A DNA stretch of 64,000 nucleotides, taken from positions 3,072,501 through 3,136,500 of the forward strand of contig NZ_CP087715.1 of the NCBI RefSeq assembly GCF_020991125.1, in the 5' to 3' direction. A program made the translations under genes and the position numbers. This document shows, piece by piece, positions 1 through 64,000 of the stretch (within the stretch, counting starts at the first letter, position 1; every line of letters starts with the position of its first letter). The notes beneath the pieces were generated by a model that worked only from the letters and a program-made list of their open reading frames with translations, searched no databases and was not told the origin of the DNA. The stretch is from Microbulbifer celer (GTDB lineage Bacteria > Pseudomonadota > Gammaproteobacteria > Pseudomonadales > Cellvibrionaceae).

Positions 1-238
1 TCGACTGGATTTCCGGCTGCATGATCTGGCCGACTTTTTCTTCCAGAGTCATTTGTTTCAGCAGCGCTTCCACGCGTTTCTCCAGCGCGGGCGCTACTTC
101 CGGACTGCGGGTCTGCGGCCAGAGATCGATTCGCCGTTCTGTGGTCTCAGAGTCGCCAATCGCGAGGGGCGTCACTGACAATAGGCCCGCGGCCAGTATG
201 GTGCGCAGGGCATCGGCTGGTGTAGAGAGAGGCTTCAT
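1..238 (-). CDS. GH3 beta-glucosidase, N-terminal fragment
   Basis: The gene starts at 238 and runs off the left edge, so only 79 residues are visible. They begin with a likely signal peptide (MKPLSTPADALRTILAAG onward), followed by an 'IDLWPQTRSP' stretch and then MTLEEKVGQIMQPE. The last motif is the well-known opening of glycoside hydrolase family 3 exo-acting beta-glucosidases. The enzyme would be exported and would release glucose from beta-glucans or cello-oligosaccharides. The catalytic Asp and Glu lie outside the window. The gene lies downstream of the sugar-porter permease on the same strand, with a likely terminator between them. The family call rests only on the N-terminal motif. 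Confidence 0.75.
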   Translation of the reverse strand, partial: MKPLSTPADALRTILAAGLLSVTPLAIGDSETTERRIDLWPQTRSPEVAPALEKRVEALLKQMTLEEKVGQIMQPEIQS

Positions 239-395
239 AACAGGCAATCCCTTTTGTTATTTATTGGTTATTGATTGGTTTGTTATTTATCGGGCTTTTT
301 CCGTTTGCGGTTTTTAGTCGGGCTGAGTTCGGCTTGGCGTCTTATGTTCTACCCGAACCATTAATCCGGTTAATCATATAAATTAAATCATCCCC

Positions 396-432
396 AAAAA
401 AATTCCCGGGGCCCGCCCGAACAAGTTCGGGC
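396..432 (-). terminator. Rho-independent terminator after the sugar-porter gene
   Basis: Read on the minus strand, an 8-bp perfect inverted repeat (GCCCGAAC/GTTCGGGC, 415-432) is followed within about 12 nt by a run of seven T (396-402). It lies about 70 nt past the stop codon of the permease. The gap between stem and T-run makes it imperfect. Confidence 0.5.
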
Positions 433-502
433 AGAGGCCACACGGGCGAATGGGGAACCTGTTATCGGCGGCAGCCCGGGGCTGGGGCTGCCGCCGGGAC
501 TA

Positions 503-1966
503 TCAGCCCTGCATCTGCTCCAGCTCGCGCCCCTTGGTCTCGCGCACATATCTGGACACGAAGAAGATCGAGATAAACGCGCAGATGGCATAGATACCGT
601 AACTGCCAGACAGCTGAATGCTGACCAGCAACACCGGGAACGACAGGGTAATGGCGAAGTTGGCCAACCACTGGGCCAGGCCCGATACCGCGAGGCCGGA
701 ACCGCGAATCTGATTGGGGAACATCTCTCCCAGCATGACCCACATCACCGGCCCCCAGGAGGCATTGAAGAAGACCACATAGGCATTGGCCGCCAGCAGG
801 GCGATGGTACCCACGGAGTCCGACAGGCTGAGGGAGCCGCTTTCATCCAGCGTGGCCTGAGAGAAAGAAACGGCCATGATTGCCAGGGTCACCGCCATAC
901 CGACGGACCCGAACCACAGCAGCGGCTTGCGGCCGATCTTGTCCACCAGGATCAGCGCGGTAATGACCGCGGCAATACTCACCGCCCCGGAAACCACATT
1001 GATCAGCAGTGCATCACTTTCGGTAAAGCCCACCGACTGCCACAACACGGCGCCGTAATAGAACACTACATTGATGCCCACCAGCTGCTGGAAGACCGCC
1101 AGGCCGATACCCACCCACACGATGCTGCGCAACTTGCCGGTTTTTGTATCTTTCAGATCCGACAGGCTGGGGCGGTGGTCGTCGGCGAGCGACGCGCGGA
1201 TGTCCTGCTCCTTGTCTGCCGCGGTGCGTTCGCCGAACAGGCGTTGCAATACTGCGCGCGCGGAGTCACCGCGGCCACTGGCCACCAGGAAGCGCGGGCT
1301 CTCGGGGATGAAGTACAGACCGATCAGAAAGATGGCAGCGGGCAACAACTCGATCCAGAACATCCAGCGCCAGGCCTCAAAACCCATCCAGAACTCGGTG
1401 GTGGAAGCGCCGGCAAATTTGGCGATGGCATAGTTACTGAGAAACGCCGCGGTAAGGCCGCTGATGATGGCCACCTGCTGCACCGTGGCCAGGCGCCCGC
1501 GATAGGCCGCCGGTGCCACTTCCGCGATATAGGCGGGCGTCATCACACTGGCGGCGCCCACGGCGAGACCGCCGAGAATGCGATAGAAGACAAACTCCAG
1601 AGAGCCAGTGGCAATACCGGAGCCCCAGGCGGAAACGATAAACATCAGCGCCGAAGCAATCAGCAGCGTCTTGCGGCCATATTTATCCGCCAGGGTACCG
1701 GCAAAGAAGGCGCCAATGGCACAGCCCAGCAACATCGAAGCCACATTGAAGCCGGTACCGGCGGAGTCGGAATTGAATGCGGTCTGCAGCCCCTCGACGG
1801 TGCCGTTGATCACGCCGCTGTCGAACCCGAACAGGAAGCCGCCGATGGTGGCCACACCGCTGATGGCGATGACCAGGCCGTGATTGGTTTCCGCGTGGAG
1901 GGATTCGGAGTCCGCAACTCCGGGGGCAGCGTCAATCGCCGCACCGCTGCTGACGGTGGTATTCAT
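503..1966 (-). CDS. MFS sugar porter (sugar:H+ symporter)
   Basis: This 487-residue protein has the signature of the major facilitator sugar-porter family (XylE/GalP/GLUT type). Motifs seen are GFLFGFDSGVINGT in the first membrane helix (about 43-56), DKYGRK in the loop between helices 2 and 3 (94-99), PESPR after helix 6 (221-225), QQLVGIN in helix 7 (293-299), a second DKIGRKP loop, and RETKG near the C-terminus in place of the usual PETKG. The QLS-equivalent QQLVG favours hexose-type substrates. It would import a monosaccharide such as glucose across the inner membrane, fitting the GH3 gene beside it and glucokinase elsewhere in the window. The exact sugar cannot be read from sequence. Confidence 0.9.
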   Translation of the reverse strand: MNTTVSSGAAIDAAPGVADSESLHAETNHGLVIAISGVATIGGFLFGFDSGVINGTVEGLQTAFNSDSAGTGFNVASMLLGCAIGAFFAGTLADKYGRKTLLIASALMFIVSAWGSGIATGSLEFVFYRILGGLAVGAASVMTPAYIAEVAPAAYRGRLATVQQVAIISGLTAAFLSNYAIAKFAGASTTEFWMGFEAWRWMFWIELLPAAIFLIGLYFIPESPRFLVASGRGDSARAVLQRLFGERTAADKEQDIRASLADDHRPSLSDLKDTKTGKLRSIVWVGIGLAVFQQLVGINVVFYYGAVLWQSVGFTESDALLINVVSGAVSIAAVITALILVDKIGRKPLLWFGSVGMAVTLAIMAVSFSQATLDESGSLSLSDSVGTIALLAANAYVVFFNASWGPVMWVMLGEMFPNQIRGSGLAVSGLAQWLANFAITLSFPVLLVSIQLSGSYGIYAICAFISIFFVSRYVRETKGRELEQMQG

Positions 1967-2099
1967 TCTGTTCTCTCACTCACTGTGGCCGCTTGGCGGC
2001 TCCGATTTATTATCAACCGGCTTCATTCACCGCCTGCTCTTTTTTACCGGAACGGGCGCGAGCCGGACAATCTCTTTTATACAATTAATCACACAATAA

Positions 2100-2113
2100 T
2101 GTAAACGATTACA
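2100..2113. promoter_or_regulatory. Imperfect palindrome, possible LacI-type operator
   Basis: TGTAAACGATTACA is a near-perfect palindrome with a central CG, the usual form of operators bound by LacI/GalR-family repressors. It lies 134 bp upstream of the sugar-porter start codon. No LacI-family gene is in the window. The rest of the 1967-2376 gap shows no gene. Confidence 0.45.
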
Positions 2114-2376
2114 ACCGTTTCACAAAGATTGGCGCCTGTAACATTATTCTTAAGGCTACCGCCTCTCATCCCGATGCGCCAGTGGATTCAGTGCAGGCAG
2201 CCACCGCACGTTACACGGGAGCCTGCCCGTAGACTAAGCTAGTGATCCAATAAAACACCGCGTCAGTAGCCAGTCATTACCTCCGATTACGTTCAATACG
2301 GAATGAATTACTGCAGAATCCCTCTAATGCTCACTCTTTGCCCCGAACCGTCAAAACCCTCACCGGAGAAAGCCCC

Positions 2377-3423
2377 ATGAGCCTGAATCAGTCCAATGAC
2401 CACAACCGCCGCCTTGTTCTGGCCTCCCGCCCCAAGGGCGCGCCGGGCGCGGACAACTTTCGCCTGGAACAGACCGACATCCCCGAGCCCGCCGAGGGCC
2501 AGGTGCTGCTGCGCACGGTGTTCCTGTCCCTGGACCCATATATGCGCGGCCGCATGAGTGATGCGCCCTCGTACGCGGAGCCGGTGGCGATCGACGATGT
2601 GATGGTGGGCGGCACCATCAATCGCGTGGTGGAATCCCGTCTCGACGGCTTTGCCGAGGGCGACTGGGTGCTCTCCTACGCCTGTGGCTGGCAGGATTAC
2701 GCCCTGTCTGATGGCACTATGCTGATCAACCTGGGCAAAAACCCGGAACACCCCTCCCTGGCACTGGGCGTGCTCGGTATGCCGGGGTTCACCGCCTATA
2801 TGGGCCTGCTGGATATCGGCGCCCCTAAAGAAGGTGAAACCGTGGCGGTTGCCGCGGCCACCGGCCCGGTGGGCGCGACTGTAGGGCAGATCGGCAAACT
2901 GAAAGGCTGCCGTGCGGTCGGTGTGGCCGGCGGCGCGGAGAAATGTCGTTTTGCAGTGGAAGAGCTGGGGTTTGATGCGTGTATTGATCACCATGCGTCC
3001 GATTTCGACCAGCAACTGGCCGCGGCCTGCCCGGACGGGATCGACGTTTACTATGAAAATGTCGGCGGCAAGGTGTTGGACGGCGTCCTACCGCTGCTGA
3101 ACACCAACGCGCGCGTGCCAGTGTGCGGCCTGGTGTCCCAATACAACGCCACCAACCTGCCCGAAGGGCCCGACCGCCTCGGCCTGCTGATGGGAACCAT
3201 TCTGACCAAGCGCCTGAAAGTGCAGGGCTTCATCATTTTTGATGACTACGGCCACCGCTACGACGAGTTTTACCAGCAGATGTCCAAGTGGTACGGGGAA
3301 GGTAAAATCAAATACCGCGAACAGATTGTCGACGGTCTGGAACAGGCCCCGGAAGCCTTCGCCGGGATGCTGGAAGGTAAGAACTTCGGCAAGCTGGTGG
3401 TGCGGGTCGGCGAAGACGAATGA
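2377..3423 (+). CDS. curA: NADP-dependent oxidoreductase, CurA/YncB type
   Basis: The 348-residue protein is a zinc-free medium-chain dehydrogenase/reductase of the CurA (YncB)/leukotriene B4 dehydrogenase group, the same length as its E. coli relative. SLDPYMRGRM near residues 51-60 and the Rossmann segment AATGPVGATVG at about 160-170 are typical. These enzymes reduce enone double bonds with NADPH in the cytosol. The ATG at 2377 is chosen because GGAGAA stands 6 nt upstream and the family starts there; an in-frame upstream start exists at 2338 without a ribosome site. It converges on the next gene and has no evident link to sugar metabolism. Confidence 0.9.
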   Translation: MSLNQSNDHNRRLVLASRPKGAPGADNFRLEQTDIPEPAEGQVLLRTVFLSLDPYMRGRMSDAPSYAEPVAIDDVMVGGTINRVVESRLDGFAEGDWVLSYACGWQDYALSDGTMLINLGKNPEHPSLALGVLGMPGFTAYMGLLDIGAPKEGETVAVAAATGPVGATVGQIGKLKGCRAVGVAGGAEKCRFAVEELGFDACIDHHASDFDQQLAAACPDGIDVYYENVGGKVLDGVLPLLNTNARVPVCGLVSQYNATNLPEGPDRLGLLMGTILTKRLKVQGFIIFDDYGHRYDEFYQQMSKWYGEGKIKYREQIVDGLEQAPEAFAGMLEGKNFGKLVVRVGEDE

Positions 3424-3464
3424 CCACGCTACCGGCGGCAAGCGTTTACAACAAGGCCTCCACG

Positions 3465-3489
3465 AAAAAGCCCCTCTGGTGAGGGGCTC
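3465..3489 (-). terminator. Rho-independent terminator after the SLC45-like permease
   Basis: On the minus strand an 8-bp stem (AGCCCCTC with its complement, 3469-3476/3481-3488) with a 4-nt loop is followed by five T (3465-3469). It lies 20 nt past the stop codon of the permease. Confidence 0.8.
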
Positions 3490-3508
3490 ATTGGGAACCG
3501 CGTGTTGA

Positions 3509-4990
3509 TCAGGCAGCCACCGGCTCCGAAGTCACCGGTTGTGCATCTTCCTCCCGAACAAAGAACACCGAAACGGCGCCGCACACCATAAACACACCCG
3601 CCAGCATCAGGATGTAGATCGCCTGGTTGTCGAACACGCCCGCCAGAATCGGCCCCGCCACCAGCGCCGAGAGAATCTGCGGTGCGGCGATGGTGAAGTT
3701 GAAGATACCCATGTACACACCGGTCTTGCTCGCCGGCAGCGCATCGGAAAGGATCGAGTACGGCATCGCCAGAATCGCCGCCCAGGCAATACCCACACCG
3801 ATCATCGGCAGCAACAGGCCGATGGCGCCACTGGGTACGGTCACCTCGGTAATTAACAGATTCACCTGGGTGGCCTCACCGCCCTGGAACAGGGAGAAGC
3901 TCATATAACCGAGCCCTCCCAACAACAGCGACAGCGCGTAGGTAGGCTTGCGCCCCAGCTTGCTGGCAACCCGCGCCAGCACCAGCGAGAAGAGCGCTGC
4001 GAACAGGGAATAAGCGGCGAAGATAATCCCCACCCAGTCACCGGCAGCCCCCTTGGCCGCCGCGATATGCGCCGGAATCTCACCCACACTCTCCAGATAA
4101 TGGGAATCGAACCACTTCGCCTCTACCCCCCACACATGCTGGGTAATCGCCGGCGTGGTGTACACCCACATGATGAACAGGGAGAACCAGGAGAAGAACT
4201 GCACCACAGCCAACTGGCGCATGGTTTTCGGCATGGTCACCATCAACTTGAAAAAGCCGCCCAGGCGCTGTGGCAGGGATTTACGCTCCGCCAGCTCCTG
4301 CGCCAGAGCTGCTTCATCGATGCCCTTGTACGCGTTGTACTCTTCCGGCGGATATTCCCTGGTACGGAATACGGTCCACAGCACCGAGCCCAGCAGCACA
4401 GACGCGCCGATATAAAAGGCCCAGATCACAGACGGCGCCACTTCCCCCGCTTTTGAGGTGTTCTCCAGCCCAATCACATTGGTGAGGATAAACGGCAGCA
4501 TGGAGCCCATTACCGCGCCGAGATTGATCAGCAGGGACTGTACCGCGTAACCCACCGTGCGCTGCTCTGACGGCACCATATCCGAGACCAGTGCGCGGAA
4601 TGGCTGCATGGTGACGTTGAACGCCGCATCCATCAGTGCCAGCATCACCCCACCAAACAGAATCGGCGCAATAAACGCCACCGCAATACCCGCGTTGGGC
4701 ATAAATGCCATACCCACCGCCGCCGCAATAGCACCAAACAGGATATAGGGGTTGCGACGGCCGAAGCGGCTCCAGGTGCGGTCGGAAGCGGACCCCACGA
4801 TCGGCTGCACCAACAGCCCCATCAACGGTGCCACGATCCAGAACAGGGACAGGGAGTGCAGATCTGCCCCCAGGTCCGAGAGGATCCGGCTTGCATTGGC
4901 ATTCTGCAGGGCAAAACCGAACTGCACCCCGAGAAAACCGAGGCTCACATTCCACACCTGCCAGAAGGGAAGCTTGGGCTGTTGTTTCAT
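3509..4990 (-). CDS. MFS transporter, SLC45/GPH-like (maltose or sucrose uptake)
   Basis: This 493-residue, 12-helix permease resembles SLC45/plant sucrose transporters and the alpha-glucoside MFS carriers found next to starch genes in marine bacteria. The diagnostic loop SDRTWSRFGRRNPY is at residues 69-82. LGFLGVQFGFALQNAN in helix 1 is also typical. It would move maltose or another alpha-glucoside from periplasm to cytosol. Its promoter region carries the same GC-rich inverted motif (5093-5116) as the amylase and TonB-receptor promoters 27-55 kb away, supporting a role in maltodextrin uptake. Substrate is inferred. Confidence 0.88.
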   Translation of the reverse strand: MKQQPKLPFWQVWNVSLGFLGVQFGFALQNANASRILSDLGADLHSLSLFWIVAPLMGLLVQPIVGSASDRTWSRFGRRNPYILFGAIAAAVGMAFMPNAGIAVAFIAPILFGGVMLALMDAAFNVTMQPFRALVSDMVPSEQRTVGYAVQSLLINLGAVMGSMLPFILTNVIGLENTSKAGEVAPSVIWAFYIGASVLLGSVLWTVFRTREYPPEEYNAYKGIDEAALAQELAERKSLPQRLGGFFKLMVTMPKTMRQLAVVQFFSWFSLFIMWVYTTPAITQHVWGVEAKWFDSHYLESVGEIPAHIAAAKGAAGDWVGIIFAAYSLFAALFSLVLARVASKLGRKPTYALSLLLGGLGYMSFSLFQGGEATQVNLLITEVTVPSGAIGLLLPMIGVGIAWAAILAMPYSILSDALPASKTGVYMGIFNFTIAAPQILSALVAGPILAGVFDNQAIYILMLAGVFMVCGAVSVFFVREEDAQPVTSEPVAA

Positions 4991-5092
4991 CGCATTAACC
5001 GCCTGATTATTGTTGAATCGTCCTGGTACACCGGCGTTTTACGGTGCGGCACTTTGGTTATGACGGCATTGTGTCAGCCGGGACTATACCGG

Positions 5093-5116
5093 CCATCCTC
5101 CCCGGCGGGGGTGGAG
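5093..5116. promoter_or_regulatory. MalT-box-like inverted motif, copy 1
   Basis: Read on the minus strand this is CTCCACCCCCG followed by CCGGGGAGGATGG. Positions 5094-5103 match the complement of the MalT box (GGGGAKGAGG) at 9 of 10 bases. It lies 103-126 bp upstream of the permease start codon. Five related sites occur upstream of starch-locus genes. Confidence 0.6.
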
Positions 5117-5203
5117 AACCAGGGAAGGAAGGCGCGGGCTGTAGCGTCATGAACCGTGATGAAACCGCGGTCACAGCTTCCGATCAGCATCAGAAAGCCC
5201 ATA

Positions 5204-5227
5204 TAAAGTGCGAATTAACGCACTTTA
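5204..5227. promoter_or_regulatory. Palindromic operator candidate upstream of hipBA
   Basis: A perfect 9-bp inverted repeat (TAAAGTGCG/CGCACTTTA) with a 6-nt AT spacer lies 117 bp before the antitoxin gene. HipB-type antitoxins repress their own operon by binding such palindromes. A related half, TAAAGCACC, lies just before the hipB start. Confidence 0.4.
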
Positions 5228-5277
5228 ATCGTATTAAAACCATTTAAGTACAGAATATAGGACTTTGAGGAAACTTC

Positions 5278-5305
5278 TTGCAATATGCCCAAATTGGCAC
5301 ATAAT
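5278..5305 (+). promoter_or_regulatory. Candidate sigma-70 promoter of hipBA
   Basis: TTGCAA (5278-5283) and CATAAT (5300-5305) are separated by 16 bp, a good match to -35 and -10 hexamers, about 38 nt before the hipB start codon. Confidence 0.5.
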
Positions 5306-5343
5306 CTGGTAAAACGTGCATTAAATCCCAAATAAAGCACCTT

Positions 5344-5703
5344 ATGGATTACAGCCAGAAATCTCCCTCCGCCGTCGCCGAAGCGCTGGGCCAGCGCCTG
5401 AAGCAGGCGCGCCTGAACCGGGACCTCACTCAGATCGAGGTTGCGGAGCGCGCGGGTGTCAGCCGCAAAGCGGTGCTCAATGCAGAAAAGGGCAAAGCCC
5501 AGCTGGAGGTACTGGTGGCAATACTCCAGGCCCTCGACCTCACCACCCAACTGGACAACTTCCTGCCCCCGCAACCGCCCTCCCCCATCCAGCTCGCCAA
5601 ACTCCAGGGCAAGCAACGCCAGCGGGCCTCCGGCCAGCGCAAACATCGTGACGGGGAAGACAGTCCAGAAGACAAGGATTCGCAGGAGGAGCCGGAATGG
5701 TAA
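5344..5703 (+). CDS. hipB: HipB-like antitoxin, XRE family
   Basis: The 119-residue protein has a helix-turn-helix of the XRE/Cro type at about residues 14-70 (LGQRLKQARLNRDLTQIEVA, then AGVSRKAVLNAEKG). A long, charged, proline-rich tail follows. It would bind the operator upstream and neutralise the HipA kinase encoded directly after it. Its stop codon overlaps the start of hipA by 7 nt, a usual sign of translational coupling in toxin-antitoxin pairs. The tail is longer than in E. coli HipB (88 residues). Confidence 0.85.
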   Translation: MDYSQKSPSAVAEALGQRLKQARLNRDLTQIEVAERAGVSRKAVLNAEKGKAQLEVLVAILQALDLTTQLDNFLPPQPPSPIQLAKLQGKQRQRASGQRKHRDGEDSPEDKDSQEEPEW

Positions 5704-7025
5704 TGGAAGTCATCGAAGTGGATTACAAAGGTGAGGTCGCCGGCGCAGTCAGCTTTGACACCGATACCGGCCTCGGCGCGTTCGAGTACGATCCCGGTTT
5801 TATCGACAGCGGCATTGAACTCTCCCCTCTCAAAATGCCCCTGGCACAACGTATCTACAGCTTCCCGGAACTGCGCTTTGAAACCTTCCGCGGCCTGCCC
5901 GGCCTGATCGCCGACTCCCTCCCCGACGACTTCGGCAATGCGGTCTTGAACGCGTGGATGGCCTCCCAGGGCAAACATCCGGAAGAGATCACGCCGCTAC
6001 AGCGACTGCAGTTCACCGGCAAGCGCGGCATGGGCGCACTGGAATACGCCCCCGCCACCCGCATCAAGAAGCTCAACGCCTCCCAGGACATCGCCATCGA
6101 CGAACTCGTCAGCATCGCCCAGGAAGTCCTCGACAGCCGCGCCGGCTTCCGCATAGAACTGGACAAGGATGGCGAAGGCCGCTTAAAAGAGAGCCGCGAA
6201 GCCATGATCGCCCTGCTCTCCGTCGGCATGAGCGCCGGTGGCGCCCGCCCCAAGGCAGTACTCGCCTTCAATAAAGACTTCACCCACGTACGCTCCGGAC
6301 AGGCCGACGTCCCGGAAGGCTTCACCCACTACCTGATGAAGTTCGACGGCGTCAGCGAGCACAACAAAAACCGGGAAACCTTCGGAGACCCCATGGGCTT
6401 CGGCGCCATGGAATACGTCTACCATGAAATGGCCACCCACTGCGGCATCGATATGATGCCCTGCCACCTGCTCGATGAAGGCAACCGCCGGCACTTTGTC
6501 ACCGAACGCTTCGACCGCCGCGGCAACGACAAAATCCATATTCAGACTCTAAATGGCATCGCCCATGTAGACTACAAAGCCCCCGGCTCCTTCTCCTACG
6601 CAGAACTCTTCGGCATCGCCCGACAGCTGAAACTCACCGCCAAAGAAGCCGAACAACTGCTGCTGCGCATGGTGTTCAACATCGTCGCCCGCAACCACGA
6701 CGACCACGCAAAAAACTTCGCCTTCCAGCTCAAAGAAAAAACCTGGCAACTGGCCCCCGCCTACGACCTCGCCTACAGCTACAAACCGGGTAGCAAATGG
6801 GTGAACAACCACTGGATGAGCCTGAACGGCAAGCGGGAGGACTTTACCCGCGAGGATATCTACAGCCTGGAAAAGATCAGCCCGCTGTTTAGCAAGCGAA
6901 AGATCGATAGCATTGTGGATAATGTCGTGGAACAGGTTTCAAAATGGCGAAACCTGGCGACAGAGTACGAGGTACCCGAGTCTCTGATTACGGAGATAGA
7001 AGGCAACCTGCGATTACAACTATAA
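5697..7025 (+). CDS. hipA: HipA-like serine/threonine kinase toxin
   Basis: The 442-residue protein matches HipA in length and motifs. GGARPK (181-186) belongs to the ATP-binding region, RNHDDHAKN (332-340) is the catalytic loop with its Asp, and APAYDLA (353-359) is the metal-binding segment. HipA kinases phosphorylate aminoacyl-tRNA synthetases such as GltX, stop translation and cause persistence. The ATG at 5697 is preceded by AGGAGGA 6 nt upstream. It closes 124 bp before the first cassette border, so a toxin-antitoxin pair stands directly at the edge of the cassette array. All catalytic residues checked are present. Confidence 0.92.
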   Translation: MVMEVIEVDYKGEVAGAVSFDTDTGLGAFEYDPGFIDSGIELSPLKMPLAQRIYSFPELRFETFRGLPGLIADSLPDDFGNAVLNAWMASQGKHPEEITPLQRLQFTGKRGMGALEYAPATRIKKLNASQDIAIDELVSIAQEVLDSRAGFRIELDKDGEGRLKESREAMIALLSVGMSAGGARPKAVLAFNKDFTHVRSGQADVPEGFTHYLMKFDGVSEHNKNRETFGDPMGFGAMEYVYHEMATHCGIDMMPCHLLDEGNRRHFVTERFDRRGNDKIHIQTLNGIAHVDYKAPGSFSYAELFGIARQLKLTAKEAEQLLLRMVFNIVARNHDDHAKNFAFQLKEKTWQLAPAYDLAYSYKPGSKWVNNHWMSLNGKREDFTREDIYSLEKISPLFSKRKIDSIVDNVVEQVSKWRNLATEYEVPESLITEIEGNLRLQL

Positions 7026-7057
7026 AAGGCAACCGCCGCCAAAAGAAAAAGAGGAAT

Positions 7058-7144
7058 ATGCTTCCATATTTAGGCAGAATGGGTAGATATGGAAACTTAC
7101 TTCCAGATATAGGCAGAATGTCTATATCTGGGGCTTTTGAATAA
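7058..7144 (+). CDS. Possible 28-residue peptide with a 13-residue repeat
   Basis: A short frame starts at ATG 7058, 4 nt after AGAGGA, and ends at 7144, five bases before the first cassette border. The peptide has two related units, LPYLGRMGRYGNL and LPDIGRMSISGAF. The DNA of each unit forms an inverted repeat sharing the loop core GGCAGAATG: arms CCATAT/ATATGG at 7064-7092, and CCAGATATAG/CTATATCTGG at 7103-7131. Whether this is a gene, a structured RNA or a recombination-related site cannot be decided here. I do not recognise it. Confidence 0.35.
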   Translation: MLPYLGRMGRYGNLLPDIGRMSISGAFE

Positions 7145-7171
7145 AACTGTTAAGTGAGTAAAGGAGTACCG

Positions 7172-7423
7172 ATGAAGTCATTTATATTTAACCTGGCGGG
7201 TCTTCTAGGTTCTTGGCAGTTTATAGAGCTGTCCTCAAATGATTCACTCAATTCAGTTTTCGCCCCAATCATCTTTACTGGCTTTCTCATATCTAGCATT
7301 CTTTGGGTTATTGTGAAATTTGGTGTGAACCAACGTACCAATGGCGGAGTGTATTTTGGCGGCGATAGCGGCGGACATGGTGGTGGCGGAGACTGTGGAG
7401 GAGGGGGAGATGGTGGGTGCTAG
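7172..7423 (+). CDS. Cassette 1: small membrane protein with Gly/Asp/Cys tail
   Basis: Not recognised by family. The 83-residue protein has two hydrophobic segments (about 5-22 and 30-50), the second close to FTGFLISSILWVIVKFG, and then a glycine-rich tail with aspartates, one His and two cysteines (GGHGGGGDCGGGGDGGC). Such tails occur in small membrane proteins but give no function. The ATG at 7172 follows AAGGAG by 6 nt; a GTG at 7154 lies within the cassette's recombination core and is less likely. The cassette runs from 7150 to 7542. Confidence 0.75.
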   Translation: MKSFIFNLAGLLGSWQFIELSSNDSLNSVFAPIIFTGFLISSILWVIVKFGVNQRTNGGVYFGGDSGGHGGGGDCGGGGDGGC

Positions 7424-7428
7424 CCCCC

Positions 7429-7548
7429 ACTTAACAATCAGCGGCAGAGCGACAGCCAACGCTACGCACCTTTTGTGTTACTCGCTGGCGCTCAAACATT
7501 AACACAAAATATGCTCCGCGCTGGCTGCGCCTGCGCTGGGCGTTAGCC
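7429..7548 (+). repeat. attC 1 (family A, 120 bp)
   Basis: R'' is ACTTAAC (7429-7435) and R' is GTTAGCC (7542-7548). Inner arms CAGCGGCAGAGCGACAGCC and the complementary CTGGCTGCGCCTGCGCTG allow the usual hairpin. Confidence 0.9.
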
Positions 7549-7567
7549 ATCATAAGGAGAGTTGAGC

Positions 7568-7942
7568 ATGAAAATAATAAAAATGCTGATGATTGCCACC
7601 ATTGGCCTATCTCCACTTTCTCATTCAGAGGAAGACCGAGAGCCCTTAAGAACAATGTCAGATTGCTTGATAATGCATAATTGGAGTTCCTGGGGCATGT
7701 GGAGATTCGATGTGTATGCGCTGGCTAGTGAAAAAATATTGATCGGGGATAGTAATAACTATTTTCTAGTTACATCTAGTGAGCCCGGTTACAAGCATGT
7801 AGTTTCTGGGGAAACTGTTGCGCACTTCAAAGAAGCTGAATCGCTGAAAGAGTTGGGGGCAGAGTGTAAGGACAATTGCCCCGTAAATTATAAAAAGCGT
7901 ACTGGCTGGTTTAAGCGTCGGTGCAGCTCTTTTCAGCCCTGA
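7568..7942 (+). CDS. Cassette 2: secreted hypothetical protein
   Basis: The 124-residue protein begins with a clear signal peptide (MKIIKMLMIATIGLSPLSHS). The mature part has four cysteines, including CKDNC near the C-terminus, suggesting disulfide bonds in the periplasm. AAGGAGA stands about 8 nt before ATG 7568. No family was recognised. The cassette core TTAGCC at its start is matched by R'' GGCTAAC after the gene. Confidence 0.75.
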   Translation: MKIIKMLMIATIGLSPLSHSEEDREPLRTMSDCLIMHNWSSWGMWRFDVYALASEKILIGDSNNYFLVTSSEPGYKHVVSGETVAHFKEAESLKELGAECKDNCPVNYKKRTGWFKRRCSSFQP

Positions 7943-7952
7943 GCCAGGAAAT

Positions 7953-8036
7953 GGCTAACAATCAGCGGCAGAGCGACAGCCAACGCTACGCACCTTTTGT
8001 GTTACTCGCTGGCTGCGCCTGCGCTGGGCGTTACAT
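7953..8036 (+). repeat. attC 2 (family A, shortened)
   Basis: R'' GGCTAAC (7953-7959) and R' GTTACAT (8030-8036). It is nearly identical to attC 1 at both ends but lacks about 36 bp of the central loop. Confidence 0.88.
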
Positions 8037-8039
8037 TTT

Positions 8040-8504
8040 ATGAAGATAATACTTACAGCTCTCTTGTTCCTTGTGCCGATTAATTCGATGGCTACTATCT
8101 TCTTCGTGGAAGTTCGTCCTATTGAACTTAAGGAAATGAGAGATAATGAATACAAATTTACATTCGTTAATTTGGGTCCGCCGTGGGTGCAGAATAAAGA
8201 CAATCCAAAAATCATAGATCTATTTATTAGTTATCGCCCATCATGTTTAGAGGATAATGCAATCAATTTTGGGTTGGTTTCTGAAAAATCAGAGCGAGAG
8301 GAAAACTATCAAAGCTCTATCGAGTTGCTAAAGAATCAAGTAGAAACCAATGAGGCATTTATATTTGGGCTCAATGCACGAAGTCTTGATGAGGATACAT
8401 ACATTACAAGTAACGTAAGAACGCACTATGGACACATGAGGCAGAAAAAAGTAGTTTGGGCCGTAGGAACCTACTACTCCCGTACCGAGTGTCTAAAAAT
8501 GTAA
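8040..8504 (+). CDS. Cassette 3: secreted hypothetical protein
   Basis: The 154-residue protein starts with a signal peptide (MKIILTALLFLVPINSMA). No family was recognised; the body is mixed alpha/beta with two cysteines. The ATG at 8040 lies only 3 nt after the R' core, with no Shine-Dalgarno sequence, so translation may be leaderless or coupled to upstream translation. The gene's last bases overlap the R'' core ATGTAAC. Confidence 0.72.
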   Translation: MKIILTALLFLVPINSMATIFFVEVRPIELKEMRDNEYKFTFVNLGPPWVQNKDNPKIIDLFISYRPSCLEDNAINFGLVSEKSEREENYQSSIELLKNQVETNEAFIFGLNARSLDEDTYITSNVRTHYGHMRQKKVVWAVGTYYSRTECLKM

Positions 8505-8606
8505 CCAAGCAATGCAGCCGACGTCTTACTTTTTGCACGGTCGCTGCGCTCCCATTATTTTGCAAAAAGCACACAAAGTAAGCCGCGGCTGATTGCGGCG
8601 TTAAGT
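8499..8606 (+). repeat. attC 3 (family B)
   Basis: R'' ATGTAAC (8499-8505) and R' GTTAAGT (8600-8606). The arms GCAGCCGACGTCTTAC and GTAAGCCGCGGCTGATTGC differ from family A, as does the inner CGCTGCGCTCCCATTATTTTGC. Confidence 0.87.
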
Positions 8607-8614
8607 GTCAATAC

Positions 8615-8965
8615 ATGATCAACTGGAATATTAAAAATTCAAAAGAAAAAAGGGAAAATTGGTTCTTCCCGAGCTTTGAGGTTCAGGAGTATTTATTGCC
8701 TGTTGTCAACGTTGGAGCCCCTATTTTTGATGAATATAGTGATACAACGTATGAACTGGATGACTGTATGAGGCTGCGAAATGTTATTGCATCGTTTATG
8801 GAGACACTGAGCCTTACCAATAAAAGCAAGATCAGATATGAAACAATCTATAAGGGATTAGAAAGTTTGGATAAGTCGTTGATCATTGAAACTCTGGAAA
8901 ATTTAGATGCGGCCGCAAATCTGGCAATTAAAGACCGCACAGCACTGGTTTTTTACGGAGACTGA
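8615..8965 (+). CDS. Cassette 4: hypothetical cytosolic protein
   Basis: The 116-residue protein has no signal peptide or membrane segment. The N-terminal half carries WFFPSFEVQEYLLP; the C-terminal half is predicted helical. I do not recognise the family. The start ATG 8615 stands 9 nt after the R' core. The core TTAAGT is matched by R'' ACTTAAC behind the gene. Confidence 0.7.
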   Translation: MINWNIKNSKEKRENWFFPSFEVQEYLLPVVNVGAPIFDEYSDTTYELDDCMRLRNVIASFMETLSLTNKSKIRYETIYKGLESLDKSLIIETLENLDAAANLAIKDRTALVFYGD

Positions 8966-8974
8966 TGGCCACGC

Positions 8975-9092
8975 ACTTAACAATTCGTTCCAGGGGACGG
9001 CCAACGCTATGCACCTTTTGTGCGGGTCGCTACGCTCCCATTTTCGCACAAAAGTTACATAGCATTGTCCGCCCCTGAACTCAACGTTATGA
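8975..9092 (+). repeat. attC 4 (family C)
   Basis: R'' ACTTAAC (8975-8981) and R' GTTATGA (9086-9092). The arms CGTTCCAGGGGACGGCC and TGTCCGCCCCTGAACTCAACG define a third attC family, also seen at attC 9 and 12. Confidence 0.87.
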
Positions 9093-9102
9093 GTGACTAA
9101 TT

Positions 9103-9528
9103 ATGGAGAATCTGCCAAGACGCATTCTGAAAATGGTAGAGATCTTACATAGAGATGGTTATAAAAATATTTACATCTACTCAGGAATGTCTCCAAGTGG
9201 AATGCACTGGAGATTTAGCATTGGAAGAATGAAATCTGGGTGTTGGCCACAAAATGATTACTTAGTTTTCAGCAGCATAAAAGATGAAGGTGTTGTTGAG
9301 TGGTCAGAAGACAACTCGTCTGCTGAAGTTCTTGCAAAGAATTTCGTAAGTTACTATGGTTTAAATTCTGACGACAAAGTCGCTTTTAATGCCAACTATC
9401 ATATTTGGTACTCAGAGCTTTTGAAAATACTAAAAAATAATGAGTTACTAGTCTTCTACGCAGACTATGACGATCCCCATAGCTACCTTTTAAAGTATGC
9501 TCCTGGGTTCTGCGGGAAATCCTCATAA
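9103..9528 (+). CDS. Cassette 5: hypothetical cytosolic protein
   Basis: The 141-residue protein has no signal peptide. Notable are GYKNIYIYSGMSPSGMHWRF, an acidic central part, and YADYDDPHSYLLKYAPG near the end. I do not recognise the family. The downstream R'' TCATAAC overlaps the stop codon and complements the core TTATGA at the cassette start, so it is a true cassette, although its attC is cut by the following IS. Confidence 0.7.
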   Translation: MENLPRRILKMVEILHRDGYKNIYIYSGMSPSGMHWRFSIGRMKSGCWPQNDYLVFSSIKDEGVVEWSEDNSSAEVLAKNFVSYYGLNSDDKVAFNANYHIWYSELLKILKNNELLVFYADYDDPHSYLLKYAPGFCGKSS

Positions 9529-9533
9529 CAAGC
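9523..9533 (+). repeat. attC 5, left remnant
   Basis: R'' TCATAAC (9523-9529) plus AAGC is all that remains before the IS110-type element. The rest was displaced or lost. Confidence 0.75.
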
Positions 9534-9564
9534 GACTGTGGTTCAACCTCAGTGTAAAAAATTC

Positions 9565-10509
9565 CTAGTGCGCCCAGGCTTGCCCTTCTCGAACCATTGC
9601 ATTCAGGATGGTGAGGAGCTTCCTCATTGCGGCTGTCAGCGCCACTTTCTTGTGCTTTCCCTGACCTACTAGGTGTTTATAGAACCCGCCAATGACAGGA
9701 TTGCACTGGGTTGCGCTCAATGTGGCCATATACAGAGTTGTGCGGACACTGTGGCGCCCTCCCAGTATCCGCCGCTTACCTTTGGTTTTACCGCTATCGC
9801 GGTTAATGGGAGCTAGGCCGGCTAACGCTGCTATCTCTTTGTTGTTGAGCGTTCCGAGCTCCGGCATCTCGCTTAGTAGCGTCCACACGAGTGCATTACC
9901 AACACCTGGTACGCTGTCTAGAAGTTGCTTTCGCTCGCTCCATGCCGGTTCATCATTTACTGCTTTGGCCAGTTTGTTCTCTGTCCATTCAATGTCTTTG
10001 TTGATTGCCTTTATCAGGCGGTTACAGGATCGAGCGACCTCTTCGCCGGAGACTTTTTCTCGATTACTTTCCTGCGTTCTCATATTAATTAACTGTCTTC
10101 TGCGTGTCACTGAGTCCTTGATTAACTGAAGATTTTTGCTTCTTTGTGCAGTCAACCGCGGTTGCATTACCGCGGAGAAGCGAGCAATTATTTTTGCATC
10201 AATCTTGTCTGTTTTAGCCAGCTGATCGGCAGCTTTGGCAAACTGGCGGACAAGGATTGGCCTGACGATTGCGACAGGCATGCCCATTTCAAATGCCAGA
10301 GATGCGAACGCCATTTCATAGCGGCCTGTCGCCTCCATGGTAATACGCTCGATACGATAACGCTTAAGGATCTTCAGCGCCTCACGGATACCAGCCTCAT
10401 CATTCTCAACTGTAAAGTGTCTATCTCTTTCCCAGATGTGGATATCTAGCTGAAACTTACCTACATCTATACCGACGTTAACACCCGTGTTCTCATTATT
10501 GATTGTCAT
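9565..10509 (-). CDS. IS110-family transposase (DEDD recombinase)
   Basis: The 314-residue protein has the RuvC-like DEDD residues in GIDVGK (D15), EATGRYE (E59) and KTDKIDA (D101, D104). Its C-terminal domain has the helix-hairpin PGVGNAL and then the conserved serine region INRDSGKTKGKR (S239). IS110 enzymes use both sites and a bridge RNA to insert without usual terminal repeats. The length is normal and the frame intact, so the element may be active. It lies on the strand opposite to the cassette genes. Confidence 0.95.
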   Translation of the reverse strand: MTINNENTGVNVGIDVGKFQLDIHIWERDRHFTVENDEAGIREALKILKRYRIERITMEATGRYEMAFASLAFEMGMPVAIVRPILVRQFAKAADQLAKTDKIDAKIIARFSAVMQPRLTAQRSKNLQLIKDSVTRRRQLINMRTQESNREKVSGEEVARSCNRLIKAINKDIEWTENKLAKAVNDEPAWSERKQLLDSVPGVGNALVWTLLSEMPELGTLNNKEIAALAGLAPINRDSGKTKGKRRILGGRHSVRTTLYMATLSATQCNPVIGGFYKHLVGQGKHKKVALTAAMRKLLTILNAMVREGQAWAH

Positions 10510-10690
10510 AATAGCCCTTACTTGCTAAATTCGGGCTCGGAGCCCATTCGACTGTTCGAGTTTAATTCGGGTCGGAAAGGCGTCCAGGCTTGTTAACGGT
10601 ATCGAGTACCTGGCATGCATCGGACTGCCTTTCCGGTAACTGGTTGCAGCCAGATTACGGGCTCCAACTTATCTCTTTTCAGTCGCATGG
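10510..10690 (-). ncRNA. Candidate bridge RNA of the IS110 element
   Basis: The region before the transposase start folds, on the minus strand, into a hairpin (GTAA.CTGG/CCAG.TTAC, 10636-10658) and then a longer stem (CGGAAAGGC with GCCTTTCCG, 10573-10581/10627-10635) containing an inner CCAGG/CCTGG stem. The 20-nt loop of the inner stem, with its first closing base, includes TAACAAGC (complement of 10588-10595), the same eight bases as the insertion flank at 9526-9533. A third small hairpin GGGCTC/GAGCCC is at about 10534-10546. This matches what is known of IS110 bridge RNAs with a target-binding loop. Prediction only. Confidence 0.5.
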
Positions 10691-10715
10691 AATAGCGGTT
10701 TACATGAATATTTAA

Positions 10716-10760
10716 CCATACAAGCAGCGGCAGAGCGACAGCCAACGCTGAGCGTTACAA
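10716..10760 (+). repeat. Truncated attC (family A) with R'' variant CCATACAA
   Basis: CCATACAA (10716-10723), the family A arm CAGCGGCAGAGCGACAGCC, and R' GTTACAA (10754-10760) remain. The central loop and most of the right arm are deleted at a repeated CGCT. Confidence 0.7.
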
Positions 10761-10777
10761 GTCTTAAGTATTGAGAA

Positions 10778-11194
10778 ATGATTGAAATCGAATTCGACGA
10801 ACCGAAAAGGGAAACATGTGACTGTTGTGGAAACACGAGCACACGATTAACGCGCTTCGTCCACCAAGATGGCGACGCCTTTTCGATCTATTACGTTCTA
10901 TTTACTAAGGGGCACGATGAGAAAGCCGCTTATGTCCTTATCGGGTTGGGAAATTGGGACGAAGATGCTGAGCCAGAAACGCGCACGGCTTTTCCCATAA
11001 AAATCTGGGAAGATGGTGGTTCTTGGGCCGTAACGGTCATGAACAAATCTGAGTCGCCCTGGAAGAACGTTGAGTTCCTTGGAAAAATAATAGATCGCGA
11101 AGAGGCTTTACAGCATCCTTGGATTAAAGACGTCTATCATATAACCGACCATATAATGGCTGAGGATAAGCCAGTGAGAGAGTTCTTCGAATGA
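10778..11194 (+). CDS. Cassette 6: hypothetical protein with CxCC motif
   Basis: The 138-residue cytosolic protein starts at ATG 10778 and has a CDCCGN motif at about 14-19 that may bind zinc, though no second cysteine pair follows. The rest includes YYVLFTKGHDEKAAYVLIGLG, suggestive of a small alpha/beta fold. Not recognised by family. The core GTTACAA before the gene pairs with R'' TTGTAAC, which is now split by the group II intron after the gene. Confidence 0.7.
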   Translation: MIEIEFDEPKRETCDCCGNTSTRLTRFVHQDGDAFSIYYVLFTKGHDEKAAYVLIGLGNWDEDAEPETRTAFPIKIWEDGGSWAVTVMNKSESPWKNVEFLGKIIDREEALQHPWIKDVYHITDHIMAEDKPVREFFE

Positions 11195-11205
11195 TCCAAC
11201 TTGTA

Positions 11206-13067
11206 ATCGGGTAAGGGCGGGTTTCTAGCCCGCCCTCCCCACACCACCGTACATGCGGGTCCGCATACGGCGGTTCATTAAAACTATCCATTCGGATAGT
11301 GAAATTTCACCCATATTTCTTTTACCGAGACGAGCCCCAGCTTACTCAGGTACTCATTGCTGACTCCCTGATGGACTGCAAACGTCTTTGCCAGTCGATA
11401 AGGCCCTTTGGAGCTGAGCCCGATTGATATTGCGGGCCTCTCCGGAACACCCAGTTTGATGAGATTACGGATTCGCGTTCTAGGTTTGCGCCATTGTTTG
11501 AGAAAACACATGCGTAACCGTCTGCGTATCCACTCACCGTAGAGTGGTAAAGGACGGTAGTACTTGGCCAGGGCGAAGTAGTTGATCCAGCCGATCAGGA
11601 ACTGGTTTAGTTCGCGTATCCGACGCTGTATGGATACCCCCCAAGAGCGGCCCGTCAGTTGACGCACCCGGTACTTGAAGTGTCGTATCGCTTTGTCACT
11701 CCAGCGGATCTGCTTTCCTTTGAAAGTAAATCCGAGGAACTCCAGCGCGCTGGTTTTGCGAACTGCGCTCTTTTCCTGATTGATCGGCAGCTGCAGCTTC
11801 CTTTCCAAGAAGCGGCTTACTTGCTGCTTTACCCTGCTCCCTCTGGAGGTGCTCGCTACGCAGATGACAAAGTCGTCTGCATAGCGGGCGAAAGGGAGTT
11901 CACGCCTCTCCAGGTATTTGTCCAGAGGATCAAGCATCACGTTGGCCAGGAGTGGAGATAGTGGGCCACCCTGCGGTACGCCGAGGGTGTTTGGTCGCAC
12001 TTCCCCATCTACCTGTATTCCGGCTCTGAGGTATTTGCCAATCAGGGACAGGACACGCTTGTCCCTGACGTGTTTACCCAGTTGTGCCATCAGAAGGTCG
12101 TGATTTACCCGGTCGAAGAACTTGGACAGGTCAATATCTACAGCAACCTTCAGACCCCGCTTGATGCAGTGCTGAACCCGGCTGACTGCGCCGTGGGCGC
12201 GGCGTCCGGGGCGGAAGCCATAGCTGTGGTTTGAGAACGTTGGGTCTATGATCAGCGTCAGCACTTGGCTGATTGCCTGTTGGATCACGCGGTCGTGTAC
12301 CGTGGGTATCCCAAGATGGCGTTCACCACCTGAGGGTTTAGGGATCACGACCCGTTTAACGGGCTGGGGTTGGTAATAACCCTCAACCAGGGCTCGGCGC
12401 AAAGCTGGCCAGCGTGACGTTACCCACTGGGGGTAGTCTTCGATGGAGATACCATCGACACCGGCGGCGCCTTTGTTCTTGCGTACTTGCTTCCATGCGG
12501 CACGCACGTTCTCTGGCGCCAGAATCTGCGCATACAGGTTACTCTCCAAAGCTGGGAACAAATCACTACCGCTATGGGACTGAACGTCGTTTGTCACAAC
12601 CAATATTCCTCATAAGGCAGCAATGTCTCACTCTTTGTCTAATGTTTAGGCCTTCCCCATCGCCGGCCTCCTGCCGGTTCCGGGTACTATGCCCTCTGCT
12701 GACTTCTGCACCATCACCGAGCGGGTTACCCCACCCGGCGCTAGAATCGCTCCCAGCAAGCGGTACAGACCCCGAAACGTCGGACCGCCCCAGATAAGAA
12801 CATGAACTGTCCCTGCACAACCGCCGCATTTACCCTATCCCTCGAGCCACTGGACTTTGTTATCTTGTGCTAACTCGTCCCCGGGACTGGGCCTTGTATG
12901 CGATTTCTGTTCGTCGGCTCACAGGTTTGCGCTCGGGCTTCCTCCAGACAACCTCTCACGAGGTTGCCCTTGCCGTCAGCTAGTAGTTATGATCAACGAT
13001 ATCCCGGTGATCTGGCTCTCCTACAGAGGACTTTCACCTCATTAGTTCATGCCCATGCTGGGCGTAC
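11206..13067 (-). mobile_element. Group IIC-attC intron inserted in an R'' box
   Basis: On the minus strand the intron begins GTACGCCCAGC right after exon bases TTGT (13071-13068) and ends with CCGAT before exon bases TACAA (11205-11201). Domain V (about 11238-11276) and domain VI (about 11207-11237) are recognisable before the 3' end. Joining the flanks gives TTGTAACAATCGC on the plus strand, restoring an R'' box TTGTAAC that is the exact complement of cassette 6's R' core GTTACAA. This reconstruction fixes the ends and length (1862 bp). Class C introns of this type are known to target attC sites; splicing competence is not tested. Confidence 0.9.
11284..12603 (-). CDS. ltrA: Group II intron-encoded reverse transcriptase/maturase
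   Basis: The 439-residue protein has the reverse transcriptase blocks in order: RKNKGAAGVDGI (RT0/1, 42-52), RPLGIP-like RHLGIPTVHDRV (95-106), SYGFRPGR (127-134), DIDLSKFFD (156-164), PQGGPLSPLLANV (210-222) and the catalytic YADD (241-244), then the maturase X domain. There is no endonuclease domain, as expected for class C introns. It assists splicing and reverse transcribes the intron into DNA. The frame is intact. It lies inside intron domain IV. Confidence 0.95.
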   Translation of the reverse strand: MVVTNDVQSHSGSDLFPALESNLYAQILAPENVRAAWKQVRKNKGAAGVDGISIEDYPQWVTSRWPALRRALVEGYYQPQPVKRVVIPKPSGGERHLGIPTVHDRVIQQAISQVLTLIIDPTFSNHSYGFRPGRRAHGAVSRVQHCIKRGLKVAVDIDLSKFFDRVNHDLLMAQLGKHVRDKRVLSLIGKYLRAGIQVDGEVRPNTLGVPQGGPLSPLLANVMLDPLDKYLERRELPFARYADDFVICVASTSRGSRVKQQVSRFLERKLQLPINQEKSAVRKTSALEFLGFTFKGKQIRWSDKAIRHFKYRVRQLTGRSWGVSIQRRIRELNQFLIGWINYFALAKYYRPLPLYGEWIRRRLRMCFLKQWRKPRTRIRNLIKLGVPERPAISIGLSSKGPYRLAKTFAVHQGVSNEYLSKLGLVSVKEIWVKFHYPNG

Positions 13068-13123
13068 ACAATCGCGTCAATTAGGACGCTCGCAAGCTCG
13101 CGCCTATTACGCGTGCGTTATGC
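13068..13123 (+). repeat. attC 6, right part (split by the intron)
   Basis: Together with TTGTA at 11201-11205 this forms one attC: R'' TTGTAAC, arms GGACGCTCGC and GCGCCTATTACGCGTGC, and R' GTTATGC (13117-13123). Confidence 0.8.
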
Positions 13124-13154
13124 AATCAAGTAGCAACTTCACAAGGAGAATGTG

Positions 13155-13472
13155 ATGCCAAAACTATACCAATACCTCGGAATTACTCTTTTCTTCTATA
13201 GCAATGAGCATGAACCGATTCACGTCCATGCAAAATATGAAGGAAAAGAAAGTAAAGCAGAAATTCATTTCTTTCACGGAAAAATCAGCAAGATTATCAT
13301 AAAGGATAAAGGGCAAGGTTTAGATCCTAAGAAGAGAAAAGAGTTTGAAGAATTTGTCAACGTATATGCGGATGAAATCGTTGAAAAGTGGGTTTCATAC
13401 TTCGTGAGAAAACAGCCTATTGCTCCCAAAGTAATCACGCAGAGAGTTAAAAATGTCAGAAATTTTGGTTGA
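13155..13472 (+). CDS. Cassette 7a: DUF4160 protein
   Basis: The 105-residue protein matches DUF4160: a short basic-aromatic start (MPKLYQYLGITLFFYSNEHE) followed by EPIHVHAKYEG, the His-x-His signature of the family. AAGGAGA stands 5 nt before ATG 13155. It shares its cassette with a DUF2442 protein whose gene overlaps it by 20 nt. DUF4160 and DUF2442 genes are often adjacent and are suspected toxin-antitoxin partners; that role is an inference. Confidence 0.85.
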   Translation: MPKLYQYLGITLFFYSNEHEPIHVHAKYEGKESKAEIHFFHGKISKIIIKDKGQGLDPKKRKEFEEFVNVYADEIVEKWVSYFVRKQPIAPKVITQRVKNVRNFG

Positions 13473-13710
13473 GTCTGTCCGTCACCTAAAATCTCACATT
13501 CTTGAAATAACTTTCAATGATGGCCACAAACAAATTGTAGATTTTGCGCCATTCATATTTTCTGTGGGTCATCCAGACTATGAACAGTATAAGTCTGAAA
13601 AGAAATTTCTTGAGTATGAGATAGTGGATGGGAACTTAAATTGGGATGATTACACAATGATTTTCCCTGTAGAGGACCTCTACGCAAACAAAATACTCCG
13701 AAGTGCATAA
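13453..13710 (+). CDS. Cassette 7b: DUF2442 protein
   Basis: The 85-residue protein fits DUF2442: FNDGHKQIVDFAPF and then LNWDDYTMIFPVEDLYANKIL near the end. It starts inside the last codons of the DUF4160 gene, so both are translated from one message. The pair in one cassette resembles the toxin-antitoxin cassettes that stabilise large integrons. Its stop overlaps the R'' core GCATAAC. Confidence 0.85.
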   Translation: MSEILVESVRHLKSHILEITFNDGHKQIVDFAPFIFSVGHPDYEQYKSEKKFLEYEIVDGNLNWDDYTMIFPVEDLYANKILRSA

Positions 13711-13824
13711 CAAACAGCGGCAGAGCGACAGCCAACGCTATGCACCTTTTGTGTTACTCGCTGGCGCTCAAACATTAACACAAAATGCGCTCCGCTCTGG
13801 CTGCGCCTGCGCTGAGCGTTATGC
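13705..13824 (+). repeat. attC 7 (family A, 120 bp)
   Basis: R'' GCATAAC (13705-13711) and R' GTTATGC (13818-13824). The sequence is nearly identical to attC 1 throughout. Confidence 0.9.
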
Positions 13825-13848
13825 ACTACAGCATGCATCGAGAAAACT

Positions 13849-14676
13849 ATGAGTAATCGGCTTCCGCGAACACCAAAGTTTACGTATCCACCCGTAAACC
13901 ATTGCATCTATTGTGGCAATGCAACGGACAAGCTTACTGATGAACACATCGTCCCGTTCGGCTTAAATGGAAACCTCGTGCTACCAAAATCAAGCTGTAC
14001 GAAATGTGCAAAAAGCACTTCGAAGGTAGAGCTTCGTGTGCTTAGGGGATTCCTAGATCTAGGCCGTCGTGCTATGGGGGTTTCGTCTCGCCATAAAAAG
14101 CGTGAAAAACCATCGACGGCACCAGTGAAATTCATAGCGGGGCAGATACGTATAGATGGAGAAATGCCCATTGAGGGCGGTTTTCACACGATGCACTTCC
14201 CCATTTTTACAACGCCATTGGCGCTCGGAGGTAAGACAAAAGATAACAATCCAGCAGGTATAGATATTGCTGGTATCGACACACTTCACATCGGTGATGC
14301 AAGAGACAGGCTTCAAAAGCATCGAGCTACAGGTATCGAGATTCAATCAAAATTAGATATCTGGTCTTTCATTCGAATGTTGGCAAAAATAGCATATTCA
14401 TACTATGTGGCCGAGAAGGGGGTTTTCCCCCTAGAGGAAAGTCCGGTTCTACCCATAGCAGTAAACGAGCATAATTATGCCAAGAAGTGGATCGGATGCT
14501 TAGAAGATCACCCGCTGACGAAACCTGGAAGTGAGGCGTTACACCTGCTGGATATAACTGATATCGAGGGAGAGGATAGCTCAGTTTGTTCGGTCGTCCG
14601 AATCAAACTGTTTTCGGTAACCTCCGGACCAACCTATTCAGTTGTAGTGAGAATACATGGCGGAAAATACGCATAA
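13849..14676 (+). CDS. Cassette 8: HNH-endonuclease-like protein
   Basis: The 275-residue protein has an N-terminal zinc-finger HNH pattern: CIYC (19-22), DEHIVP (31-36) and CTKC (50-53). This arrangement occurs in HNH nucleases of defence and mobile elements. The following 220 residues are not recognised and contain no membrane segment. If active it would cut DNA; the third conserved residue of the HNH site (Asn) may be N40 or N42, but I cannot be sure. Start ATG 13849, 25 nt after the R' core. Flanking cores TTATGC and GCATAAC match, so it is a full cassette. Confidence 0.65.
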   Translation: MSNRLPRTPKFTYPPVNHCIYCGNATDKLTDEHIVPFGLNGNLVLPKSSCTKCAKSTSKVELRVLRGFLDLGRRAMGVSSRHKKREKPSTAPVKFIAGQIRIDGEMPIEGGFHTMHFPIFTTPLALGGKTKDNNPAGIDIAGIDTLHIGDARDRLQKHRATGIEIQSKLDIWSFIRMLAKIAYSYYVAEKGVFPLEESPVLPIAVNEHNYAKKWIGCLEDHPLTKPGSEALHLLDITDIEGEDSSVCSVVRIKLFSVTSGPTYSVVVRIHGGKYA

Positions 14677-14742
14677 CAATCGCAGGCACTGGGACAAAAC
14701 TTCCGCTGCGCTACAATTTTTCCCGTGCTTCGGGCGTTACCA
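14671..14742 (+). repeat. attC 8 (short, 72 bp)
   Basis: R'' GCATAAC (14671-14677) and R' GTTACCA (14736-14742). The R' is confirmed by the complementary TGGTAAC at the end of cassette 9. An inverted repeat ACAAAACTTCC/GGAAGTTTTGT reaches past R' into the next cassette's leader. Confidence 0.75.
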
Positions 14743-14756
14743 AAAAGGGAAGTTTT

Positions 14757-15263
14757 GTGACTCTAAATGACCTTACCGTAAATTTTAGTAGCATAGATAG
14801 AAAGAAGCTTCTCTCAGATTGGGAATGGCTAATAGGGAGCGATAAGCTACCTGTTCTGATTTCAGCGATTGGTGATGTATTTATCCAATCCTTGAACGAT
14901 AATGTGGTTTATCATTTAAGTGTAGCAACAGGAAGTCTTAGGGAAGTAGCGAAATCTACAGAAGAATTTCGTGCTCTCCTTCAGAGCCGACATTTTGTAG
15001 AAAATGAATTCGCCCCAAAAATCGTTAATGGCATGAGAGAATCTGGGGTTCTCTTAGAGAAAGAACAAGTTTACAGCTTTAAAATTCTTCCTTGCCTTGG
15101 TGGTTATTTTTCATTAGATAACCTTCAAGCTACTAATGTAGAAGTTCATTTTTCAATCGCGGGTCAGATATATAATCAGCTTGAGGATTTACCTACAGGA
15201 GCTACGATAGATAGTATAAAGTTGAATCTTGAGGGCCGGAGGCCTTGGTGGAGGTTTTGGTAA
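14757..15263 (+). CDS. Cassette 9: Tdi1_C-like (DUF1851) immunity-type protein
   Basis: The 168-residue protein resembles the C-terminal domain of the type VI secretion immunity protein Tdi1 (DUF1851). The family pattern is visible in order: WEWLIGSDKLPVLISAIGDV (about 25-45), a middle FxxLLQ segment, YSFKILPCLGGYFSLDN, and VHFSIAGQIYNQLEDLPTGA near the end. Such proteins protect against effectors delivered by rivals. No secretion system or toxin gene is nearby, so it would be an orphan immunity cassette. The GTG at 14757 is chosen since AAAAGGGAAG stands 5 nt before it; longer in-frame starts lie in the previous cassette. Confidence 0.8.
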   Translation: MTLNDLTVNFSSIDRKKLLSDWEWLIGSDKLPVLISAIGDVFIQSLNDNVVYHLSVATGSLREVAKSTEEFRALLQSRHFVENEFAPKIVNGMRESGVLLEKEQVYSFKILPCLGGYFSLDNLQATNVEVHFSIAGQIYNQLEDLPTGATIDSIKLNLEGRRPWWRFW

Positions 15264-15375
15264 CAAATCGTTCCAGGGGACAGCCCACTTTATACACTAT
15301 TTTGTGCAGTCGCTGCGCTCCTATTTTGCACAAAATGGCACCTAAAGTGGGTTGCCCCTGGACTCAGCGTTATGG
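15258..15375 (+). repeat. attC 9 (family C)
   Basis: R'' TGGTAAC (15258-15264) and R' GTTATGG (15369-15375). Arms CAGGGGACAGCCCACTTTA and TAAAGTGGGTTGCCCCTGG pair closely. Confidence 0.88.
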
Positions 15376-15402
15376 AACTGAATAATCATTGTGGCGGAAA
15401 AA

Positions 15403-15660
15403 ATGAAGTTTCTATCATTATTAATTTTATGTTTAGTTATTTCTGGTTGTTCTTCGCAGGGCTGGATGGAGAGAGAGCGTCGTGCGAACAGTCTAGAGAG
15501 CCAAGCGGAGCAAGCTAGAGAGCAAAATAACTACTACCGTGCTGAAGACCTCGATCGTCAGGCTCAAAAATCTAGAGAAAATGATGATTTTGATAAGGCC
15601 AATGCAGCAATAGGTGTGGTTCTTTTGGTTGGAAGCTGGATTGCCAATCTTTTTAAGTAG
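15403..15660 (+). CDS. Cassette 10: small lipoprotein
   Basis: The 85-residue protein has a lipoprotein signal (MKFLSLLILCLVISGC; lipobox VISGC), then a highly charged helical stretch rich in Glu, Arg and Gln, which may form a coiled coil, and a hydrophobic C-terminal segment (AAIGVVLLVGSWIANLF). It would be anchored to a membrane at the N-terminus and could insert again at the C-terminus. ATG 15403 gives the best signal peptide; a GTG lies 12 nt upstream. No family recognised. Confidence 0.75.
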   Translation: MKFLSLLILCLVISGCSSQGWMERERRANSLESQAEQAREQNNYYRAEDLDRQAQKSRENDDFDKANAAIGVVLLVGSWIANLFK

Positions 15661-15687
15661 TTGAGGCAAGGTAAAGTGGGTGGTCGA

Positions 15688-15732
15688 CCATACAACCGCA
15701 GGCAGTTTGCTCCGGTGAGCGCGGCGTTATTT
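15688..15732 (+). repeat. Truncated attC 10 with R'' variant CCATACAA
   Basis: The cassette core GTTATGG predicts R'' CCATAAC, but CCATACAA (15688-15695) is found: one A is missing. Only a shortened hairpin and a GTTATTT core (15726-15732) follow. Confidence 0.6.
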
Positions 15733-16030
15733 GCGACGTGAAGTCGTATAAATTTCTGTTGCACACCCTGAAAAATTACAGGAGGTCATTTCTCAGAACG
15801 ATGTAACCCGATGTTCTGCCATCGGTATCCTACCGGCACATGCGTGGAGAGTAATCTCCGGGCCTATTGCAGGATGCATCTTGGCGTCGTAAGGTGCAGG
15901 AGAGAATTGATAATGAGTCAAATCACCGGGTTCAGCCTGAGCCTTTGAGGGGCTTGAGCCGTATGCGAGGAAACCCGCAGTACGGTTCTTAGAGGGCTGG
16001 GAGTCGGTGACGGCTCCCTAGTCGGCGCAG
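15731..16030 (+). mobile_element. Group II intron relic without reverse transcriptase
   Basis: The stretch between cassettes 10 and 11 has no gene but holds a group II intron domain V at 15956-15990: GAGCCGTA paired with TACGGTTC around a GCG/CGC stem closed by GGAAAC. A domain VI-like hairpin (GGGAGTC/GGCTCCC) follows to about 16018. A GCGACGTGAAG sequence right after the GTTAT core may be the 5' end. About 300 nt remain, too short for domain IV with a reverse transcriptase. It reads on the plus strand and differs from the class C intron at 11-13 kb. Confidence 0.65.
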
Positions 16031-16061
16031 AATCCAACCATCCAACTAAGGAGTTTGAAAA

Positions 16062-16481
16062 ATGGAATTTAAGACAGGTAGATGTGGATGCGGTTCCTTA
16101 AAGTACTCCGCTGAAGGAGAGCCTATCAACTCTGTATTTTGCTATTGCAAAGAATGTCAAACCCATACTGGTTCAGATAAGTGGTTTGGAATTTGGTTTC
16201 CAAAAAACAGATTCAAAATCACAGATGGCGAGTTTTCTGTATATAGTCGAAAAGGCGATTCCGGAAAAGATCTGAATCACATATTCTGTAATAATTGTGG
16301 TGTAACGGTGTGCGTTGAAGTAACCGTAGGAAATTTCTATTCTATTGCGGTTTCGACCTTAGATGAAAATGAAAGTATAAACCCATCAATGGCACTTTAT
16401 GCGGCATCGGCTCCCAGTTGGGCAGTATTTCCTGCGGGCCTGGCTAAGTTTGATACCTTGCCCCCAGGCATGGGTGAGTGA
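16062..16481 (+). CDS. Cassette 11: GFA-family (CENP-V/GFA) zinc protein
   Basis: The 139-residue protein is a complete GFA-domain protein (glutathione-dependent formaldehyde-activating-like). Zinc ligands seen are CGC (8, 10), CYCKEC (27, 29, 32) and CNNC (76, 79), followed by the usual GNFYSIAVSTLD strand. Members bind zinc; a true formaldehyde-glutathione role is proven for few. CTAAGGAG stands 9 nt before ATG 16062. A second, diverged GFA gene is the next cassette. Confidence 0.88.
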   Translation: MEFKTGRCGCGSLKYSAEGEPINSVFCYCKECQTHTGSDKWFGIWFPKNRFKITDGEFSVYSRKGDSGKDLNHIFCNNCGVTVCVEVTVGNFYSIAVSTLDENESINPSMALYAASAPSWAVFPAGLAKFDTLPPGMGE

Positions 16482-16484
16482 CAG

Positions 16485-16580
16485 CCATACAAGCGCTGCA
16501 GGCCGACGTCTAACCTTACGCGCGGTCGCTTCGTTCCCATTATCACGCATAAAGCGCCCAAGGTTAGCCGTGGCTGAGCA
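16485..16580 (+). repeat. attC 11 (family B) with damaged R'
   Basis: R'' variant CCATACAA (16485-16492) and the family B arms CTGCAGGCCGACGTCTAAC and GGTTAGCCGTGGCTGAG. Where R' GTT is expected, GAGCAC is found, so this site may be inactive. Confidence 0.7.
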
Positions 16581-16593
16581 CAAGGAGTGAGCT

Positions 16594-17010
16594 ATGACTG
16601 CGAATATAAAAGAAGTTGATGGAGTTAAAATTCAGCCAAAGTACTTGGCCAGATGCCACTGTGGCTTGGTCGAAATTGAGGTAGATTTGCCGCAAGGCCT
16701 AGTAGATGTTAGACGCTGTGATTGTTCTTTGTGTCGCAGACGAGGAGCAATTGCGGCTTCAGCACCTTTGGGTGGAATCAAGATTTTAAAAGGTGAAGAT
16801 CACCTTAATTTGTACCAGTTCAATACAAATACTGCAAAACATTATTTTTGTAGTAATTGTGGGATCTATACGCATCACCAAAGAAGGTCAAAGCCAAATC
16901 AATTCGGTTTTAACGTGGCGTGTTTGGAAGACATAAATCCACTAAAAATAGACGGCATTCCCACAGAGGATGGTGTAAATCATCCAGCAGATCGAGGCTC
17001 TCCCACATAA
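16594..17010 (+). CDS. Cassette 12: second GFA-family zinc protein
   Basis: The 138-residue protein has the same fold signature as cassette 11 but is well diverged: CHC (21, 23), RRCDCSLC (C42, C44, C47) and FCSNCGIYTHHQRR (C86, C89). The CGIYTHHQRR segment is typical of one GFA subgroup in proteobacterial chromosomes. ACAAGGAGTGAGCT gives a ribosome site 8 nt before ATG 16594. The likely role is zinc-dependent handling of a thiol adduct, by family only. Confidence 0.88.
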   Translation: MTANIKEVDGVKIQPKYLARCHCGLVEIEVDLPQGLVDVRRCDCSLCRRRGAIAASAPLGGIKILKGEDHLNLYQFNTNTAKHYFCSNCGIYTHHQRRSKPNQFGFNVACLEDINPLKIDGIPTEDGVNHPADRGSPT

Positions 17011-17062
17011 CCATTCGCTGCTGGGGACATGCTACAATATGCACCTAAACTCAGCGTTAACT
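17005..17062 (+). repeat. Truncated attC 12 (family C)
   Basis: R'' ACATAAC (17005-17011), a shortened family C hairpin (TTCGCTGCTGGGGACA) and R' GTTAACT (17056-17062). Confidence 0.65.
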
Positions 17063-17081
17063 GTCAGAGTTACTTCAAGTG

Positions 17082-17330
17082 ATGTCACATTGGGACGGTT
17101 ACGTTCAACTATGTAAACCTGGATTTTCAAGTTGCACATTTAGGGATGAGCTAATTACTATTTGTGACGGAAACGAGGATATTGCCTGGGTTGTGTTTCA
17201 TCACAATCAAGAGCAGGCAATTAATTGGATGCAGCAACCTATCCCTGCGTTAAAAGGTGAGTTACCCGCGAACGTAGTAAAGATTAATGCAGATAAACTG
17301 AAAAATGTTCTCTTATCGTTTCCATCTTAG
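17082..17330 (+). CDS. Cassette 13: small hypothetical protein
   Basis: The 82-residue cytosolic protein (MSHWDGYVQLCKPGFSSC...) has no signal peptide and no recognised family. It is fairly acidic with paired tryptophans (INWMQQP). The ATG at 17082 follows a GTG by one codon; no strong ribosome site is seen. The attC after it is degraded. Confidence 0.6.
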   Translation: MSHWDGYVQLCKPGFSSCTFRDELITICDGNEDIAWVVFHHNQEQAINWMQQPIPALKGELPANVVKINADKLKNVLLSFPS

Positions 17331-17343
17331 CCCCTCAGCTTGA

Positions 17344-17440
17344 CCATACAAGGCAATGCAGCCGACATCTTACTTTTTACACGGTCTCTGCACTCCCATT
17401 ATTGCGTAGAATACGCACAACATTGGCCACCCCTGTTGGC
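17344..17440 (+). repeat. Degenerate attC 13 (family B)
   Basis: R'' variant CCATACAA (17344-17351) and the family B left arm (GCAATGCAGCCGACATCTTAC) are clear. The right arm is a mosaic ending in family C-like GGCCACCCCTG, and no R' core is visible. Confidence 0.55.
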
Positions 17441-17450
17441 AGGGTATACT

Positions 17451-17927
17451 ATGAAAATCGTAATACTTTTATCGGCAGTAATTGTTCTATTCAGCAAGAA
17501 GATACTTGCTTGTAGCGTCACGGGTCCAGAAATTATTCCACCTGATAGCCCTTTTGGGGAGTTTCAGTACGTTTACCCTGACCCGAGCAAGGCTAAATCA
17601 GAGGCGGTAAAAAATAGTAAAAACCTGGCAGTAGTTAAGCTGCATTCGGATTCAGTATCTGAGTCAGAAGATGGCTATAAAGTTGCTGTAGCTGTTTTAG
17701 AGCTACTTCACGGATGGGGCTTTCAATCTGGTCGGTACATGAAATTTACACGAGAAGAGACTTCTTGTGGTGAGCCAGAAAAAATAGAGGGTGGAGGCTG
17801 GTTTGTAGCATTAATTTGCCAGAAAGAGGTCTGTTCACTTATCCCCTACTCAGACGTTAAAGAAGAAATTGAAGAAAGAGGGAAACCAGATTACGTATAC
17901 TCAGCAATTGGGGTATTACGGAACTAG
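17451..17927 (+). CDS. Cassette 14: exported hypothetical protein
   Basis: The 158-residue protein has a signal peptide (MKIVILLSAVIVLFSKKILA) with a cysteine right after it, so it could be a lipoprotein. Several later cysteines (SCGEPE, LICQKEVC) suggest disulfides. The mature part contains a VAVLELLHGWG segment. No family recognised. No attC could be found between this gene and the next; the 17928-17987 gap is AT-rich without structure. Confidence 0.68.
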   Translation: MKIVILLSAVIVLFSKKILACSVTGPEIIPPDSPFGEFQYVYPDPSKAKSEAVKNSKNLAVVKLHSDSVSESEDGYKVAVAVLELLHGWGFQSGRYMKFTREETSCGEPEKIEGGGWFVALICQKEVCSLIPYSDVKEEIEERGKPDYVYSAIGVLRN

Positions 17928-18326
17928 CTTTCTCCGGTGAGAAGGAAAGAGAATGGCACTTAGCATCAATTCAGGAAATCTAAAATAATGAAGAAAACAT
18001 CACTACTTATTATCCTCTTATGCCTATGCAGCTGTACATCAATGCCTATAACCACCATTGCCAAAATGAGCACTTTTGGTTGGGACGACTTTCAAGCTAT
18101 TAGCTCTGACGAAGTAAAAGTAAAAATCGAGATTCCTGACGGTTTTGTGCTTGATTCAAAGAAAAGCTGGGTTGGAGTGAATATAAATTCTCCAGCAGGT
18201 TTTCATTACGGCGAATTCGGCTTGAAGGAGTTTGAACCCCCTTATTTTGAGGAGCAGAATAGTTTTTTAACTAGTAAAAAAGTTTCCATATACAGTCTTG
18301 AATTTGATGAGTCTTGGTTTCAAGTA

Positions 18327-19381
18327 ATAACTGCAATTTCTTCACGCAGCGAGCAAATCGTCTCGCTGCCCCATAAATAATTCATTTGGTGACTTGCCGC
18401 CTCGACTTTCTCTCGGCCTGCTGTTCAACCGATTCATAACAAAGTGAACCTGATCGTCCGTCACCTTGTTGAAGTCCGTTCCTTTTGGAAAATACTGCCG
18501 AATAAGACCGTTGGTGTTTTCATTGATCCCCCGCTCCCAAGAGGCGTAGGGGTGCGCGAAATAAATATCCGCGCCCAGCCCTCTGGCTATAACCTCATGT
18601 CCGGAGAACTCAAGCCCGTTGTCGAAGGTTATCGTTTTAATCTTGTCCTTCAGGTGAGCCATGTGAGCAACAGCTGCATCGGCCAGCAAGTCTGCTCGTT
18701 TACCCGTCAGTCGCACAATGACTGTAAACAATGTCTTGCGCTCAACCATCGTCAGCAATGCTCCGCTGCGTCCCTTGCCAATGACAGTATCACCTTCCCA
18801 GTCTCCAATCCGACTCATCTGATCAACAACAACTGGACGTTCTTCTATACTCACCCTGTTTTTGATCTTTCCCCGCCGGTCGTAGCTGCCATAGCGTTTA
18901 CGATATGGCTTGGACGCTATCCGCAGATGTGTATACAAATCCCCACCGCTGGCTTGATCTGCATAAATTATCTGGTAAATCGTTTCATGGTGTAGCGAAA
19001 CACCTGTGTGCCTCTCCAAGTAGATCGCAGTCTGCTGCGGGCTTAAATCTTGCATGGTTAGCAGCTCAATCTGACGCTGCACCTCGTCGGTCACTTTCCG
19101 CGCCTTATGGGCCTCTCGTCGCCGGACATCTGATAGCTTATGGGCTTGACCAGGGCGATACCCTCGCAGCCCCGTATTTCTCCGCAGTTCTCGACTGATC
19201 GTCGATGGATGCCTTTCCAGCAGCTCCGCTATTTCTGCTTGTGAGTGTCCGGCTTTTCTCAGGCTGTAAATCTGGTATCGTTCGTTCTCGGTCAGCTGGT
19301 AGTAGCTCATCAGTGCTTTTCTCTTGGTCGGGAGAGGCGCCGACTCTACCAGCTGGCCTCTCTCTTACCAATTGCACTTAT
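18327..19381 (-). mobile_element. IS30-family insertion sequence
   Basis: Imperfect terminal repeats TAATAACTGCAATT (18325-18338) and the complement of TAATAAGTGCAATT (19370-19383) bracket one transposase. A 2-bp TA duplication (18325-18326 and 19382-19383) fits, giving a 1055-bp element. The repeat overlap with TA makes the ends uncertain by two bases. Confidence 0.8.
18342..19310 (-). CDS. IS30-family transposase (DDE)
   Basis: The 322-residue protein has an N-terminal helix-turn-helix (SQAEIAELLERHPSTISREL, 23-42) and the IS30 DDE core: GDWEGDTVIGKG (D174), TITFDNGLEF (D230) and SWERGINENTNGL (E264). Length is normal and the frame intact. It would bind the terminal repeats and move the element by a circle intermediate. 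Confidence 0.95.
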   Translation of the reverse strand: MSYYQLTENERYQIYSLRKAGHSQAEIAELLERHPSTISRELRRNTGLRGYRPGQAHKLSDVRRREAHKARKVTDEVQRQIELLTMQDLSPQQTAIYLERHTGVSLHHETIYQIIYADQASGGDLYTHLRIASKPYRKRYGSYDRRGKIKNRVSIEERPVVVDQMSRIGDWEGDTVIGKGRSGALLTMVERKTLFTVIVRLTGKRADLLADAAVAHMAHLKDKIKTITFDNGLEFSGHEVIARGLGADIYFAHPYASWERGINENTNGLIRQYFPKGTDFNKVTDDQVHFVMNRLNSRPRESRGGKSPNELFMGQRDDLLAA

Positions 19382-19619
19382 TATCCGAAACCGCGAGTCT
19401 TCAAAGTCTGAATTCAAACAGTTACAGAATTTTTTGCTTAAGAATAAATCTGACGATATAGCAATCAAGGTGGTTCCAAAATTACGCAGTTACCCGACTA
19501 TGGCAGAGAATTTAAAAGTTTCAATCGACATACAGCTTTCATCTGCAGACGGTTATTTTACACTTGTTGACAGGGCCGAGCTATCATTAGATAAGTTGCG
19601 AGCGAAGAAAGAAAATTAA

Positions 19620-19695
19620 TCGGGTAAAGGCGGATTTCTAGCCCACCTTTTCCCATACCACCGCACATTCGGATCCGCACAGGGCATTGCAACGA
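19620..19695 (-). mobile_element. 3' relic of a second group IIC-attC intron
   Basis: Read on the minus strand, this segment matches the last 75 nt of the intact intron at 11206-11280: a diverged domain V (GTGCGGATCCGAATGTGCGG) and domain VI, ending in ...TTTACCCGAT. Homology fades upstream near 19695. It joins TTAA of the cassette 15 end exactly as the intact copy joins TGTA at cassette 6, so it was inserted at the same point of an R'' box (probably AATTAAC). Only the 3' end is present. Confidence 0.75.
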
Positions 19696-19938
19696 AATGG
19701 TGAAGCTTGATCCATCCATCACGCACAACGTGTATAACCCCCTGTTTTTCAGGTAAACATTGGATAATGCCTGATTGATCCTCGGTTTTTTGCACTGCTC
19801 CATGGGCCTTTACTGGTGATGTCGCAGGTCACCGTTGCTTCGATCTGTACACTACCGCCGCTATAGATGCTATTCCGCCCTGCAGATCTCCACTGGGAAG
19901 ATTTCTTTCAACCAAGACTATCAGAATCAGGAAAAACT
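19696..19938. other. Non-coding stretch, nothing recognised
   Basis: No convincing gene, attC or repeat is seen between the intron relic and the hydrolase gene. The right end of the cassette array must fall here or shortly before. Confidence 0.5.
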
Positions 19939-20640
19939 ATGGAATTTGTTCTGGTACCGGGCGCCTGGGCGGGCGATTGGATATGGAGTGAGGTTTCTGA
20001 GAATCTAGAAAGGACAGGTTACAAAACACATCTACTTACTCTTTCCGGCCTTGAAGAAAACTCACAGGGATCAACTGATCTCAACACTCACGTCGAGGAC
20101 GTTGAATCCTACATCAGGATGCACGACCTCAAAGATGTAGCGCTTGTCGGTCACAGTTACTCTGGAATTGTTGTAGGCCAGGTGGCTAGCCGGGGGAAGG
20201 TATCTGTTAGCCATACGATTTTTATCGAGGCGTTTCTTCCTGTCTCTGGTCAGTCACTGCTAGAGGTATCTGGCCTCCCAATCGAGGAGGAGAAAAAAGC
20301 AATAGACAGTAATCAGGGAATGTGGCCAGCACCTACCGCCGAAGAACTGGAATCACAACCACATTTGAACCAGGCTCAAAAAGCTTTGCTTGTATCAAAA
20401 CAAAGGCCGCACCCTGGTAATACTGTTACTGATCGAGCCGAGCTTGAAACACCTCTGAGCGAAATTTCAGCGACTTTTATTGCGCATGAGGGTTGGTTGT
20501 CGTCTTCACGGGAGCACGACCTGGTGGATCAACTGAGACGATCCTCCACGTGGCAGTTCCGTACAATAAACGGCGGACACTGGCCCATGCTGACTATTCC
20601 ACAAGAGCTTGTGGAAAAAATTCTTTCTGGTATCCCTTGA
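19939..20640 (+). CDS. Alpha/beta hydrolase (small esterase type)
   Basis: The 233-residue protein is an alpha/beta hydrolase of the plant-esterase/MenH-like type. It opens with the oxyanion strand MEFVLVPGAWAGDWIW, has the nucleophile elbow GHSYSG (Ser73) and the late catalytic histidine in GGHWPML (about 214). It would hydrolyse a small ester in the cytosol; the substrate is unknown. ATG 19939 follows TCAGGAAAA and matches the usual family start; an upstream in-frame start at 19867 adds 24 unrelated residues. It may be the last, attC-less passenger of the array or a chromosomal gene. Confidence 0.8.
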   Translation: MEFVLVPGAWAGDWIWSEVSENLERTGYKTHLLTLSGLEENSQGSTDLNTHVEDVESYIRMHDLKDVALVGHSYSGIVVGQVASRGKVSVSHTIFIEAFLPVSGQSLLEVSGLPIEEEKKAIDSNQGMWPAPTAEELESQPHLNQAQKALLVSKQRPHPGNTVTDRAELETPLSEISATFIAHEGWLSSSREHDLVDQLRRSSTWQFRTINGGHWPMLTIPQELVEKILSGIP

Positions 20641-20706
20641 ATTGCAGCGGTTATCTCGTACCAGAGAAGAATATAATTTGGTGGGTACAGGTTTTACTTT
20701 AGTAAC

Positions 20707-21387
20707 TTACCCAGTTTTCTTACCTAAAAATATCGTATGCCGCGCACCCTTCCCCGGGCGTTCGCGCACGGTCATGACATCGACCTGAAAACCCGCCTTC
20801 TTCAGGCGGCCGACGTACATGGTGTCCGGCCCCGCCGACCAAACTGCCAGCACACCACCCGGCGCAAGACAGTTATAGATGCTACTGGTACCTTCCACAG
20901 AATACAGCCAATTATTATCACTGTGGGTCAGCCCTTCGGGGCCGTTGTCCACATCCAGCAATACGGCATCGTAGTCACCGTTGCCCTTCACCAGCAGATC
21001 ACCCACATCGCCGATATGGATCGAGACCCGGCTGTCGTCCAGCGGCCGGCCGGCACATTCGCCCAGCGGGCCCCGGTTCCACTCCACCACTTCGGGAATC
21101 AGATCGGCAACGATAACCTCGGCGTTGGACGGCACAGCCTCCAGCGCTGAAGCCAGGGTGTAACCCATACCCATACCGCCCACGACAACACGGGCATTCT
21201 GGTGATTTTTCAGATGCGCGCAGCCGAGCACCGATAGCTGCTGCTCGCTGTTGAACCTGCGACTGTTCATCAGTTCGCCACGCGGCCCGGACAGGGAAAT
21301 TGAGAACTCCTGGTCGCGCTGGCGTAGCTTTAGTGTGCCGCCATTGTTGGGAATCTGGGCGGTACCGAGTTCGATCCAGGGTTTCAT
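20707..21387 (-). CDS. Spermidine synthase-like methyltransferase-fold protein
   Basis: The 226-residue protein belongs to the SpeE-like group common in gammaproteobacteria that begins MKPWIELGTA. The nucleotide-binding loop VVVGGMGMGYTLASALE (about 68-84) and IVADLIPEVVEWNR are visible, as is DAVLLDVDNGPE, the acidic loop that in true spermidine synthases holds catalytic residues. Polyamine synthesis is possible but this subgroup often lacks the N-terminal domain and its reaction is unclear. The start at 21387 is chosen by family; an upstream ATG at 21417 exists. Confidence 0.8.
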   Translation of the reverse strand: MKPWIELGTAQIPNNGGTLKLRQRDQEFSISLSGPRGELMNSRRFNSEQQLSVLGCAHLKNHQNARVVVGGMGMGYTLASALEAVPSNAEVIVADLIPEVVEWNRGPLGECAGRPLDDSRVSIHIGDVGDLLVKGNGDYDAVLLDVDNGPEGLTHSDNNWLYSVEGTSSIYNCLAPGGVLAVWSAGPDTMYVGRLKKAGFQVDVMTVRERPGKGARHTIFLGKKTG

Positions 21388-21499
21388 GGTGTTGGCTCGC
21401 TGTGGGTCTATGGGCATAGGGCGAGCAATGTACCATACGTTGGTTGGCGGCGCCGATGACGCTAGAATGCCCCCTACCCGCAAACGCACCGAGTGAATT

Positions 21500-21643
21500 A
21501 TGAATCGCAGGAAGAAAGTCAATCAGATCCTGAAGAAGAGAGCCAAGAAAGCCAACGACAAGCTCAACTCCAAGGCCAAACCGCGCTATGTATCCAAGGC
21601 CGAGCGTGCGAAGCTAGAGCAGAGATCTGGCGAACAGAAGTAG
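21500..21643 (+). CDS. DUF2986 small basic protein
   Basis: This 47-residue lysine/arginine-rich protein (MNRRKKVNQILKKRAKKAND...) matches DUF2986, a short family widespread in marine gammaproteobacteria, including the YVSKAERAKLE segment. The function is unknown; the strong positive charge suggests nucleic acid or ribosome contact. It is divergent from the SpeE-like gene. Confidence 0.85.
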   Translation: MNRRKKVNQILKKRAKKANDKLNSKAKPRYVSKAERAKLEQRSGEQK

Positions 21644-21766
21644 ACTCCTCGGACTTCGGCGCTTTTCTTTTACAGGTGGTATCGGGGTATTATACTTATC
21701 GAGCCAGTTTATCAGGCTCGAATCTCGACTTCACAGGATTAGACAAAGCTTTGCACGGAAATTAGG

Positions 21767-22240
21767 ATGATTGAACATATCAATGGATGGATAGATGAAA
21801 CCAATAAGGAATTTTTAGAAGCACGCATTTGCTGCGCCCGCTTTAAAAATGCATTCCATGGTTTTTACTCTGCTGCGTTCTTGGAAAATTCTTTTTTTGT
21901 TGTTACCGATGAGATACCGAAACCCGACTTTCCCGAACTGAGAGCCATTGGTTTTGGTGACTTCATCGACATGCCAGTTAGAGGTATTAGCTACAAGAAC
22001 ACCTATTATATTGCGCGGGGGGAAGAGGCAGATTTTCAGCTGCACTTCCACGAGCTGGTTCACGTAGCACAGTGGGAACATCTGGGTGCGCTTAACTTTA
22101 TCCGTCGCTATATGAAAGAGATTCAAGATTTTGGTTACGATAAATCTCCGCTTGAGACCATGGCATATGGCCTGGACAGGCACTATGCAGCTGGCCGAGA
22201 AAAGATTAATGTTCAATCATTTGTTACAAATAATATCTAA
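21767..22240 (+). CDS. Putative metalloprotease-like protein with HExxH
   Basis: The 157-residue protein has QLHFHELVHVAQWE, a zinc-protease HExxH motif at residues 95-99, preceded by YYIARGEEADF and followed by a helical segment. There is no signal peptide. Similar short HELVHVxQ proteins occur as DUF4157-like predicted peptidases. A third zinc ligand could be a downstream Glu (LETMAYGLDRHY). Activity is inferred from the motif only. Confidence 0.6.
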   Translation: MIEHINGWIDETNKEFLEARICCARFKNAFHGFYSAAFLENSFFVVTDEIPKPDFPELRAIGFGDFIDMPVRGISYKNTYYIARGEEADFQLHFHELVHVAQWEHLGALNFIRRYMKEIQDFGYDKSPLETMAYGLDRHYAAGREKINVQSFVTNNI

Positions 22241-22365
22241 TAAAAGTGGCACTGAAATCCATCAACTCGATCAATCAGCATCTTTATCCCTGTCACTGAG
22301 CGGTTATCGGAAACCATGCCATGATGAATCGAAATACCCCTTGCGTCCAGCGCCGGGCCAGTGAC

Positions 22366-23478
22366 TCACCTGACAATCCGGAGCTGGTTTTCTATACGTC
22401 GAACACGACAGTGAATGGGGTAGTTAAGTAGATCTTCCAAGCCCGTCGTATTGCTCAACAGCGTTTTTACGGTTGCCTTCTCTTCACCTTGCAGGCCGTG
22501 GTAAAAATCATGGCAGCGTTGCCACATCCACTGCATATACGGAAAGGTCAGACGGCTGCCGCTGACACTTTCAATGGTGAAGCTGACCTTGCCAATTGCC
22601 CGGGGGATTTCCACCTCCGGGTTCTCCCCTACCCACGTCCCCACCTGATCCATGGTCTGCTTGAGCACCGGGCCCTGCTCGCTCAGCATGCGCTGCAGGA
22701 TGGGGTATAACGTTTCGGGCACTGCATCATTTGCCAGGAAATCACCGGCAGGAAAGTGACTGGATAGCGGTGCCGGTTCGATCATGCGTTTGACCCAGGC
22801 AACCACATTGGGGGCGCATTCCTGCATAAGGCGGCCGGAATACGGGTCGCGGTACAAATGCGCATACAGCGGGCCGATCAGGCCGAAGTCCCCCATGCAG
22901 GGCCTGTCTCCCAGCAGGAAGTTATGCTCGGCAAAGTGTCGATCCAGGTCGGCCAACAGGTTGAGATAACTCTTCTCGATGGCAGGCACCAGTTCATCCA
23001 CCACCCCCAATCTGGGCAGTGCGCCGGCAAAGGGTTTGGCGTTGTGATGGCCGATGGCGAGCTGCTCTTCCCTGTTGGCTTCCGGCGCTGCGGTGCGGCC
23101 GAATTCGGCAATGGCGAACTCCCGGTTTTCCGGTTTGTTCCAGCGATAGTGCATGGCGGGTATTACCAGCCATTCATCGCCATAGGTTTCCAGCAGCAGG
23201 GAGACCAGGTTCTGTTTTGGGGTGCCGGGGTAGACGCTGGCCTCGGGATAACGTTTTTCCAGGAAGTCGATAATCTCCGTGGTGTCCTGGATGGCCTGGT
23301 CATCTTCGGTAATAAAGATGGGGATATAGCGCACGCCGGTGCGGGGAATGATTACATCGCAGAATACCGATTGGGATGCGACCACTTCCTCAAACGGAAT
23401 ATCTTTGTATTTCAGATAGCAGCGGAGCTTGCCGGTGTAGAGCGACACTTCTGCGCCGATCAGCTGATTGGTAGTCAT
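22366..23478 (-). CDS. Glutathione S-transferase family protein
   Basis: The 370-residue protein opens with a thioredoxin-like GST domain (LYTGKLRCYLKYKDIPFEEV, then RYIPIFITEDDQAIQDTTEIIDFLEKRYP) and a helical GST C-domain with FLLGDRPCMGDFGLIGPLYAHLYRDP. A further 110 residues at the C-terminus are extra compared with ordinary GSTs (about 220). It would act in the cytosol on an electrophile or as a maleylpyruvate-type isomerase. It lies 24 bp after the oxidoreductase fusion on the same strand and is probably co-transcribed with it. Confidence 0.85.
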   Translation of the reverse strand: MTTNQLIGAEVSLYTGKLRCYLKYKDIPFEEVVASQSVFCDVIIPRTGVRYIPIFITEDDQAIQDTTEIIDFLEKRYPEASVYPGTPKQNLVSLLLETYGDEWLVIPAMHYRWNKPENREFAIAEFGRTAAPEANREEQLAIGHHNAKPFAGALPRLGVVDELVPAIEKSYLNLLADLDRHFAEHNFLLGDRPCMGDFGLIGPLYAHLYRDPYSGRLMQECAPNVVAWVKRMIEPAPLSSHFPAGDFLANDAVPETLYPILQRMLSEQGPVLKQTMDQVGTWVGENPEVEIPRAIGKVSFTIESVSGSRLTFPYMQWMWQRCHDFYHGLQGEEKATVKTLLSNTTGLEDLLNYPIHCRVRRIENQLRIVR

Positions 23479-23502
23479 GGTTCACCTTGTTATTGAATTA
23501 TT

Positions 23503-26500
23503 TTAGAGCGCTGATACTTCTACGGGGATGCCGTTCAGTACCGCATTGCCCGAGAGCGCGTCTACCATACGGTCGTCGGTCAGATCGTTTGAATTGATCC
23601 CCGGATTGGTTTTTGCCACCCGCAGCTCGACGCCTTCCAGGTCGTGCCCCCAGCCGTGGGGCAGGCAGACTACGCCGGGCATCACGGAGTCCGTCACTTC
23701 AATCACCACGTTCAGCTGACCGACCCGGGAAGAGATGCTCGCTTTGCCGCCGTCCCGCAGCTTGTATTTTTCCGCATCTAGGGGGTGCATCAACAGTCCG
23801 CAGCGGTCCCGGCCTTTGACCAGGCGCTTGCTGTTGTGCATCCAGGAGTTGTTGGTGCGCAGATCCCGGCGGCCGATCAGCTTGAGCGGGTTGTGTTGTT
23901 TTAGATCGTGGGCAAACTGCTGCAGGCGCCCCAGGTCGGCAATGAATTCGCCGGGCATGGTGTGGATTTTCTTGTCTGCGGTGAACAGGAAATCCGGCAG
24001 ACAGGGCTGCAGCGGCCCCAGGTCCAGGCCGTGGATGAACGTTTTCAACTTCTCGAGGCTGAGGCCGTCCTCGTGGCGGATCACTTCGTTGCCACGATAC
24101 TCGTCAAAGCCTTTACCGTAGGGGCCATGCTGCAGTGCCATGTCCAGTATCTGTACCGGCGTCATGGTCTGCGGCTTGCTGCTGCCCGTCTTGCTTCCCT
24201 TCTTAATAGTTTCGAGCCGTTCGATCAGTCCATTCATGATATCCCAGTCGGACTTCGCACCGGCTTCATGGGGGAACAGCGGCTCGGCAAACTTGGCAGT
24301 GTTGTGTACCGATAACAGATTGAATACCAGGTCGTACTGCTCGTGTTCCAGCGGGCCGGTGGGCGGCAGGATGATATCCGCGTGGCGGGAGGTTTCGTTG
24401 AGGTAGAAATCCAGCGATACCATAAAATCCAACTCGCTCATGCCCTTCTCCAGCAGGCGGCTGTTGGGAGAGGAAAGGCCGGGATTGCCGGCGATACAGA
24501 TAAAGCCGCGTATCTGCCCTTTGCCGGGGGTGGTCATTTCCTCGGCCATTGCGGAGGCGGGCAGCTCGCGGTTGAACTCGGGCAGGCCGCGCACGCGGCT
24601 CTGATAGGTATCAAAGCTGCCGGCCTGATGTGGTTTGACCGCCGCATCCACCGCCGGCCTGGTGAACATCATGCCGCCGCGCCGGTCGAGGTTTCCGGTG
24701 AGGATATTCAGCACGTTGATCAGGTAGTGGTTGAGTGCCCCGAAGGCCTGTGCGGATACGCCCATACGGCCGTAACAGATGGCCTTGTCTGCGGATGCAT
24801 ACTCTTCGGCGATGCGCTCGATTTCCGCCTGCTCGATGCCGCACAGCTCGGCAATCTCTGCCATGGAGAACAGGTTGAAGGTGTCGAGTAATTCGTTCCA
24901 GTGATCCAGCATGTCCGCCAACCTGCCGGGCCTGTATAGCTCCTTGCGGATAATGTGCTGGATCAGCCCCACCAGGAAAATGGCATCGGTGGCCGGGCGG
25001 ATAAAGTGATGTTCCTGGGCGTAGCGGGCGGTTTCATTTTTGCGCGGGTCAATCAATACCAGCTTGCCGCCGCGGGCATGGATCCCTTCCAGGCGCTTGA
25101 GGATATCCCCCGCGGACATCAGGCTGCCATTGGACGCCGCCGGGTTTGCGCCCAGCATCAACATATAGTCGGTGTGGTCCACATCGGGAATGGTGAACAC
25201 CTGGCCGTGCCCGAACATCAGGTAGGAACACAGCTGGTGTGGCATCTGGTCCAGAGACGCGGCGGTAAAGATATTGCGGGTGTTGAGGACTTTTTTCAGT
25301 TTGTTGGTGGTGAGTAGCAGGCCCAGGTTGTGGGAGGTGGGATTGCCCCAGTAGGCCGCCAGGGCGTCCTCGCCGTACTGCGCCTGCACCCGGGCGAGGC
25401 CCCGGGCGGCATAGTCCAGCGCCTCGTCCCATTCCACTTCCAGCCACTGGCCATCCACTTTGCGCAGAGGCTTTTTCAGTCGGTCCGGATCGTTGTGCAA
25501 GTCCTGCAGGGAATAACCTTTTGGGCAGATATGTCCCCAGCTGTGCGGGTCCTTCTCATCACCGGAGATGGCGATGATCTCGCGCCCACGGTACTGGATT
25601 TCCACACCACACATGGCCTCGCACAGGGTACAGCTGCGGTAGTGGGTTTTGACCGGCAGCCTGGCTTGGGCCTCGGACTCGGCGATGGCCGCGGCGCGGG
25701 CCTCCCGGATCACCTGCAGCATGCGCTCGATGGAGGTTTCTTTACAGCGGGGACGCCCCTGCCTGGCACCCTGTGACTGCTCGTGTTGATCCAGCAGTTG
25801 CCAGTCTGAATAACGGATGGCTTCCACCTGCTTGCGCGCAAAAAGTTGCTCCACATCGCCATCAATGGACTCCGGGGATGGAGGCAGATCGGCCAGCATC
25901 CGGGTAACGGTATCTGCGGCGCACTGCTTGTTGCTGCCGATCACGCCGCTGGCGCCGCGCTTGATCCAGCCCGCTACATAGGCCTGCTTTCCGTCTCCTT
26001 CAATGCGGGAACCTTCAATGCAGGCATCCTCAATCCGGGCATCTTTGTTACTGATTACACCGCGTTGCTGGTCAAACGGCAGTCCGTCAATTGGCATCCC
26101 CTGATAGCCGGTGGCATTGATCACCAGGCCCACGTCCAGCGCGGATCTATCCGGTGTGGCAGTTGCGCGCACGCGGCCATCGTCACCGCTCTGCAAACAG
26201 TTGCGCACAGTGTGGAGTTTCTTGGTACCGCCCTCCTCTTCAATGGATTCCGGGCTGGTCAAAAATAGAAAGCGGATGCGTTTCGTGTCTGCGCTGTTGC
26301 TGAGCGGCCGCTCCGCCACCTTGCGCAGCAGTGCCAGGTTCTGACGGGCTTCACTGAATTCCGGCTTCGCCATTTCCGCTTCAGACACAGGATCCAGTTC
26401 CAGGTCCTGCGGGTTGATGATCAGGTCCAGGCCTTCGAGGGCGATCAGCTGTTCCAGTTCTTTGGGGGTAAACGCAGCCTGCAACACACCGCGCCGGGCC

Positions 26501-27363
26501 AGCAGGCAGACCTCCTTGATGTTGCTATCGCGCAGCGCCAACAGTGCGGGATCGGCGATGTCGGTTTGGGCCAGCTCGGTGTGGGGCAATACCAGCATAC
26601 GGGCGATATCCAGCGCCACATTGCCAATGCCGATCACCGCCGCGCGCTCGGCGGTGAAATCCGGGGAGAGGGATTGATTGTCCGGGTGGCCATTGTACCA
26701 ACCGACGAATTCCGACGAGCCGAAGATGTTGCCGAGATCTGCACCGGGAATGGACAGCGGGCGGCTTTGCGAACCGCCGGTGGCATACACCACGCCGTGA
26801 TACAGCGTGCTCAGTTCTGCCACTGAGATATCCCGGCCGATGGCCACATTGCCAAAAAAGCGTACCTGCGGATTTTCCGCGATCCGCTCGAAACTGGCGC
26901 TGATGGATTTGATGCGGGGATGATCCGGGGCGACACCGTAGCGCACCAGCCCAAAGGGCGTTGGCAGACGCTCGAAGATATCCACCTGCGCCGCGGGCAT
27001 GTTTTTCAGAATCGCCTCGGCGGTATAGAAACCGGAGGGGCCGGCACCCACCACGGCAAAGCGGGCACTGAGGGCGGACTGGGCGCTGGTCGCAGCGGCC
27101 TGGAACACGCTTTCGCGGATGGGCGGCAGCACCCTGGCCCGCTCCGCATTCAGCGCAATATAGTGCCGCTGATCTTCCGGTACCGACGATTGCGGGTGAA
27201 TGGCGCGCTCGGGGCATTCGGTCAGGCACGCATTGCAGTCGATGCAGGTGTCCGGGTCGATATACAGCATCGCGTCCCCGGCGCGGAACGCGTCTACCGG
27301 GCACACATCCACACAGTTGGTGTGTTTGTGGTTGATACAGGCTTCGGTGACCACATAGGCCAT
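23503..27363 (-). CDS. Fusion: 7Fe ferredoxin + ferredoxin-NADP reductase + molybdopterin oxidoreductase
   Basis: The 1286-residue cytosolic protein joins three redox modules in one intact frame. Residues 1-56 are an FdxA-like 7Fe ferredoxin (Cys 9, 17, 21, 40, 43, 46, 50). Residues about 100-530 are an FprA/adrenodoxin reductase-type FAD enzyme with GAGPSG (106-111) and VIGIGNVALDIAR for NADP. From about 570 on is a bis-MGD molybdopterin oxidoreductase with CTLCEAMC...CPKG binding a 4Fe-4S cluster, GNPTSHNLG, and a C-terminal dinucleotide-binding domain. Electrons from NADPH could pass to the Mo site or the reverse. The substrate is unknown. Start ATG 27363 has GAGGGA 9 nt upstream. A GST gene follows and an AraC regulator is divergent. 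Confidence 0.88.
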   Translation of the reverse strand: MAYVVTEACINHKHTNCVDVCPVDAFRAGDAMLYIDPDTCIDCNACLTECPERAIHPQSSVPEDQRHYIALNAERARVLPPIRESVFQAAATSAQSALSARFAVVGAGPSGFYTAEAILKNMPAAQVDIFERLPTPFGLVRYGVAPDHPRIKSISASFERIAENPQVRFFGNVAIGRDISVAELSTLYHGVVYATGGSQSRPLSIPGADLGNIFGSSEFVGWYNGHPDNQSLSPDFTAERAAVIGIGNVALDIARMLVLPHTELAQTDIADPALLALRDSNIKEVCLLARRGVLQAAFTPKELEQLIALEGLDLIINPQDLELDPVSEAEMAKPEFSEARQNLALLRKVAERPLSNSADTKRIRFLFLTSPESIEEEGGTKKLHTVRNCLQSGDDGRVRATATPDRSALDVGLVINATGYQGMPIDGLPFDQQRGVISNKDARIEDACIEGSRIEGDGKQAYVAGWIKRGASGVIGSNKQCAADTVTRMLADLPPSPESIDGDVEQLFARKQVEAIRYSDWQLLDQHEQSQGARQGRPRCKETSIERMLQVIREARAAAIAESEAQARLPVKTHYRSCTLCEAMCGVEIQYRGREIIAISGDEKDPHSWGHICPKGYSLQDLHNDPDRLKKPLRKVDGQWLEVEWDEALDYAARGLARVQAQYGEDALAAYWGNPTSHNLGLLLTTNKLKKVLNTRNIFTAASLDQMPHQLCSYLMFGHGQVFTIPDVDHTDYMLMLGANPAASNGSLMSAGDILKRLEGIHARGGKLVLIDPRKNETARYAQEHHFIRPATDAIFLVGLIQHIIRKELYRPGRLADMLDHWNELLDTFNLFSMAEIAELCGIEQAEIERIAEEYASADKAICYGRMGVSAQAFGALNHYLINVLNILTGNLDRRGGMMFTRPAVDAAVKPHQAGSFDTYQSRVRGLPEFNRELPASAMAEEMTTPGKGQIRGFICIAGNPGLSSPNSRLLEKGMSELDFMVSLDFYLNETSRHADIILPPTGPLEHEQYDLVFNLLSVHNTAKFAEPLFPHEAGAKSDWDIMNGLIERLETIKKGSKTGSSKPQTMTPVQILDMALQHGPYGKGFDEYRGNEVIRHEDGLSLEKLKTFIHGLDLGPLQPCLPDFLFTADKKIHTMPGEFIADLGRLQQFAHDLKQHNPLKLIGRRDLRTNNSWMHNSKRLVKGRDRCGLLMHPLDAEKYKLRDGGKASISSRVGQLNVVIEVTDSVMPGVVCLPHGWGHDLEGVELRVAKTNPGINSNDLTDDRMVDALSGNAVLNGIPVEVSAL

Positions 27364-27516
27364 GGGGTTGGCTCCCTCAAACTCATCGAGCTTGTTGTTA
27401 TTCTGGTGCTGATTCTGGTGCGTCGAATGACGGGAATAGTAGGTAAGCGGCCGGGGAAAGTATTGACGCTTTGGCCTGCATTGACATTTTGTGCCAGATC
27501 GCAAACACTCGGTTGC
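27364..27516. promoter_or_regulatory. Divergent promoter region of the oxidoreductase fusion and AraC gene
   Basis: The 153-bp gap holds a TTGACA hexamer at 27481-27486 on the plus strand and a TTGACG at about 27459, plausible -35 elements. No clear palindrome was found. Confidence 0.4.
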
Positions 27517-28542
27517 ATGTCGGAATCTGCCACCATCCCCGCCACCATACCGGCCAGCTTTATTGCCGTGTTGCAGCGCTACGTAGAACTGCGCGGCATC
27601 CGCGCGCCGGCCTATGGGGAAAAGCTCGCGCAGTACCGCGCGCGCAGCAAGATGGAAAACCGGGAGTTCGATGCCCTGCTGCACGACCTGTATGCGCTGG
27701 ATCCCGAGCCGGCCTTTGGGATAAAAATCGGCAAGCTGGTTGAGCCGAAAGACTTCGGCCTGGTGGGATACCTGTTGACCGCCTGCAGCACCCTGGGCCA
27801 GGCACTGACCCGTTACGGGCACTACCAGACACTGATACTGTCCACCCTGAGCACCTGGGTGGAAGTGGGCGACGACGTGATAAGCCACCGCTGGAATCTG
27901 CACGATGTGGAAACACCCATCTCCTGCGAATTCGGCGTATCCATTTTTATCACCCTGGTTCAGAGCCTGATCGGAAAACCGGTGCCACCGATTCACGTCG
28001 GGCTGCCGTTTGCCACCCCGGAACAGCCGCAGATTTATCGGGACCTACTGCAGTGCCCGGTCACCTTCAATTCTGAGTGCCTGATGGTGGATGTGCCGGC
28101 AAAAATTATGTGGATGACCATCACCAGCCGTGATCCGTACATGCGCAAGATTTTCGACCGCCAAGCGCAGGCGATGTTGAAGTCCGAAGGGGAAAATCGA
28201 TCCGACAGCTTTGAAGAGTTTTTCGAGGCGCTACAGCAGCAGGTTCTGATGGCGATGAAGGATGGCGACACCTCTGCCCGATCGGTGTCCCGGCAGATGG
28301 GTATCTCACTACGCAGTTTTTACCGGCTACTGGCCAACGAGGGGTACAGCTATCGTAGTATCGTGGCCGGATTGCGCCAGCGTCTGGCAAAAAAGTATTT
28401 ACAGGACCCGAGTCTGTCTTATGCGGATGTGGCTATGTTGCTGGGTTATTCCGAACAGAGTGCCTTTACCCGCGCGTTCAGGGACTGGATGGGGATCACA
28501 CCTGGAGATTACCGTAAGCAGAAAGGGATTGTACTCAGCTGA
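27517..28542 (+). CDS. AraC-family regulator with arabinose-binding-like N-domain
   Basis: The 341-residue protein has the long N-terminal domain typical of OruR/ArgR-like AraC regulators (PF12625 type; FGLVGYLLTACSTLGQALTRY) and a C-terminal double helix-turn-helix (SARSVSRQMGISLRSFYRLL, then LSYADVAMLLGYSEQSAFTRAFRDWMG). Divergent placement 153 bp from the redox fusion suggests it controls that gene and the GST in response to their substrate. A cytosolic DNA-binding protein; ligand unknown. ATG 27517 matches the family start. Confidence 0.9.
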   Translation: MSESATIPATIPASFIAVLQRYVELRGIRAPAYGEKLAQYRARSKMENREFDALLHDLYALDPEPAFGIKIGKLVEPKDFGLVGYLLTACSTLGQALTRYGHYQTLILSTLSTWVEVGDDVISHRWNLHDVETPISCEFGVSIFITLVQSLIGKPVPPIHVGLPFATPEQPQIYRDLLQCPVTFNSECLMVDVPAKIMWMTITSRDPYMRKIFDRQAQAMLKSEGENRSDSFEEFFEALQQQVLMAMKDGDTSARSVSRQMGISLRSFYRLLANEGYSYRSIVAGLRQRLAKKYLQDPSLSYADVAMLLGYSEQSAFTRAFRDWMGITPGDYRKQKGIVLS

Positions 28543-28612
28543 AAACGTGGACAAATAACGTTCTACCAATTTCCACCCTTAAAAACCAGAAAAAACTTAA
28601 ACCAATACTCGT

Positions 28613-28765
28613 ATGAACCGAAAATGTTTTCTTCAAGCAGCGGTAGCTATCACAGCTATCATTTCACTTTCTGCCTTCGGTAAGTCACCGTTTATCAAAA
28701 TCGACGATTTTCAGATCGAGCATAAAATATCTGGTCAAACAACTGAACGATCAGAAAATACCTAG
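28613..28765 (+). CDS. Possible short exported peptide or gene remnant
   Basis: A 50-residue frame starts MNRKCFLQAAVAITAIISLSAFG, a good signal peptide, and ends in a hydrophilic tail (DDFQIEHKISGQTTERSENT). No ribosome site is obvious. It may be a remnant of a longer secreted protein. It ends 11 nt before the acetyltransferase gene. Not recognised. Confidence 0.35.
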   Translation: MNRKCFLQAAVAITAIISLSAFGKSPFIKIDDFQIEHKISGQTTERSENT

Positions 28766-28776
28766 ACGGATTAACG

Positions 28777-29349
28777 ATGTATTTTCAGAACAGTACTAAT
28801 TTCGAAGTACTATCTACCAAACACACCTCTGCACTACTCAAATTTGAAACAGAAAACCGACTGTGGTTTGAAAAGTTTATAGCCGCCAGAAATCCGGACT
28901 TCTATACCCACCCTGGGGTCACAGAGCATATAACCGAGTGTTTACAACTCATGCGTCAGAAATCAATGTATCCAGCACTAATGGTTACTAATAATGAGCT
29001 ACTGGGCAGGTTCAACTTAAGAGAAATTGATCACTCCAGACAGTCTGCGATGCTAGGATATCGGGTAGCAGAAAAGCACAAAGGGAAAGGAGTCGCCACA
29101 AAGGGCGTCGGTAAACTATTACAAATTTCCGTTCAGAAACTTGGTCTAAATACTATCAGAGCACTTGTTCTCGATAATAACGCTGCCTCTGCGCGAGTTC
29201 TACTAAAGCACGGTTTTGAATGTATAAGATACACTCCGGAATTTCGGGAAGTAAACGGGAAAACTTATGGTTGCCGGGAGTACTGCTGGAACGCAACTTC
29301 GCGCAACACAGTCTCGCTTGAGCACCATCTTCATAGCCATTTAACCTGA
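28777..29349 (+). CDS. GNAT-family N-acetyltransferase
   Basis: The 190-residue protein is a RimJ/RimL-type GNAT enzyme: LGYRVAEKHKGKGVATKGVG (about 88-107) contains the acetyl-CoA loop (R/Q-x-x-G-x-G/A) as KHKGKGVAT, followed by NTIRALVLDNNAASARVLLKHGFE, the usual last helix. It would acetylate a protein N-terminus or small amine. Base composition is more AT-rich than the neighbours, hinting at acquisition. The 29350-29624 gap after it shows no gene. Confidence 0.88.
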   Translation: MYFQNSTNFEVLSTKHTSALLKFETENRLWFEKFIAARNPDFYTHPGVTEHITECLQLMRQKSMYPALMVTNNELLGRFNLREIDHSRQSAMLGYRVAEKHKGKGVATKGVGKLLQISVQKLGLNTIRALVLDNNAASARVLLKHGFECIRYTPEFREVNGKTYGCREYCWNATSRNTVSLEHHLHSHLT

Positions 29350-29624
29350 GGCGCCAGAATTCTACCGCGTGCGTGACCCAATGTAAGGAGAATAAGTCGA
29401 AGCTAGTAATAACTGTGCTGGATATTCTTTTTTGCAGTCCAGTTACAGATTTACTGTAGTTCGCCGAAGAGAGCTGCCTGCCCGATAAAGACACTTTAAT
29501 TGAGCTCGAAGACCCCGGTGCATTTGTCAGGACACTGGAAGTAAAAAGGAGGAGCCAGGGAACCCCCGATTCCTCACTTTAAATGCTTCGCTAAATTCCT
29601 GAACCGTTATCGGTCCGATAGCGC

Positions 29625-31901
29625 TCAGTGCAACACAATCACTTCATTAGCATCCAGATTCAGCACCGCAGAGCCGCCACTCACGCTTACCGAATCGCTG
29701 CCAACCAGACTGCTGTACTGTCCATCGGCAAGCGCCAGATTACTCACATTGATTGAGGTGCTGCCGCCGCGGTTTACCGCCACCATCACCACATCACTAC
29801 CCTCGATCCGCTCGTAAACCAGAATATCCTGATTCACCCAGCGTTCGCTGTAGCTGCCGGATGCGAGCGCGGGGCTGTTCTCGCGTAGGTTAGCGAGTGC
29901 GCTGATCAGCTGGAAAGCATCGCTGGTTTCACTGAAAGACGGCATGCCTTCGCGGTTGTACGGGTCGTGTCCTATCTGACCATCACCGTTGGCATCGAAC
30001 CAGGTGCTGTTCTGCTCGCTGCCGTAGTAAATCGTCGGGATGCCCGGCAGGGTCATGACCAGCGCCATACCCAGATTCTGGCGCGCGTCCGCGAGGGGCT
30101 TGGAGAAACCTTTGCCGGTGCGTCCGTTATCCACAGGGCCGGTGGTTTGCAGGAACACGCTGGTGCGGGTGGCATCGTGGTTATCGAGGAAGATGGGCTG
30201 CCAGCTGTCGCGGCCGTTCATCGCACCCGGGCGCGATGTGATATGCGTGTTCAGCTGGGTCATGGTGATATCACCGGCGATCGCCTCCTCGATATGATTG
30301 CGCAATTGGAAGTCCAGCAGCTCAGAGCCGCGGTCTTCGCTCAGGAATTGCATCGACAGGCTCTCTCCGGCACCGGCGCCATACCATTCGCCGAAGATAT
30401 ACACTTCCGGATCCTGCGCGCGTACCGCATTACTGAAGCGATTGATAAAGCTCGGCTCGATATGTTTGATGGCGTCGATACGGAAGGCATCCACACCGTG
30501 TTCCATCCACTTCAGCGCGGCGTCGATCAGGTACTGGTCCGCGGCGCTGTTGCTGCTGATACCGTGATTGAAGTCGGTGAGGTTGAACAGGGTTTTGTTG
30601 CGGAAGGCCCAGGGATCGTCCCACTCGCCACCGCAACTGGTAGACGGATCGCTGTCACCGCAGTCGGCGATGGCGCCGTTGTGGTGATACCAGGTACCGT
30701 TGTCCAGGTTTACATCGGTGATGAAGGTGCCCTCTTTGTAGAGCGCGCCGAACTCGTACTGGTCGTCCTGATTGGAGTGGTTGAGGGCAATATCCAGCAC
30801 CAGCTTCATGCCGCGGGCTTCCATCTCCGCATCCAGCTGGTCGACGAGCGCCCAGTCGCCCATGTGTTCGTCCACTGCGTAAAAGTCGCGGCCCCAGTAG
30901 CCGTGGTAGGCGCCTTCGCTGCCGGATGCATCAATATTGTCGTTCAGTGGGGTCACCCAGATGGCGGTGATGCCGAGGGCTTCCAGATAGTCGAGCTTGT
31001 CGATCAGGCCCTGGATATCGCCGCCCCAGTATTTCTTCCATTCCGACAGGCCGCCGGCGGATTTGCTGGTGGAGGTGGCGGCGGCGTTGTTGCCGTTGTC
31101 GTTACTGGTGTCGCCGTTGTAGAAGCGGTCCACAAATACGAAATACATGCTGCGGTTGCGGAAGTCGGACTGCACGGGCTGCACCACTTCACATCCGTTG
31201 GCATCCACCGTGGCTCCGGCAGGGGTGTCGGGGCAGTTGTCCTGGCTGTCGGGCACGCCGTCGTTATCACTGTCCGCCTCGACCGCGCCGCAGTTTGCGC
31301 CCAGGTCGGTGGTTACGCTGACCAGTGAACTGGTTTCGGCATTGGCGACAATATAGGTCCAGCCGCTAGCCGCCGCGTCCTGGGCCGGGAACTCACCACC
31401 GCTCCAGCTGCCGCTGGGATCGATCTTGAAGCGCGGGCCGCCGTTGCCGTCGCCGCTGTCGAAGTTGCGGCAGGCATCGTACTCGTCGGTCTCGCCGATG
31501 CGGGCCATCAGGTCACCGGCGACCCAGCTGTTGTGGGTACCGCGCAGGTGCAGGGTGGCATCCGGGGTTTCGGGGTCTTCGGCGGGAAGGATGTCGTAGT
31601 CTTTGCTGTCGGTATAGAACCTGATGTCCCAGGTGCCGGCGGGAACCGCGATATTGTTCCCGTTCTGCTGGCCATTTGCCCCGTAGTTTTCGCTCCAGTC
31701 TCCCCAGCGGTCGAACTTGATCTCGCCGGCAGCGGAGAACACCACATCGTCCGCCAGCATGGTGTTGCTGCCGACATCCTGCATCTGATCGGCCTGCCAG
31801 TTGTTGTGGGTGCCGCGCAGGAACCATTCCGCCTGCGCCATGGAACTCGCCCCCAGCAGCAGTGCTGCCAGGGCCAGATAGCTCTTGGTCATTTTCATCA
31901 T
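29625..31901 (-). CDS. Secreted GH13 alpha-amylase with N-terminal starch-binding-like modules
   Basis: The 758-residue protein has a signal peptide (cleavage near AQA/EW), then two RGTHNxW modules (about 25-110, 115-205) that look like starch-binding or X-type domains, a thrombospondin-3-like calcium repeat (DSDNDGVPDSQDNCPDT, about 210-235), and a GH13 barrel. Catalytic residues seen are Asp in GVDAFRIDAIKH (about 475), Glu in IFGEWY (about 504) and Asp in FLDNHD (about 575). The arrangement resembles CGTase/maltogenic amylases. It would cleave alpha-1,4 bonds in starch outside the cell. The promoter region has the shared MalT-like motif at 32006-32030. Confidence 0.93.
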   Translation of the reverse strand: MMKMTKSYLALAALLLGASSMAQAEWFLRGTHNNWQADQMQDVGSNTMLADDVVFSAAGEIKFDRWGDWSENYGANGQQNGNNIAVPAGTWDIRFYTDSKDYDILPAEDPETPDATLHLRGTHNSWVAGDLMARIGETDEYDACRNFDSGDGNGGPRFKIDPSGSWSGGEFPAQDAAASGWTYIVANAETSSLVSVTTDLGANCGAVEADSDNDGVPDSQDNCPDTPAGATVDANGCEVVQPVQSDFRNRSMYFVFVDRFYNGDTSNDNGNNAAATSTSKSAGGLSEWKKYWGGDIQGLIDKLDYLEALGITAIWVTPLNDNIDASGSEGAYHGYWGRDFYAVDEHMGDWALVDQLDAEMEARGMKLVLDIALNHSNQDDQYEFGALYKEGTFITDVNLDNGTWYHHNGAIADCGDSDPSTSCGGEWDDPWAFRNKTLFNLTDFNHGISSNSAADQYLIDAALKWMEHGVDAFRIDAIKHIEPSFINRFSNAVRAQDPEVYIFGEWYGAGAGESLSMQFLSEDRGSELLDFQLRNHIEEAIAGDITMTQLNTHITSRPGAMNGRDSWQPIFLDNHDATRTSVFLQTTGPVDNGRTGKGFSKPLADARQNLGMALVMTLPGIPTIYYGSEQNSTWFDANGDGQIGHDPYNREGMPSFSETSDAFQLISALANLRENSPALASGSYSERWVNQDILVYERIEGSDVVMVAVNRGGSTSINVSNLALADGQYSSLVGSDSVSVSGGSAVLNLDANEVIVLH

Positions 31902-32005
31902 CTCGGTTGGTTATTTTTATCGATCGTGCGCCCGGGGCGTGCTTCCACCGCAAGAGCACCGCCTTACCGGGGCAAGTCACATACTGGCGAACTGGCTGGT
32001 CAATG

Positions 32006-32030
32006 CCTCCTCCCTGCCTGGGGCGTGGAG
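32006..32030. promoter_or_regulatory. MalT-box-like inverted motif, copy 2
   Basis: Minus strand: CTCCACGCCCCAGG then CAGGGAGGAGG. Positions 32006-32015 match the complement of the MalT box at 9 of 10. It lies about 105-130 bp before the GH13 start on the minus strand, within the divergent promoter region. Confidence 0.6.
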
Positions 32031-32070
32031 GAAGTACGCGCCAGGCCAGATGGATACAACCGGAGAGCGA

Positions 32071-32092
32071 CTCCCCCCGACGGGAGGGGGAT
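32071..32092. promoter_or_regulatory. MalT-box-like inverted motif, copy 3
   Basis: Plus strand CTCCCCCCGA then CGGGAGGGGGAT, a weaker relative of the same motif, 95-116 bp before the cyclomaltodextrinase start. Confidence 0.45.
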
Positions 32093-32186
32093 AACAGGGC
32101 GCACAAGTACGGGCACAATGTTGAAAAAAAGTGCGAATAATCCACCCGGGTAAAGCGCCCAGGTCCAATAACAGGTGACCGCGACG

Positions 32187-34058
32187 ATGATGGATACACC
32201 CTACCCCCGAGTTCTGCTGTTTTCCCTGCTGATACTGCTGTCTGTGGGCTGCAGCGCATCGGTCAGCCCCCTCGTTGAACGGGTGGAGCCGCCCTTCTGG
32301 TGGACACAGATGGCGGAACCCGACCTGCAGCTGATGCTCCACGGGGACAATATTGCCGACGCAGTGGTCAGCCTGGACTATCCCGGCGTGACACTCGCCG
32401 GTACCGAGCGGGAACAGAGCCCCAACTACCTGTTTATCAACCTCGCCATCACCGACAGCGCCAAGCCGGGCACCCTGCCCATCAAGCTGCGCACCGGCGA
32501 CACCCAGCTCACGGTGGATTACACACTGAAACAGCGCCGCGCCGGTTCCGCCGAGCGCCAGGGCTTCGATAGCACCGACAGTATTTACCTGATCACGCCA
32601 GACCGCTTTGCCAATGGTGACCCGGGCAACGACGAGACGGCGGATACGCTGGAAGGGCTGGACCGCAAGGATCCCAATGGACGCCACGGCGGTGATATCG
32701 CCGGTATGCAGCAGCATCTGGATTACATCGCGGATATGGGTTTTACCCAGATCTGGCCTAACCCTCTGCTGGAGAACGACCAGCCGAAGTATTCCTACCA
32801 CGGCTATTCCACCACCGATTACTATCGTATCGATCCCCGCTTCGGCAGCAACGAAAGCTTCCGCGCGTTTGTCGCGGCGGCGAAGGCCAGGGGGCTCGGC
32901 GTTATCCAGGACATGGTGCCCAACCACATCGGCGACGGGCACTGGTGGATGCAGGATCTCCCCGGTGACGACTGGCTGAACGGCGACGGTATCGAAAAGG
33001 GCGAGTACGAATACACCAATCACGCCCGCACCGTGCATATGGACCCCTACGCCAGCCACAAAGATCACCGGCTGTTTACCGACGGCTGGTTTGTGGATTC
33101 CATGCCGGACCCGAACCAGCGCAACCCGCGCATGGCCAACTACCTGATTCAGAACGCCATCTGGTGGGTGGAGTACGCCGACCTATCCGGCATTCGCGTG
33201 GACACCTATGCCTATTCCGATGCGGATTTTCTCACCCGCTGGTCCGCACGCCTGATGCGCGAATATCCCGACTTCAATATCGTCGGCGAAGAGTGGACCC
33301 GGCAGCCCGCGCTCGTTGCCTACTGGCAGGCGGGCAATAAAAACCGCAACGGCTACGTCTCTCATGTGCCCAGCATGATGGACTTCCCGCTCCTCTACGG
33401 CCTGCGTGACGGCCTGGAGAAACCGGAGACCTGGAGCACCGGCCTGGTAACCCTGTACGAAACTCTCGCCAACGATGTGCTCTACCCGGACCCCAACAAT
33501 CTGGTGATTCTCGGCGGCAATCACGATATGAGTCGGCTGTTCAGCCAGCTTGACGAGGATATGGGCAAGTTCCGCATGGCGGTGGCCTACCTCGCCACCA
33601 TGCGCGGTATCCCGCAGTTTTACTACGGCGATGAAATTCTGGCGAAAAGCCCCAAACGCCGTGACGACGGTGTGGTGCGCAGCGATTTCCCCGGCGGCTG
33701 GCAAGGCGACCGGATAAACGCTTTTACCGGCAAAAACCTGAGCCAGCAGCAGAAAGAAGCGCAGCAAACTGTGCGCACCCTGTTCAACTGGCGCAAAGAC
33801 AAAGACGTTATCCATCATGGAAAACTCAAGCATTTTGCGCCTATTGACGGTCTCTATGTGTATTTTCGCTACGACGACAAAGACACCGTGATGGTGGCCA
33901 TCAACAAAAGCGAGCGGCCGCGTGAATTGCCGCTGGCACATCTGGCGGAGATGCTCGGAAGAAAATCCAAAGCGACCGATATCACCAATGGAAAAACCTA
34001 CTCACTGAACGGACTGCTGATTCCTGCCAGAGATGTACTGGTTGCCGAAATTCGCTAG
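32187..34058 (+). CDS. Cyclomaltodextrinase/neopullulanase-like GH13 lipoprotein
   Basis: The 623-residue protein has a lipoprotein signal (LLSVGC), an N-terminal cyclomaltodextrinase domain (VERVEPPFWWTQMAEPDLQL), a GH13 barrel and the matching C-terminal domain. Catalytic residues are Asp in GIRVDTYAY (about 339), Glu in VGEEW (about 369) and Asp in GGNHDMS (about 446). Relatives such as SusA open cyclodextrins and cut maltodextrins or pullulan in the periplasm. ATG 32187 is followed at once by a second ATG (32190); either may be used. It leads a run of three plus-strand genes. Confidence 0.92.
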   Translation: MMDTPYPRVLLFSLLILLSVGCSASVSPLVERVEPPFWWTQMAEPDLQLMLHGDNIADAVVSLDYPGVTLAGTEREQSPNYLFINLAITDSAKPGTLPIKLRTGDTQLTVDYTLKQRRAGSAERQGFDSTDSIYLITPDRFANGDPGNDETADTLEGLDRKDPNGRHGGDIAGMQQHLDYIADMGFTQIWPNPLLENDQPKYSYHGYSTTDYYRIDPRFGSNESFRAFVAAAKARGLGVIQDMVPNHIGDGHWWMQDLPGDDWLNGDGIEKGEYEYTNHARTVHMDPYASHKDHRLFTDGWFVDSMPDPNQRNPRMANYLIQNAIWWVEYADLSGIRVDTYAYSDADFLTRWSARLMREYPDFNIVGEEWTRQPALVAYWQAGNKNRNGYVSHVPSMMDFPLLYGLRDGLEKPETWSTGLVTLYETLANDVLYPDPNNLVILGGNHDMSRLFSQLDEDMGKFRMAVAYLATMRGIPQFYYGDEILAKSPKRRDDGVVRSDFPGGWQGDRINAFTGKNLSQQQKEAQQTVRTLFNWRKDKDVIHHGKLKHFAPIDGLYVYFRYDDKDTVMVAINKSERPRELPLAHLAEMLGRKSKATDITNGKTYSLNGLLIPARDVLVAEIR

Positions 34059-34075
34059 TGAAAAACACGCCACTA

Positions 34076-34143
34076 CGTCATTCCCGCGCATGCTGGAATC
34101 CAGCCCCAGCGCAGCTGGATACCGGATCAAGTCCGGTATGACG
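34076..34143. repeat. Intergenic inverted-repeat element (CGTCATTCC type)
   Basis: The element opens CGTCATTCCCGCG and closes GGTATGACG, with internal hairpins (CTGGAATCCAG-like and ACCGGATCAAGTCCGGT). This form is a widespread small palindromic repeat of proteobacterial genomes. It sits between two genes of one transcription unit, where it may affect mRNA stability. Confidence 0.6.
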
Positions 34144-34204
34144 GGTGTTGAAGAGTGCGGCAACCGCAAAAAATACAACTAACTAAACAAGAAACTCAAA
34201 GACG

Positions 34205-36697
34205 ATGAAAGAAGTAAGTACCGCAAAGCCCAAAAGGCTACTGAAGAAATTCGGACTGGCTACCCTGCTGCCCACCCTGTTGCCGACCTTCCTGGCTGCG
34301 GCCATGCAACCGGCATTTGCCGAATCAAGCCAGGGGACGAATCCGGAAACAGGTCGAAGCTACCAGAGCCATCAACTGCGCGACGACAAACTGGTGATCG
34401 AAACCAGCGACAGCCAGGTCACCCTGACACCGCTGAACAGCGGCGCGCTGGAAGTGCACTACCAGCGCGAGGGCATGAAACAGTTACCCTCCTTTGCGCG
34501 CGCACAGCTCGAAGCCGACGTACAGGCGCAGTTGCGTGTTTCACAAGATACCCTGCGCTATGCACTCGGTGACCTTACTGCTGTTATCCACAAGTCGCCT
34601 TTTGCCATTGAATACCTGCGCAATGGAAAAAACCTGCTGGCGGAAGAACACGGTTTTTTTGCCAACGAAACCATGCGTGGCTTCCGCTTTGCCCTGCAGG
34701 AGCAGGAAAAACTGATCGGCGGCGGACAGCGCGTGCTGGGGATGGACCGCCGCGGTCATCGCCTGCCGCTGTACAACAAAGCCCACTATGGCTACAGCAC
34801 CGAGTCCAATCAAATGTACTTTGGTCTGCCGGCAGTGATGAGCAGCAACAAATACATTCTGCTGTTCGACAACAGCGCCACCGGCACCATGGATCTCGGC
34901 GCCAGCGAACAGGACGTGATGCAGTTTGAGGCCGTTGCCGGCCGCAGTGCTTACATCGTGGTAGCAGGCAATACCTATCCCAAGCTGATCGAAAACTATG
35001 TGGACGTCACTGGCCGCCAGCCAATGCCGCCGCGCTGGGCGCTGGGCAACTTTGCCTCGCGCTTTGGTTACCGCACCGAGGATCAGGTGCGCGAAACCGT
35101 CAAAGCGTTCCGCGAAGAAGACTTTCCGCTGGACGCACTGGTACTGGACCTGTACTGGTTTGGCCCGGACATCAAAGGTCATATGGGTAACCTGGCGTGG
35201 GATACCAACGCCTTCCCGAAACCGGTAGAAATGATGGCGGAACTGAAGGAACAGGGGATCAACACCATTCTGGTCACCGAGCCTTTTGTGCTTTCCACTG
35301 CCGAGCGCTGGGACAATGCCGTAGCCAGCAATGCCCTGGCGAAAAATCTCGCCGGCAAACCCAAGCAGTTTGACTTCTATTTCGGCAACACCGGTCTTAT
35401 CGATGTTTTCTCCGAAGACGGTCGCGACTGGTTCTGGAATATTTACAAAGACCTGAAAGATCAGGGCGTCGCCGGCTGGTGGGGGGACCTGGGTGAGCCG
35501 GAAGTGCATCCCTCGGATACCGTGCACGCCATCGGTATGGCAGACGAGATTCACAACGCCTACGGCCACCGCTGGGCGCAGATGCTGTACGACAACGAGA
35601 AAGCAGACAGCCCCGAGGCACGCCCGTTTATCATGATGCGCGCCGGCTTCCCGGGTTCCCAACGATTTGGCATGATTCCCTGGACCGGCGACGTGGCGCG
35701 CGGCTGGGGAGGCCTGCAACCGCAAGTGGAGCTATCACTGCAAATGGGCCTGCTGGGCTTTGGTTACACCCACTCCGACCTCGGCGGCTTCGCCGATGGC
35801 GAAAGCTTCGATCGCGAGCCCTACATCCGCTGGCTGCAGTACGGCGCCTTCCAGCCGGTGTATCGCCCCCACGCCCAGGGCCATATCGCGCCGGAACCGG
35901 TATTCCACGATCGCGAGACTCGCGATATCACCCGCGACTTCATCAAACTCCGCTACCGCCTGCTGCCCTACAACTACACACTGGCATTTGAAAACAGCCA
36001 GACCGGTATGCCGCTGATGCGTCCGCTGTTTTTCGAAGATGAAAGCAACCTGGCATTAATGGACTACAAGGAAGCCTATCTGTGGGGCAATGATTTCCTG
36101 GTGGCACCGGTAATGGATGAGTCGGACCAGGTCACTGTGGAGCTTCCCGGAGGCACCTGGTTCGACTACTGGAACGACAACCAATACGCCGGCGATATCG
36201 CCAGGGTGGATGTCTCCCTGAAAACTATTCCGGTACTGGTGCGCGCCGGTGCATTTATTCCCACCGTTGGCGACATGAAAAACACTCGCGAGTACTCCAG
36301 CAAAGAACTGCGACTGGATTACTATGCCCACGATTCCGTCGATCGGTCCGCCGGATACGTCTACGAAGATGACGGCGTTACCGCGAATGCCTTTGGCAAA
36401 GGACTGTACGAAAAACTGATGTTTGCCGGGGAACGTACCGAATCCGGTATCGAGTTCCGCTTTGATCGCGAAGGGAAGGGTTACTCCGGTGCGCCGCAAA
36501 AACGAAGCATTGAGCTGGTGCTACACAACTGGCGTCAGGAGCCTTCATCCATCAGCGCAGGTGGGGACATCTTCAAACTGGTCTCCGCTGAGAAGTCACT
36601 CTCGAATAACACCGCCTGGTTCAACAAACGCAGCAAGACCCTGCATGTGAAATTCAACTGGACCGAAAAGCACCAGGCCCTGACCGTAACCCTGTAA
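34205..36697 (+). CDS. Exported GH31 alpha-glucosidase
   Basis: The 830-residue protein has a long signal peptide (cleaved after PAFA) and a complete GH31 enzyme: N-terminal beta-sandwich, barrel and C-terminal sheets. The nucleophile Asp lies in GWWGDLGEPE (about 428) and the acid/base Asp in WTGDVAR (about 495). It would release glucose from the non-reducing end of maltodextrins in the periplasm. Alpha-xylosidase activity is the main alternative, but the position between two GH13 genes favours alpha-glucosidase. It follows the first gene by 146 bp, with the palindromic repeat between. Confidence 0.92.
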   Translation: MKEVSTAKPKRLLKKFGLATLLPTLLPTFLAAAMQPAFAESSQGTNPETGRSYQSHQLRDDKLVIETSDSQVTLTPLNSGALEVHYQREGMKQLPSFARAQLEADVQAQLRVSQDTLRYALGDLTAVIHKSPFAIEYLRNGKNLLAEEHGFFANETMRGFRFALQEQEKLIGGGQRVLGMDRRGHRLPLYNKAHYGYSTESNQMYFGLPAVMSSNKYILLFDNSATGTMDLGASEQDVMQFEAVAGRSAYIVVAGNTYPKLIENYVDVTGRQPMPPRWALGNFASRFGYRTEDQVRETVKAFREEDFPLDALVLDLYWFGPDIKGHMGNLAWDTNAFPKPVEMMAELKEQGINTILVTEPFVLSTAERWDNAVASNALAKNLAGKPKQFDFYFGNTGLIDVFSEDGRDWFWNIYKDLKDQGVAGWWGDLGEPEVHPSDTVHAIGMADEIHNAYGHRWAQMLYDNEKADSPEARPFIMMRAGFPGSQRFGMIPWTGDVARGWGGLQPQVELSLQMGLLGFGYTHSDLGGFADGESFDREPYIRWLQYGAFQPVYRPHAQGHIAPEPVFHDRETRDITRDFIKLRYRLLPYNYTLAFENSQTGMPLMRPLFFEDESNLALMDYKEAYLWGNDFLVAPVMDESDQVTVELPGGTWFDYWNDNQYAGDIARVDVSLKTIPVLVRAGAFIPTVGDMKNTREYSSKELRLDYYAHDSVDRSAGYVYEDDGVTANAFGKGLYEKLMFAGERTESGIEFRFDREGKGYSGAPQKRSIELVLHNWRQEPSSISAGGDIFKLVSAEKSLSNNTAWFNKRSKTLHVKFNWTEKHQALTVTL

Positions 36698-36719
36698 ACG
36701 AACTTTGAATAGAAAAACT

Positions 36720-38603
36720 ATGAACAAATTTATCCAGCTTCTTCTGGCGTCCGCCATCGCCACCAGTACGCTTACTGCCTGCAATTCAGAAACCGGAACG
36801 CCGGCTCCCGAGGAGTCATCGACGATTGTCGCCACCAATGGCAAACCGGTTATCTACCAGGTACTCCCCCGCCTGTTCGGCAACACCAACGCCACCAACA
36901 AGCCCTGGGGCACCATCGAAGAAAACGGTGTGGGTAAATTCAGTGATTTTACCCCGAAGGCACTGGAAGAGATCCGAGCACTGGGCGCCGACTACATCTG
37001 GTACACCGGTTCCCTTCACCACGCACTGGTACGCGACTACACCGCCTTCGGTATCAGCAATGACGATCCGGATGTCATCAAGGGGCGCGCCGGCTCCCCT
37101 TATGCGATCAAGGACTACTACAGCGTGAACCCGGATCTCGCCAATGATCCGGCGAAGCGCCTGGAGGAGTTCAAAGCGCTGATCGAACGTTCGCACGACG
37201 CCGGCCTCAAGGTCATCATCGATATCGTGCCCAACCATGTTGCACGCAACTACCAGTCCCTCGCCAAGCCCGAGGGCGTACGTGATTTCGGTGCGGACGA
37301 CGACACCAGTGTGGCCTACGCCCGCGACAACAATTTCTACTATGTACCGGGCGAACCCTTCCAGGTACCGGAGGCGGAAGATGGCTACCAGCCCCTGAAC
37401 GGCGAAAGCCACCCACTGGCCGATGGCAAGTTTGAAGAAACACCGGCCAAGTGGACCGGCAACGGCAGCCGCGCGCCACAACCCGCCCAGAATGACTGGT
37501 ATGAGACCGTCAAGATCAACTTTGGCGTGCGCCCGGACGGCAGTTACGACTTCCCCCAACTCCCCGAGGAATACGCACAGAAGGACTTCCGCGCACACGC
37601 GGCGTTCTGGGCAGATAAAGAGGTACCGGATAGCTGGAAGAAGTTTCGTCAGATCACCGATTACTGGCTCGAATTTGGTGTGGACGGATTCCGCTACGAT
37701 ATGTCCGGCATGGTGCCGGTAGCGTTCTGGAGCTATCTCAACTCCAGCATCAAAATGCAGAAACCGGATGCGCTGTTGCTGGCAGAGATCTACCAGCCCG
37801 ACCTGTACCGGGATTACATTCACCTGGGCAAGATGGATTACCTGTATGACAAGGTCGGCAGCTACGATGCCATTCGAGCGGTGATGGAAGGTAAGGCCGG
37901 CACCGATCCACTGGTGGATATCCAGAAAAGCCTGGAGGGCATCGAAGACAATATGCTGCGTTTTATGGAAAACCACGACGAGCAGCGTATTGCCAGCCCG
38001 GAATTTGCCGGCAACCCTCGGGCGGGTATCCCGGCCATGGTCGTCTCCACCACCATCAGCGGTGCGCCCACCCTGCTCTACTTCGGTCAGGAGCTGGGTG
38101 AACCGGGCGCGGGTGACGCCGGTTTTGGCAAGTCGAGCCGCACCACCATTTTCGATTACTGGTCAGTCCCCACTATCCGCCGCTGGAACAACGAAGGAGC
38201 GTTCAACAGCGAGAAGTTAAGCGAAAGCGAACAGCAGCTGCGCAGTTTCTATCAGCGGCTGATGAATTTCTCCACGGAAAGTGAAGCACTGCGCGGTGAA
38301 TATCAGGATCTACACGAATACAACCGGAAGCACTCAGCCGGTTATGACGATTCCGTTTACACATTCGCCCGCTGGTCAGGAGACGACCGACTGTTGATTG
38401 TGGCCAATTTTGACAAAGCGCCCAAAAACTTTGAGCTGGAAATTCCCGATGACCTGAAGAAGGCATGGAACCCCACAGATAAGGAAACAAAACTGCACGA
38501 TCAGCTGGGAAGCTATCAGACAAAGCTGCAATGGAAAGACGCCAGCGGGAGTGCATCGATCGAAATCCCACCGATGTCCGGGTATGTGCTGAAACTTCAA
38601 TAG
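36720..38603 (+). CDS. GH13 alpha-amylase family lipoprotein
   Basis: The 627-residue protein has a lipoprotein signal (lipobox LTAC), then a GH13 barrel starting VIYQVLPRLFGN. Catalytic residues are Asp in DGFRYDMSGM (about 326), Glu in LLAEIY (about 355) and Asp in FMENHDEQR (about 419). The pattern is that of the bacteroidetal/gammaproteobacterial alpha-glucan hydrolases acting on oligosaccharides. It starts 22 bp after the GH31 gene, so the two are surely co-transcribed. Probably anchored in the outer membrane facing the periplasm. Confidence 0.92.
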   Translation: MNKFIQLLLASAIATSTLTACNSETGTPAPEESSTIVATNGKPVIYQVLPRLFGNTNATNKPWGTIEENGVGKFSDFTPKALEEIRALGADYIWYTGSLHHALVRDYTAFGISNDDPDVIKGRAGSPYAIKDYYSVNPDLANDPAKRLEEFKALIERSHDAGLKVIIDIVPNHVARNYQSLAKPEGVRDFGADDDTSVAYARDNNFYYVPGEPFQVPEAEDGYQPLNGESHPLADGKFEETPAKWTGNGSRAPQPAQNDWYETVKINFGVRPDGSYDFPQLPEEYAQKDFRAHAAFWADKEVPDSWKKFRQITDYWLEFGVDGFRYDMSGMVPVAFWSYLNSSIKMQKPDALLLAEIYQPDLYRDYIHLGKMDYLYDKVGSYDAIRAVMEGKAGTDPLVDIQKSLEGIEDNMLRFMENHDEQRIASPEFAGNPRAGIPAMVVSTTISGAPTLLYFGQELGEPGAGDAGFGKSSRTTIFDYWSVPTIRRWNNEGAFNSEKLSESEQQLRSFYQRLMNFSTESEALRGEYQDLHEYNRKHSAGYDDSVYTFARWSGDDRLLIVANFDKAPKNFELEIPDDLKKAWNPTDKETKLHDQLGSYQTKLQWKDASGSASIEIPPMSGYVLKLQ

Positions 38604-38626
38604 ATCAGCGCTTGAGGAACCTCTGG

Positions 38627-41173
38627 TTAATTTTGAGCCAGATCATCGGGTAGCGCGTTGCGCGCCTGAAAGGCGTAGCGGTCAGCCGGGTCTATATTGT
38701 TCAGCAGCCCTGAATAGGCCCGGTTGGCGAGCTCGCGGGATTCAATATCCCCTCTGCCATACTCCAGCGAAAGCACAAACTTCAGATGGTGGAACAGGTA
38801 GCCTTTCCAGTAACCGTCTACCTCTTCCATTACCCCTTGTGCTGCATCAAGAGTATTCTCCAGCGCAGTCCAATCCTGGGTTTTCCACTGGTTCAATGCG
38901 ATCACTTCCAACCAGCGTAACTTTTCTACGGGATATTCTTGCCATGGGCCAGTACTGGTCTCAGTAACCAGATCTGAACCTTCTGAAGCCACACTTTCTG
39001 TGTCTTCACTCAATTTCCACCCCAGCTCAAGTGCGGCAGTTTTGGCCCTCAAGTGAAAATTTTGGGGCACCTGAGTAGACAAGGTGGTTTCAATATCGCG
39101 ATAGATATCGTGCGCCGCCGACACGTTTTCTTTATCCATTGCCAGGCGGAATCGGAGCAGCTTCTCCGATACCCACTGATCCGGGCTTCCGTGTTCCCGC
39201 AGTAGGTTTTCCAGTTCCGCCAACTGATTGGCCGCTCTCTCCTGCTTGCCCAACACCAGCGCCAGTTCGGCACGCCACAGACCAAACTCGATCGCCCCCC
39301 GGTAATCTCCCCGGTTACTGACGTAATCGCTGGCAAGGGACCAATATTTATCCGCGGACTGAAAACTTCCTTGCAGGAATGCCAGTCGGCCCTGATACGC
39401 CTGGGCGATTATGACCTCTTCCTTCAGGCCGGCCTGCTTCGCCATCTGTTCCGCCATCTGGAGCGCCTGCAGCGCTTCCGACCAACTGCCCCGCTGCAAA
39501 TATAATTGCGCAACATTCAGCTTTACCTGTACCTCTCCAAGGGTGTCACTGGTCAAGGCAAAGTTTTCCGCAGCCTGACGCCAGTAAATCATCGCGTGAT
39601 CAAAATCTGCCAACAGGTAATAAATAAAGCCGACATTATTCTGGCTTTCCGCTTGTAGCCAACGATCCTCCATACGCATGCGAATCGCAAGCGCTTTGCG
39701 GTAATTGACCAACGCCTCTTCGTAACGTCCCTGCTCTTCCCACATCAACCCTACCTGATTGAAAATTTCACTGTAGGCAGCGGGGTCCTCCATAGTTTTC
39801 GCTAGTATCTTGGCTTTTTCCAGCGTATCCAGCCCGGCATCCAGGTTCCCGCGAATACCCTGTATGGTCGCCAGGTTGCTCAAGCTGACCACCTGGCCTC
39901 GGATATCTCCTTCCGCATATCGCAATTGATAACCGCGCAGGTAATACTTTTCCGCTTCTTGCCACTGCCCCAGCCTTTGATAGGCAACGCCCATCGCATT
40001 GAGCGTGTCACCTTCGCCGCTACGGTTATTAAGACGTTGGAACAGGCCCAGTGCTTTCACCAGATATTCATCTACTGCACGCTGTATGTTTCCAGCAACA
40101 ATGGTTGACTTGGCAAGCTCCAGCCACGCGGTGGGACTTTGGGGATGTGACGCCACCAGCCTTTCCAGCTCGGCTCCAGAGGACTGAAAATCTCCCCGCT
40201 CCATCAACAGAGCAGCGAGATCCAATCGCGGGGCGGCAAGGTGGGGAAAGGCGGCAATCAACCGCCGCAAATACGCTTCCGCCGCCTGGCTCTCTCCCCG
40301 CCACAACGCGTCCAGTGCGCGCGCCTGCAGCGATGTCACTGTATTGTCTGCGCTGTGCTGAATGGCCGACTTCAGGCAGTGAAGCGCGGCCTCTATATTA
40401 CCGGTGAGGTACGCCACCCTCGCCTTCATCAACCAGCCAGGGGCATATTCGGGCTCCGACTCAAGCAGTGCATTTAGATGGTCTCTTGCCGACTCCAATT
40501 CCCCAAGGTTCAGCGCGTGCTGGGCTTTTGTATACAGCTCTGCATCGATACTCCACAAAGGTGTCGGCGTGGTATGAGTATCATCAATCCGCAGAACATC
40601 TCGGATCAGATGCGGTACTCCCTGAAAAGTACGAGACAACTCAGACCTTGCCACCAGAGCATCTTCCAACACAGTGCGCTGCAACCCATCGTATGCATTG
40701 ATCAAGATCACCTTCAGCTGAAACTGATCCCGCTGCGCATGTTCTGTCACTTCGGAGTGAAGCAGGTAATCCGCGCCCAAAAGTCGACCGACCTCGGCGT
40801 AGCGGGCGTTTTCACCCCCAATCTGGAAAAGGTCCAGCGCACCGTTAACATTTTCCTGCGCTACCAGCTTGACCGAGTTTTCAGCTTCCAGCGCCTGTTG
40901 CATCAGCAGTTGCCCACCACTGCGGATCCAACGCCATTGCGTGTCCAGATGTTCAGACTGCACAGGCAGTATCGCAAGGGTATAAACCGCTCTGTCCGGA
41001 TGGAGAGTCGGGGCGGGGATGAAAAAGCGATAGATCTCTCGCGCATTGATCGCGAGGAATAATAGAAGCAGTATGGCGATAAATGAAATCGCCCGATAGA
41101 GTGGCAGGCTACGGCGCACCCTGTCAGGTGCGCCCTGTTTTGCTGTTCCCCCCATGGCGGTGGGTCCCGGCAT
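38627..41173 (-). CDS. Membrane-anchored TPR protein
   Basis: The 848-residue protein has one membrane helix (ISFIAILLLLFLAI, about 30-45), a mixed alpha/beta domain starting LAILPVQSE (about 65-190), and then a long array of tetratricopeptide repeats (for example LNAMGVAYQRLGQWQEAEKY and YEEALVNYRKALAIRMR). Such architecture occurs at the C-terminus of some serine/threonine kinase or adenylate cyclase-like receptors, but no catalytic domain is present. It probably scaffolds protein contacts in the periplasm. Its ATG overlaps the stop of the gene before it (TGATG), so the two are coupled. No link to starch is evident. Confidence 0.8.
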   Translation of the reverse strand: MPGPTAMGGTAKQGAPDRVRRSLPLYRAISFIAILLLLFLAINAREIYRFFIPAPTLHPDRAVYTLAILPVQSEHLDTQWRWIRSGGQLLMQQALEAENSVKLVAQENVNGALDLFQIGGENARYAEVGRLLGADYLLHSEVTEHAQRDQFQLKVILINAYDGLQRTVLEDALVARSELSRTFQGVPHLIRDVLRIDDTHTTPTPLWSIDAELYTKAQHALNLGELESARDHLNALLESEPEYAPGWLMKARVAYLTGNIEAALHCLKSAIQHSADNTVTSLQARALDALWRGESQAAEAYLRRLIAAFPHLAAPRLDLAALLMERGDFQSSGAELERLVASHPQSPTAWLELAKSTIVAGNIQRAVDEYLVKALGLFQRLNNRSGEGDTLNAMGVAYQRLGQWQEAEKYYLRGYQLRYAEGDIRGQVVSLSNLATIQGIRGNLDAGLDTLEKAKILAKTMEDPAAYSEIFNQVGLMWEEQGRYEEALVNYRKALAIRMRMEDRWLQAESQNNVGFIYYLLADFDHAMIYWRQAAENFALTSDTLGEVQVKLNVAQLYLQRGSWSEALQALQMAEQMAKQAGLKEEVIIAQAYQGRLAFLQGSFQSADKYWSLASDYVSNRGDYRGAIEFGLWRAELALVLGKQERAANQLAELENLLREHGSPDQWVSEKLLRFRLAMDKENVSAAHDIYRDIETTLSTQVPQNFHLRAKTAALELGWKLSEDTESVASEGSDLVTETSTGPWQEYPVEKLRWLEVIALNQWKTQDWTALENTLDAAQGVMEEVDGYWKGYLFHHLKFVLSLEYGRGDIESRELANRAYSGLLNNIDPADRYAFQARNALPDDLAQN

Positions 41174-42147
41174 CAATCAGGCAGATCCAGACTGAATATC
41201 AGCGTTTGCGCCGCCGCAGTAAATTCCCCGGCAACGTTTTTCATATCAAGGTTGGGGTGCCACACATTGGGAATAAGACCACGGTTTCGATTCACGGTCT
41301 CTATCGCCGAATCTAGCAGATCTGTCGCTCTGTCATCATCATCAAAATTCCAGGCGTTCTTTGCCGAGTTAATCTCGGTCCGTAGTACCCAATAGATGTA
41401 GGGCGGGATATCCCCCCGGTAGCCTTCCAACAGATCCCTCAGGTAATCAAACTTAGTGGCGATTACGGTATCTGTATCCCTATTATCTTCCACCACCAGA
41501 AACTCGGAGAATTTGCCACGGCGTCCACGGCTGCGATAGCTGCCCGGCCCCACATAAGTCGTAATATCCCGGAATGCTTCTCCGTGGGCGGCGGCGAATA
41601 ATCGCAATCGCGTACCGGGGGTAAACTCGAGGTTGTGGGTATGAATCTCCAGCTCGACGTCGTTTGCAAACGCAAAGTTATCCACAGGCTCGATTTCGAT
41701 CAGCATGGGGAAGTCGGCTTGAGGGATAACCATGGCGCCGGCAGGAAGCCGCTGGAGCAGCGCGGGGTCTTCCGGATCCAGTTCACTGGCAGACAGGCCC
41801 AGACTGTCTTCATTCAGACCGATCACGCGGTCAAAGTTAATGATCAGATCCGTTTCAATTCCGCCAGGCAGGGTAAGGACAGCGATCACCTGGTTGACAT
41901 CAATTTCCAGCTCTATCAGACCGAGTATGCTGGTATTCAAGATCAGCTCTTCGAGACTGAGATCGAGCAAGCCGGTCTTTAGTTCGATAGAGGGCTTTCT
42001 GAGTAAATCCAGTAGCCCCGCGCTTGCTCCGGTGGCGGCCAACACCAGAACCAGCCCCCCGAGGAATCTGCCCATCACTGATATAGACGACCGACTGCGA
42101 CGCTTACTGCTGGCCTCTGGTCGTTTTCCACTCCGAAATCGAAACAT
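41173..42147 (-). CDS. Exported hypothetical protein, partner of the TPR protein
   Basis: The 324-residue protein has a basic N-terminus and a signal segment (MGRFLGGLVLVLAATGASA) and then a beta-rich body with no recognised family. It includes LPGGIETDLIINFDRVIGL and a helical C-terminal part. ATG 42147 is chosen because GGGAGCGG stands 5 nt upstream. It is translationally coupled to the TPR gene, so the two likely act together in the envelope. Confidence 0.7.
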   Translation of the reverse strand: MFRFRSGKRPEASSKRRSRSSISVMGRFLGGLVLVLAATGASAGLLDLLRKPSIELKTGLLDLSLEELILNTSILGLIELEIDVNQVIAVLTLPGGIETDLIINFDRVIGLNEDSLGLSASELDPEDPALLQRLPAGAMVIPQADFPMLIEIEPVDNFAFANDVELEIHTHNLEFTPGTRLRLFAAAHGEAFRDITTYVGPGSYRSRGRRGKFSEFLVVEDNRDTDTVIATKFDYLRDLLEGYRGDIPPYIYWVLRTEINSAKNAWNFDDDDRATDLLDSAIETVNRNRGLIPNVWHPNLDMKNVAGEFTAAAQTLIFSLDLPD

Positions 42148-42447
42148 GGCACCGCTCCCTGTAATTATTCTTGACGCAGTTCTCATTAAATACTACTAGC
42201 ACCCCCCCACTGTCGCTGCCGGATTTTTCCCGCATTTTTTTCCAAACAACCCAGAAGTGAGACATTAATCACACAAATGGCGCATGAATGAACACTGCAA
42301 TCTGTGCATATCCGACACAATTTAGCAGGTGCTTCCCATTTCATCGCGGCTATAGCGCGAAACATTTCGCTTCTGCTACTGTCGGAGACCACACAGTCTG
42401 TGGGTTACACTGAACAGAGCGCCGAAATCAACGGGAGGAGTCCTCAC

Positions 42448-43284
42448 ATGGGCGGCACGATTCGCGATTGGCTGATTGCTTTACTGGTTACAGCAGCCGT
42501 AGCCTTTGGTATCTACTGGTTTGCGGTCAGGGATGCCCCCGAGCCAGATGTACCGGCGCCGGTTACAGAGCCGGCACCAGAGCCCGACCCCAGTGTCGAC
42601 CTCGACGAACCGAAAGAACCGGAAATCCCCCCGGCTCCCGAGCCCACCGAGCCGGAAGACCCACCGCGTGAACTGCCGGCACTCAATGAGAGCGATAAGG
42701 AAGCCCGCGCAGATATCATCAGCCTGTCTTCCGATGGTGCCTTGGCCAAGTGGATCGTGTCGGATGAGGTCGTGCGCAAATGGGTCGCTGCAGTCAATAC
42801 CGCCACCCGCGGTGAGCTGATGCACAAGAACCGGCCGTTTACCAACCTGAAAGGCGAAATCGCGGTCAAAGACCTGGAAAGCCGCAACGACGGCACCAAG
42901 GTTTTCGTGCTGTCACAGGAAAACTACCAGCGCTATGACCAGCCAGTGAGGTTGTTCGCCATGGTGGATACCGATACTGCGGTCAAGCTGTATCAGTTCT
43001 GGTATCCGCGTCTGAAACAGGCCTATGGAGAGCTCGGCCTCAAGAACAAAAACTTCCACGCGGCGCTACTCGCCGCCATCGATCAGGTGTTGGCCGCGCC
43101 GGAAGTGGAAGGCCCGATCAAACTGGTACAGCCTACGGTGTACTACAAATTCGAAGATGAAAAGCTGGAAAAAATGCCCGGCCTGCACAAGCTGATGATT
43201 CGCATCGGGCCGGATAATGCGGCGCGGGTGAAGGAGAAGTTGCGGGAGCTGAAAGCAGCCCTACAAACCCTCCCCAGCCAGTAG
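42448..43284 (+). CDS. DUF3014 membrane protein
   Basis: The 278-residue protein has one N-terminal membrane helix (WLIALLVTAAVAFGIYWFAV), a proline/glutamate-rich linker (about 30-75), and a DUF3014 domain beginning ELPALNESDKEARADI. The domain is common in gammaproteobacteria and has no assigned role. GGGAGGAG lies 7 nt before ATG 42448. It stands alone and converges on the DUF1552 gene. Confidence 0.88.
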   Translation: MGGTIRDWLIALLVTAAVAFGIYWFAVRDAPEPDVPAPVTEPAPEPDPSVDLDEPKEPEIPPAPEPTEPEDPPRELPALNESDKEARADIISLSSDGALAKWIVSDEVVRKWVAAVNTATRGELMHKNRPFTNLKGEIAVKDLESRNDGTKVFVLSQENYQRYDQPVRLFAMVDTDTAVKLYQFWYPRLKQAYGELGLKNKNFHAALLAAIDQVLAAPEVEGPIKLVQPTVYYKFEDEKLEKMPGLHKLMIRIGPDNAARVKEKLRELKAALQTLPSQ

Positions 43285-43300
43285 AAAACCTCCCAACGAA

Positions 43301-43326
43301 CAGAGCCCCGGATTTCCGGGGCTCTG
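43301..43326. terminator. Bidirectional terminator between convergent genes
   Basis: A perfect 12-bp stem (CAGAGCCCCGGA/TCCGGGGCTCTG) with a 2-nt loop lies between the stop codons of the DUF3014 and DUF1552 genes. T-runs are short on both sides. Confidence 0.75.
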
Positions 43327-43341
43327 TTTCCCCTCCCTGGG

Positions 43342-44763
43342 TCAGACGACGCCCCCACTCCAATGGCTTTCCGGCAAACTGTTCACCCCCAGGTAACGGG
43401 CGATATCGCCAAATAACTGGTGTGTACCGTAAATCCGCTGGCCGTTGTTAACCCCGTCACCGCAGTTGATGATACGACCCATCTGTAGCGCACCGCCGGC
43501 ACCACCGGCGAGGGTGACGGCACCAGCTGCACCGCCGTGTTTGGAGCCGTCGCCCACTTCGCTGAACATCACTACCAATGTGTCATCCAGCAGTCCGCTA
43601 TCGTCCAGTCTCTGCAGGGTGTAGGCGAGCAGGGAGTGGTACCAGCGGACCTGGGCGGTATGCGGTACATCCCCCGGGCGGTGCGAGGCGCTGTGACTGG
43701 CGAATTCGTTGTACCAGCGGGTAATACCGCTTACCGGGTCGCCATCACTGGTGCTCTGAATACCCTGGCTGATGGCCTCCTGGGCCATCTGCCAACATTC
43801 ATCGTAGGCATAGTTCACCAGATTGCCGTTCTCGTCGCCTTTGGACAGTTGCAGGGTCGCGACTTTGTGTAGACCGCAGGTGAAGGCACCCACAATATTG
43901 TCTACCTGCGCCCGCGCCAGGTGCGGGAACATCTGCCATTCTGTCGGCGTGAGCTGGCTGGTAGACGCGTAGTAGGGATCACTCATCACATTGGTATTGA
44001 AAGTGCACTGCCCCACCTGGTTACTGGCGAGATCCCGCAATCGTTTGAGTGCGTTTTCATGCAGGGTCAGTTTGTCTCTGCGGGCGGCATCCAGGGTCGC
44101 ATTGGCCAGGCTGTCAAAATCATTCAATACCGCCTCGTAATAGGCCTGCTTCTCACCGTTGCCGTCGCCACTGCCTCCGCCTTCAATACCTACCGCAAGT
44201 TTCTGTGCGGCATCGGCGGGGTCGTTGTTAGGAATCGGTCGCTCATTACTTGCGTAGCCACGGGGTTTGGAGATCATGATGTCCGAGCGGCTGCCGGTAC
44301 GTACCCCCAGATTCAACACGCCCTCATTGCCCAGCTGCTCGGCTATCAAATGGTCGATACTGGCGCTCTCGCGGCTGATCTGATTGTTGCCAGTGAGGAT
44401 GCCGCGCATATCGTTGTAGTGCGCGCCGGCACCGTCACCAATATCCAGGGTGAGGTTCTGCAGTACGATCATGCGATTGTGCCAGGACGCCAGCGGGCCG
44501 AGCCCAAAGCTCAGTGCCTGGCTGCCACCAATGGTCCCCGGCCCCTGTTGCGGCAACCAGTTATAGGGCACTACTCCGTTGGGGTAGTACAGAAACAGTA
44601 CCCGCTGGGCCCTGTCAGCCTGTGCCAGCACTTTCTGGCCGAGCATGTTGCCCGCCAGTGGCAACAGCACTCCGGCCTGCGCCATGCGTAGCAGGAACTT
44701 CCTGCGCGACTGGCTGGTGGATTCCTTGACGGTGGGAAGGCGGAATTGATTCAACAGTTTCAT
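43342..44763 (-). CDS. Tat-exported DUF1552 protein
   Basis: The 473-residue protein has a twin-arginine signal (SRRKFLLRMAQAGVLLPLAG) and a DUF1552 body resembling a sulfatase/phosphatase-like fold (VLFLYYPNGVVPYNWLPQ, GGAGAHYNDMRGILTG, HSLLAYTLQRLDDSGLLDDTLVVMFSEVGDG). DUF1552 proteins accompany DUF1592/DUF1588 proteins in planctomycetes, myxobacteria and some marine gammaproteobacteria; their activity is unknown. A Tat signal suggests it folds or binds a cofactor before export. It lies 17 bp after the giant haem protein and surely forms one operon with it. Confidence 0.9.
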   Translation of the reverse strand: MKLLNQFRLPTVKESTSQSRRKFLLRMAQAGVLLPLAGNMLGQKVLAQADRAQRVLFLYYPNGVVPYNWLPQQGPGTIGGSQALSFGLGPLASWHNRMIVLQNLTLDIGDGAGAHYNDMRGILTGNNQISRESASIDHLIAEQLGNEGVLNLGVRTGSRSDIMISKPRGYASNERPIPNNDPADAAQKLAVGIEGGGSGDGNGEKQAYYEAVLNDFDSLANATLDAARRDKLTLHENALKRLRDLASNQVGQCTFNTNVMSDPYYASTSQLTPTEWQMFPHLARAQVDNIVGAFTCGLHKVATLQLSKGDENGNLVNYAYDECWQMAQEAISQGIQSTSDGDPVSGITRWYNEFASHSASHRPGDVPHTAQVRWYHSLLAYTLQRLDDSGLLDDTLVVMFSEVGDGSKHGGAAGAVTLAGGAGGALQMGRIINCGDGVNNGQRIYGTHQLFGDIARYLGVNSLPESHWSGGVV

Positions 44764-44780
44764 TATTATGCTCTCCTGTT

Positions 44781-47700
44781 TCAGCGACGCAGGGTGAATG
44801 TGTCGGACAAGACCAGGGTGCGCAACATGGATTGCATGCCGCCACCATTGCGCAGGTCTTCGCTTACCGCATGGATGATCAGGTCGTCACTGGCGCTCTC
44901 TTCCCGACCGACAACGTACCGATAAAACTGCCGCGCGAAACAGGCTTCTCCCTGATCACTGCCGGCAATGAGGTTTGCCAGTTCCGGAACCGAGTAGAAG
45001 TCGTAACTGGAGCTGGTGGGGTCGAGTACCGTGGCCGGGGTATACAGGCTTTTGATACTGCCGCTGTCATCAATCTCCCGCTCTTCACCTGTGCCGATGG
45101 TTTCGATGGTGCGATACAGCGCATCGCTGCCGAAGCCTTCAAAACCAAACCCGACGCCGTCGATAAACTGATGACAGGCCGCACAGGCGGGGTCGGAAGT
45201 ATGCCGGGCCGTCGCTTCGCGGTTGCTGTCGGTCTCTTCAAACACCACATTGAAGTCGGCCGCAGCCGGCGGCGGAAACTCCTGACACATCAGTACTTCG
45301 CGCACGTAGACACCGCGCTTGATCGGCGCCGGGTTGACGGTGCTGGTGCGCGAGGCAAGGAAACTGCCGTGCCCCAGCAGGCCGCTGCCGCTGCGCGGGT
45401 CGCCCACCGGAAAATTGCGCATCATCCAGCCACTACCACCACTGTTGTCGAGCCCGTAATGGACAGCCAGCACGTCGTTGGCCCAGGTGGAGTTGGCACT
45501 GAGTAGCGTGCTGTAAGCCGCATCGCTGCGGATATGCTCCAGCACAAAGCCCACCGTCTCTTCCTTGAATGCCGCAATCAATTCCGGGCTGTCGATGGCC
45601 GGGAACGGATACTGATTGTTGATCAGCCATCCGTCGATAAACCGGCGCAGACCGCGCTCTGCACGGGGATCTGCCAGCAATCGGTCAACCTGTGCCGCCA
45701 CGTCAAAGTTTTCTTCGGTGGCCGCGAGCAGCAGGGTATCGTCCGGTGTGGTGCCCCAGAAGGTGTAGGACAACAGCGTGGCAATCTCGTAATTGGTCAG
45801 ACGATACAGGCCCGTTTCACCATCCAGTACACCCAGCTCCGAGCGATACATAAAGTGGGGTGACATCAGCATGGCCTGCAGCAACAGGCGGCCATCGTCT
45901 TCGCTGCTGTAGAGTGGTGTGTAATTGCCAATTTCCGCAATGCTCAACGGGCGACGGAAAAGACGGAAGCCAAGGGTATCCACCACGCATTCGATTTCTG
46001 CACAGTCATTCACAAGATTCAGGAAACCGGACTGACTGATGGCCAGCTCCGCTACCTGTTCGGCCACCAGTTGATAACCAAGGGTGCGATCGTTGCCCGC
46101 CGTGAGGTAGGAAGCGGTATCGAAATTGCGATAGCGGCCATCCGCCGGTACCGGGCTCATCAGCGAAACATCAAAGTCGGTGGCGAAAATATCCCGCACA
46201 CTGTTGAGATATTCATCCCGCGTCAGCAGGCGCAGGTTGCGCCGGTCCAGGTTGCTACCATCGCAGGTGCTGTCATTACAGGTGCCGGTATTCCAGGCTT
46301 CATCCACAATCAGCCGCGCGGTTTCGTACGCACAGGCGCCGGGCTGGTCGCCGACACAACTGGCGGCCGCATCCATGGGCATAAAGTCCTCGATGTATTG
46401 GGTCAGGTCGGCGAGCTGCCAGTTACTGCCGGAGCCGGCCAACGCCTGGGCAACCGCACCCTGCCCCTGGTCGCCGTGACAGCTGGCACACTGGGCGGCG
46501 TAAAAATTCTGGCCCGCTTCGTATTCGTTGCTTGTGCTGGGGAACAGGGCCACCAGCGACAGATCGTGCTGCGGTATCAACAACTGTACCTGGGATTGGG
46601 ACGGATCACCGACAATATACGGGGCTGCATCGCCGCTCCAGTTGGCAAATTCGGTGCCGAGCGGCGGCGTATCTGCGGTGACGGTAATCACGCTGCCGAT
46701 GGGATAGTCGCGGCCACCATCGGTGGTGGTACCACCGATCACAGACACCCGCGAAGTCTCGCCGCCAATCGGACCTTCCGTTTCCCAGGGCTCCCAGGTG
46801 CCGCCGACAAGACTCGAGGATTGCGTGATATCGCGATGGTCTCCGGTCTGTTGGCCGTCTCCGCTGTTGAACAGCAGGTTGATCTGTCCCTGGTGGAGCT
46901 CTTCCTCTTCCACGGTATGGCGCCACCAGCCTTCCCGATCCGGGCCCGACATCAACCGCCCCGGCCATTCGGTAACAGCCTGATCCTGGCCATCCACCGT
47001 CACCCACAAATGCACGAATACCTGGTCCCAGTTATCGGGATTATCGAAGCGCACGGAAATCCCTGAACCAGCTTCAGTGAGACTGACGGCCGCCGAAAAC
47101 TCGCCGACCTCCGCCCGCACTGAGACATCACCGCTACCGGTACGGCTTACGAGACCATTCTGATCTACAGTGGCAGGGCCACTCTCCACAACCCAGGTCA
47201 CCTGTCCGAAAAGATTCTGCCGCGTACCATCTGCGCGCAAACCATAGGCTGCCAACTGACGACTGCTGTCGAGCGGCAAACCCTGTGGCGCGATTTCGAT
47301 GTCGGTAATACCGGTATCCACAGTGGTGACAGAAATTGCCAGGGTTTCGCCAAACCCATTTTGCTGTACCGTCACCGAGGCACTGCCGGGGTCGCCGGCG
47401 CGCAGGGTAAATTGCCCGGTGCCCACCGCCTCGACGGCAATGACTGCACTGTCGCTGGAGGCGACACTGGGCGTACCGGAAACCGCGGTGGTAAAGCCGT
47501 TATCAAATTCGGCCTGTACGGCAATCGTCAGCGTATCGCCGCTGTTGAGACGATCACCGCCTGCCTGCAATGCAATACCGGTTTGTTGTGCGTCGACCGC
47601 CTCAATCCAATCGCGGAAAAGCGCCTCCGCCACCGGATTGGTGTAACGGGTGCCTTTCGGCATACGGTTGTTGTCGGTGGTCTGGTAGATATAGATCAGA

Positions 47701-50441
47701 CTGTTGGCGTGATCGAACGGTCGCAAGCGGGCGGTGCCGGCAACGGTCTCGACACCCAGCAGGCGCGTCTCTTCCAGCGGCGTGTCGTAGCGTAGGTCCA
47801 TAAAACCACTGGCGTGGCAGTGCGAGCAGTTGGTATCGAGGTAGGATCGCGCACGCGTATTCAGATCGGCGGTTTCGTCATTGGTGGCGACAAACTGCCC
47901 GTGATTTTGTGCAGCGCCGATATCCCCCGCAAACAACTGGATGTTATTGAACACATCCAGCTGGTTGGCAATCGACTGTGGAGATTCACCGTACTGGAAA
48001 TCCCGGTTCAGCTGCCGGGTATGTACCGCCAGGGGCTCGCGACTACCACTGCCGATATGGCAGGACCCGCAATCAGCCGCTGACTGCACGGCGCGCTCGC
48101 GGTTTTCGATCCCCCCGTCCATTACCGTCATGGTTTCCGTCACCAGATCGGCATCTTCACCGGTGCTGTTCCAATAGTAGTTAGCCGCCTGCCATTTGCC
48201 GCTGTCCTGCCGGAAAAGGACCGATGTGGTAAACGGTTTGTTCAGGTTTTCCAAAGTGGCAATACTCTGATGTTTTACCAGCACGGTGCCCACCGGCAGA
48301 TCCCAATTATCGATATCGTCAAAATTGATCTGTGTGTCATTCGGCAACGCGATAAAGTGCCGCACACCGGCGCCGTCAAACCACCCTTCGGTGTTGAGGC
48401 TATATTCCAGAACACCGCTGACGGGCGTCAGGTTTTCCAGGTCGGAGAAGATCCCGGTCTGCGACAGTTTTGCAGGAATAACTGCGGTAGCCGTATCCTC
48501 ATCAACGATCTTATAGATTGTGGACTGCCCGCCGTACTCCACACCGTAGGTGGAAACCAGCAGTGTCTCGCCACTCAAGTCGGTGCCAAAAGACGCAATG
48601 TTTTCCGGGAAAGTATCACTGATCAGCGACTTGGCTTCGCCATCCACAATGGACCAGATGCGCTTGGTCACGTAGTCGCCGAAAACGAAATTACCGGTAA
48701 GCCCGGGCAGTGCACCGCCCCGATAGACCAGGCCACCAATAATGGAAAAACCGGTGGGATGCGCATAGCCATCCCGGGGGGGCTCGAAATCGGTACTGCA
48801 GTTTTTACCCGGGTCTCCCCCCAGGTCGCCGCGGTTGGTGGTGCCTTCGCATACCGGCCAGCCGTAGTTTTTTCCTTTCTCGATCAGGTTGACCTCTTCG
48901 AATCCCGCCTGCCCCACTTCGGTTTCCCACAGGGTGTAGGGCGCCTCGGTATCAAAGCTCCAGCGCCACGGGTTGCGGTGGCCGTAAGACCAGATTTCCT
49001 CACGAAAACCGGGCACACCCACAAACGGATTGTCCGCGGGAATTTCGTAGTACTTTCCATCGATCGGCTGCGCCAGCGGCTTGATACGGATGAAAGTACC
49101 AAGCAGGTTGTCGGTTTCCTGCGCGCCGTTATTGGTGCGCGGATCTTCCGGATAAGACATGGTGGCACTGTGACCGTAAGCGCCGTCGCCGATACTCAGG
49201 TACAGGTAGTTGTCTTCCGGGTGGAACTGCATCATGCCGCCCTTGTGGTCCGGGCCTCGCTGTGGAACCCGCAACAGTTCCGTTCGCGATCCGGTCACGA
49301 CCCGGGATGGATTATCCGGATCATCAACGGTCCAGCGCTCAAGAATGGCATCGCCATAACTGCCATCCGGTGCGCGTTCGTTATCGTCGGTACCGTGGAT
49401 GTAATAAATATAGATATAACCGTTGCTGGCGAACGCCGGATCGAAGGCCATGCTGAGCAGTCCCTGCTCGTGATAGTTGCGCACTTCATTATTAATATTC
49501 AGCAGCGTCTGCACTTCGCCCGGGGCCACATCCTCGCGATTTGGGAAAGTGAAAATGGAGCCGGTTTTATCCACCACGTACAGCAGGTCGTTCACGCCAT
49601 CCGGTACCACCATCACCGGAGACATAAACAGTCCCTGCAGATTGGGGTAGGCGATTTCAAACCGGTAGCTGCCGCCGGACACGTTGCCGGAGATGGGGAA
49701 GTTCAGCGGTTGCTTCAGCAGCGGGCGGGTGGTTGGGGGCTGATCTTCCTCCGGCTCCTGATCCAGACCACAGGCCTGTGCCGGCTGCCATTGATGGGCA
49801 ATATAGCAGGGCGCGCCCGCGTACAGCAGGTTCTGAGTCTGAGCCGTACCATTGTCATTAAAGATGACATTGAGCGACCCGGGCATGAAACCATCCAGAT
49901 GACCGGAGAAGTCATAGCAATAAAAGCCGTCCCTTTCGGTCATCGACTCGCCGGGCCAATTGGGCAGGTTATTAAAACCGGTGGAGGGATCGGGGTTCCA
50001 GAAATAGATATGTGGATTCGCGTAGTTTTGTGCATTGTCGAAGCACAGAGTGTGACCCGCCCCCACCGGTGGATCGACAATTTCCGTTACCCTTATCTCT
50101 TTGCTCGTATCGTCAAATGCAATCCGATAGCGCCCGTTTTGCATTGAATAATCTCCAGCCGGATAGGCCTCATTCCAGTTCTGGAAACGGCTGATTTTGA
50201 AGCGGGGACTGGGATCATCAAATGTCTGCTCAGTGGCCCAGACACCGGTTTCGGCATCGTAAGCCATGGCGGTGGCTCCCCATTCGTTCGGGGTACCGCG
50301 GAACCAGGCTTCGGACCAGTTTTGTGCCAACACTGGAAATGGCAGCACCAATACCACTGCAAGTACCGGCAACAGAAAATTTCTCAGGCATACGGAATCG
50401 GCAGAGACCTTGTCTCCGACCGCATTGGGGGCAGATATCAT
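44781..50441 (-). CDS. Giant starch-binding/PQQ-dehydrogenase-like/multihaem DUF1592 protein
   Basis: The 1886-residue exported protein (signal FLLPVLAVVLVLPFPVLA) has, in order: an RGTxNxW module like those of the nearby amylase (about 40-115); a CBM26-like domain (HTLCFDNAQNYANPHIYFWN, 125-215); a glucose/sorbosone-dehydrogenase-type propeller (about 245-640, GLLSMAFDPAFASNGYIYIYY); a dihaem region like SO2930-type cytochromes with CGSCH (791) and CSHCH (872); Ig-like domains (about 985-1125); a second CBM26-like domain (ISVRFDNPDNWDQVFVHLW, about 1130-1200); an InlB-like repeat (about 1230-1290); a cytochrome with CASCH (1318); then DUF1587/1595/1592/1588/1585 with CAACH (1754). ATG 50441 follows GGAGCATAGCG. 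Function inferred: starch-bound sugar oxidation with electron transfer. Confidence 0.9.
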   Translation of the reverse strand: MISAPNAVGDKVSADSVCLRNFLLPVLAVVLVLPFPVLAQNWSEAWFRGTPNEWGATAMAYDAETGVWATEQTFDDPSPRFKISRFQNWNEAYPAGDYSMQNGRYRIAFDDTSKEIRVTEIVDPPVGAGHTLCFDNAQNYANPHIYFWNPDPSTGFNNLPNWPGESMTERDGFYCYDFSGHLDGFMPGSLNVIFNDNGTAQTQNLLYAGAPCYIAHQWQPAQACGLDQEPEEDQPPTTRPLLKQPLNFPISGNVSGGSYRFEIAYPNLQGLFMSPVMVVPDGVNDLLYVVDKTGSIFTFPNREDVAPGEVQTLLNINNEVRNYHEQGLLSMAFDPAFASNGYIYIYYIHGTDDNERAPDGSYGDAILERWTVDDPDNPSRVVTGSRTELLRVPQRGPDHKGGMMQFHPEDNYLYLSIGDGAYGHSATMSYPEDPRTNNGAQETDNLLGTFIRIKPLAQPIDGKYYEIPADNPFVGVPGFREEIWSYGHRNPWRWSFDTEAPYTLWETEVGQAGFEEVNLIEKGKNYGWPVCEGTTNRGDLGGDPGKNCSTDFEPPRDGYAHPTGFSIIGGLVYRGGALPGLTGNFVFGDYVTKRIWSIVDGEAKSLISDTFPENIASFGTDLSGETLLVSTYGVEYGGQSTIYKIVDEDTATAVIPAKLSQTGIFSDLENLTPVSGVLEYSLNTEGWFDGAGVRHFIALPNDTQINFDDIDNWDLPVGTVLVKHQSIATLENLNKPFTTSVLFRQDSGKWQAANYYWNSTGEDADLVTETMTVMDGGIENRERAVQSAADCGSCHIGSGSREPLAVHTRQLNRDFQYGESPQSIANQLDVFNNIQLFAGDIGAAQNHGQFVATNDETADLNTRARSYLDTNCSHCHASGFMDLRYDTPLEETRLLGVETVAGTARLRPFDHANSLIYIYQTTDNNRMPKGTRYTNPVAEALFRDWIEAVDAQQTGIALQAGGDRLNSGDTLTIAVQAEFDNGFTTAVSGTPSVASSDSAVIAVEAVGTGQFTLRAGDPGSASVTVQQNGFGETLAISVTTVDTGITDIEIAPQGLPLDSSRQLAAYGLRADGTRQNLFGQVTWVVESGPATVDQNGLVSRTGSGDVSVRAEVGEFSAAVSLTEAGSGISVRFDNPDNWDQVFVHLWVTVDGQDQAVTEWPGRLMSGPDREGWWRHTVEEEELHQGQINLLFNSGDGQQTGDHRDITQSSSLVGGTWEPWETEGPIGGETSRVSVIGGTTTDGGRDYPIGSVITVTADTPPLGTEFANWSGDAAPYIVGDPSQSQVQLLIPQHDLSLVALFPSTSNEYEAGQNFYAAQCASCHGDQGQGAVAQALAGSGSNWQLADLTQYIEDFMPMDAAASCVGDQPGACAYETARLIVDEAWNTGTCNDSTCDGSNLDRRNLRLLTRDEYLNSVRDIFATDFDVSLMSPVPADGRYRNFDTASYLTAGNDRTLGYQLVAEQVAELAISQSGFLNLVNDCAEIECVVDTLGFRLFRRPLSIAEIGNYTPLYSSEDDGRLLLQAMLMSPHFMYRSELGVLDGETGLYRLTNYEIATLLSYTFWGTTPDDTLLLAATEENFDVAAQVDRLLADPRAERGLRRFIDGWLINNQYPFPAIDSPELIAAFKEETVGFVLEHIRSDAAYSTLLSANSTWANDVLAVHYGLDNSGGSGWMMRNFPVGDPRSGSGLLGHGSFLASRTSTVNPAPIKRGVYVREVLMCQEFPPPAAADFNVVFEETDSNREATARHTSDPACAACHQFIDGVGFGFEGFGSDALYRTIETIGTGEEREIDDSGSIKSLYTPATVLDPTSSSYDFYSVPELANLIAGSDQGEACFARQFYRYVVGREESASDDLIIHAVSEDLRNGGGMQSMLRTLVLSDTFTLRR

Positions 50442-50596
50442 CGCTATGCTCCGGTCGTTATTTTTATCCGGACGACTGTCATGTCGGCTCAACATTCAGT
50501 CTTTATTTTGTTATCAACTGAATACAACGCAGCTGTTCATTTTCGTGCGCGAACCGCATAGGCGCAGGTTCAAGTTACCGGGTTCCCAGGGAATTA

Positions 50597-50618
50597 CCTC
50601 ATCCTTCCCGGGGGCTTA
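50597..50618. promoter_or_regulatory. MalT-box-like motif, copy 4 (half-conserved)
   Basis: Minus strand TAAGCCCCCGGGAAGGATGAGG. The right half (GGATGAGG) fits the MalT box at 8 of 10; the left half lacks CTCCAC. It lies 156-177 bp before the giant protein's start. Confidence 0.4.
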
Positions 50619-50663
50619 GTCCGCAAAAGCGCCACTCCTGGAAAGTTCCGGTAAATTTCGGGC

Positions 50664-50698
50664 AAAAAAAACCGGTATCACGCAAAAGCGGATACCGG
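50664..50698 (-). terminator. Rho-independent terminator after the MalS-like amylase
   Basis: Minus strand stem CCGGTATC/GATACCGG (50672-50698) is followed by eight T (50664-50671), 113 bp past the stop codon. Confidence 0.85.
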
Positions 50699-50811
50699 CA
50701 AACCTTTCGACGAGAAAGAGGGGTCGCACGCAGCCAATTGCTGCCTCATCCATAGCTCAATAAGCGAACAGAAAGCCTATTGGTCCAAGAATTAAAATAT
50801 CGGTACAGTTA

Positions 50812-52575
50812 CTATCGGGCACTCAACTGCGACGATTGCTCAACACCCAACAGCAGGGTGTCAAATTTGGTGTCGAACGAAAGAGTGCCATCTTCTACCC
50901 GGGCCTCAACGCCAGAATAGTAGTCCTTCACCAGAGCGCCCTCAGCGAAGACACCAGCAGCAGTCAGGGATTTCTCACCTTTCGGCATATCCAGCGCCAC
51001 CATCACCCGGTCATCTTCCAGGGTGCGGGTAAATACATACGGCTTTTCGTTCAGTTGTTTGTGCACACCGGCGCCCACGGCCATATGGGACTGACGAAAC
51101 TGACCCAGTTTTTGCCAGTGCTGGAGGATTTCCTGAGTCTGCGTCTGTTGCAGAGACGCCCAGTCCATAGGGACACGCATGGACGCATCGCCATAAGCCT
51201 GGTCATCAATCATCGGGCGGGCAACTTCATCGCCGTAATAAATCTGCGCAGCACCGGGCGCAAGCATCAGTTTCAAGGCAGCAGTCTTCACCTGCTTGCG
51301 TTCACGGTCGAAAGAGTTCTGGTCGTCATGAGAGCCCAGATAATTCAGCACCGAAACATCTTTCAAGGCGCCCTCATGCAGGGTATTGGAGTACTCGCGG
51401 AAGATACTTTCCATATCCTGGGTAGCGTGTGCAGCGAACCCCATATTGATCAGGCTATCGAAGCCATAGTTGAAGAAGTCCACTTTGCGATCGCCATAGT
51501 CATAGAAACGGCCATCGCTGCTGGCGAAATCATTCACCCCGTAGTGGTAAACCTCTCCCACCATAAAGAAGTCACGATCGTCGAGCTTTTGGCCCTGATT
51601 ACGCGCTTTCCAGTCCGACAACGCGATACTGGCCTCCTTCTTCAGTACCGCCCAGATTTCCGGCTCCACGTGTTTGACCGTGTCTACACGGAAACCGTCC
51701 ACACCGTATTCCCGCACCCAATCGGTCAGCCATTTGACGATGTAGTACTTGGGCGCGCGCGGATAGCCGGTACGCTCGAAAAAGGCATCCAGCTCTGCCA
51801 CTTCCTGCTCAAGGCGACCTTCGCGCTGCCATTTCTCGGTAAGCTGTGGTGGAAGCTCAACCGGCTTTTCACTTTCAGTGAGGATGTCCGGCAGGTTTTC
51901 GGTGAGAGCGCACTCTACATTCTGCTCAAAGCTGCTCCAGTCACACTGGGGATTGGTGCGAACCCAGTCCGACGGCCACAGGGGGTCTTCGCTGGTGACC
52001 GGGCCGGTGTGATTGATGATCACGTCCAGCAGGATACGCACGCCTTTGCTGTGAGCGACCTCCACCAGTTCCGCCAGATCTGATTCGGTACCGAAGTTGG
52101 CATCTACCGCAGTCCAGTCTTTCGGCCAGTAGCCGTGAAACGCGTAGGTTCGCTTGTCCCCTTCATCGTAGCCGTGCACATTCTCGACAATGGGAGACAT
52201 CCAGATGGCATCCACTCCGAGATCGGAGAAGTAGCCCTCTTCCAGCTTCTGGATGACACCGCGCAGGTCTCCCCCCTTGAAACCGCGCAGGTGCGCTGCA
52301 TCATCTTTGCGGCCATAGGAAAGATCGTTGTCCGGGTTGCCGTTATGGAAGCGGTCCGGGAGCATGAAATAGATGGTGGCGTTGTTCCAGAAAGGGTCAC
52401 GGGCGGCATCCTTGACCTCGGTCAATACTGCAGTTTCGCTCGTCTGCGATGATGCAGCGGCATCCGGAGCGGCTACCGGGCGCTCGGATTGATCCACTCG
52501 CGCATCGTCGCCACAGGCCGTTAAGGCCAGGGCGGCTGCAGAAATCCATGCTGTCAGGCCGGCTGTTTTTTTCAT
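50812..52575 (-). CDS. MalS-like GH13 alpha-amylase lipoprotein
   Basis: The 587-residue protein has a lipoprotein signal (lipobox LTAC) and a GH13 barrel whose spacing and sequence resemble periplasmic E. coli MalS: GVDGFRVDTVKHVEPEIW (Asp about 296), FMVGEVYHYG (Glu about 339) and LGSHDD (Asp about 414), with the long KARNQGQKLDDRDFF segment between. It would cut maltodextrins to shorter chains in the periplasm or on the outer membrane. The start at 52575 follows GAGAGAAG; an upstream start at 52599 adds eight unlikely residues. A MalT-like site lies 67-92 bp upstream. Confidence 0.92.
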   Translation of the reverse strand: MKKTAGLTAWISAAALALTACGDDARVDQSERPVAAPDAAASSQTSETAVLTEVKDAARDPFWNNATIYFMLPDRFHNGNPDNDLSYGRKDDAAHLRGFKGGDLRGVIQKLEEGYFSDLGVDAIWMSPIVENVHGYDEGDKRTYAFHGYWPKDWTAVDANFGTESDLAELVEVAHSKGVRILLDVIINHTGPVTSEDPLWPSDWVRTNPQCDWSSFEQNVECALTENLPDILTESEKPVELPPQLTEKWQREGRLEQEVAELDAFFERTGYPRAPKYYIVKWLTDWVREYGVDGFRVDTVKHVEPEIWAVLKKEASIALSDWKARNQGQKLDDRDFFMVGEVYHYGVNDFASSDGRFYDYGDRKVDFFNYGFDSLINMGFAAHATQDMESIFREYSNTLHEGALKDVSVLNYLGSHDDQNSFDRERKQVKTAALKLMLAPGAAQIYYGDEVARPMIDDQAYGDASMRVPMDWASLQQTQTQEILQHWQKLGQFRQSHMAVGAGVHKQLNEKPYVFTRTLEDDRVMVALDMPKGEKSLTAAGVFAEGALVKDYYSGVEARVEDGTLSFDTKFDTLLLGVEQSSQLSAR

Positions 52576-52641
52576 TATCTTCTCTCGGTCGTTATCCAAC
52601 GGTCATCACTGCAGGCTACTTTACCCGGCTGCCACGCACTT

Positions 52642-52667
52642 TCATCCTCCTGCCCAGGGGCGTAGAT
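52642..52667. promoter_or_regulatory. MalT-box-like inverted motif, copy 5
   Basis: Minus strand ATCTACGCCCCTGG then GCAGGAGGATGA. Positions 52646-52655 match the complement of the MalT box at 9 of 10. It lies 67-92 bp before the MalS-like gene. Confidence 0.6.
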
Positions 52668-52808
52668 GGAAGGGGAGCAGATGAAAAAAGCAACATCCGG
52701 TGATAACCTTGACTGCCAAGTCGATGAGAGGCACCGCAGGCGGTTTGTGCGGTCCAGAGAGAAAAACACTGACTGAATGGAAGAACCATAAAACCTGAAG
52801 GAGTGACC

Positions 52809-53654
52809 ATGCAGGACAAACCGGTCGTATTCGTCGTAGTCGACCCTAACGATGACAAACATGTAGCCCTGGAGCGGGCCCTGACTACCGCCCGCGAGCG
52901 CAATCCCCAACCGAAACTTGCGGTCTTCGTCGCCGTTGATGGCGAGGCAGTGGACACCCGCGCGGTGAATGATCACCTGTTCCGGGACGAGTTCTGGTTC
53001 CGCGACCAGATCCGCACCCCGATCGAAGAAGCGGGCGTGGAATTTGAAATTACCGTGTGCTGGTCCAGTGACTGGCAGGCGGCAATTATTCAGGAGTCTA
53101 AACGCTGCAACGCAGAGATGATTTACCTGCCAGTGCACGCTCGCACTAGTAGCCGCCGGTTCACCTTTGCCGAGTCTAAATGGCAGGTACTAAAGCAGGC
53201 CCGCTGCCCGGTAGTTCTGATCCGCCCCGGCGCCAAAGACCGTCGCAAGGTGGTGCTGGCCACGGTCAACTACCAGGCCCAGACCAGTCAGCAACGCCAG
53301 CTCAACCGCCAGATCACCGCCCGCGCCAATTATATCGCCGAGGTTTACGGTGCCGAGCTGCACCTGGTCAATGCCTATCTGGACTCCATGCGCTACCCCG
53401 ATCGCGGCGCCCTGGCCAAGCTCGCCGACAAGACCGGTGTACCCACCGACCGCATTCATGTAAAGCAGGGCTACACCAACGAAGTGGTGGCCGAGATTGC
53501 TCTGGAAGTCGACGCCGATGTGGTGGTGATGGGCACCCTCAACCAGCACGGTGAGACCGGCTCACTGCTGCGGGGTAATACTGCGGAGCGGGTGATTGGT
53601 TCGCTGGATACGGATGTGATGGTTTGTAACGCGTTCACCACTACCGAACACTGA
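52809..53654 (+). CDS. Tandem universal stress protein (UspE-like)
   Basis: The 281-residue cytosolic protein has two Usp domains: residues about 5-138 (ending CPVVLIRPG) and about 145-280 (ADVVVMGTLNQHGETGSLLRGNTAERVIG). The second keeps the G-2x-G-9x-G(S/T) nucleotide-binding pattern; the first does not. UspE proteins help survival under stress and stationary phase. AAGGAG lies 6 nt before ATG 52809. It shares its promoter region with the divergent MalS-like gene. Confidence 0.88.
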   Translation: MQDKPVVFVVVDPNDDKHVALERALTTARERNPQPKLAVFVAVDGEAVDTRAVNDHLFRDEFWFRDQIRTPIEEAGVEFEITVCWSSDWQAAIIQESKRCNAEMIYLPVHARTSSRRFTFAESKWQVLKQARCPVVLIRPGAKDRRKVVLATVNYQAQTSQQRQLNRQITARANYIAEVYGAELHLVNAYLDSMRYPDRGALAKLADKTGVPTDRIHVKQGYTNEVVAEIALEVDADVVVMGTLNQHGETGSLLRGNTAERVIGSLDTDVMVCNAFTTTEH

Positions 53655-53684
53655 CGCAGAATTTTGATCGGTAACGGTATGGCC

Positions 53685-53717
53685 AAAAAAAAGGGACTGA
53701 AAATTCAGTCCCTTTTT
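53685..53717. terminator. Bidirectional terminator
   Basis: The stem GGGACTGA/TCAGTCCC (53693-53712) has eight A before it and five T after it, serving the Usp gene (+) and the TSP3 lipoprotein gene (-), which converge here. Confidence 0.88.
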
Positions 53718-53739
53718 GCTGCTGAGGTTAGCCCTCGGT

Positions 53740-56166
53740 TCAGCCTCCTATATCGACCGAGTCAATTTCCTCATAGAAGACATCGCGCTGATTGTTCAGG
53801 TCCATCTGGTAAAGGACACCGATGTGACCACTCTGCAGCAGCTGTATATCCGGACCAAATGGTATCCCGTCAATTACCGTTTTCGGACCTGAGAAGTTTC
53901 CAGAATCGAGCAAATAACTGTATCGCAATACGCCACTGCTCTCGTAGAAAAATACCGGCTTACCGTCAATTTCCCGCAACCTTGGCATCATATGCAGGTG
54001 CGGGTGCGGACTGATCAGATGCTTTTCATTCCAGTTCTCCAGATCATCCGATTCAGCGATCACCAATTGATTCTTCGAGTAGGAAACAAACCCCAGATAG
54101 TATTTGCCAGTTGAGGCTTGCAGCAGTGTTGAGTCGAAGTCCCAATCAGTACCGCTGGATACCTTTGCCGGCGTACTCCAGCTTTGTAGATCACTACTGG
54201 ATGTCACGTAAACATCGATATTGTAGTCATCATCCTGAGGTGACTCGGCCAGTGAATAACTGACAATATAGGTGCCGTCACTCGCCTCGATCAGCGACTC
54301 CGCATGCAACAGGTTCCAGTCACACTCCGTCTCATCGCAGCCGGCAAAGTTGGTATTTACAGTAAGCGCTGTTTTCAGCCAGTCTTGGCCGTCGTCTGTC
54401 TCGTAGATACAGGCGCCTCCGCTGTCACAGTGACCAAGTATCAGCACCTTTCCAAATCGGTTTTCGATCATCACCGGATTGCCGTAGATATACTCCGGCA
54501 GCGTTGCAAAAGTCTCCCAGGTCTGGCCACTATCTACTGATCGGGTAAGGTAAGTATCGTCCTCTGAGACCAGTGCCACCAACTCACCATTATCGCGCTG
54601 CACAAAGGCCGCATTGTGTGGATAGATCGTACTATTGGTGACGTAATGACCCCGGGGTGTATCCAGTTCATAACTACAGGGCGGCTCTGCGCAGGTAGAC
54701 GTGAAATAAATACTCTGCTCTACCTGGTCCCCATTATATTCTTCCTCACAGACACTGGGGCTTTCAGAGCAGTAGAGGGCCAGCTCGGTACGAAATTCGC
54801 CCGGTTTGGCTGGTGCCCAGTACTCTATCTCCCAAACGTTACCGGCATAGTCGTACTCCGCGTTATACACGCCCTCGACAGGATATTCGGACATGTGGTT
54901 TTCGGGGTTTTCCAGATCATAGGTATAGAACTGTATATGCCAACCGTCTTCGGGGTCTGCCGGGTTGAAATCGGGATCAAAACCTCGTGCGCGCAGGGTG
55001 ATCGTTTCGCCCTGGAAGTAAACCTCACTCTGGCCGACGATATGGATTCGATCTTCAGTATCTGGAACGGTGTCATTGTCGTCGTCGGGATCTGCATTGT
55101 CCCCCAGACCATCACCGTCAAAATCCATGCTCTCCGCATCATCTAGCGGAAAGGCATCCTGGCTGTCGACCACCCCATCGTTGTCATCGTCAGGATCGAC
55201 AACATTATCGAGGCCATCGCCATCGGCGTCACCCGCGACATCAGAATCCAGCGGCGCCGTATCGGCGTTGTCTGGAGTACCATCATTGTCGTCATCTTCA
55301 TCGACAATATTGCCGATGCCATCGCCATCGGTGTCTTCCCACTCATCGGGATCATACGGCAGGTCGTCATCCTCGTCGGCGTAGCCGTCGTTATCGTCGT
55401 CACCATCATGGATGTTATCGATGCCATCCAGGTCGACGTCACCACTGCGCTCCGGGTCGTAGGGAAACTCGTCCCACTCATCCGGAATGCCGTCGTTGTC
55501 GTCATCTGCGTCGGAGTGATTGCCAATGCCATCCTCATCGATATCAATTTTCTCTGAATTTTTCAGCGTCAGGGAAAAATGTTCTCTGGCAGACTCCTCT
55601 TCCACGAGCGCTCCTAACCCGGCGGCGGAGAGAAAGGCTGTGACTTTATGATCCGTAGCGAAGGCAAGCGGATCCTGATCAAAATCGACCAACGTCAGCC
55701 CGGACTTGTCGATAATTTCCGCGGTATCGTCACGCAACATGATGCGTGTTTCGATATCCCCGTCATCGTCCAGGCTCTGCACAATACGCAGAAAGTTCAC
55801 AACTCGACGATCGTTGATATCGCGTGTATCAAACAATGACAGCGGGGTAAGTGCGGGCTTCGCGGCAATGGAAGCAAATGTGAGAGCCCCTAATGAAAAG
55901 GAAACCGTATCCGAGGGCTCATAGGTAAACCGGCCCTCACCATCGGTAACCCCTTGTTGCCCGGACCCCGTACTGTAGCTGAGCCCCGCTATCGGGCTAT
56001 CAAAAAATATACCCGTAAGTAAATCCGGTGACGGTACTGGCGGGTTAGCGACATCACCACTCGAGCCTGAGGAGCCAGAACCAGAACCGCCACCACAGGC
56101 CGCCAGTAGAAGGCTCAACGCGGCCACAGGCCAACCTCTTCCCTGCCGTAAGGAAAATTTATTCAT
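53740..56166 (-). CDS. Lipoprotein with thrombospondin-3 repeats and a sialidase-like propeller
   Basis: The 808-residue protein has a lipoprotein signal (LLLAACGGG), a Gly/Ser linker, a beta-rich N-domain (about 45-180), about seven Asp-rich calcium-binding TSP3 repeats (about 190-370, DxDxDGxxDxxD pattern), and a C-terminal BNR/sialidase-like six-bladed propeller with repeated Ser-x-Asp-x-Gly-x-x-W turns (SVDSGQTWETF, ETDDGQDWLK, SSSDLQSWSTP). It would sit on the outer membrane, probably facing outwards. No catalytic Arg triad of sialidases could be identified. It lies after the TonB receptor on the same strand, separated by a terminator; a role in substrate capture is possible. Confidence 0.8.
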   Translation of the reverse strand: MNKFSLRQGRGWPVAALSLLLAACGGGSGSGSSGSSGDVANPPVPSPDLLTGIFFDSPIAGLSYSTGSGQQGVTDGEGRFTYEPSDTVSFSLGALTFASIAAKPALTPLSLFDTRDINDRRVVNFLRIVQSLDDDGDIETRIMLRDDTAEIIDKSGLTLVDFDQDPLAFATDHKVTAFLSAAGLGALVEEESAREHFSLTLKNSEKIDIDEDGIGNHSDADDDNDGIPDEWDEFPYDPERSGDVDLDGIDNIHDGDDDNDGYADEDDDLPYDPDEWEDTDGDGIGNIVDEDDDNDGTPDNADTAPLDSDVAGDADGDGLDNVVDPDDDNDGVVDSQDAFPLDDAESMDFDGDGLGDNADPDDDNDTVPDTEDRIHIVGQSEVYFQGETITLRARGFDPDFNPADPEDGWHIQFYTYDLENPENHMSEYPVEGVYNAEYDYAGNVWEIEYWAPAKPGEFRTELALYCSESPSVCEEEYNGDQVEQSIYFTSTCAEPPCSYELDTPRGHYVTNSTIYPHNAAFVQRDNGELVALVSEDDTYLTRSVDSGQTWETFATLPEYIYGNPVMIENRFGKVLILGHCDSGGACIYETDDGQDWLKTALTVNTNFAGCDETECDWNLLHAESLIEASDGTYIVSYSLAESPQDDDYNIDVYVTSSSDLQSWSTPAKVSSGTDWDFDSTLLQASTGKYYLGFVSYSKNQLVIAESDDLENWNEKHLISPHPHLHMMPRLREIDGKPVFFYESSGVLRYSYLLDSGNFSGPKTVIDGIPFGPDIQLLQSGHIGVLYQMDLNNQRDVFYEEIDSVDIGG

Positions 56167-56523
56167 TTTATTATCCATCAACTGATCAAGAAGCGGCCCT
56201 ACCCGCGTCATTCCGTGAGAAGTTCAGGGCCGAAGAGCCAATATACTCCCCCGCATATTGCACCGCAATAAACTCAAACCGAACCTGACTTAAGCGGGAT
56301 CAGCCACCTTTTACCTACAGCTGCTGTGGCGCGCAAAAGATACCTGCCCCCCCGGTGATGTCGTACCGGACTAAACATCTCCACTGGCGATAACCAGCTT
56401 CCAGGTCGTCCCATCCATAACCGCTAGAGCTGCGGAATTGGGATGCTGTACGGCATAGCCACGGTGTGCGAAGAGTTGCACATAGTTATCGAAAGCCTGC
56501 CTGAGAATAATTCTGAAGACCAC
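56167..56523. other. Intergenic stretch upstream of the TSP3 lipoprotein gene
   Basis: No convincing gene. A 60-codon frame on the minus strand (56371-56553) reads through the terminator stem and is probably chance. No copy of the MalT-like motif is seen here. Confidence 0.5.
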
Positions 56524-56560
56524 AAAAAAGGCCCCTGCAATACGGAATCGCAAGGGCCTT
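56524..56560 (-). terminator. Rho-independent terminator after the TonB receptor
   Basis: Minus strand AAGGCCC/GGGCCTT stem (56528-56560) with six T at the end (56524-56529), 31 nt past the stop codon. Confidence 0.85.
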
Positions 56561-56590
56561 TAGCTGTGAGGCTAGACTGACAGAGGGTAA

Positions 56591-59380
56591 TTACAGCTCG
56601 TAACTGAAGCCCAGCAGATAGGTTTTGCCGTAGCTCTGGTAGTCGCGTACCTGGAGCTCATTGTCACCACTCAGGGTAGTGAACGGCTCATCGGTCAGGT
56701 TGACGCCCTGCAGGTAAACAGACAGCCCCTCGAGGCCGCCGATACCCGCGTCGGCAAAGTCATAACCGATCTGCGCATCGACGATGGTTTCACCCAGCAC
56801 GTCGACCTGTTCGGTGTTGAAGCCGAGGCCGTAAACCTCACCCTTGAAGTCAGAGCGCTTGCGCACACTGGTGCGGGCAGAGAAGCCGTGGTTGTCGTAG
56901 TAGACGGTCATGCTCTGGATGCTGTCAGACAGGCCCGGCAGCTCGTACTCGTTGCCGTTCTGGTCTTCGACATCGGAGCTGACGCCGGTGTGGCTGGCAA
57001 TCAGGCCAAAGCCGTCGAGGCTTTCACTGAACAGGTTGAACGGCAGAGTAGCGGACAGCTCGTAACCTTGCAGGGTACCGCCGCCGGCATTGATCTTACC
57101 GTACGCAGTCGCGGAAGAGTTCGCGGGCACTTCACCGGTATTCGGATCGGCTACACCGACGAGGTCAACATTGTAGTTGTCATCGAAGTGCCAGTTACTC
57201 AGGTCTTTCCAGAACAGCGCCACAGAGAAGTAACCTTCATCGCTGAAGTAGTTCTCGTAGGAAAGGTCTACACCTACCGCTTCTTTCGGTTCCAGCGTCG
57301 GGTTACCACCGCTGATGTTCCAGTGGTTGCCGTTTTCGTCGGGAGTCTGGTTGTAATTCACTTCCAGAGACGCATTCATTTCGTCCATGCGCGCGCGGGA
57401 GAAGGTTTTGGCGGCACCGAAACGCAGGGTCTGCTGCTCGTCAATTTCCAGCGCCAGGTTCAGGCTTGGCAGCAGGCGACCGTAGTCGTGACTCAGACTT
57501 GTGGGCGTAGCGACCACCAGGTCGTCGATAACCTGTCCGGCGTAACCCTCGGATTCCTGTTCGGTGTATACGTAGCGCAGGCCGGCGTTACCAGAAAGCG
57601 GCAGGCCAGCCACTTCGGTAGCGAAGTCCGCCTGTACGAACGCTGCGGTGACCGCCTCACTCACGGAGTAGGATTTGGTCAGGTGCCCAATACCGGTGAG
57701 GGATTCATCCAGCAGGTCGTAGTAGCCGTCGTTCAGCAGTCCCTTGGCATTGTATGCGACCATGTCGCCCATGCCGATAAAGTCGAGGGAGGCGCTGCCC
57801 AGGCGATATTCTTCCGGCACTTCCAGCATGCCCGCAGACTCGCCATCGAAGTTGGCCAGAGTCATGTAGTAGCCGCCGGACTGTTTGGTCTTTTCACGGT
57901 CGCGGTAAGATACGCCGTAACTGATCTCTTCCACTACACCCAGCTCTACCAGCTGCTTTGCCGCCAGTTTGATGGTGGTGAGCTCGTCATCAATCGAAGG
58001 GGTATTCAGGAATCCATCTTGCGCGGCATTGTAGTAGTCGTCGCCTTCTACTTGGCCGTACTTCTCATTCAAGGCCGTACTCGCACCCCAGGACAACGGT
58101 CCACCCAACTGGATAAGACCGAAGTCACTGTAATCCAGGCCGTGGGTGAATTTGGCGCCGGTATTGCCGCCGTCGAAGGTGTAGGTCAGGTTGTCTGCAA
58201 TACCTTCATTGTCACCGCGGCCGGTACCGGAGTAGCTTTCGAAGCTCCAGATATCGCGTTCTACGGCGGAGTGGCTGGCATCAAACTCCAGCTGCAGGGT
58301 GTCACTGAAATCGTACTTGGTGTTGAAGCCGAAGGAGGTCATTTCCGCGGCGCGGGTTTCCAGGTCGTTACGTACCACAACGCGCTGGCCTTCGGTGGAA
58401 GCGCTGGTCAGGAAGCCGGTTGAAGGATCCGCACCAGACAGGTCTGCGGACAGATTGCCCTGACCCCAGGCAAAAGGAATTTCGATACCGCGCAGAATTT
58501 TTTCATCGTTGAAGTCGACATACAGGGCATCGAAGGTGGTGTGCAGTTTGTCGTTCGGCTGCAGTTCAACCACCAGCATGGCGCTATCGCGCTCGAGCAC
58601 GGAGGAGCGCACAAACGGCTTGGCGCCACCGAGAATGGAGTAGTTCTCACCGTCGACTTCAAACTCCGGGTAACCCCAGGTGTTCCAGCGCTCTTCCTGG
58701 TTCGGAGAGCTCATGGTGTTGTAAGCGAAGGCCACACCGATGGTATCGTCGGCAAACTGGTCGATATAGGAGAAGGTGCCGCGATGGCCCTGGTCTTCAC
58801 CGTCCGGGTTCAGCTTGTCGAAGCTGGTCTGCTCCAGCTGGCCATTGAACTGGATTACGCGCTCGCCGCGCTCCAGGGGCTTGACGGTCTGCATGTCGAT
58901 TACGCCCGCAATACCTTCGGCCTCGATGTTGGCCTGCGGGGTTTTGTAGACGGTCACACCGCTCATGATCTCGGAAGGGTACAGGTCGAACTCCACCCCG
59001 CGGTTGTCGGAGATGGATACCTGTTCACGGCCGTTGAAGGTGGTGGCACTTTCGTTTTCACCGAAGCCGCGAATGGTGACGCGGCTGGCGCGACCGTCCA
59101 GACGCTGGGTAGCCAGGCCCGGCAGGCGGGAGATGGCTTCAGCGATGGAGGAGTCGGGCAGTTTGCCGATATCTTCGGCGGAAATGGCTTCAACAACCGC
59201 CTTGGCATCGCGCTTGGTGTCGATGGAGTCCATCACACTCTTGCGGAAACCGGTTACGGTCAGCTCTTCCAGCTGGGTGCTGCCTTCGTCCTGGGCCATC
59301 ACACCAACGGATGTAGCGGATGCAGCAATAGCGACGGACAGCAGTGCTGGCCGAAAACCTCTTTTAGTCAGACTCATCAT
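56591..59380 (-). CDS. TonB-dependent receptor (maltodextrin type)
   Basis: The 929-residue outer-membrane protein has a signal peptide (cleaved after VMAQ), a TonB box-like LEELTVTGFRKSV (about 37-48), the plug (EDIGKLPDSSIAEAISRLPGL; VTIRGFGENESATTFNGRE) and a 22-strand barrel ending in the aromatic GKTYLLGFSYEL. The plug sequence is that of the TonB-Xanth-Caul subfamily that includes Caulobacter MalA. It would import maltodextrins with energy from TonB. The start at 59380 follows AAGGGAGAAG; an in-frame start at 59434 adds 18 residues. It lies directly downstream of glucokinase and has the best MalT-like motif in its promoter. Confidence 0.95.
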   Translation of the reverse strand: MMSLTKRGFRPALLSVAIAASATSVGVMAQDEGSTQLEELTVTGFRKSVMDSIDTKRDAKAVVEAISAEDIGKLPDSSIAEAISRLPGLATQRLDGRASRVTIRGFGENESATTFNGREQVSISDNRGVEFDLYPSEIMSGVTVYKTPQANIEAEGIAGVIDMQTVKPLERGERVIQFNGQLEQTSFDKLNPDGEDQGHRGTFSYIDQFADDTIGVAFAYNTMSSPNQEERWNTWGYPEFEVDGENYSILGGAKPFVRSSVLERDSAMLVVELQPNDKLHTTFDALYVDFNDEKILRGIEIPFAWGQGNLSADLSGADPSTGFLTSASTEGQRVVVRNDLETRAAEMTSFGFNTKYDFSDTLQLEFDASHSAVERDIWSFESYSGTGRGDNEGIADNLTYTFDGGNTGAKFTHGLDYSDFGLIQLGGPLSWGASTALNEKYGQVEGDDYYNAAQDGFLNTPSIDDELTTIKLAAKQLVELGVVEEISYGVSYRDREKTKQSGGYYMTLANFDGESAGMLEVPEEYRLGSASLDFIGMGDMVAYNAKGLLNDGYYDLLDESLTGIGHLTKSYSVSEAVTAAFVQADFATEVAGLPLSGNAGLRYVYTEQESEGYAGQVIDDLVVATPTSLSHDYGRLLPSLNLALEIDEQQTLRFGAAKTFSRARMDEMNASLEVNYNQTPDENGNHWNISGGNPTLEPKEAVGVDLSYENYFSDEGYFSVALFWKDLSNWHFDDNYNVDLVGVADPNTGEVPANSSATAYGKINAGGGTLQGYELSATLPFNLFSESLDGFGLIASHTGVSSDVEDQNGNEYELPGLSDSIQSMTVYYDNHGFSARTSVRKRSDFKGEVYGLGFNTEQVDVLGETIVDAQIGYDFADAGIGGLEGLSVYLQGVNLTDEPFTTLSGDNELQVRDYQSYGKTYLLGFSYEL

Positions 59381-59444
59381 CTTCTCCCTTGGACTTATCG
59401 TTATGGTGAGTGCTTGCATCCTATTGCGGCCCACAGTCCTTGGC

Positions 59445-59477
59445 CTCCACCCCCGAGGGGGGAGGAGGGGGAGGAGA
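59445..59477. promoter_or_regulatory. MalT-box-like inverted motif, copy 6 (best match)
   Basis: Plus strand CTCCACCCCCGAGG then GGGGAGGAGG (59459-59468), a perfect match to the MalT box GGGGAKGAGG, followed at once by GGGGAGGAGA (59468-59477, 9 of 10). It lies 65-97 bp before the TonB-receptor start. Confidence 0.65.
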
Positions 59478-59559
59478 TACCGGGTACGAGGAGAAGAGAC
59501 CCGGCTCAGTCACCTGGCGGCAATTATACCGACTGGCTAATTTTTATCCATTCCAACGC

Positions 59560-59582
59560 AAAACCGGCGCCATCAGGCGCCG
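59560..59582 (-). terminator. Terminator after glucokinase
   Basis: Minus strand stem CGGCGCC/GGCGCCG (59565-59582) with a 4-nt loop, then GGTTTT, 52 nt past the glk stop. Confidence 0.6.
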
Positions 59583-59633
59583 ATTCGGGGAGCGCTACAA
59601 CCTCGCAAAAAATGCAAGGTAGTAGAATCGTGA

Positions 59634-60593
59634 TCAGTATTCGAGCCAGGCGGCAGCGCCGATCAGCGCAGGGTAACCGGCCTTCAGCACCTCTACCCGT
59701 ACGCCCTGCAGCCAGTCGCCTAGGCGGCCTTTGGTGACAAAGCGCTGCTCGAACTCACTTTCCGGCAGCAGGGATTCGATACGGGGCAGTACGCCGCCGC
59801 CGAGGAAGATTCCGCCGCGGGCCACATAGTAGAGCGCCGCATCGCCGGCGGCACTGCCGAGGAAATTGAGAAAGTCGATCAGCGTCTCACGGCACAGGGG
59901 ATCGCTACCGTCGAGGCCGCGACCGCTGACATCCGGCGGCGTGAGTTCTTCCGGCTGACGGCCGTGCAGGGCACAGACTGCCCGGTACAGGTTGACCAGG
60001 CCGCCACCACTCAGCACGTACTCGTTATAGACCGGTAGCTGGGTGCGGGCGAGAATCTGCAGCAGCTCCAACTCGCGCTCACTGCCGGCGGAAAGATTGG
60101 CGTGCCCGCCCTCCCCCGGCACCACGCGGTAACGGCCGGCTTCGTGAATGATCGCCGCCACACCGAGACCGGTGCCCGGGCCGAGCACCGCCATACAGCC
60201 GTTGTGCTGGGGCGGCACATCCCGCAGGGCCCACTTGTCCTCTCCGGTAAGCCGCGGCAGTGACAGCGCCAGGGCGGCAAAGTCGTTCACCACCCGCGCC
60301 CGATCCAGCCCCAGGTCAGAGCACAACTTTTCCGCGCGAATATCCCACCCGAGGTTGGTCATGGTCACACGCCCCCCCTGCGGGGTCGCCTCTACCGGCC
60401 CGGCGACGGCAATACAGGCCGCGCGCGGACGCTCTTCCAGAGTTTCGACCCACTGCCCGAGCGCAGAATAGAAATCCGGATATTTGGCGCAGTTCACCAC
60501 CTGAATATGCTCGAGACGGTAGCCCCCGTCGCGCGGGTGGGCAACGGCGAAACGGGCGTTGGTACCGCCGATATCCGCAACGATTCTGGTCAT
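59634..60593 (-). CDS. glk: Glucokinase
   Basis: The 319-residue protein is a bacterial glucokinase of the Glk family: DIGGTNARFA (7-16) binds ATP phosphate, VNDFAALALSLP holds the catalytic Asp, LGPGTGLGVA and VPGEGGHANL bind glucose with the following Glu. The length is standard (E. coli 321). It phosphorylates glucose from maltodextrin breakdown to glucose 6-phosphate. AAGGAAAG stands 5 nt before ATG 60593; an upstream start at 60626 is less likely. It precedes the TonB receptor on the same strand. Confidence 0.96.
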   Translation of the reverse strand: MTRIVADIGGTNARFAVAHPRDGGYRLEHIQVVNCAKYPDFYSALGQWVETLEERPRAACIAVAGPVEATPQGGRVTMTNLGWDIRAEKLCSDLGLDRARVVNDFAALALSLPRLTGEDKWALRDVPPQHNGCMAVLGPGTGLGVAAIIHEAGRYRVVPGEGGHANLSAGSERELELLQILARTQLPVYNEYVLSGGGLVNLYRAVCALHGRQPEELTPPDVSGRGLDGSDPLCRETLIDFLNFLGSAAGDAALYYVARGGIFLGGGVLPRIESLLPESEFEQRFVTKGRLGDWLQGVRVEVLKAGYPALIGAAAWLEY

Positions 60594-61424
60594 GGTGCTT
60601 TCCTTAATTAAACCTGTTCGCTTCACTTCTGACTATTCTGACCGGCCCTACACCCGACTCCCGGAAGAGTTCTCAGGCAGAGGCATGGAAAGAGTCCCGG
60701 AAAAAACGGCGGTATAAGGTAATGATTTGCCGACAAAAACTCCAGCCCTCCCCCTGCTTTACGGTCACAAATCGCGAAGGATGAGCAGGTAACTCAACCA
60801 ATAGCATTTCGCAGTGAGCAATAGCGGGAAAGCCGCTGACAGTATGAAGACGGACGGGAGGCCAGCGGACGCCCTCACCGCCCCCAATAATTGCGCCCAC
60901 CCGGTATTCCCCCGTGTCAGGGTAGGTGTCGCCCAGGCAAAAAAAAAGCCGGTACAACAGCACTGTACCGGCCCAGCTAAAACGGGTTTGCCCACTAGCG
61001 GGAGAAGAGAGATGATGTCGGGAACCTTCGTCGCGCCCTGCCGAGAAGGTCAGAGCCGAATGGTGCAGGGGCGGTGGCCGTGCACCCGAAGGTATGAACC
61101 GATGGTGCGCAGTATCCGCAGATCCCCCAGTGCGGTCGCCCCACTTTAGGGGAAAGAGCAAACTGGGCTGTGCCACCTCCTTCGGGAAGGCATATCTCCT
61201 GGGTGTATTTCGGGGCTCATTTTCTTTTCCGCGGATCTTTCGGGCCCCGGTGTTACGGGCTCTCCAGTCACATTCACCCACGTCGCCAGACACTGGGACA
61301 CAAGCGGCAGACATTGCTCATCCCGTCCCGCTTCAGGCTCCTACCCGGGTGGGTTTTCTCTTATAATCGCCTCATTACAAAACTCTAATAAGAACCATAA
61401 AAAAGACACTCAAGCGATGACCCG
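60594..61424. other. Large intergenic region with an orphan terminator
   Basis: 830 nt without a convincing gene. A 213-codon minus-strand frame (60673-61314) has no recognised domain, unnatural composition and runs through the terminator, so I leave it out. Several hairpins are visible (for example CACCTCCTTCGGGAAGGC near 61179). It may encode an RNA; see findings. Confidence 0.5.
60939..60972 (-). terminator. Strong terminator with no gene before it
   Basis: Minus strand stem GCCGGTACA/TGTACCGGC (60948-60972) followed by nine T (60939-60947). No protein gene ends here on either strand; glk starts 346 bp downstream. Confidence 0.85.
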
Positions 61425-62579
61425 ATGAAACAATACATTTTCAATATTCACGACGTGGTGCTGTTGATGACTGCGGCAGAATGCCTGCTACTGGCGGTCT
61501 TCCAGTCCATTCTGCCCACACGCGCGCGACACGACGGCAGATTGCTGAGCGCCTTTCTGCTGATTATTGCCGTGGCCTCCGCCTGCACGCTGATCCTGTG
61601 GAACGACCAATTCTCGCTCGCCCCCTGGTTTGAACAGACGCTGCTGCCCTACCTGCTGTACAGCGCACTGCTACTCAAGGGGCCCGCAATCTATCTGTAT
61701 GTCTGCTCGCTGACACAACGGAAGCTGACATTAGATCGACGCCTTGCCATACACCTGCTGCCAGCGCTGCTGGGCCTGGCCTGTATAGCGGTATTCGGAA
61801 TTTCCAGCAGTGATCTGCGACTTGCAACGGACACCGAACAGTCACTCCCCACCCTGGCCATCGAGTTCATCTGGGATCTCGCGTCATTGGTACCATTTGT
61901 GTATGCTGCCGCATCCTTGGTTCAGATTCGCCGCTACCGGATCGCACTCAAGGATGAGTACTCACACTATTCCGAGGTGGAGCTGACGTGGCTGTCGGCA
62001 CTGGCCTGGGGGGTCTTCATCTCCTGGGGATGGACCATGGTGGTGCACGTAGTAGCAAAGTTCTCCAGTGATATTGTCGCTGACTATATGGGCATCGCTG
62101 ACAATTACCTGGCCTTTATCCTGATCAACGCCTTCTTTGCGTACAGTCTGACCTACGCCCATCAACTTCTGGATACCAAGCCAGAAGAGGAGACCCACGA
62201 GACTGTCAGCGAAGAGGCGCCCTCGGAGCCGGCCATCACCAAGGTGCGCCACGCGATGGACGTGGACAAGATCTATCTGAAGAAGAACCTGAACCTGGAG
62301 CAGTTCTCCGAGCGCATCGACCTGCCGCCGAAAGAAGTCTCCGGGGTGATCAACAAACACTTCGGTACCAACTTTTTCGAGTTCGTGAACAGCTATCGGG
62401 TGGAGGCCGCCAAGACCCTGCTGGCAGATCCGGAGAAAGCGGATATGACGGTACTCGACGTGCTGCTGGAATCCGGCTTCAACAGTAAATCCGCCTTCCA
62501 CCGTTTCTTCAGCCGTCTGGTCGGCATGTCGCCCACGGAATACCGCAAGCAGGCGCTGGCAGCCGAAGCCTCCAGCTGA
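61425..62579 (+). CDS. Membrane-bound AraC-family regulator
   Basis: The 384-residue protein has about seven membrane helices in its first 240 residues and a cytosolic AraC-type DNA-binding domain at the end (LNLEQFSERIDLPPKEVSGVI, then VLDVLLESGFNSKSAFHRFFSRLVGMSPTEYRK). Such integral-membrane AraC regulators sense signals in or across the inner membrane and are frequent beside polysaccharide genes. Its place next to glucokinase and the TonB receptor makes it a candidate regulator of the starch locus, although the shared promoter motif looks more like a MalT site. No periplasmic sensor domain is visible. Confidence 0.9.
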   Translation: MKQYIFNIHDVVLLMTAAECLLLAVFQSILPTRARHDGRLLSAFLLIIAVASACTLILWNDQFSLAPWFEQTLLPYLLYSALLLKGPAIYLYVCSLTQRKLTLDRRLAIHLLPALLGLACIAVFGISSSDLRLATDTEQSLPTLAIEFIWDLASLVPFVYAAASLVQIRRYRIALKDEYSHYSEVELTWLSALAWGVFISWGWTMVVHVVAKFSSDIVADYMGIADNYLAFILINAFFAYSLTYAHQLLDTKPEEETHETVSEEAPSEPAITKVRHAMDVDKIYLKKNLNLEQFSERIDLPPKEVSGVINKHFGTNFFEFVNSYRVEAAKTLLADPEKADMTVLDVLLESGFNSKSAFHRFFSRLVGMSPTEYRKQALAAEASS

Positions 62580-62602
62580 CATTCAACCTGGATGGGTGCC
62601 CT

Positions 62603-63526
62603 CTAGGGCGCCCGGTCGAGATCGGCCAGGCGCTGCGCCTCGGCACTCCCCAACACCTCGCTGCGTGCGTCGAAGATCGCAGCTTCCGTGGCGCCCGACG
62701 CACGCATCCGCGCAACTTTCGCCTCCAGCACCTTGCCTGCCAGCGGCGAGTCCATTCTGCTTGTCACGTGATTGAACTCTTCCCGTAGTACCGCCAGCTG
62801 TTGCGCCCGCTGTTCCGCTGTCAGCTCACGATTTTGCGCTACCGCCAACGCAGTTGCCATGTACGGCAGCTGGGCTTCCTCTTCAGCAAACAGCTTGTTC
62901 ACCACTTCCGGCGCAAAGTAACTGCGACGTATTTTTTTTATCTCGGCGTACTGTTCGGACTGAAACGCCACCCCATTTACCTCCTCGGCACCCGCTGTCA
63001 TCGCCAGCTGAAAGTCCTGCTCTGCCCGACGGAAATCAAAGTAATTCCGGGCCAACGCCATCAGCTGGTTGGCTACAGTTTCCGGTAGTGACGCTTCCAG
63101 CACCGTTCGCAATGTGACCATGGTGTCCGCGCTGGCAGAACCCTCCAGCTGAGTATGGAATTCTTTTAATGCGGCCAGCGTATTCCGATCCATCAACAAG
63201 TTACCATCGTGATCGAAGCTGAGCAGGAGCAAAGCATCAATAATGGCGACCGCCTCAACCGGGGGTACCGCGATATTTTCGGGTGATGATTCAACGCCAT
63301 CGACTGGTTCGGAGGCCACCTTCTGCTCCGGCAGGGCATGAGGCACTGAACGCATAGTTTTTCCTGATGCAGCGATTACATCTGGCGGTATTTCTGTATG
63401 CGGAGTTTTTACTTCCAGCGCAGGGTTTTCGTAGGGAAGAGCCGTCAACCAGACGGCAATCGCCACTGCCACCGCAACGATACCACCGAGAAAAAATCTG
63501 AAAATTTTTTCAATCGACTTTTTCAT
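62603..63526 (-). CDS. Lipase chaperone-like protein (Lif family)
   Basis: The 307-residue protein has one N-terminal membrane helix (FFLGGIVAVAVAIAVWLTAL), a variable proline-rich linker (about 35-95) and a helical body like lipase-specific foldases: DHDGNLLMDRNTLAALKEFHTQL, then a long helix YFDFRRAEQDFQLAM and YAEIKKIRRSYFAPEVVNKLFAEEEAQ. Lif proteins stay in the inner membrane and fold one secreted lipase in the periplasm. The canonical RxxFDYFLS motif is not well kept here. No lipase gene is seen on the same strand in the window; the divergent gene at 63821 may be its client. GGGAGGAAA precedes ATG 63526. Confidence 0.7.
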   Translation of the reverse strand: MKKSIEKIFRFFLGGIVAVAVAIAVWLTALPYENPALEVKTPHTEIPPDVIAASGKTMRSVPHALPEQKVASEPVDGVESSPENIAVPPVEAVAIIDALLLLSFDHDGNLLMDRNTLAALKEFHTQLEGSASADTMVTLRTVLEASLPETVANQLMALARNYFDFRRAEQDFQLAMTAGAEEVNGVAFQSEQYAEIKKIRRSYFAPEVVNKLFAEEEAQLPYMATALAVAQNRELTAEQRAQQLAVLREEFNHVTSRMDSPLAGKVLEAKVARMRASGATEAAIFDARSEVLGSAEAQRLADLDRAP

Positions 63527-63820
63527 TTTCCTCCCTCTCAGGTAATCAACCCGCGATATCCACCCATCACAACCGACTTGAGACAAATTACCGGATTCAA
63601 CAGTCAGCGCGCCAGTTGCAAATGAATGGATACAACGCCAGAAATACAGCAGAAGACAGAAACAGGATTTTTTGGTGGGTTATGTACTATTGGGACTATC
63701 GACGAGCCGCCTATGATTTTCTCGCTCGCGGAGAAAATCTATACAAACTCAAATCCGGGAGCCCCGATAACCGAAAAATTCGGTTCAAGAATAATTGTAA
63801 TAAAAGAGGCTACGACGATA

Positions 63821-64000
63821 ATGAAGAGAAAACTGGTACAGAATTTACTCCCCACACTCGGGGTTTTACTGGGTGGGCTACTGGCTGCGACTGCGGTACA
63901 GGCACAAGGCTGCCCTTCTGATGCCATCTGTCGCGATGAATACTCCCCGGGCAACTACAGCGATAACGGCCCGTATGATTACGACAGTTACACCATGCCC
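63821..64000 (+). CDS. Secreted protein, N-terminal fragment (possible hydrolase)
   Basis: The gene runs off the right edge; 60 residues are visible. It has a long signal peptide (MKRKLVQNLLPTLGVLLGGL, cleaved after VQAQ), then CPSDAICRDEYSPGNYSDNG and PYDYDSYTMP. The GPYxxxSYTxP pattern resembles the mature start of secreted polyester hydrolases/cutinases and related lipases, which would fit the divergent foldase-like gene. The visible part is too short to be sure. Confidence 0.5.
   Translation, partial: MKRKLVQNLLPTLGVLLGGLLAATAVQAQGCPSDAICRDEYSPGNYSDNGPYDYDSYTMP

Follow-up and report, generated by a model that had tools for sequence, protein, structure and literature searches.

What does a large exported protein with several haems do in the midst of amylases? 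The window, that is, the whole stretch of 64,000 nucleotides of DNA from the marine bacterium Microbulbifer celer analysed here, holds a gene in which predicted starch-binding modules are joined to a sugar-dehydrogenase-like propeller and a DUF1592 cassette, followed by a DUF1552 gene; we know of no activity for either DUF1592 or DUF1552. The preliminary description proposed that this pair binds starch outside the cytoplasm, oxidises glucose or reducing ends and sends the electrons to the respiratory chain or to a partner oxidase. The construction of the proteins, their relatives and the possible routes of their electrons are considered in turn below.

The DUF1592 protein and its DUF1552 partner

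The open reading frame comprises 1904 codons on the minus strand (44781-50495), and a start at Met19, with CGGAG upstream, yields 1886 residues (Table 1). From the N-terminus, the order is X25-like module, CBM26, GSDH, SO2930-type di-haem domain, Ig-like domain, CBM26, X183 and DUF1587/1595/1592/1588/1585. Pfam places CBM26 at residues 151-223 and about 1148-1220 and GSDH at 305-616 (E 2e-40; 1904 numbering), and each of the five DUF domains exceeds its own cut-off. The preliminary description of one frame of about 1886 codons with two CBM26 domains, a GSDH-like propeller and the full DUF set is thus borne out, and searches for CBM26, GSDH, cytochrome c and DUF1592 found every domain. Its four CXXCH haem motifs were also recovered, at residues 809, 890, 1336 and 1771 (1904 numbering) or 791, 872, 1318 and 1753 (1886 numbering). 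Four motifs are far beyond chance: when the protein was shuffled 5000 times, the mean count was 0.0056. The single open frame, the conservation of 31/31 copies and a maximum of one CXXCH in the shuffles led us to reject a frame that is spliced or due to chance. Pfam and NCBIfam scans recognised no hydrolytic domain in the protein, and Pfam gave no match to the YceI-like X158.

Several modules were assigned by weaker or partial matches. The RGTxNxW motif proposed earlier does mark a separate N-terminal module, with a weak likeness to the X25 module of pullulanases (PF22058): eight of nine such modules match at E 2e-5 to 0.036, all sub-cut-off, and the window's own match (E 0.007) is likewise below the cut-off. 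The SO2930-type domain (residues 674-966) covers the whole TIGR03806 model at 155 bits, below its 313-bit cut-off. Big_2 (PF02368) matches occur in 9 of 16 starch-type proteins. For a profile of the C-terminal half, the top three PDB matches were 8Q1V, 8Q1W and 7B21; the last is the X183 domain of Cbp2D, and the first two are presumably X183 domains of Teredinibacter. The model of the cassette from X183 to DUF1585 reached a mean pLDDT of 83.6, with at least 90 for 346 of 594 residues and a poorly predicted X183 end. Since Foldseek found nothing in the PDB for the DUF1592 cassette model (best E 2.1), a new fold is possible for its core.

The DUF1552 gene starts 17 bp past the stop of the DUF1592 gene and has an AGGAG site, which confirms the spacing given in the preliminary description; the Tat export proposed there is consistent with an RR Tat-like signal judged by eye. 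With this signal and the Sec-type one of the DUF1592 protein, both products are predicted to be extracytoplasmic. The DUF1552 model, of pLDDT 69.6, shows a tentative resemblance to sulfatases and other alkaline-phosphatase-superfamily enzymes in Foldseek, with 65 PDB matches at E <= 0.001 (best E 4e-6, prob 1.00), prob 0.99-1.00 among the 50 listed and low TM scores of about 0.3-0.4. Across 32 aligned partners, H115, H235, H357 and H361 are invariant, with H357 and H361 four residues apart.

Table 1. Features of the starch-type unit in the window and of its sister in the window's genome
Feature	Position	Strand	Basis or remark
Starch-type DUF1592 protein	44781..50441	(-)	1886 aa from Met19; ORF extends to 50495
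Sec-type signal peptide region	50322..50441	(-)	by eye; hydrophobic stretch ending ...FPVLA-Q
N-terminal RGTxNxW module, weakly X25-like	50061..50321	(-)	in homologues too; weak PF22058 matches
CBM26 no. 1, predicted starch binding	49827..50045	(-)	PF16738, E 1.4e-20
GSDH beta-propeller, sGDH/HHIP-like	48648..49583	(-)	PF07995 E 2e-40; PDB sGDH E 1e-17; HHIP first with family profile
SO2930-type di-haem cytochrome domain, haems 1 and 2	47598..48476	(-)	TIGR03806 E 2e-45, model positions 2-313 of 314
CXXCH 1 (CGSCH)	48057..48071	(-)	
CXXCH 2 (CSHCH)	47814..47828	(-)	
Ig-like domain (Big_2, weak)	47097..47270	(-)	PF02368 E 0.048, sub-cut-off
CBM26 no. 2	46836..47054	(-)	E 2.7e-13
InlB-like B-repeat (Flg_new_2)	46539..46739	(-)	PF18998 E 2e-6
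X183-type mono-haem cytochrome, haem 3	46359..46526	(-)	profile matches PDB 8Q1V, 8Q1W, 7B21; PF13442
CXXCH 3 (CASCH)	46476..46490	(-)	
DUF1587 (PSD3)	46038..46232	(-)	Pfam
DUF1595 (PSD5)	45837..45986	(-)	Pfam
DUF1592 (PSD4)	45450..45800	(-)	Pfam
DUF1588 (PSCyt3), houses haem 4	45108..45386	(-)	Pfam
CXXCH 4 (CAACH)	45171..45185	(-)	
DUF1585 (PSD2)	44796..44999	(-)	Pfam
DUF1552 (HXXSHH) partner	43342..44763	(-)	PF07586 E 2e-39; RR-motif signal
GH13 alpha-amylase, upstream of unit	50812..52599	(-)	orthologue upstream in same-genus copies
CBM2-GSDH-CBM2-cytochrome-DUF1592 sister (P0003)	L008:13305-17240		DUF1552 downstream at 12012-13253

Distribution, sister units and known relatives

Around the unit lies a starch locus with a GH31 gene (34205+), GH13 genes (29625-, 32175+, 36705+ and 50812-, the second of cyclomaltodextrinase type), a TonB receptor (56591-), a glucokinase (59634-) and an AraC regulator (61425+). 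The statement that a DUF1592/DUF1552 unit with two CBM26 domains and four haem motifs lies amid amylases therefore holds. In all 12 other same-genus copies, an orthologue of the GH13 gene at 50812 is found upstream of the unit. Beyond the genus, the amylase setting is mostly absent: when homologues of the window's enzymes were counted at E <= 1e-10, 18 other family loci of at most 20 kb each held GH13 homologues in two (both g14, Gilvimarinus) and GH31 homologues in two. The 15 loci L092-L106, some of them short, held none.

A survey of 144 genomes of the family found DUF1592 in 76 and CBM26 in 40. Selection for CBM26 and DUF1592 matches within one frame gave 31 copies, the window included, with genome G024 left out as its CBM26 frames lie on two short contigs; all 31 have four CXXCH motifs, GSDH, CBM26, the DUF1592 cassette and a downstream DUF1552 gene. 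In a diverse subset of 16 of these copies (alignment A5), CBM26, GSDH, the SO2930 domain and all five PSD/PSCyt domains are present in 16/16. Named hosts within the family are Microbulbifer, Gilvimarinus, Marinagarivorans and Cellvibrio. Outside the family, genome contigs were scanned with two peptide patterns, and the best 80 of 117 stretches included loci from Catenovulum (4), Colwellia (3), Arenicella (2) and Pseudoalteromonas fuliginea (1), all ten with four CXXCH motifs and a downstream DUF1552 gene. L092, L093, L095 and L104, apparently the same contigs as L055, L063, L060 and L062, were counted once, and L101 is truncated by the contig end. In Catenovulum sediminis, it is the DUF1552 gene (L098:15699-17023) next to the starch unit that is split over two frames.

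In a quick-mode tree of 83 cassettes, midpoint-drawn without an outgroup root and with several long branches, 41/41 starch-type rows fall into one 43-row group (SH-aLRT 96), and most CBM2 types form another large group. Because the two remaining rows, L107 (a 5'-cut contig) and L108 (a long branch), lie inside the starch group, the starch label needs three changes on the tree; one origin of the starch type is the simplest reading of these sequences.

A DUF1592 search of the window's genome gave two matches. Like the window unit, its sister P0003 combines a CBM, GSDH, a mono-haem cytochrome and the DUF1592 cassette with a downstream DUF1552 gene; it differs in having CBM2 at both CBM places, two haem motifs, no SO2930 match and a place in a different tree group. 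Judged by CBM2, the sister unit would be cellulose-addressed. Among 34 non-starch genes (alignment A6), hand-picked from a longer list and biased to long frames, CBM2 occurs in 22, X158 in 12, GSDH in 11 and a GH5 cellulase domain, joined to the cassette, in three. X158 and GSDH are together in none of the 34 proteins, and two X158 members nest within the GSDH branch of the cassette tree, as if the two modules replaced each other. The X158 domain, present in 12 of these 34 and in no case together with GSDH, is thus not a constant part of the family. DUF1552, by contrast, adjoins DUF1592 in all 65 genes examined (31 starch-type and 34 non-starch; for 33 of the latter the neighbour was recognised with the window's query and for one with a second query). 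A limited search of open-licence literature found no paper naming the two domains together. The copy number can be high: genome G055, taken as Marinagarivorans algicola, has 27 DUF1592 and 24 DUF1552 matches, against 1-3 DUF1552 matches in the ten other genomes compared.

The closest known protein is Cbp2D of Cellvibrio japonicus. Genome G015 is taken as this species because it encodes a stretch of PDB 7B21 (Cbp2D X183) letter for letter together with a Cbp2D of 1122 aa, the published length (PMC12542752). Its gene order is cbp2E-cbp2D-DUF1552, with a DUF1552 gene of 402 aa 50 bp behind cbp2D (L158:9842-11047), a neighbour of which term searches found no mention in the main text of either PMC8981238 or PMC12542752. 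Cbp2D resembles the window protein in its CBM, its X183 haem and its DUF1587/1595/1592/1588 set with a second haem, and in the DUF1552 gene that follows. It differs in carrying CBM2 instead of CBM26, the YceI-like X158 instead of GSDH and the SO2930 di-haem domain, and two haem motifs instead of four, and in having a separate Cbp2E upstream. According to the text of PMC12542752, single deletion of cbp2D or cbp2E causes a growth defect on filter paper, chiefly a long lag, with normal growth on cellodextrin, and total loss of growth was shown in strains carrying four further deletions. Cbp2D thus matters for growth on insoluble cellulose, and its authors suspect a new mode of cellulose cutting beyond LPMO support and propose direct cutting (PMC12542752). 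To this our analysis adds a fixed genetic partner, as DUF1552 stands beside every DUF1592 gene examined, cbp2D included.

In Cellvibrio japonicus, DUF1592 and DUF1552 each have three matches, every pair adjacent, and one pair (L054) is of the starch type, with four CBM26 domains in its protein. The earlier assertion that no starch system of this form had been described is accordingly narrowed: this gene exists in C. japonicus and Cbp2D is a described cellulose relative, although a limited open-licence search on CBM26, cytochrome c and starch and on PSCyt found no parallel starch system. The C. japonicus gene cbp26A is reported to be up on cellulose, mannan, xyloglucan, fungal necromass and starch (PMC12542752, PMC11497827), so its induction would not be starch-specific if it were the starch-type gene. 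By Pfam, two C. japonicus CBM26 proteins lack a glycosidase domain, namely the L054 starch type and an RHS-repeat protein (L154, scanned over 3793 of 4012 residues). Since there are two candidates and the literature texts searched gave no locus tag for cbp26A, which the text searched of PMC10714805 does not name, its starch induction is not assignable to the starch type. The second candidate (L154:1-11379), huge and RHS/teneurin-like, carries CBM26 four times along with a CAP domain and is itself a predicted starch-binding RHS protein.

Two further groups share parts of this construction. TERTU_2913 and TERTU_3803 of Teredinibacter turnerae are, like the window protein, large exported proteins that unite haem domains (X183 and X132) with a PQQ-dehydrogenase-like module (PMC10916295); they differ in their pf08450-X173 and X122 modules, and that text, as far as covered, names no starch module for them. 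The planctomycete-specific cytochromes of Verrucomicrobia have PSD/PSCyt domains in common with the window protein. Their genes usually stand beside a fixed partner family of no known function, and some carry CBMs (PMC5615132). CBM26 is absent from the CBMs of the figure legend there, and the parts of that paper covered describe no GSDH fusion.

Probable role and the routes of electrons

The pair probably represents the starch-directed form within a family of modular, exported redox pairs, each made up of an X183 and DUF1587/1595/1592/1588 protein and a DUF1552 partner. The exported pair would be held on starch by its putative starch-binding CBM26 domains, and the CBMs in general would choose the polysaccharide, with CBM26 in the window and CBM2 in the sister unit and Cbp2D. 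The front-end module, GSDH/SO2930 here or X158 in Cbp2D-type members, would exchange electrons with X183, from which they may pass to the DUF1588 haem. This haem, with the DUF1552 partner, would then perform or support chemistry on the glucan. Our guess is that the reaction is an oxidation or cleavage of alpha-glucan that aids the amylases, for which the GSDH cofactor need not be PQQ. The starch type would offer a system parallel to Cbp2D in which substrates and assays are far easier than with cellulose, and a new handle on possible bacterial redox chemistry on polysaccharides.

A wider proposal, which we put forward tentatively and would not expect to hold, is that DUF1592-DUF1552 pairs constitute an unrecognised, LPMO-independent class of haem-based enzymes attacking polysaccharides. 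Such enzymes would be built as from a kit, with the CBM picking the polymer, a quinone-handling X158 or GSDH supplying electrons, and the DUF1588 haem and DUF1552 cutting or oxidising the chain. If this were true, the window would serve as the starch model and Cbp2D as the cellulose model; if the pair is catalytic, polysaccharide breakdown becomes a role for a DUF set that several phyla possess.

The role of a classic PQQ aldose dehydrogenase, in which GSDH oxidises glucose or the reducing ends of maltodextrins and electrons travel via haems 1-4 to the respiratory chain, is rather unlikely. Searched as a single sequence, the domain matches sGDH best in the PDB, ahead of aldose dehydrogenases from E. 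coli and archaea. Three sets of positions do not vary among 16 starch types: the His of GPDHKGG, the Arg-Asn of HRNP and the acidic EE. A cytochrome domain follows directly. H399 and R489-N490 (1886 numbering) align to YliI, at positions that we take to be the catalytic His and Arg-Asn of sGDH/YliI. However, the Arg-x-Arg of E. coli YliI, which presumably holds the PQQ carboxylates, is missing in 12/12 DUF1592-GSDH domains compared, of starch and cellulose types alike, with QRIRDV of YliI aligned to ENIASF (RIR to NIA). When a family profile of GSDH is used, the best PDB match becomes hedgehog-interacting protein (HHIP), to our knowledge no enzyme. Furthermore, none of the 31 starch-unit genomes has pqqC, against 11/144 family genomes, and none has pqqE over the cut-off, against 2/2 pqqC-positive genomes searched alongside; weak pqqE matches below the cut-off turned up in each of the 33 genomes and in each of the 14 controls. 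One PQQ-dehydrogenase-like module from a related Teredinibacter protein bound no PQQ, as reported in PMC10916295. With Arg-x-Arg missing and neither pqqC nor pqqE over the cut-off, GSDH was dropped as proof of PQQ use. The label 'PQQ-dehydrogenase-like' in the preliminary description is apt for the fold and the conserved His, Arg-Asn and acidic positions and falls short on the other points; scavenged PQQ or another GSDH cofactor is possible.

The propeller family and several active-site positions of the window GSDH are shared by sGDH/YliI and by AA12, and AA12-AA8 is a fungal pyranose dehydrogenase. From sGDH/YliI/AA12-AA8 the window protein is set apart by the absent Arg-x-Arg of YliI, its four c-type haem motifs and its extra DUF1592 cassette. 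A cytochrome is attached to AA12 as well (PMC8981238).

An electron donor to a secreted starch-attacking LPMO, in the manner of fungal CDH or AA12-AA8, is an unlikely role for the window protein. In vitro, the X183 domain of Cbp2D does reduce AA10 LPMOs and help them to act on cellulose (PMC8981238), and AA10 matches occur in 28/31 starch-unit genomes (two weak) compared with 90/144 overall. The two AA10s of the window's genome, however, carry a GbpA-type domain and CBM2, respectively, and no starch CBM; among the matches listed, inspection by eye found no CBM26 inside an LPMO frame. Three near-identical genomes (G064-G066), which amount to one event, kept the starch unit and have no AA10. In C. 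japonicus, deletion of lpmo10B alone left growth on filter paper wild-type-like but deletion of cbp2D did not (PMC12542752), and the Teredinibacter results are inconsistent with an LPMO-donor role according to their authors (PMC10916295). An obligatory AA10 partner was rejected on account of the AA10-less carriers and the lack of a starch-CBM AA10 in the window's own genome, and the partner oxidase suggested earlier finds no support as an LPMO. Finally, a starch-tethered electron outlet or relay, whose haems wire the oxidation of small substrates to an outside acceptor and leave the glucan itself untouched, would suit the multi-haem chain of the window protein, in which no hydrolytic domain was recognised, but is very unlikely, as the fixed DUF1552 gene (65/65) and the CBMs and, in three cases, GH5 domains joined to the cassette point to chemistry on polymers.

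The window also contains features apart from the unit. Between the GH13 gene and the TonB receptor, an 823-aa protein (53740-56211) of no clear Pfam family weakly matches a thrombospondin-type MtsC. A 1497-aa fusion (23503-27996) unites 4Fe-4S, pyridine-nucleotide oxidoreductase and molybdopterin oxidoreductase domains. The stretch at 8001-20000 has few long ORFs and a G+C content of 0.45-0.47, compared with 0.53-0.60 in most of the remaining sequence, and is possibly acquired DNA.
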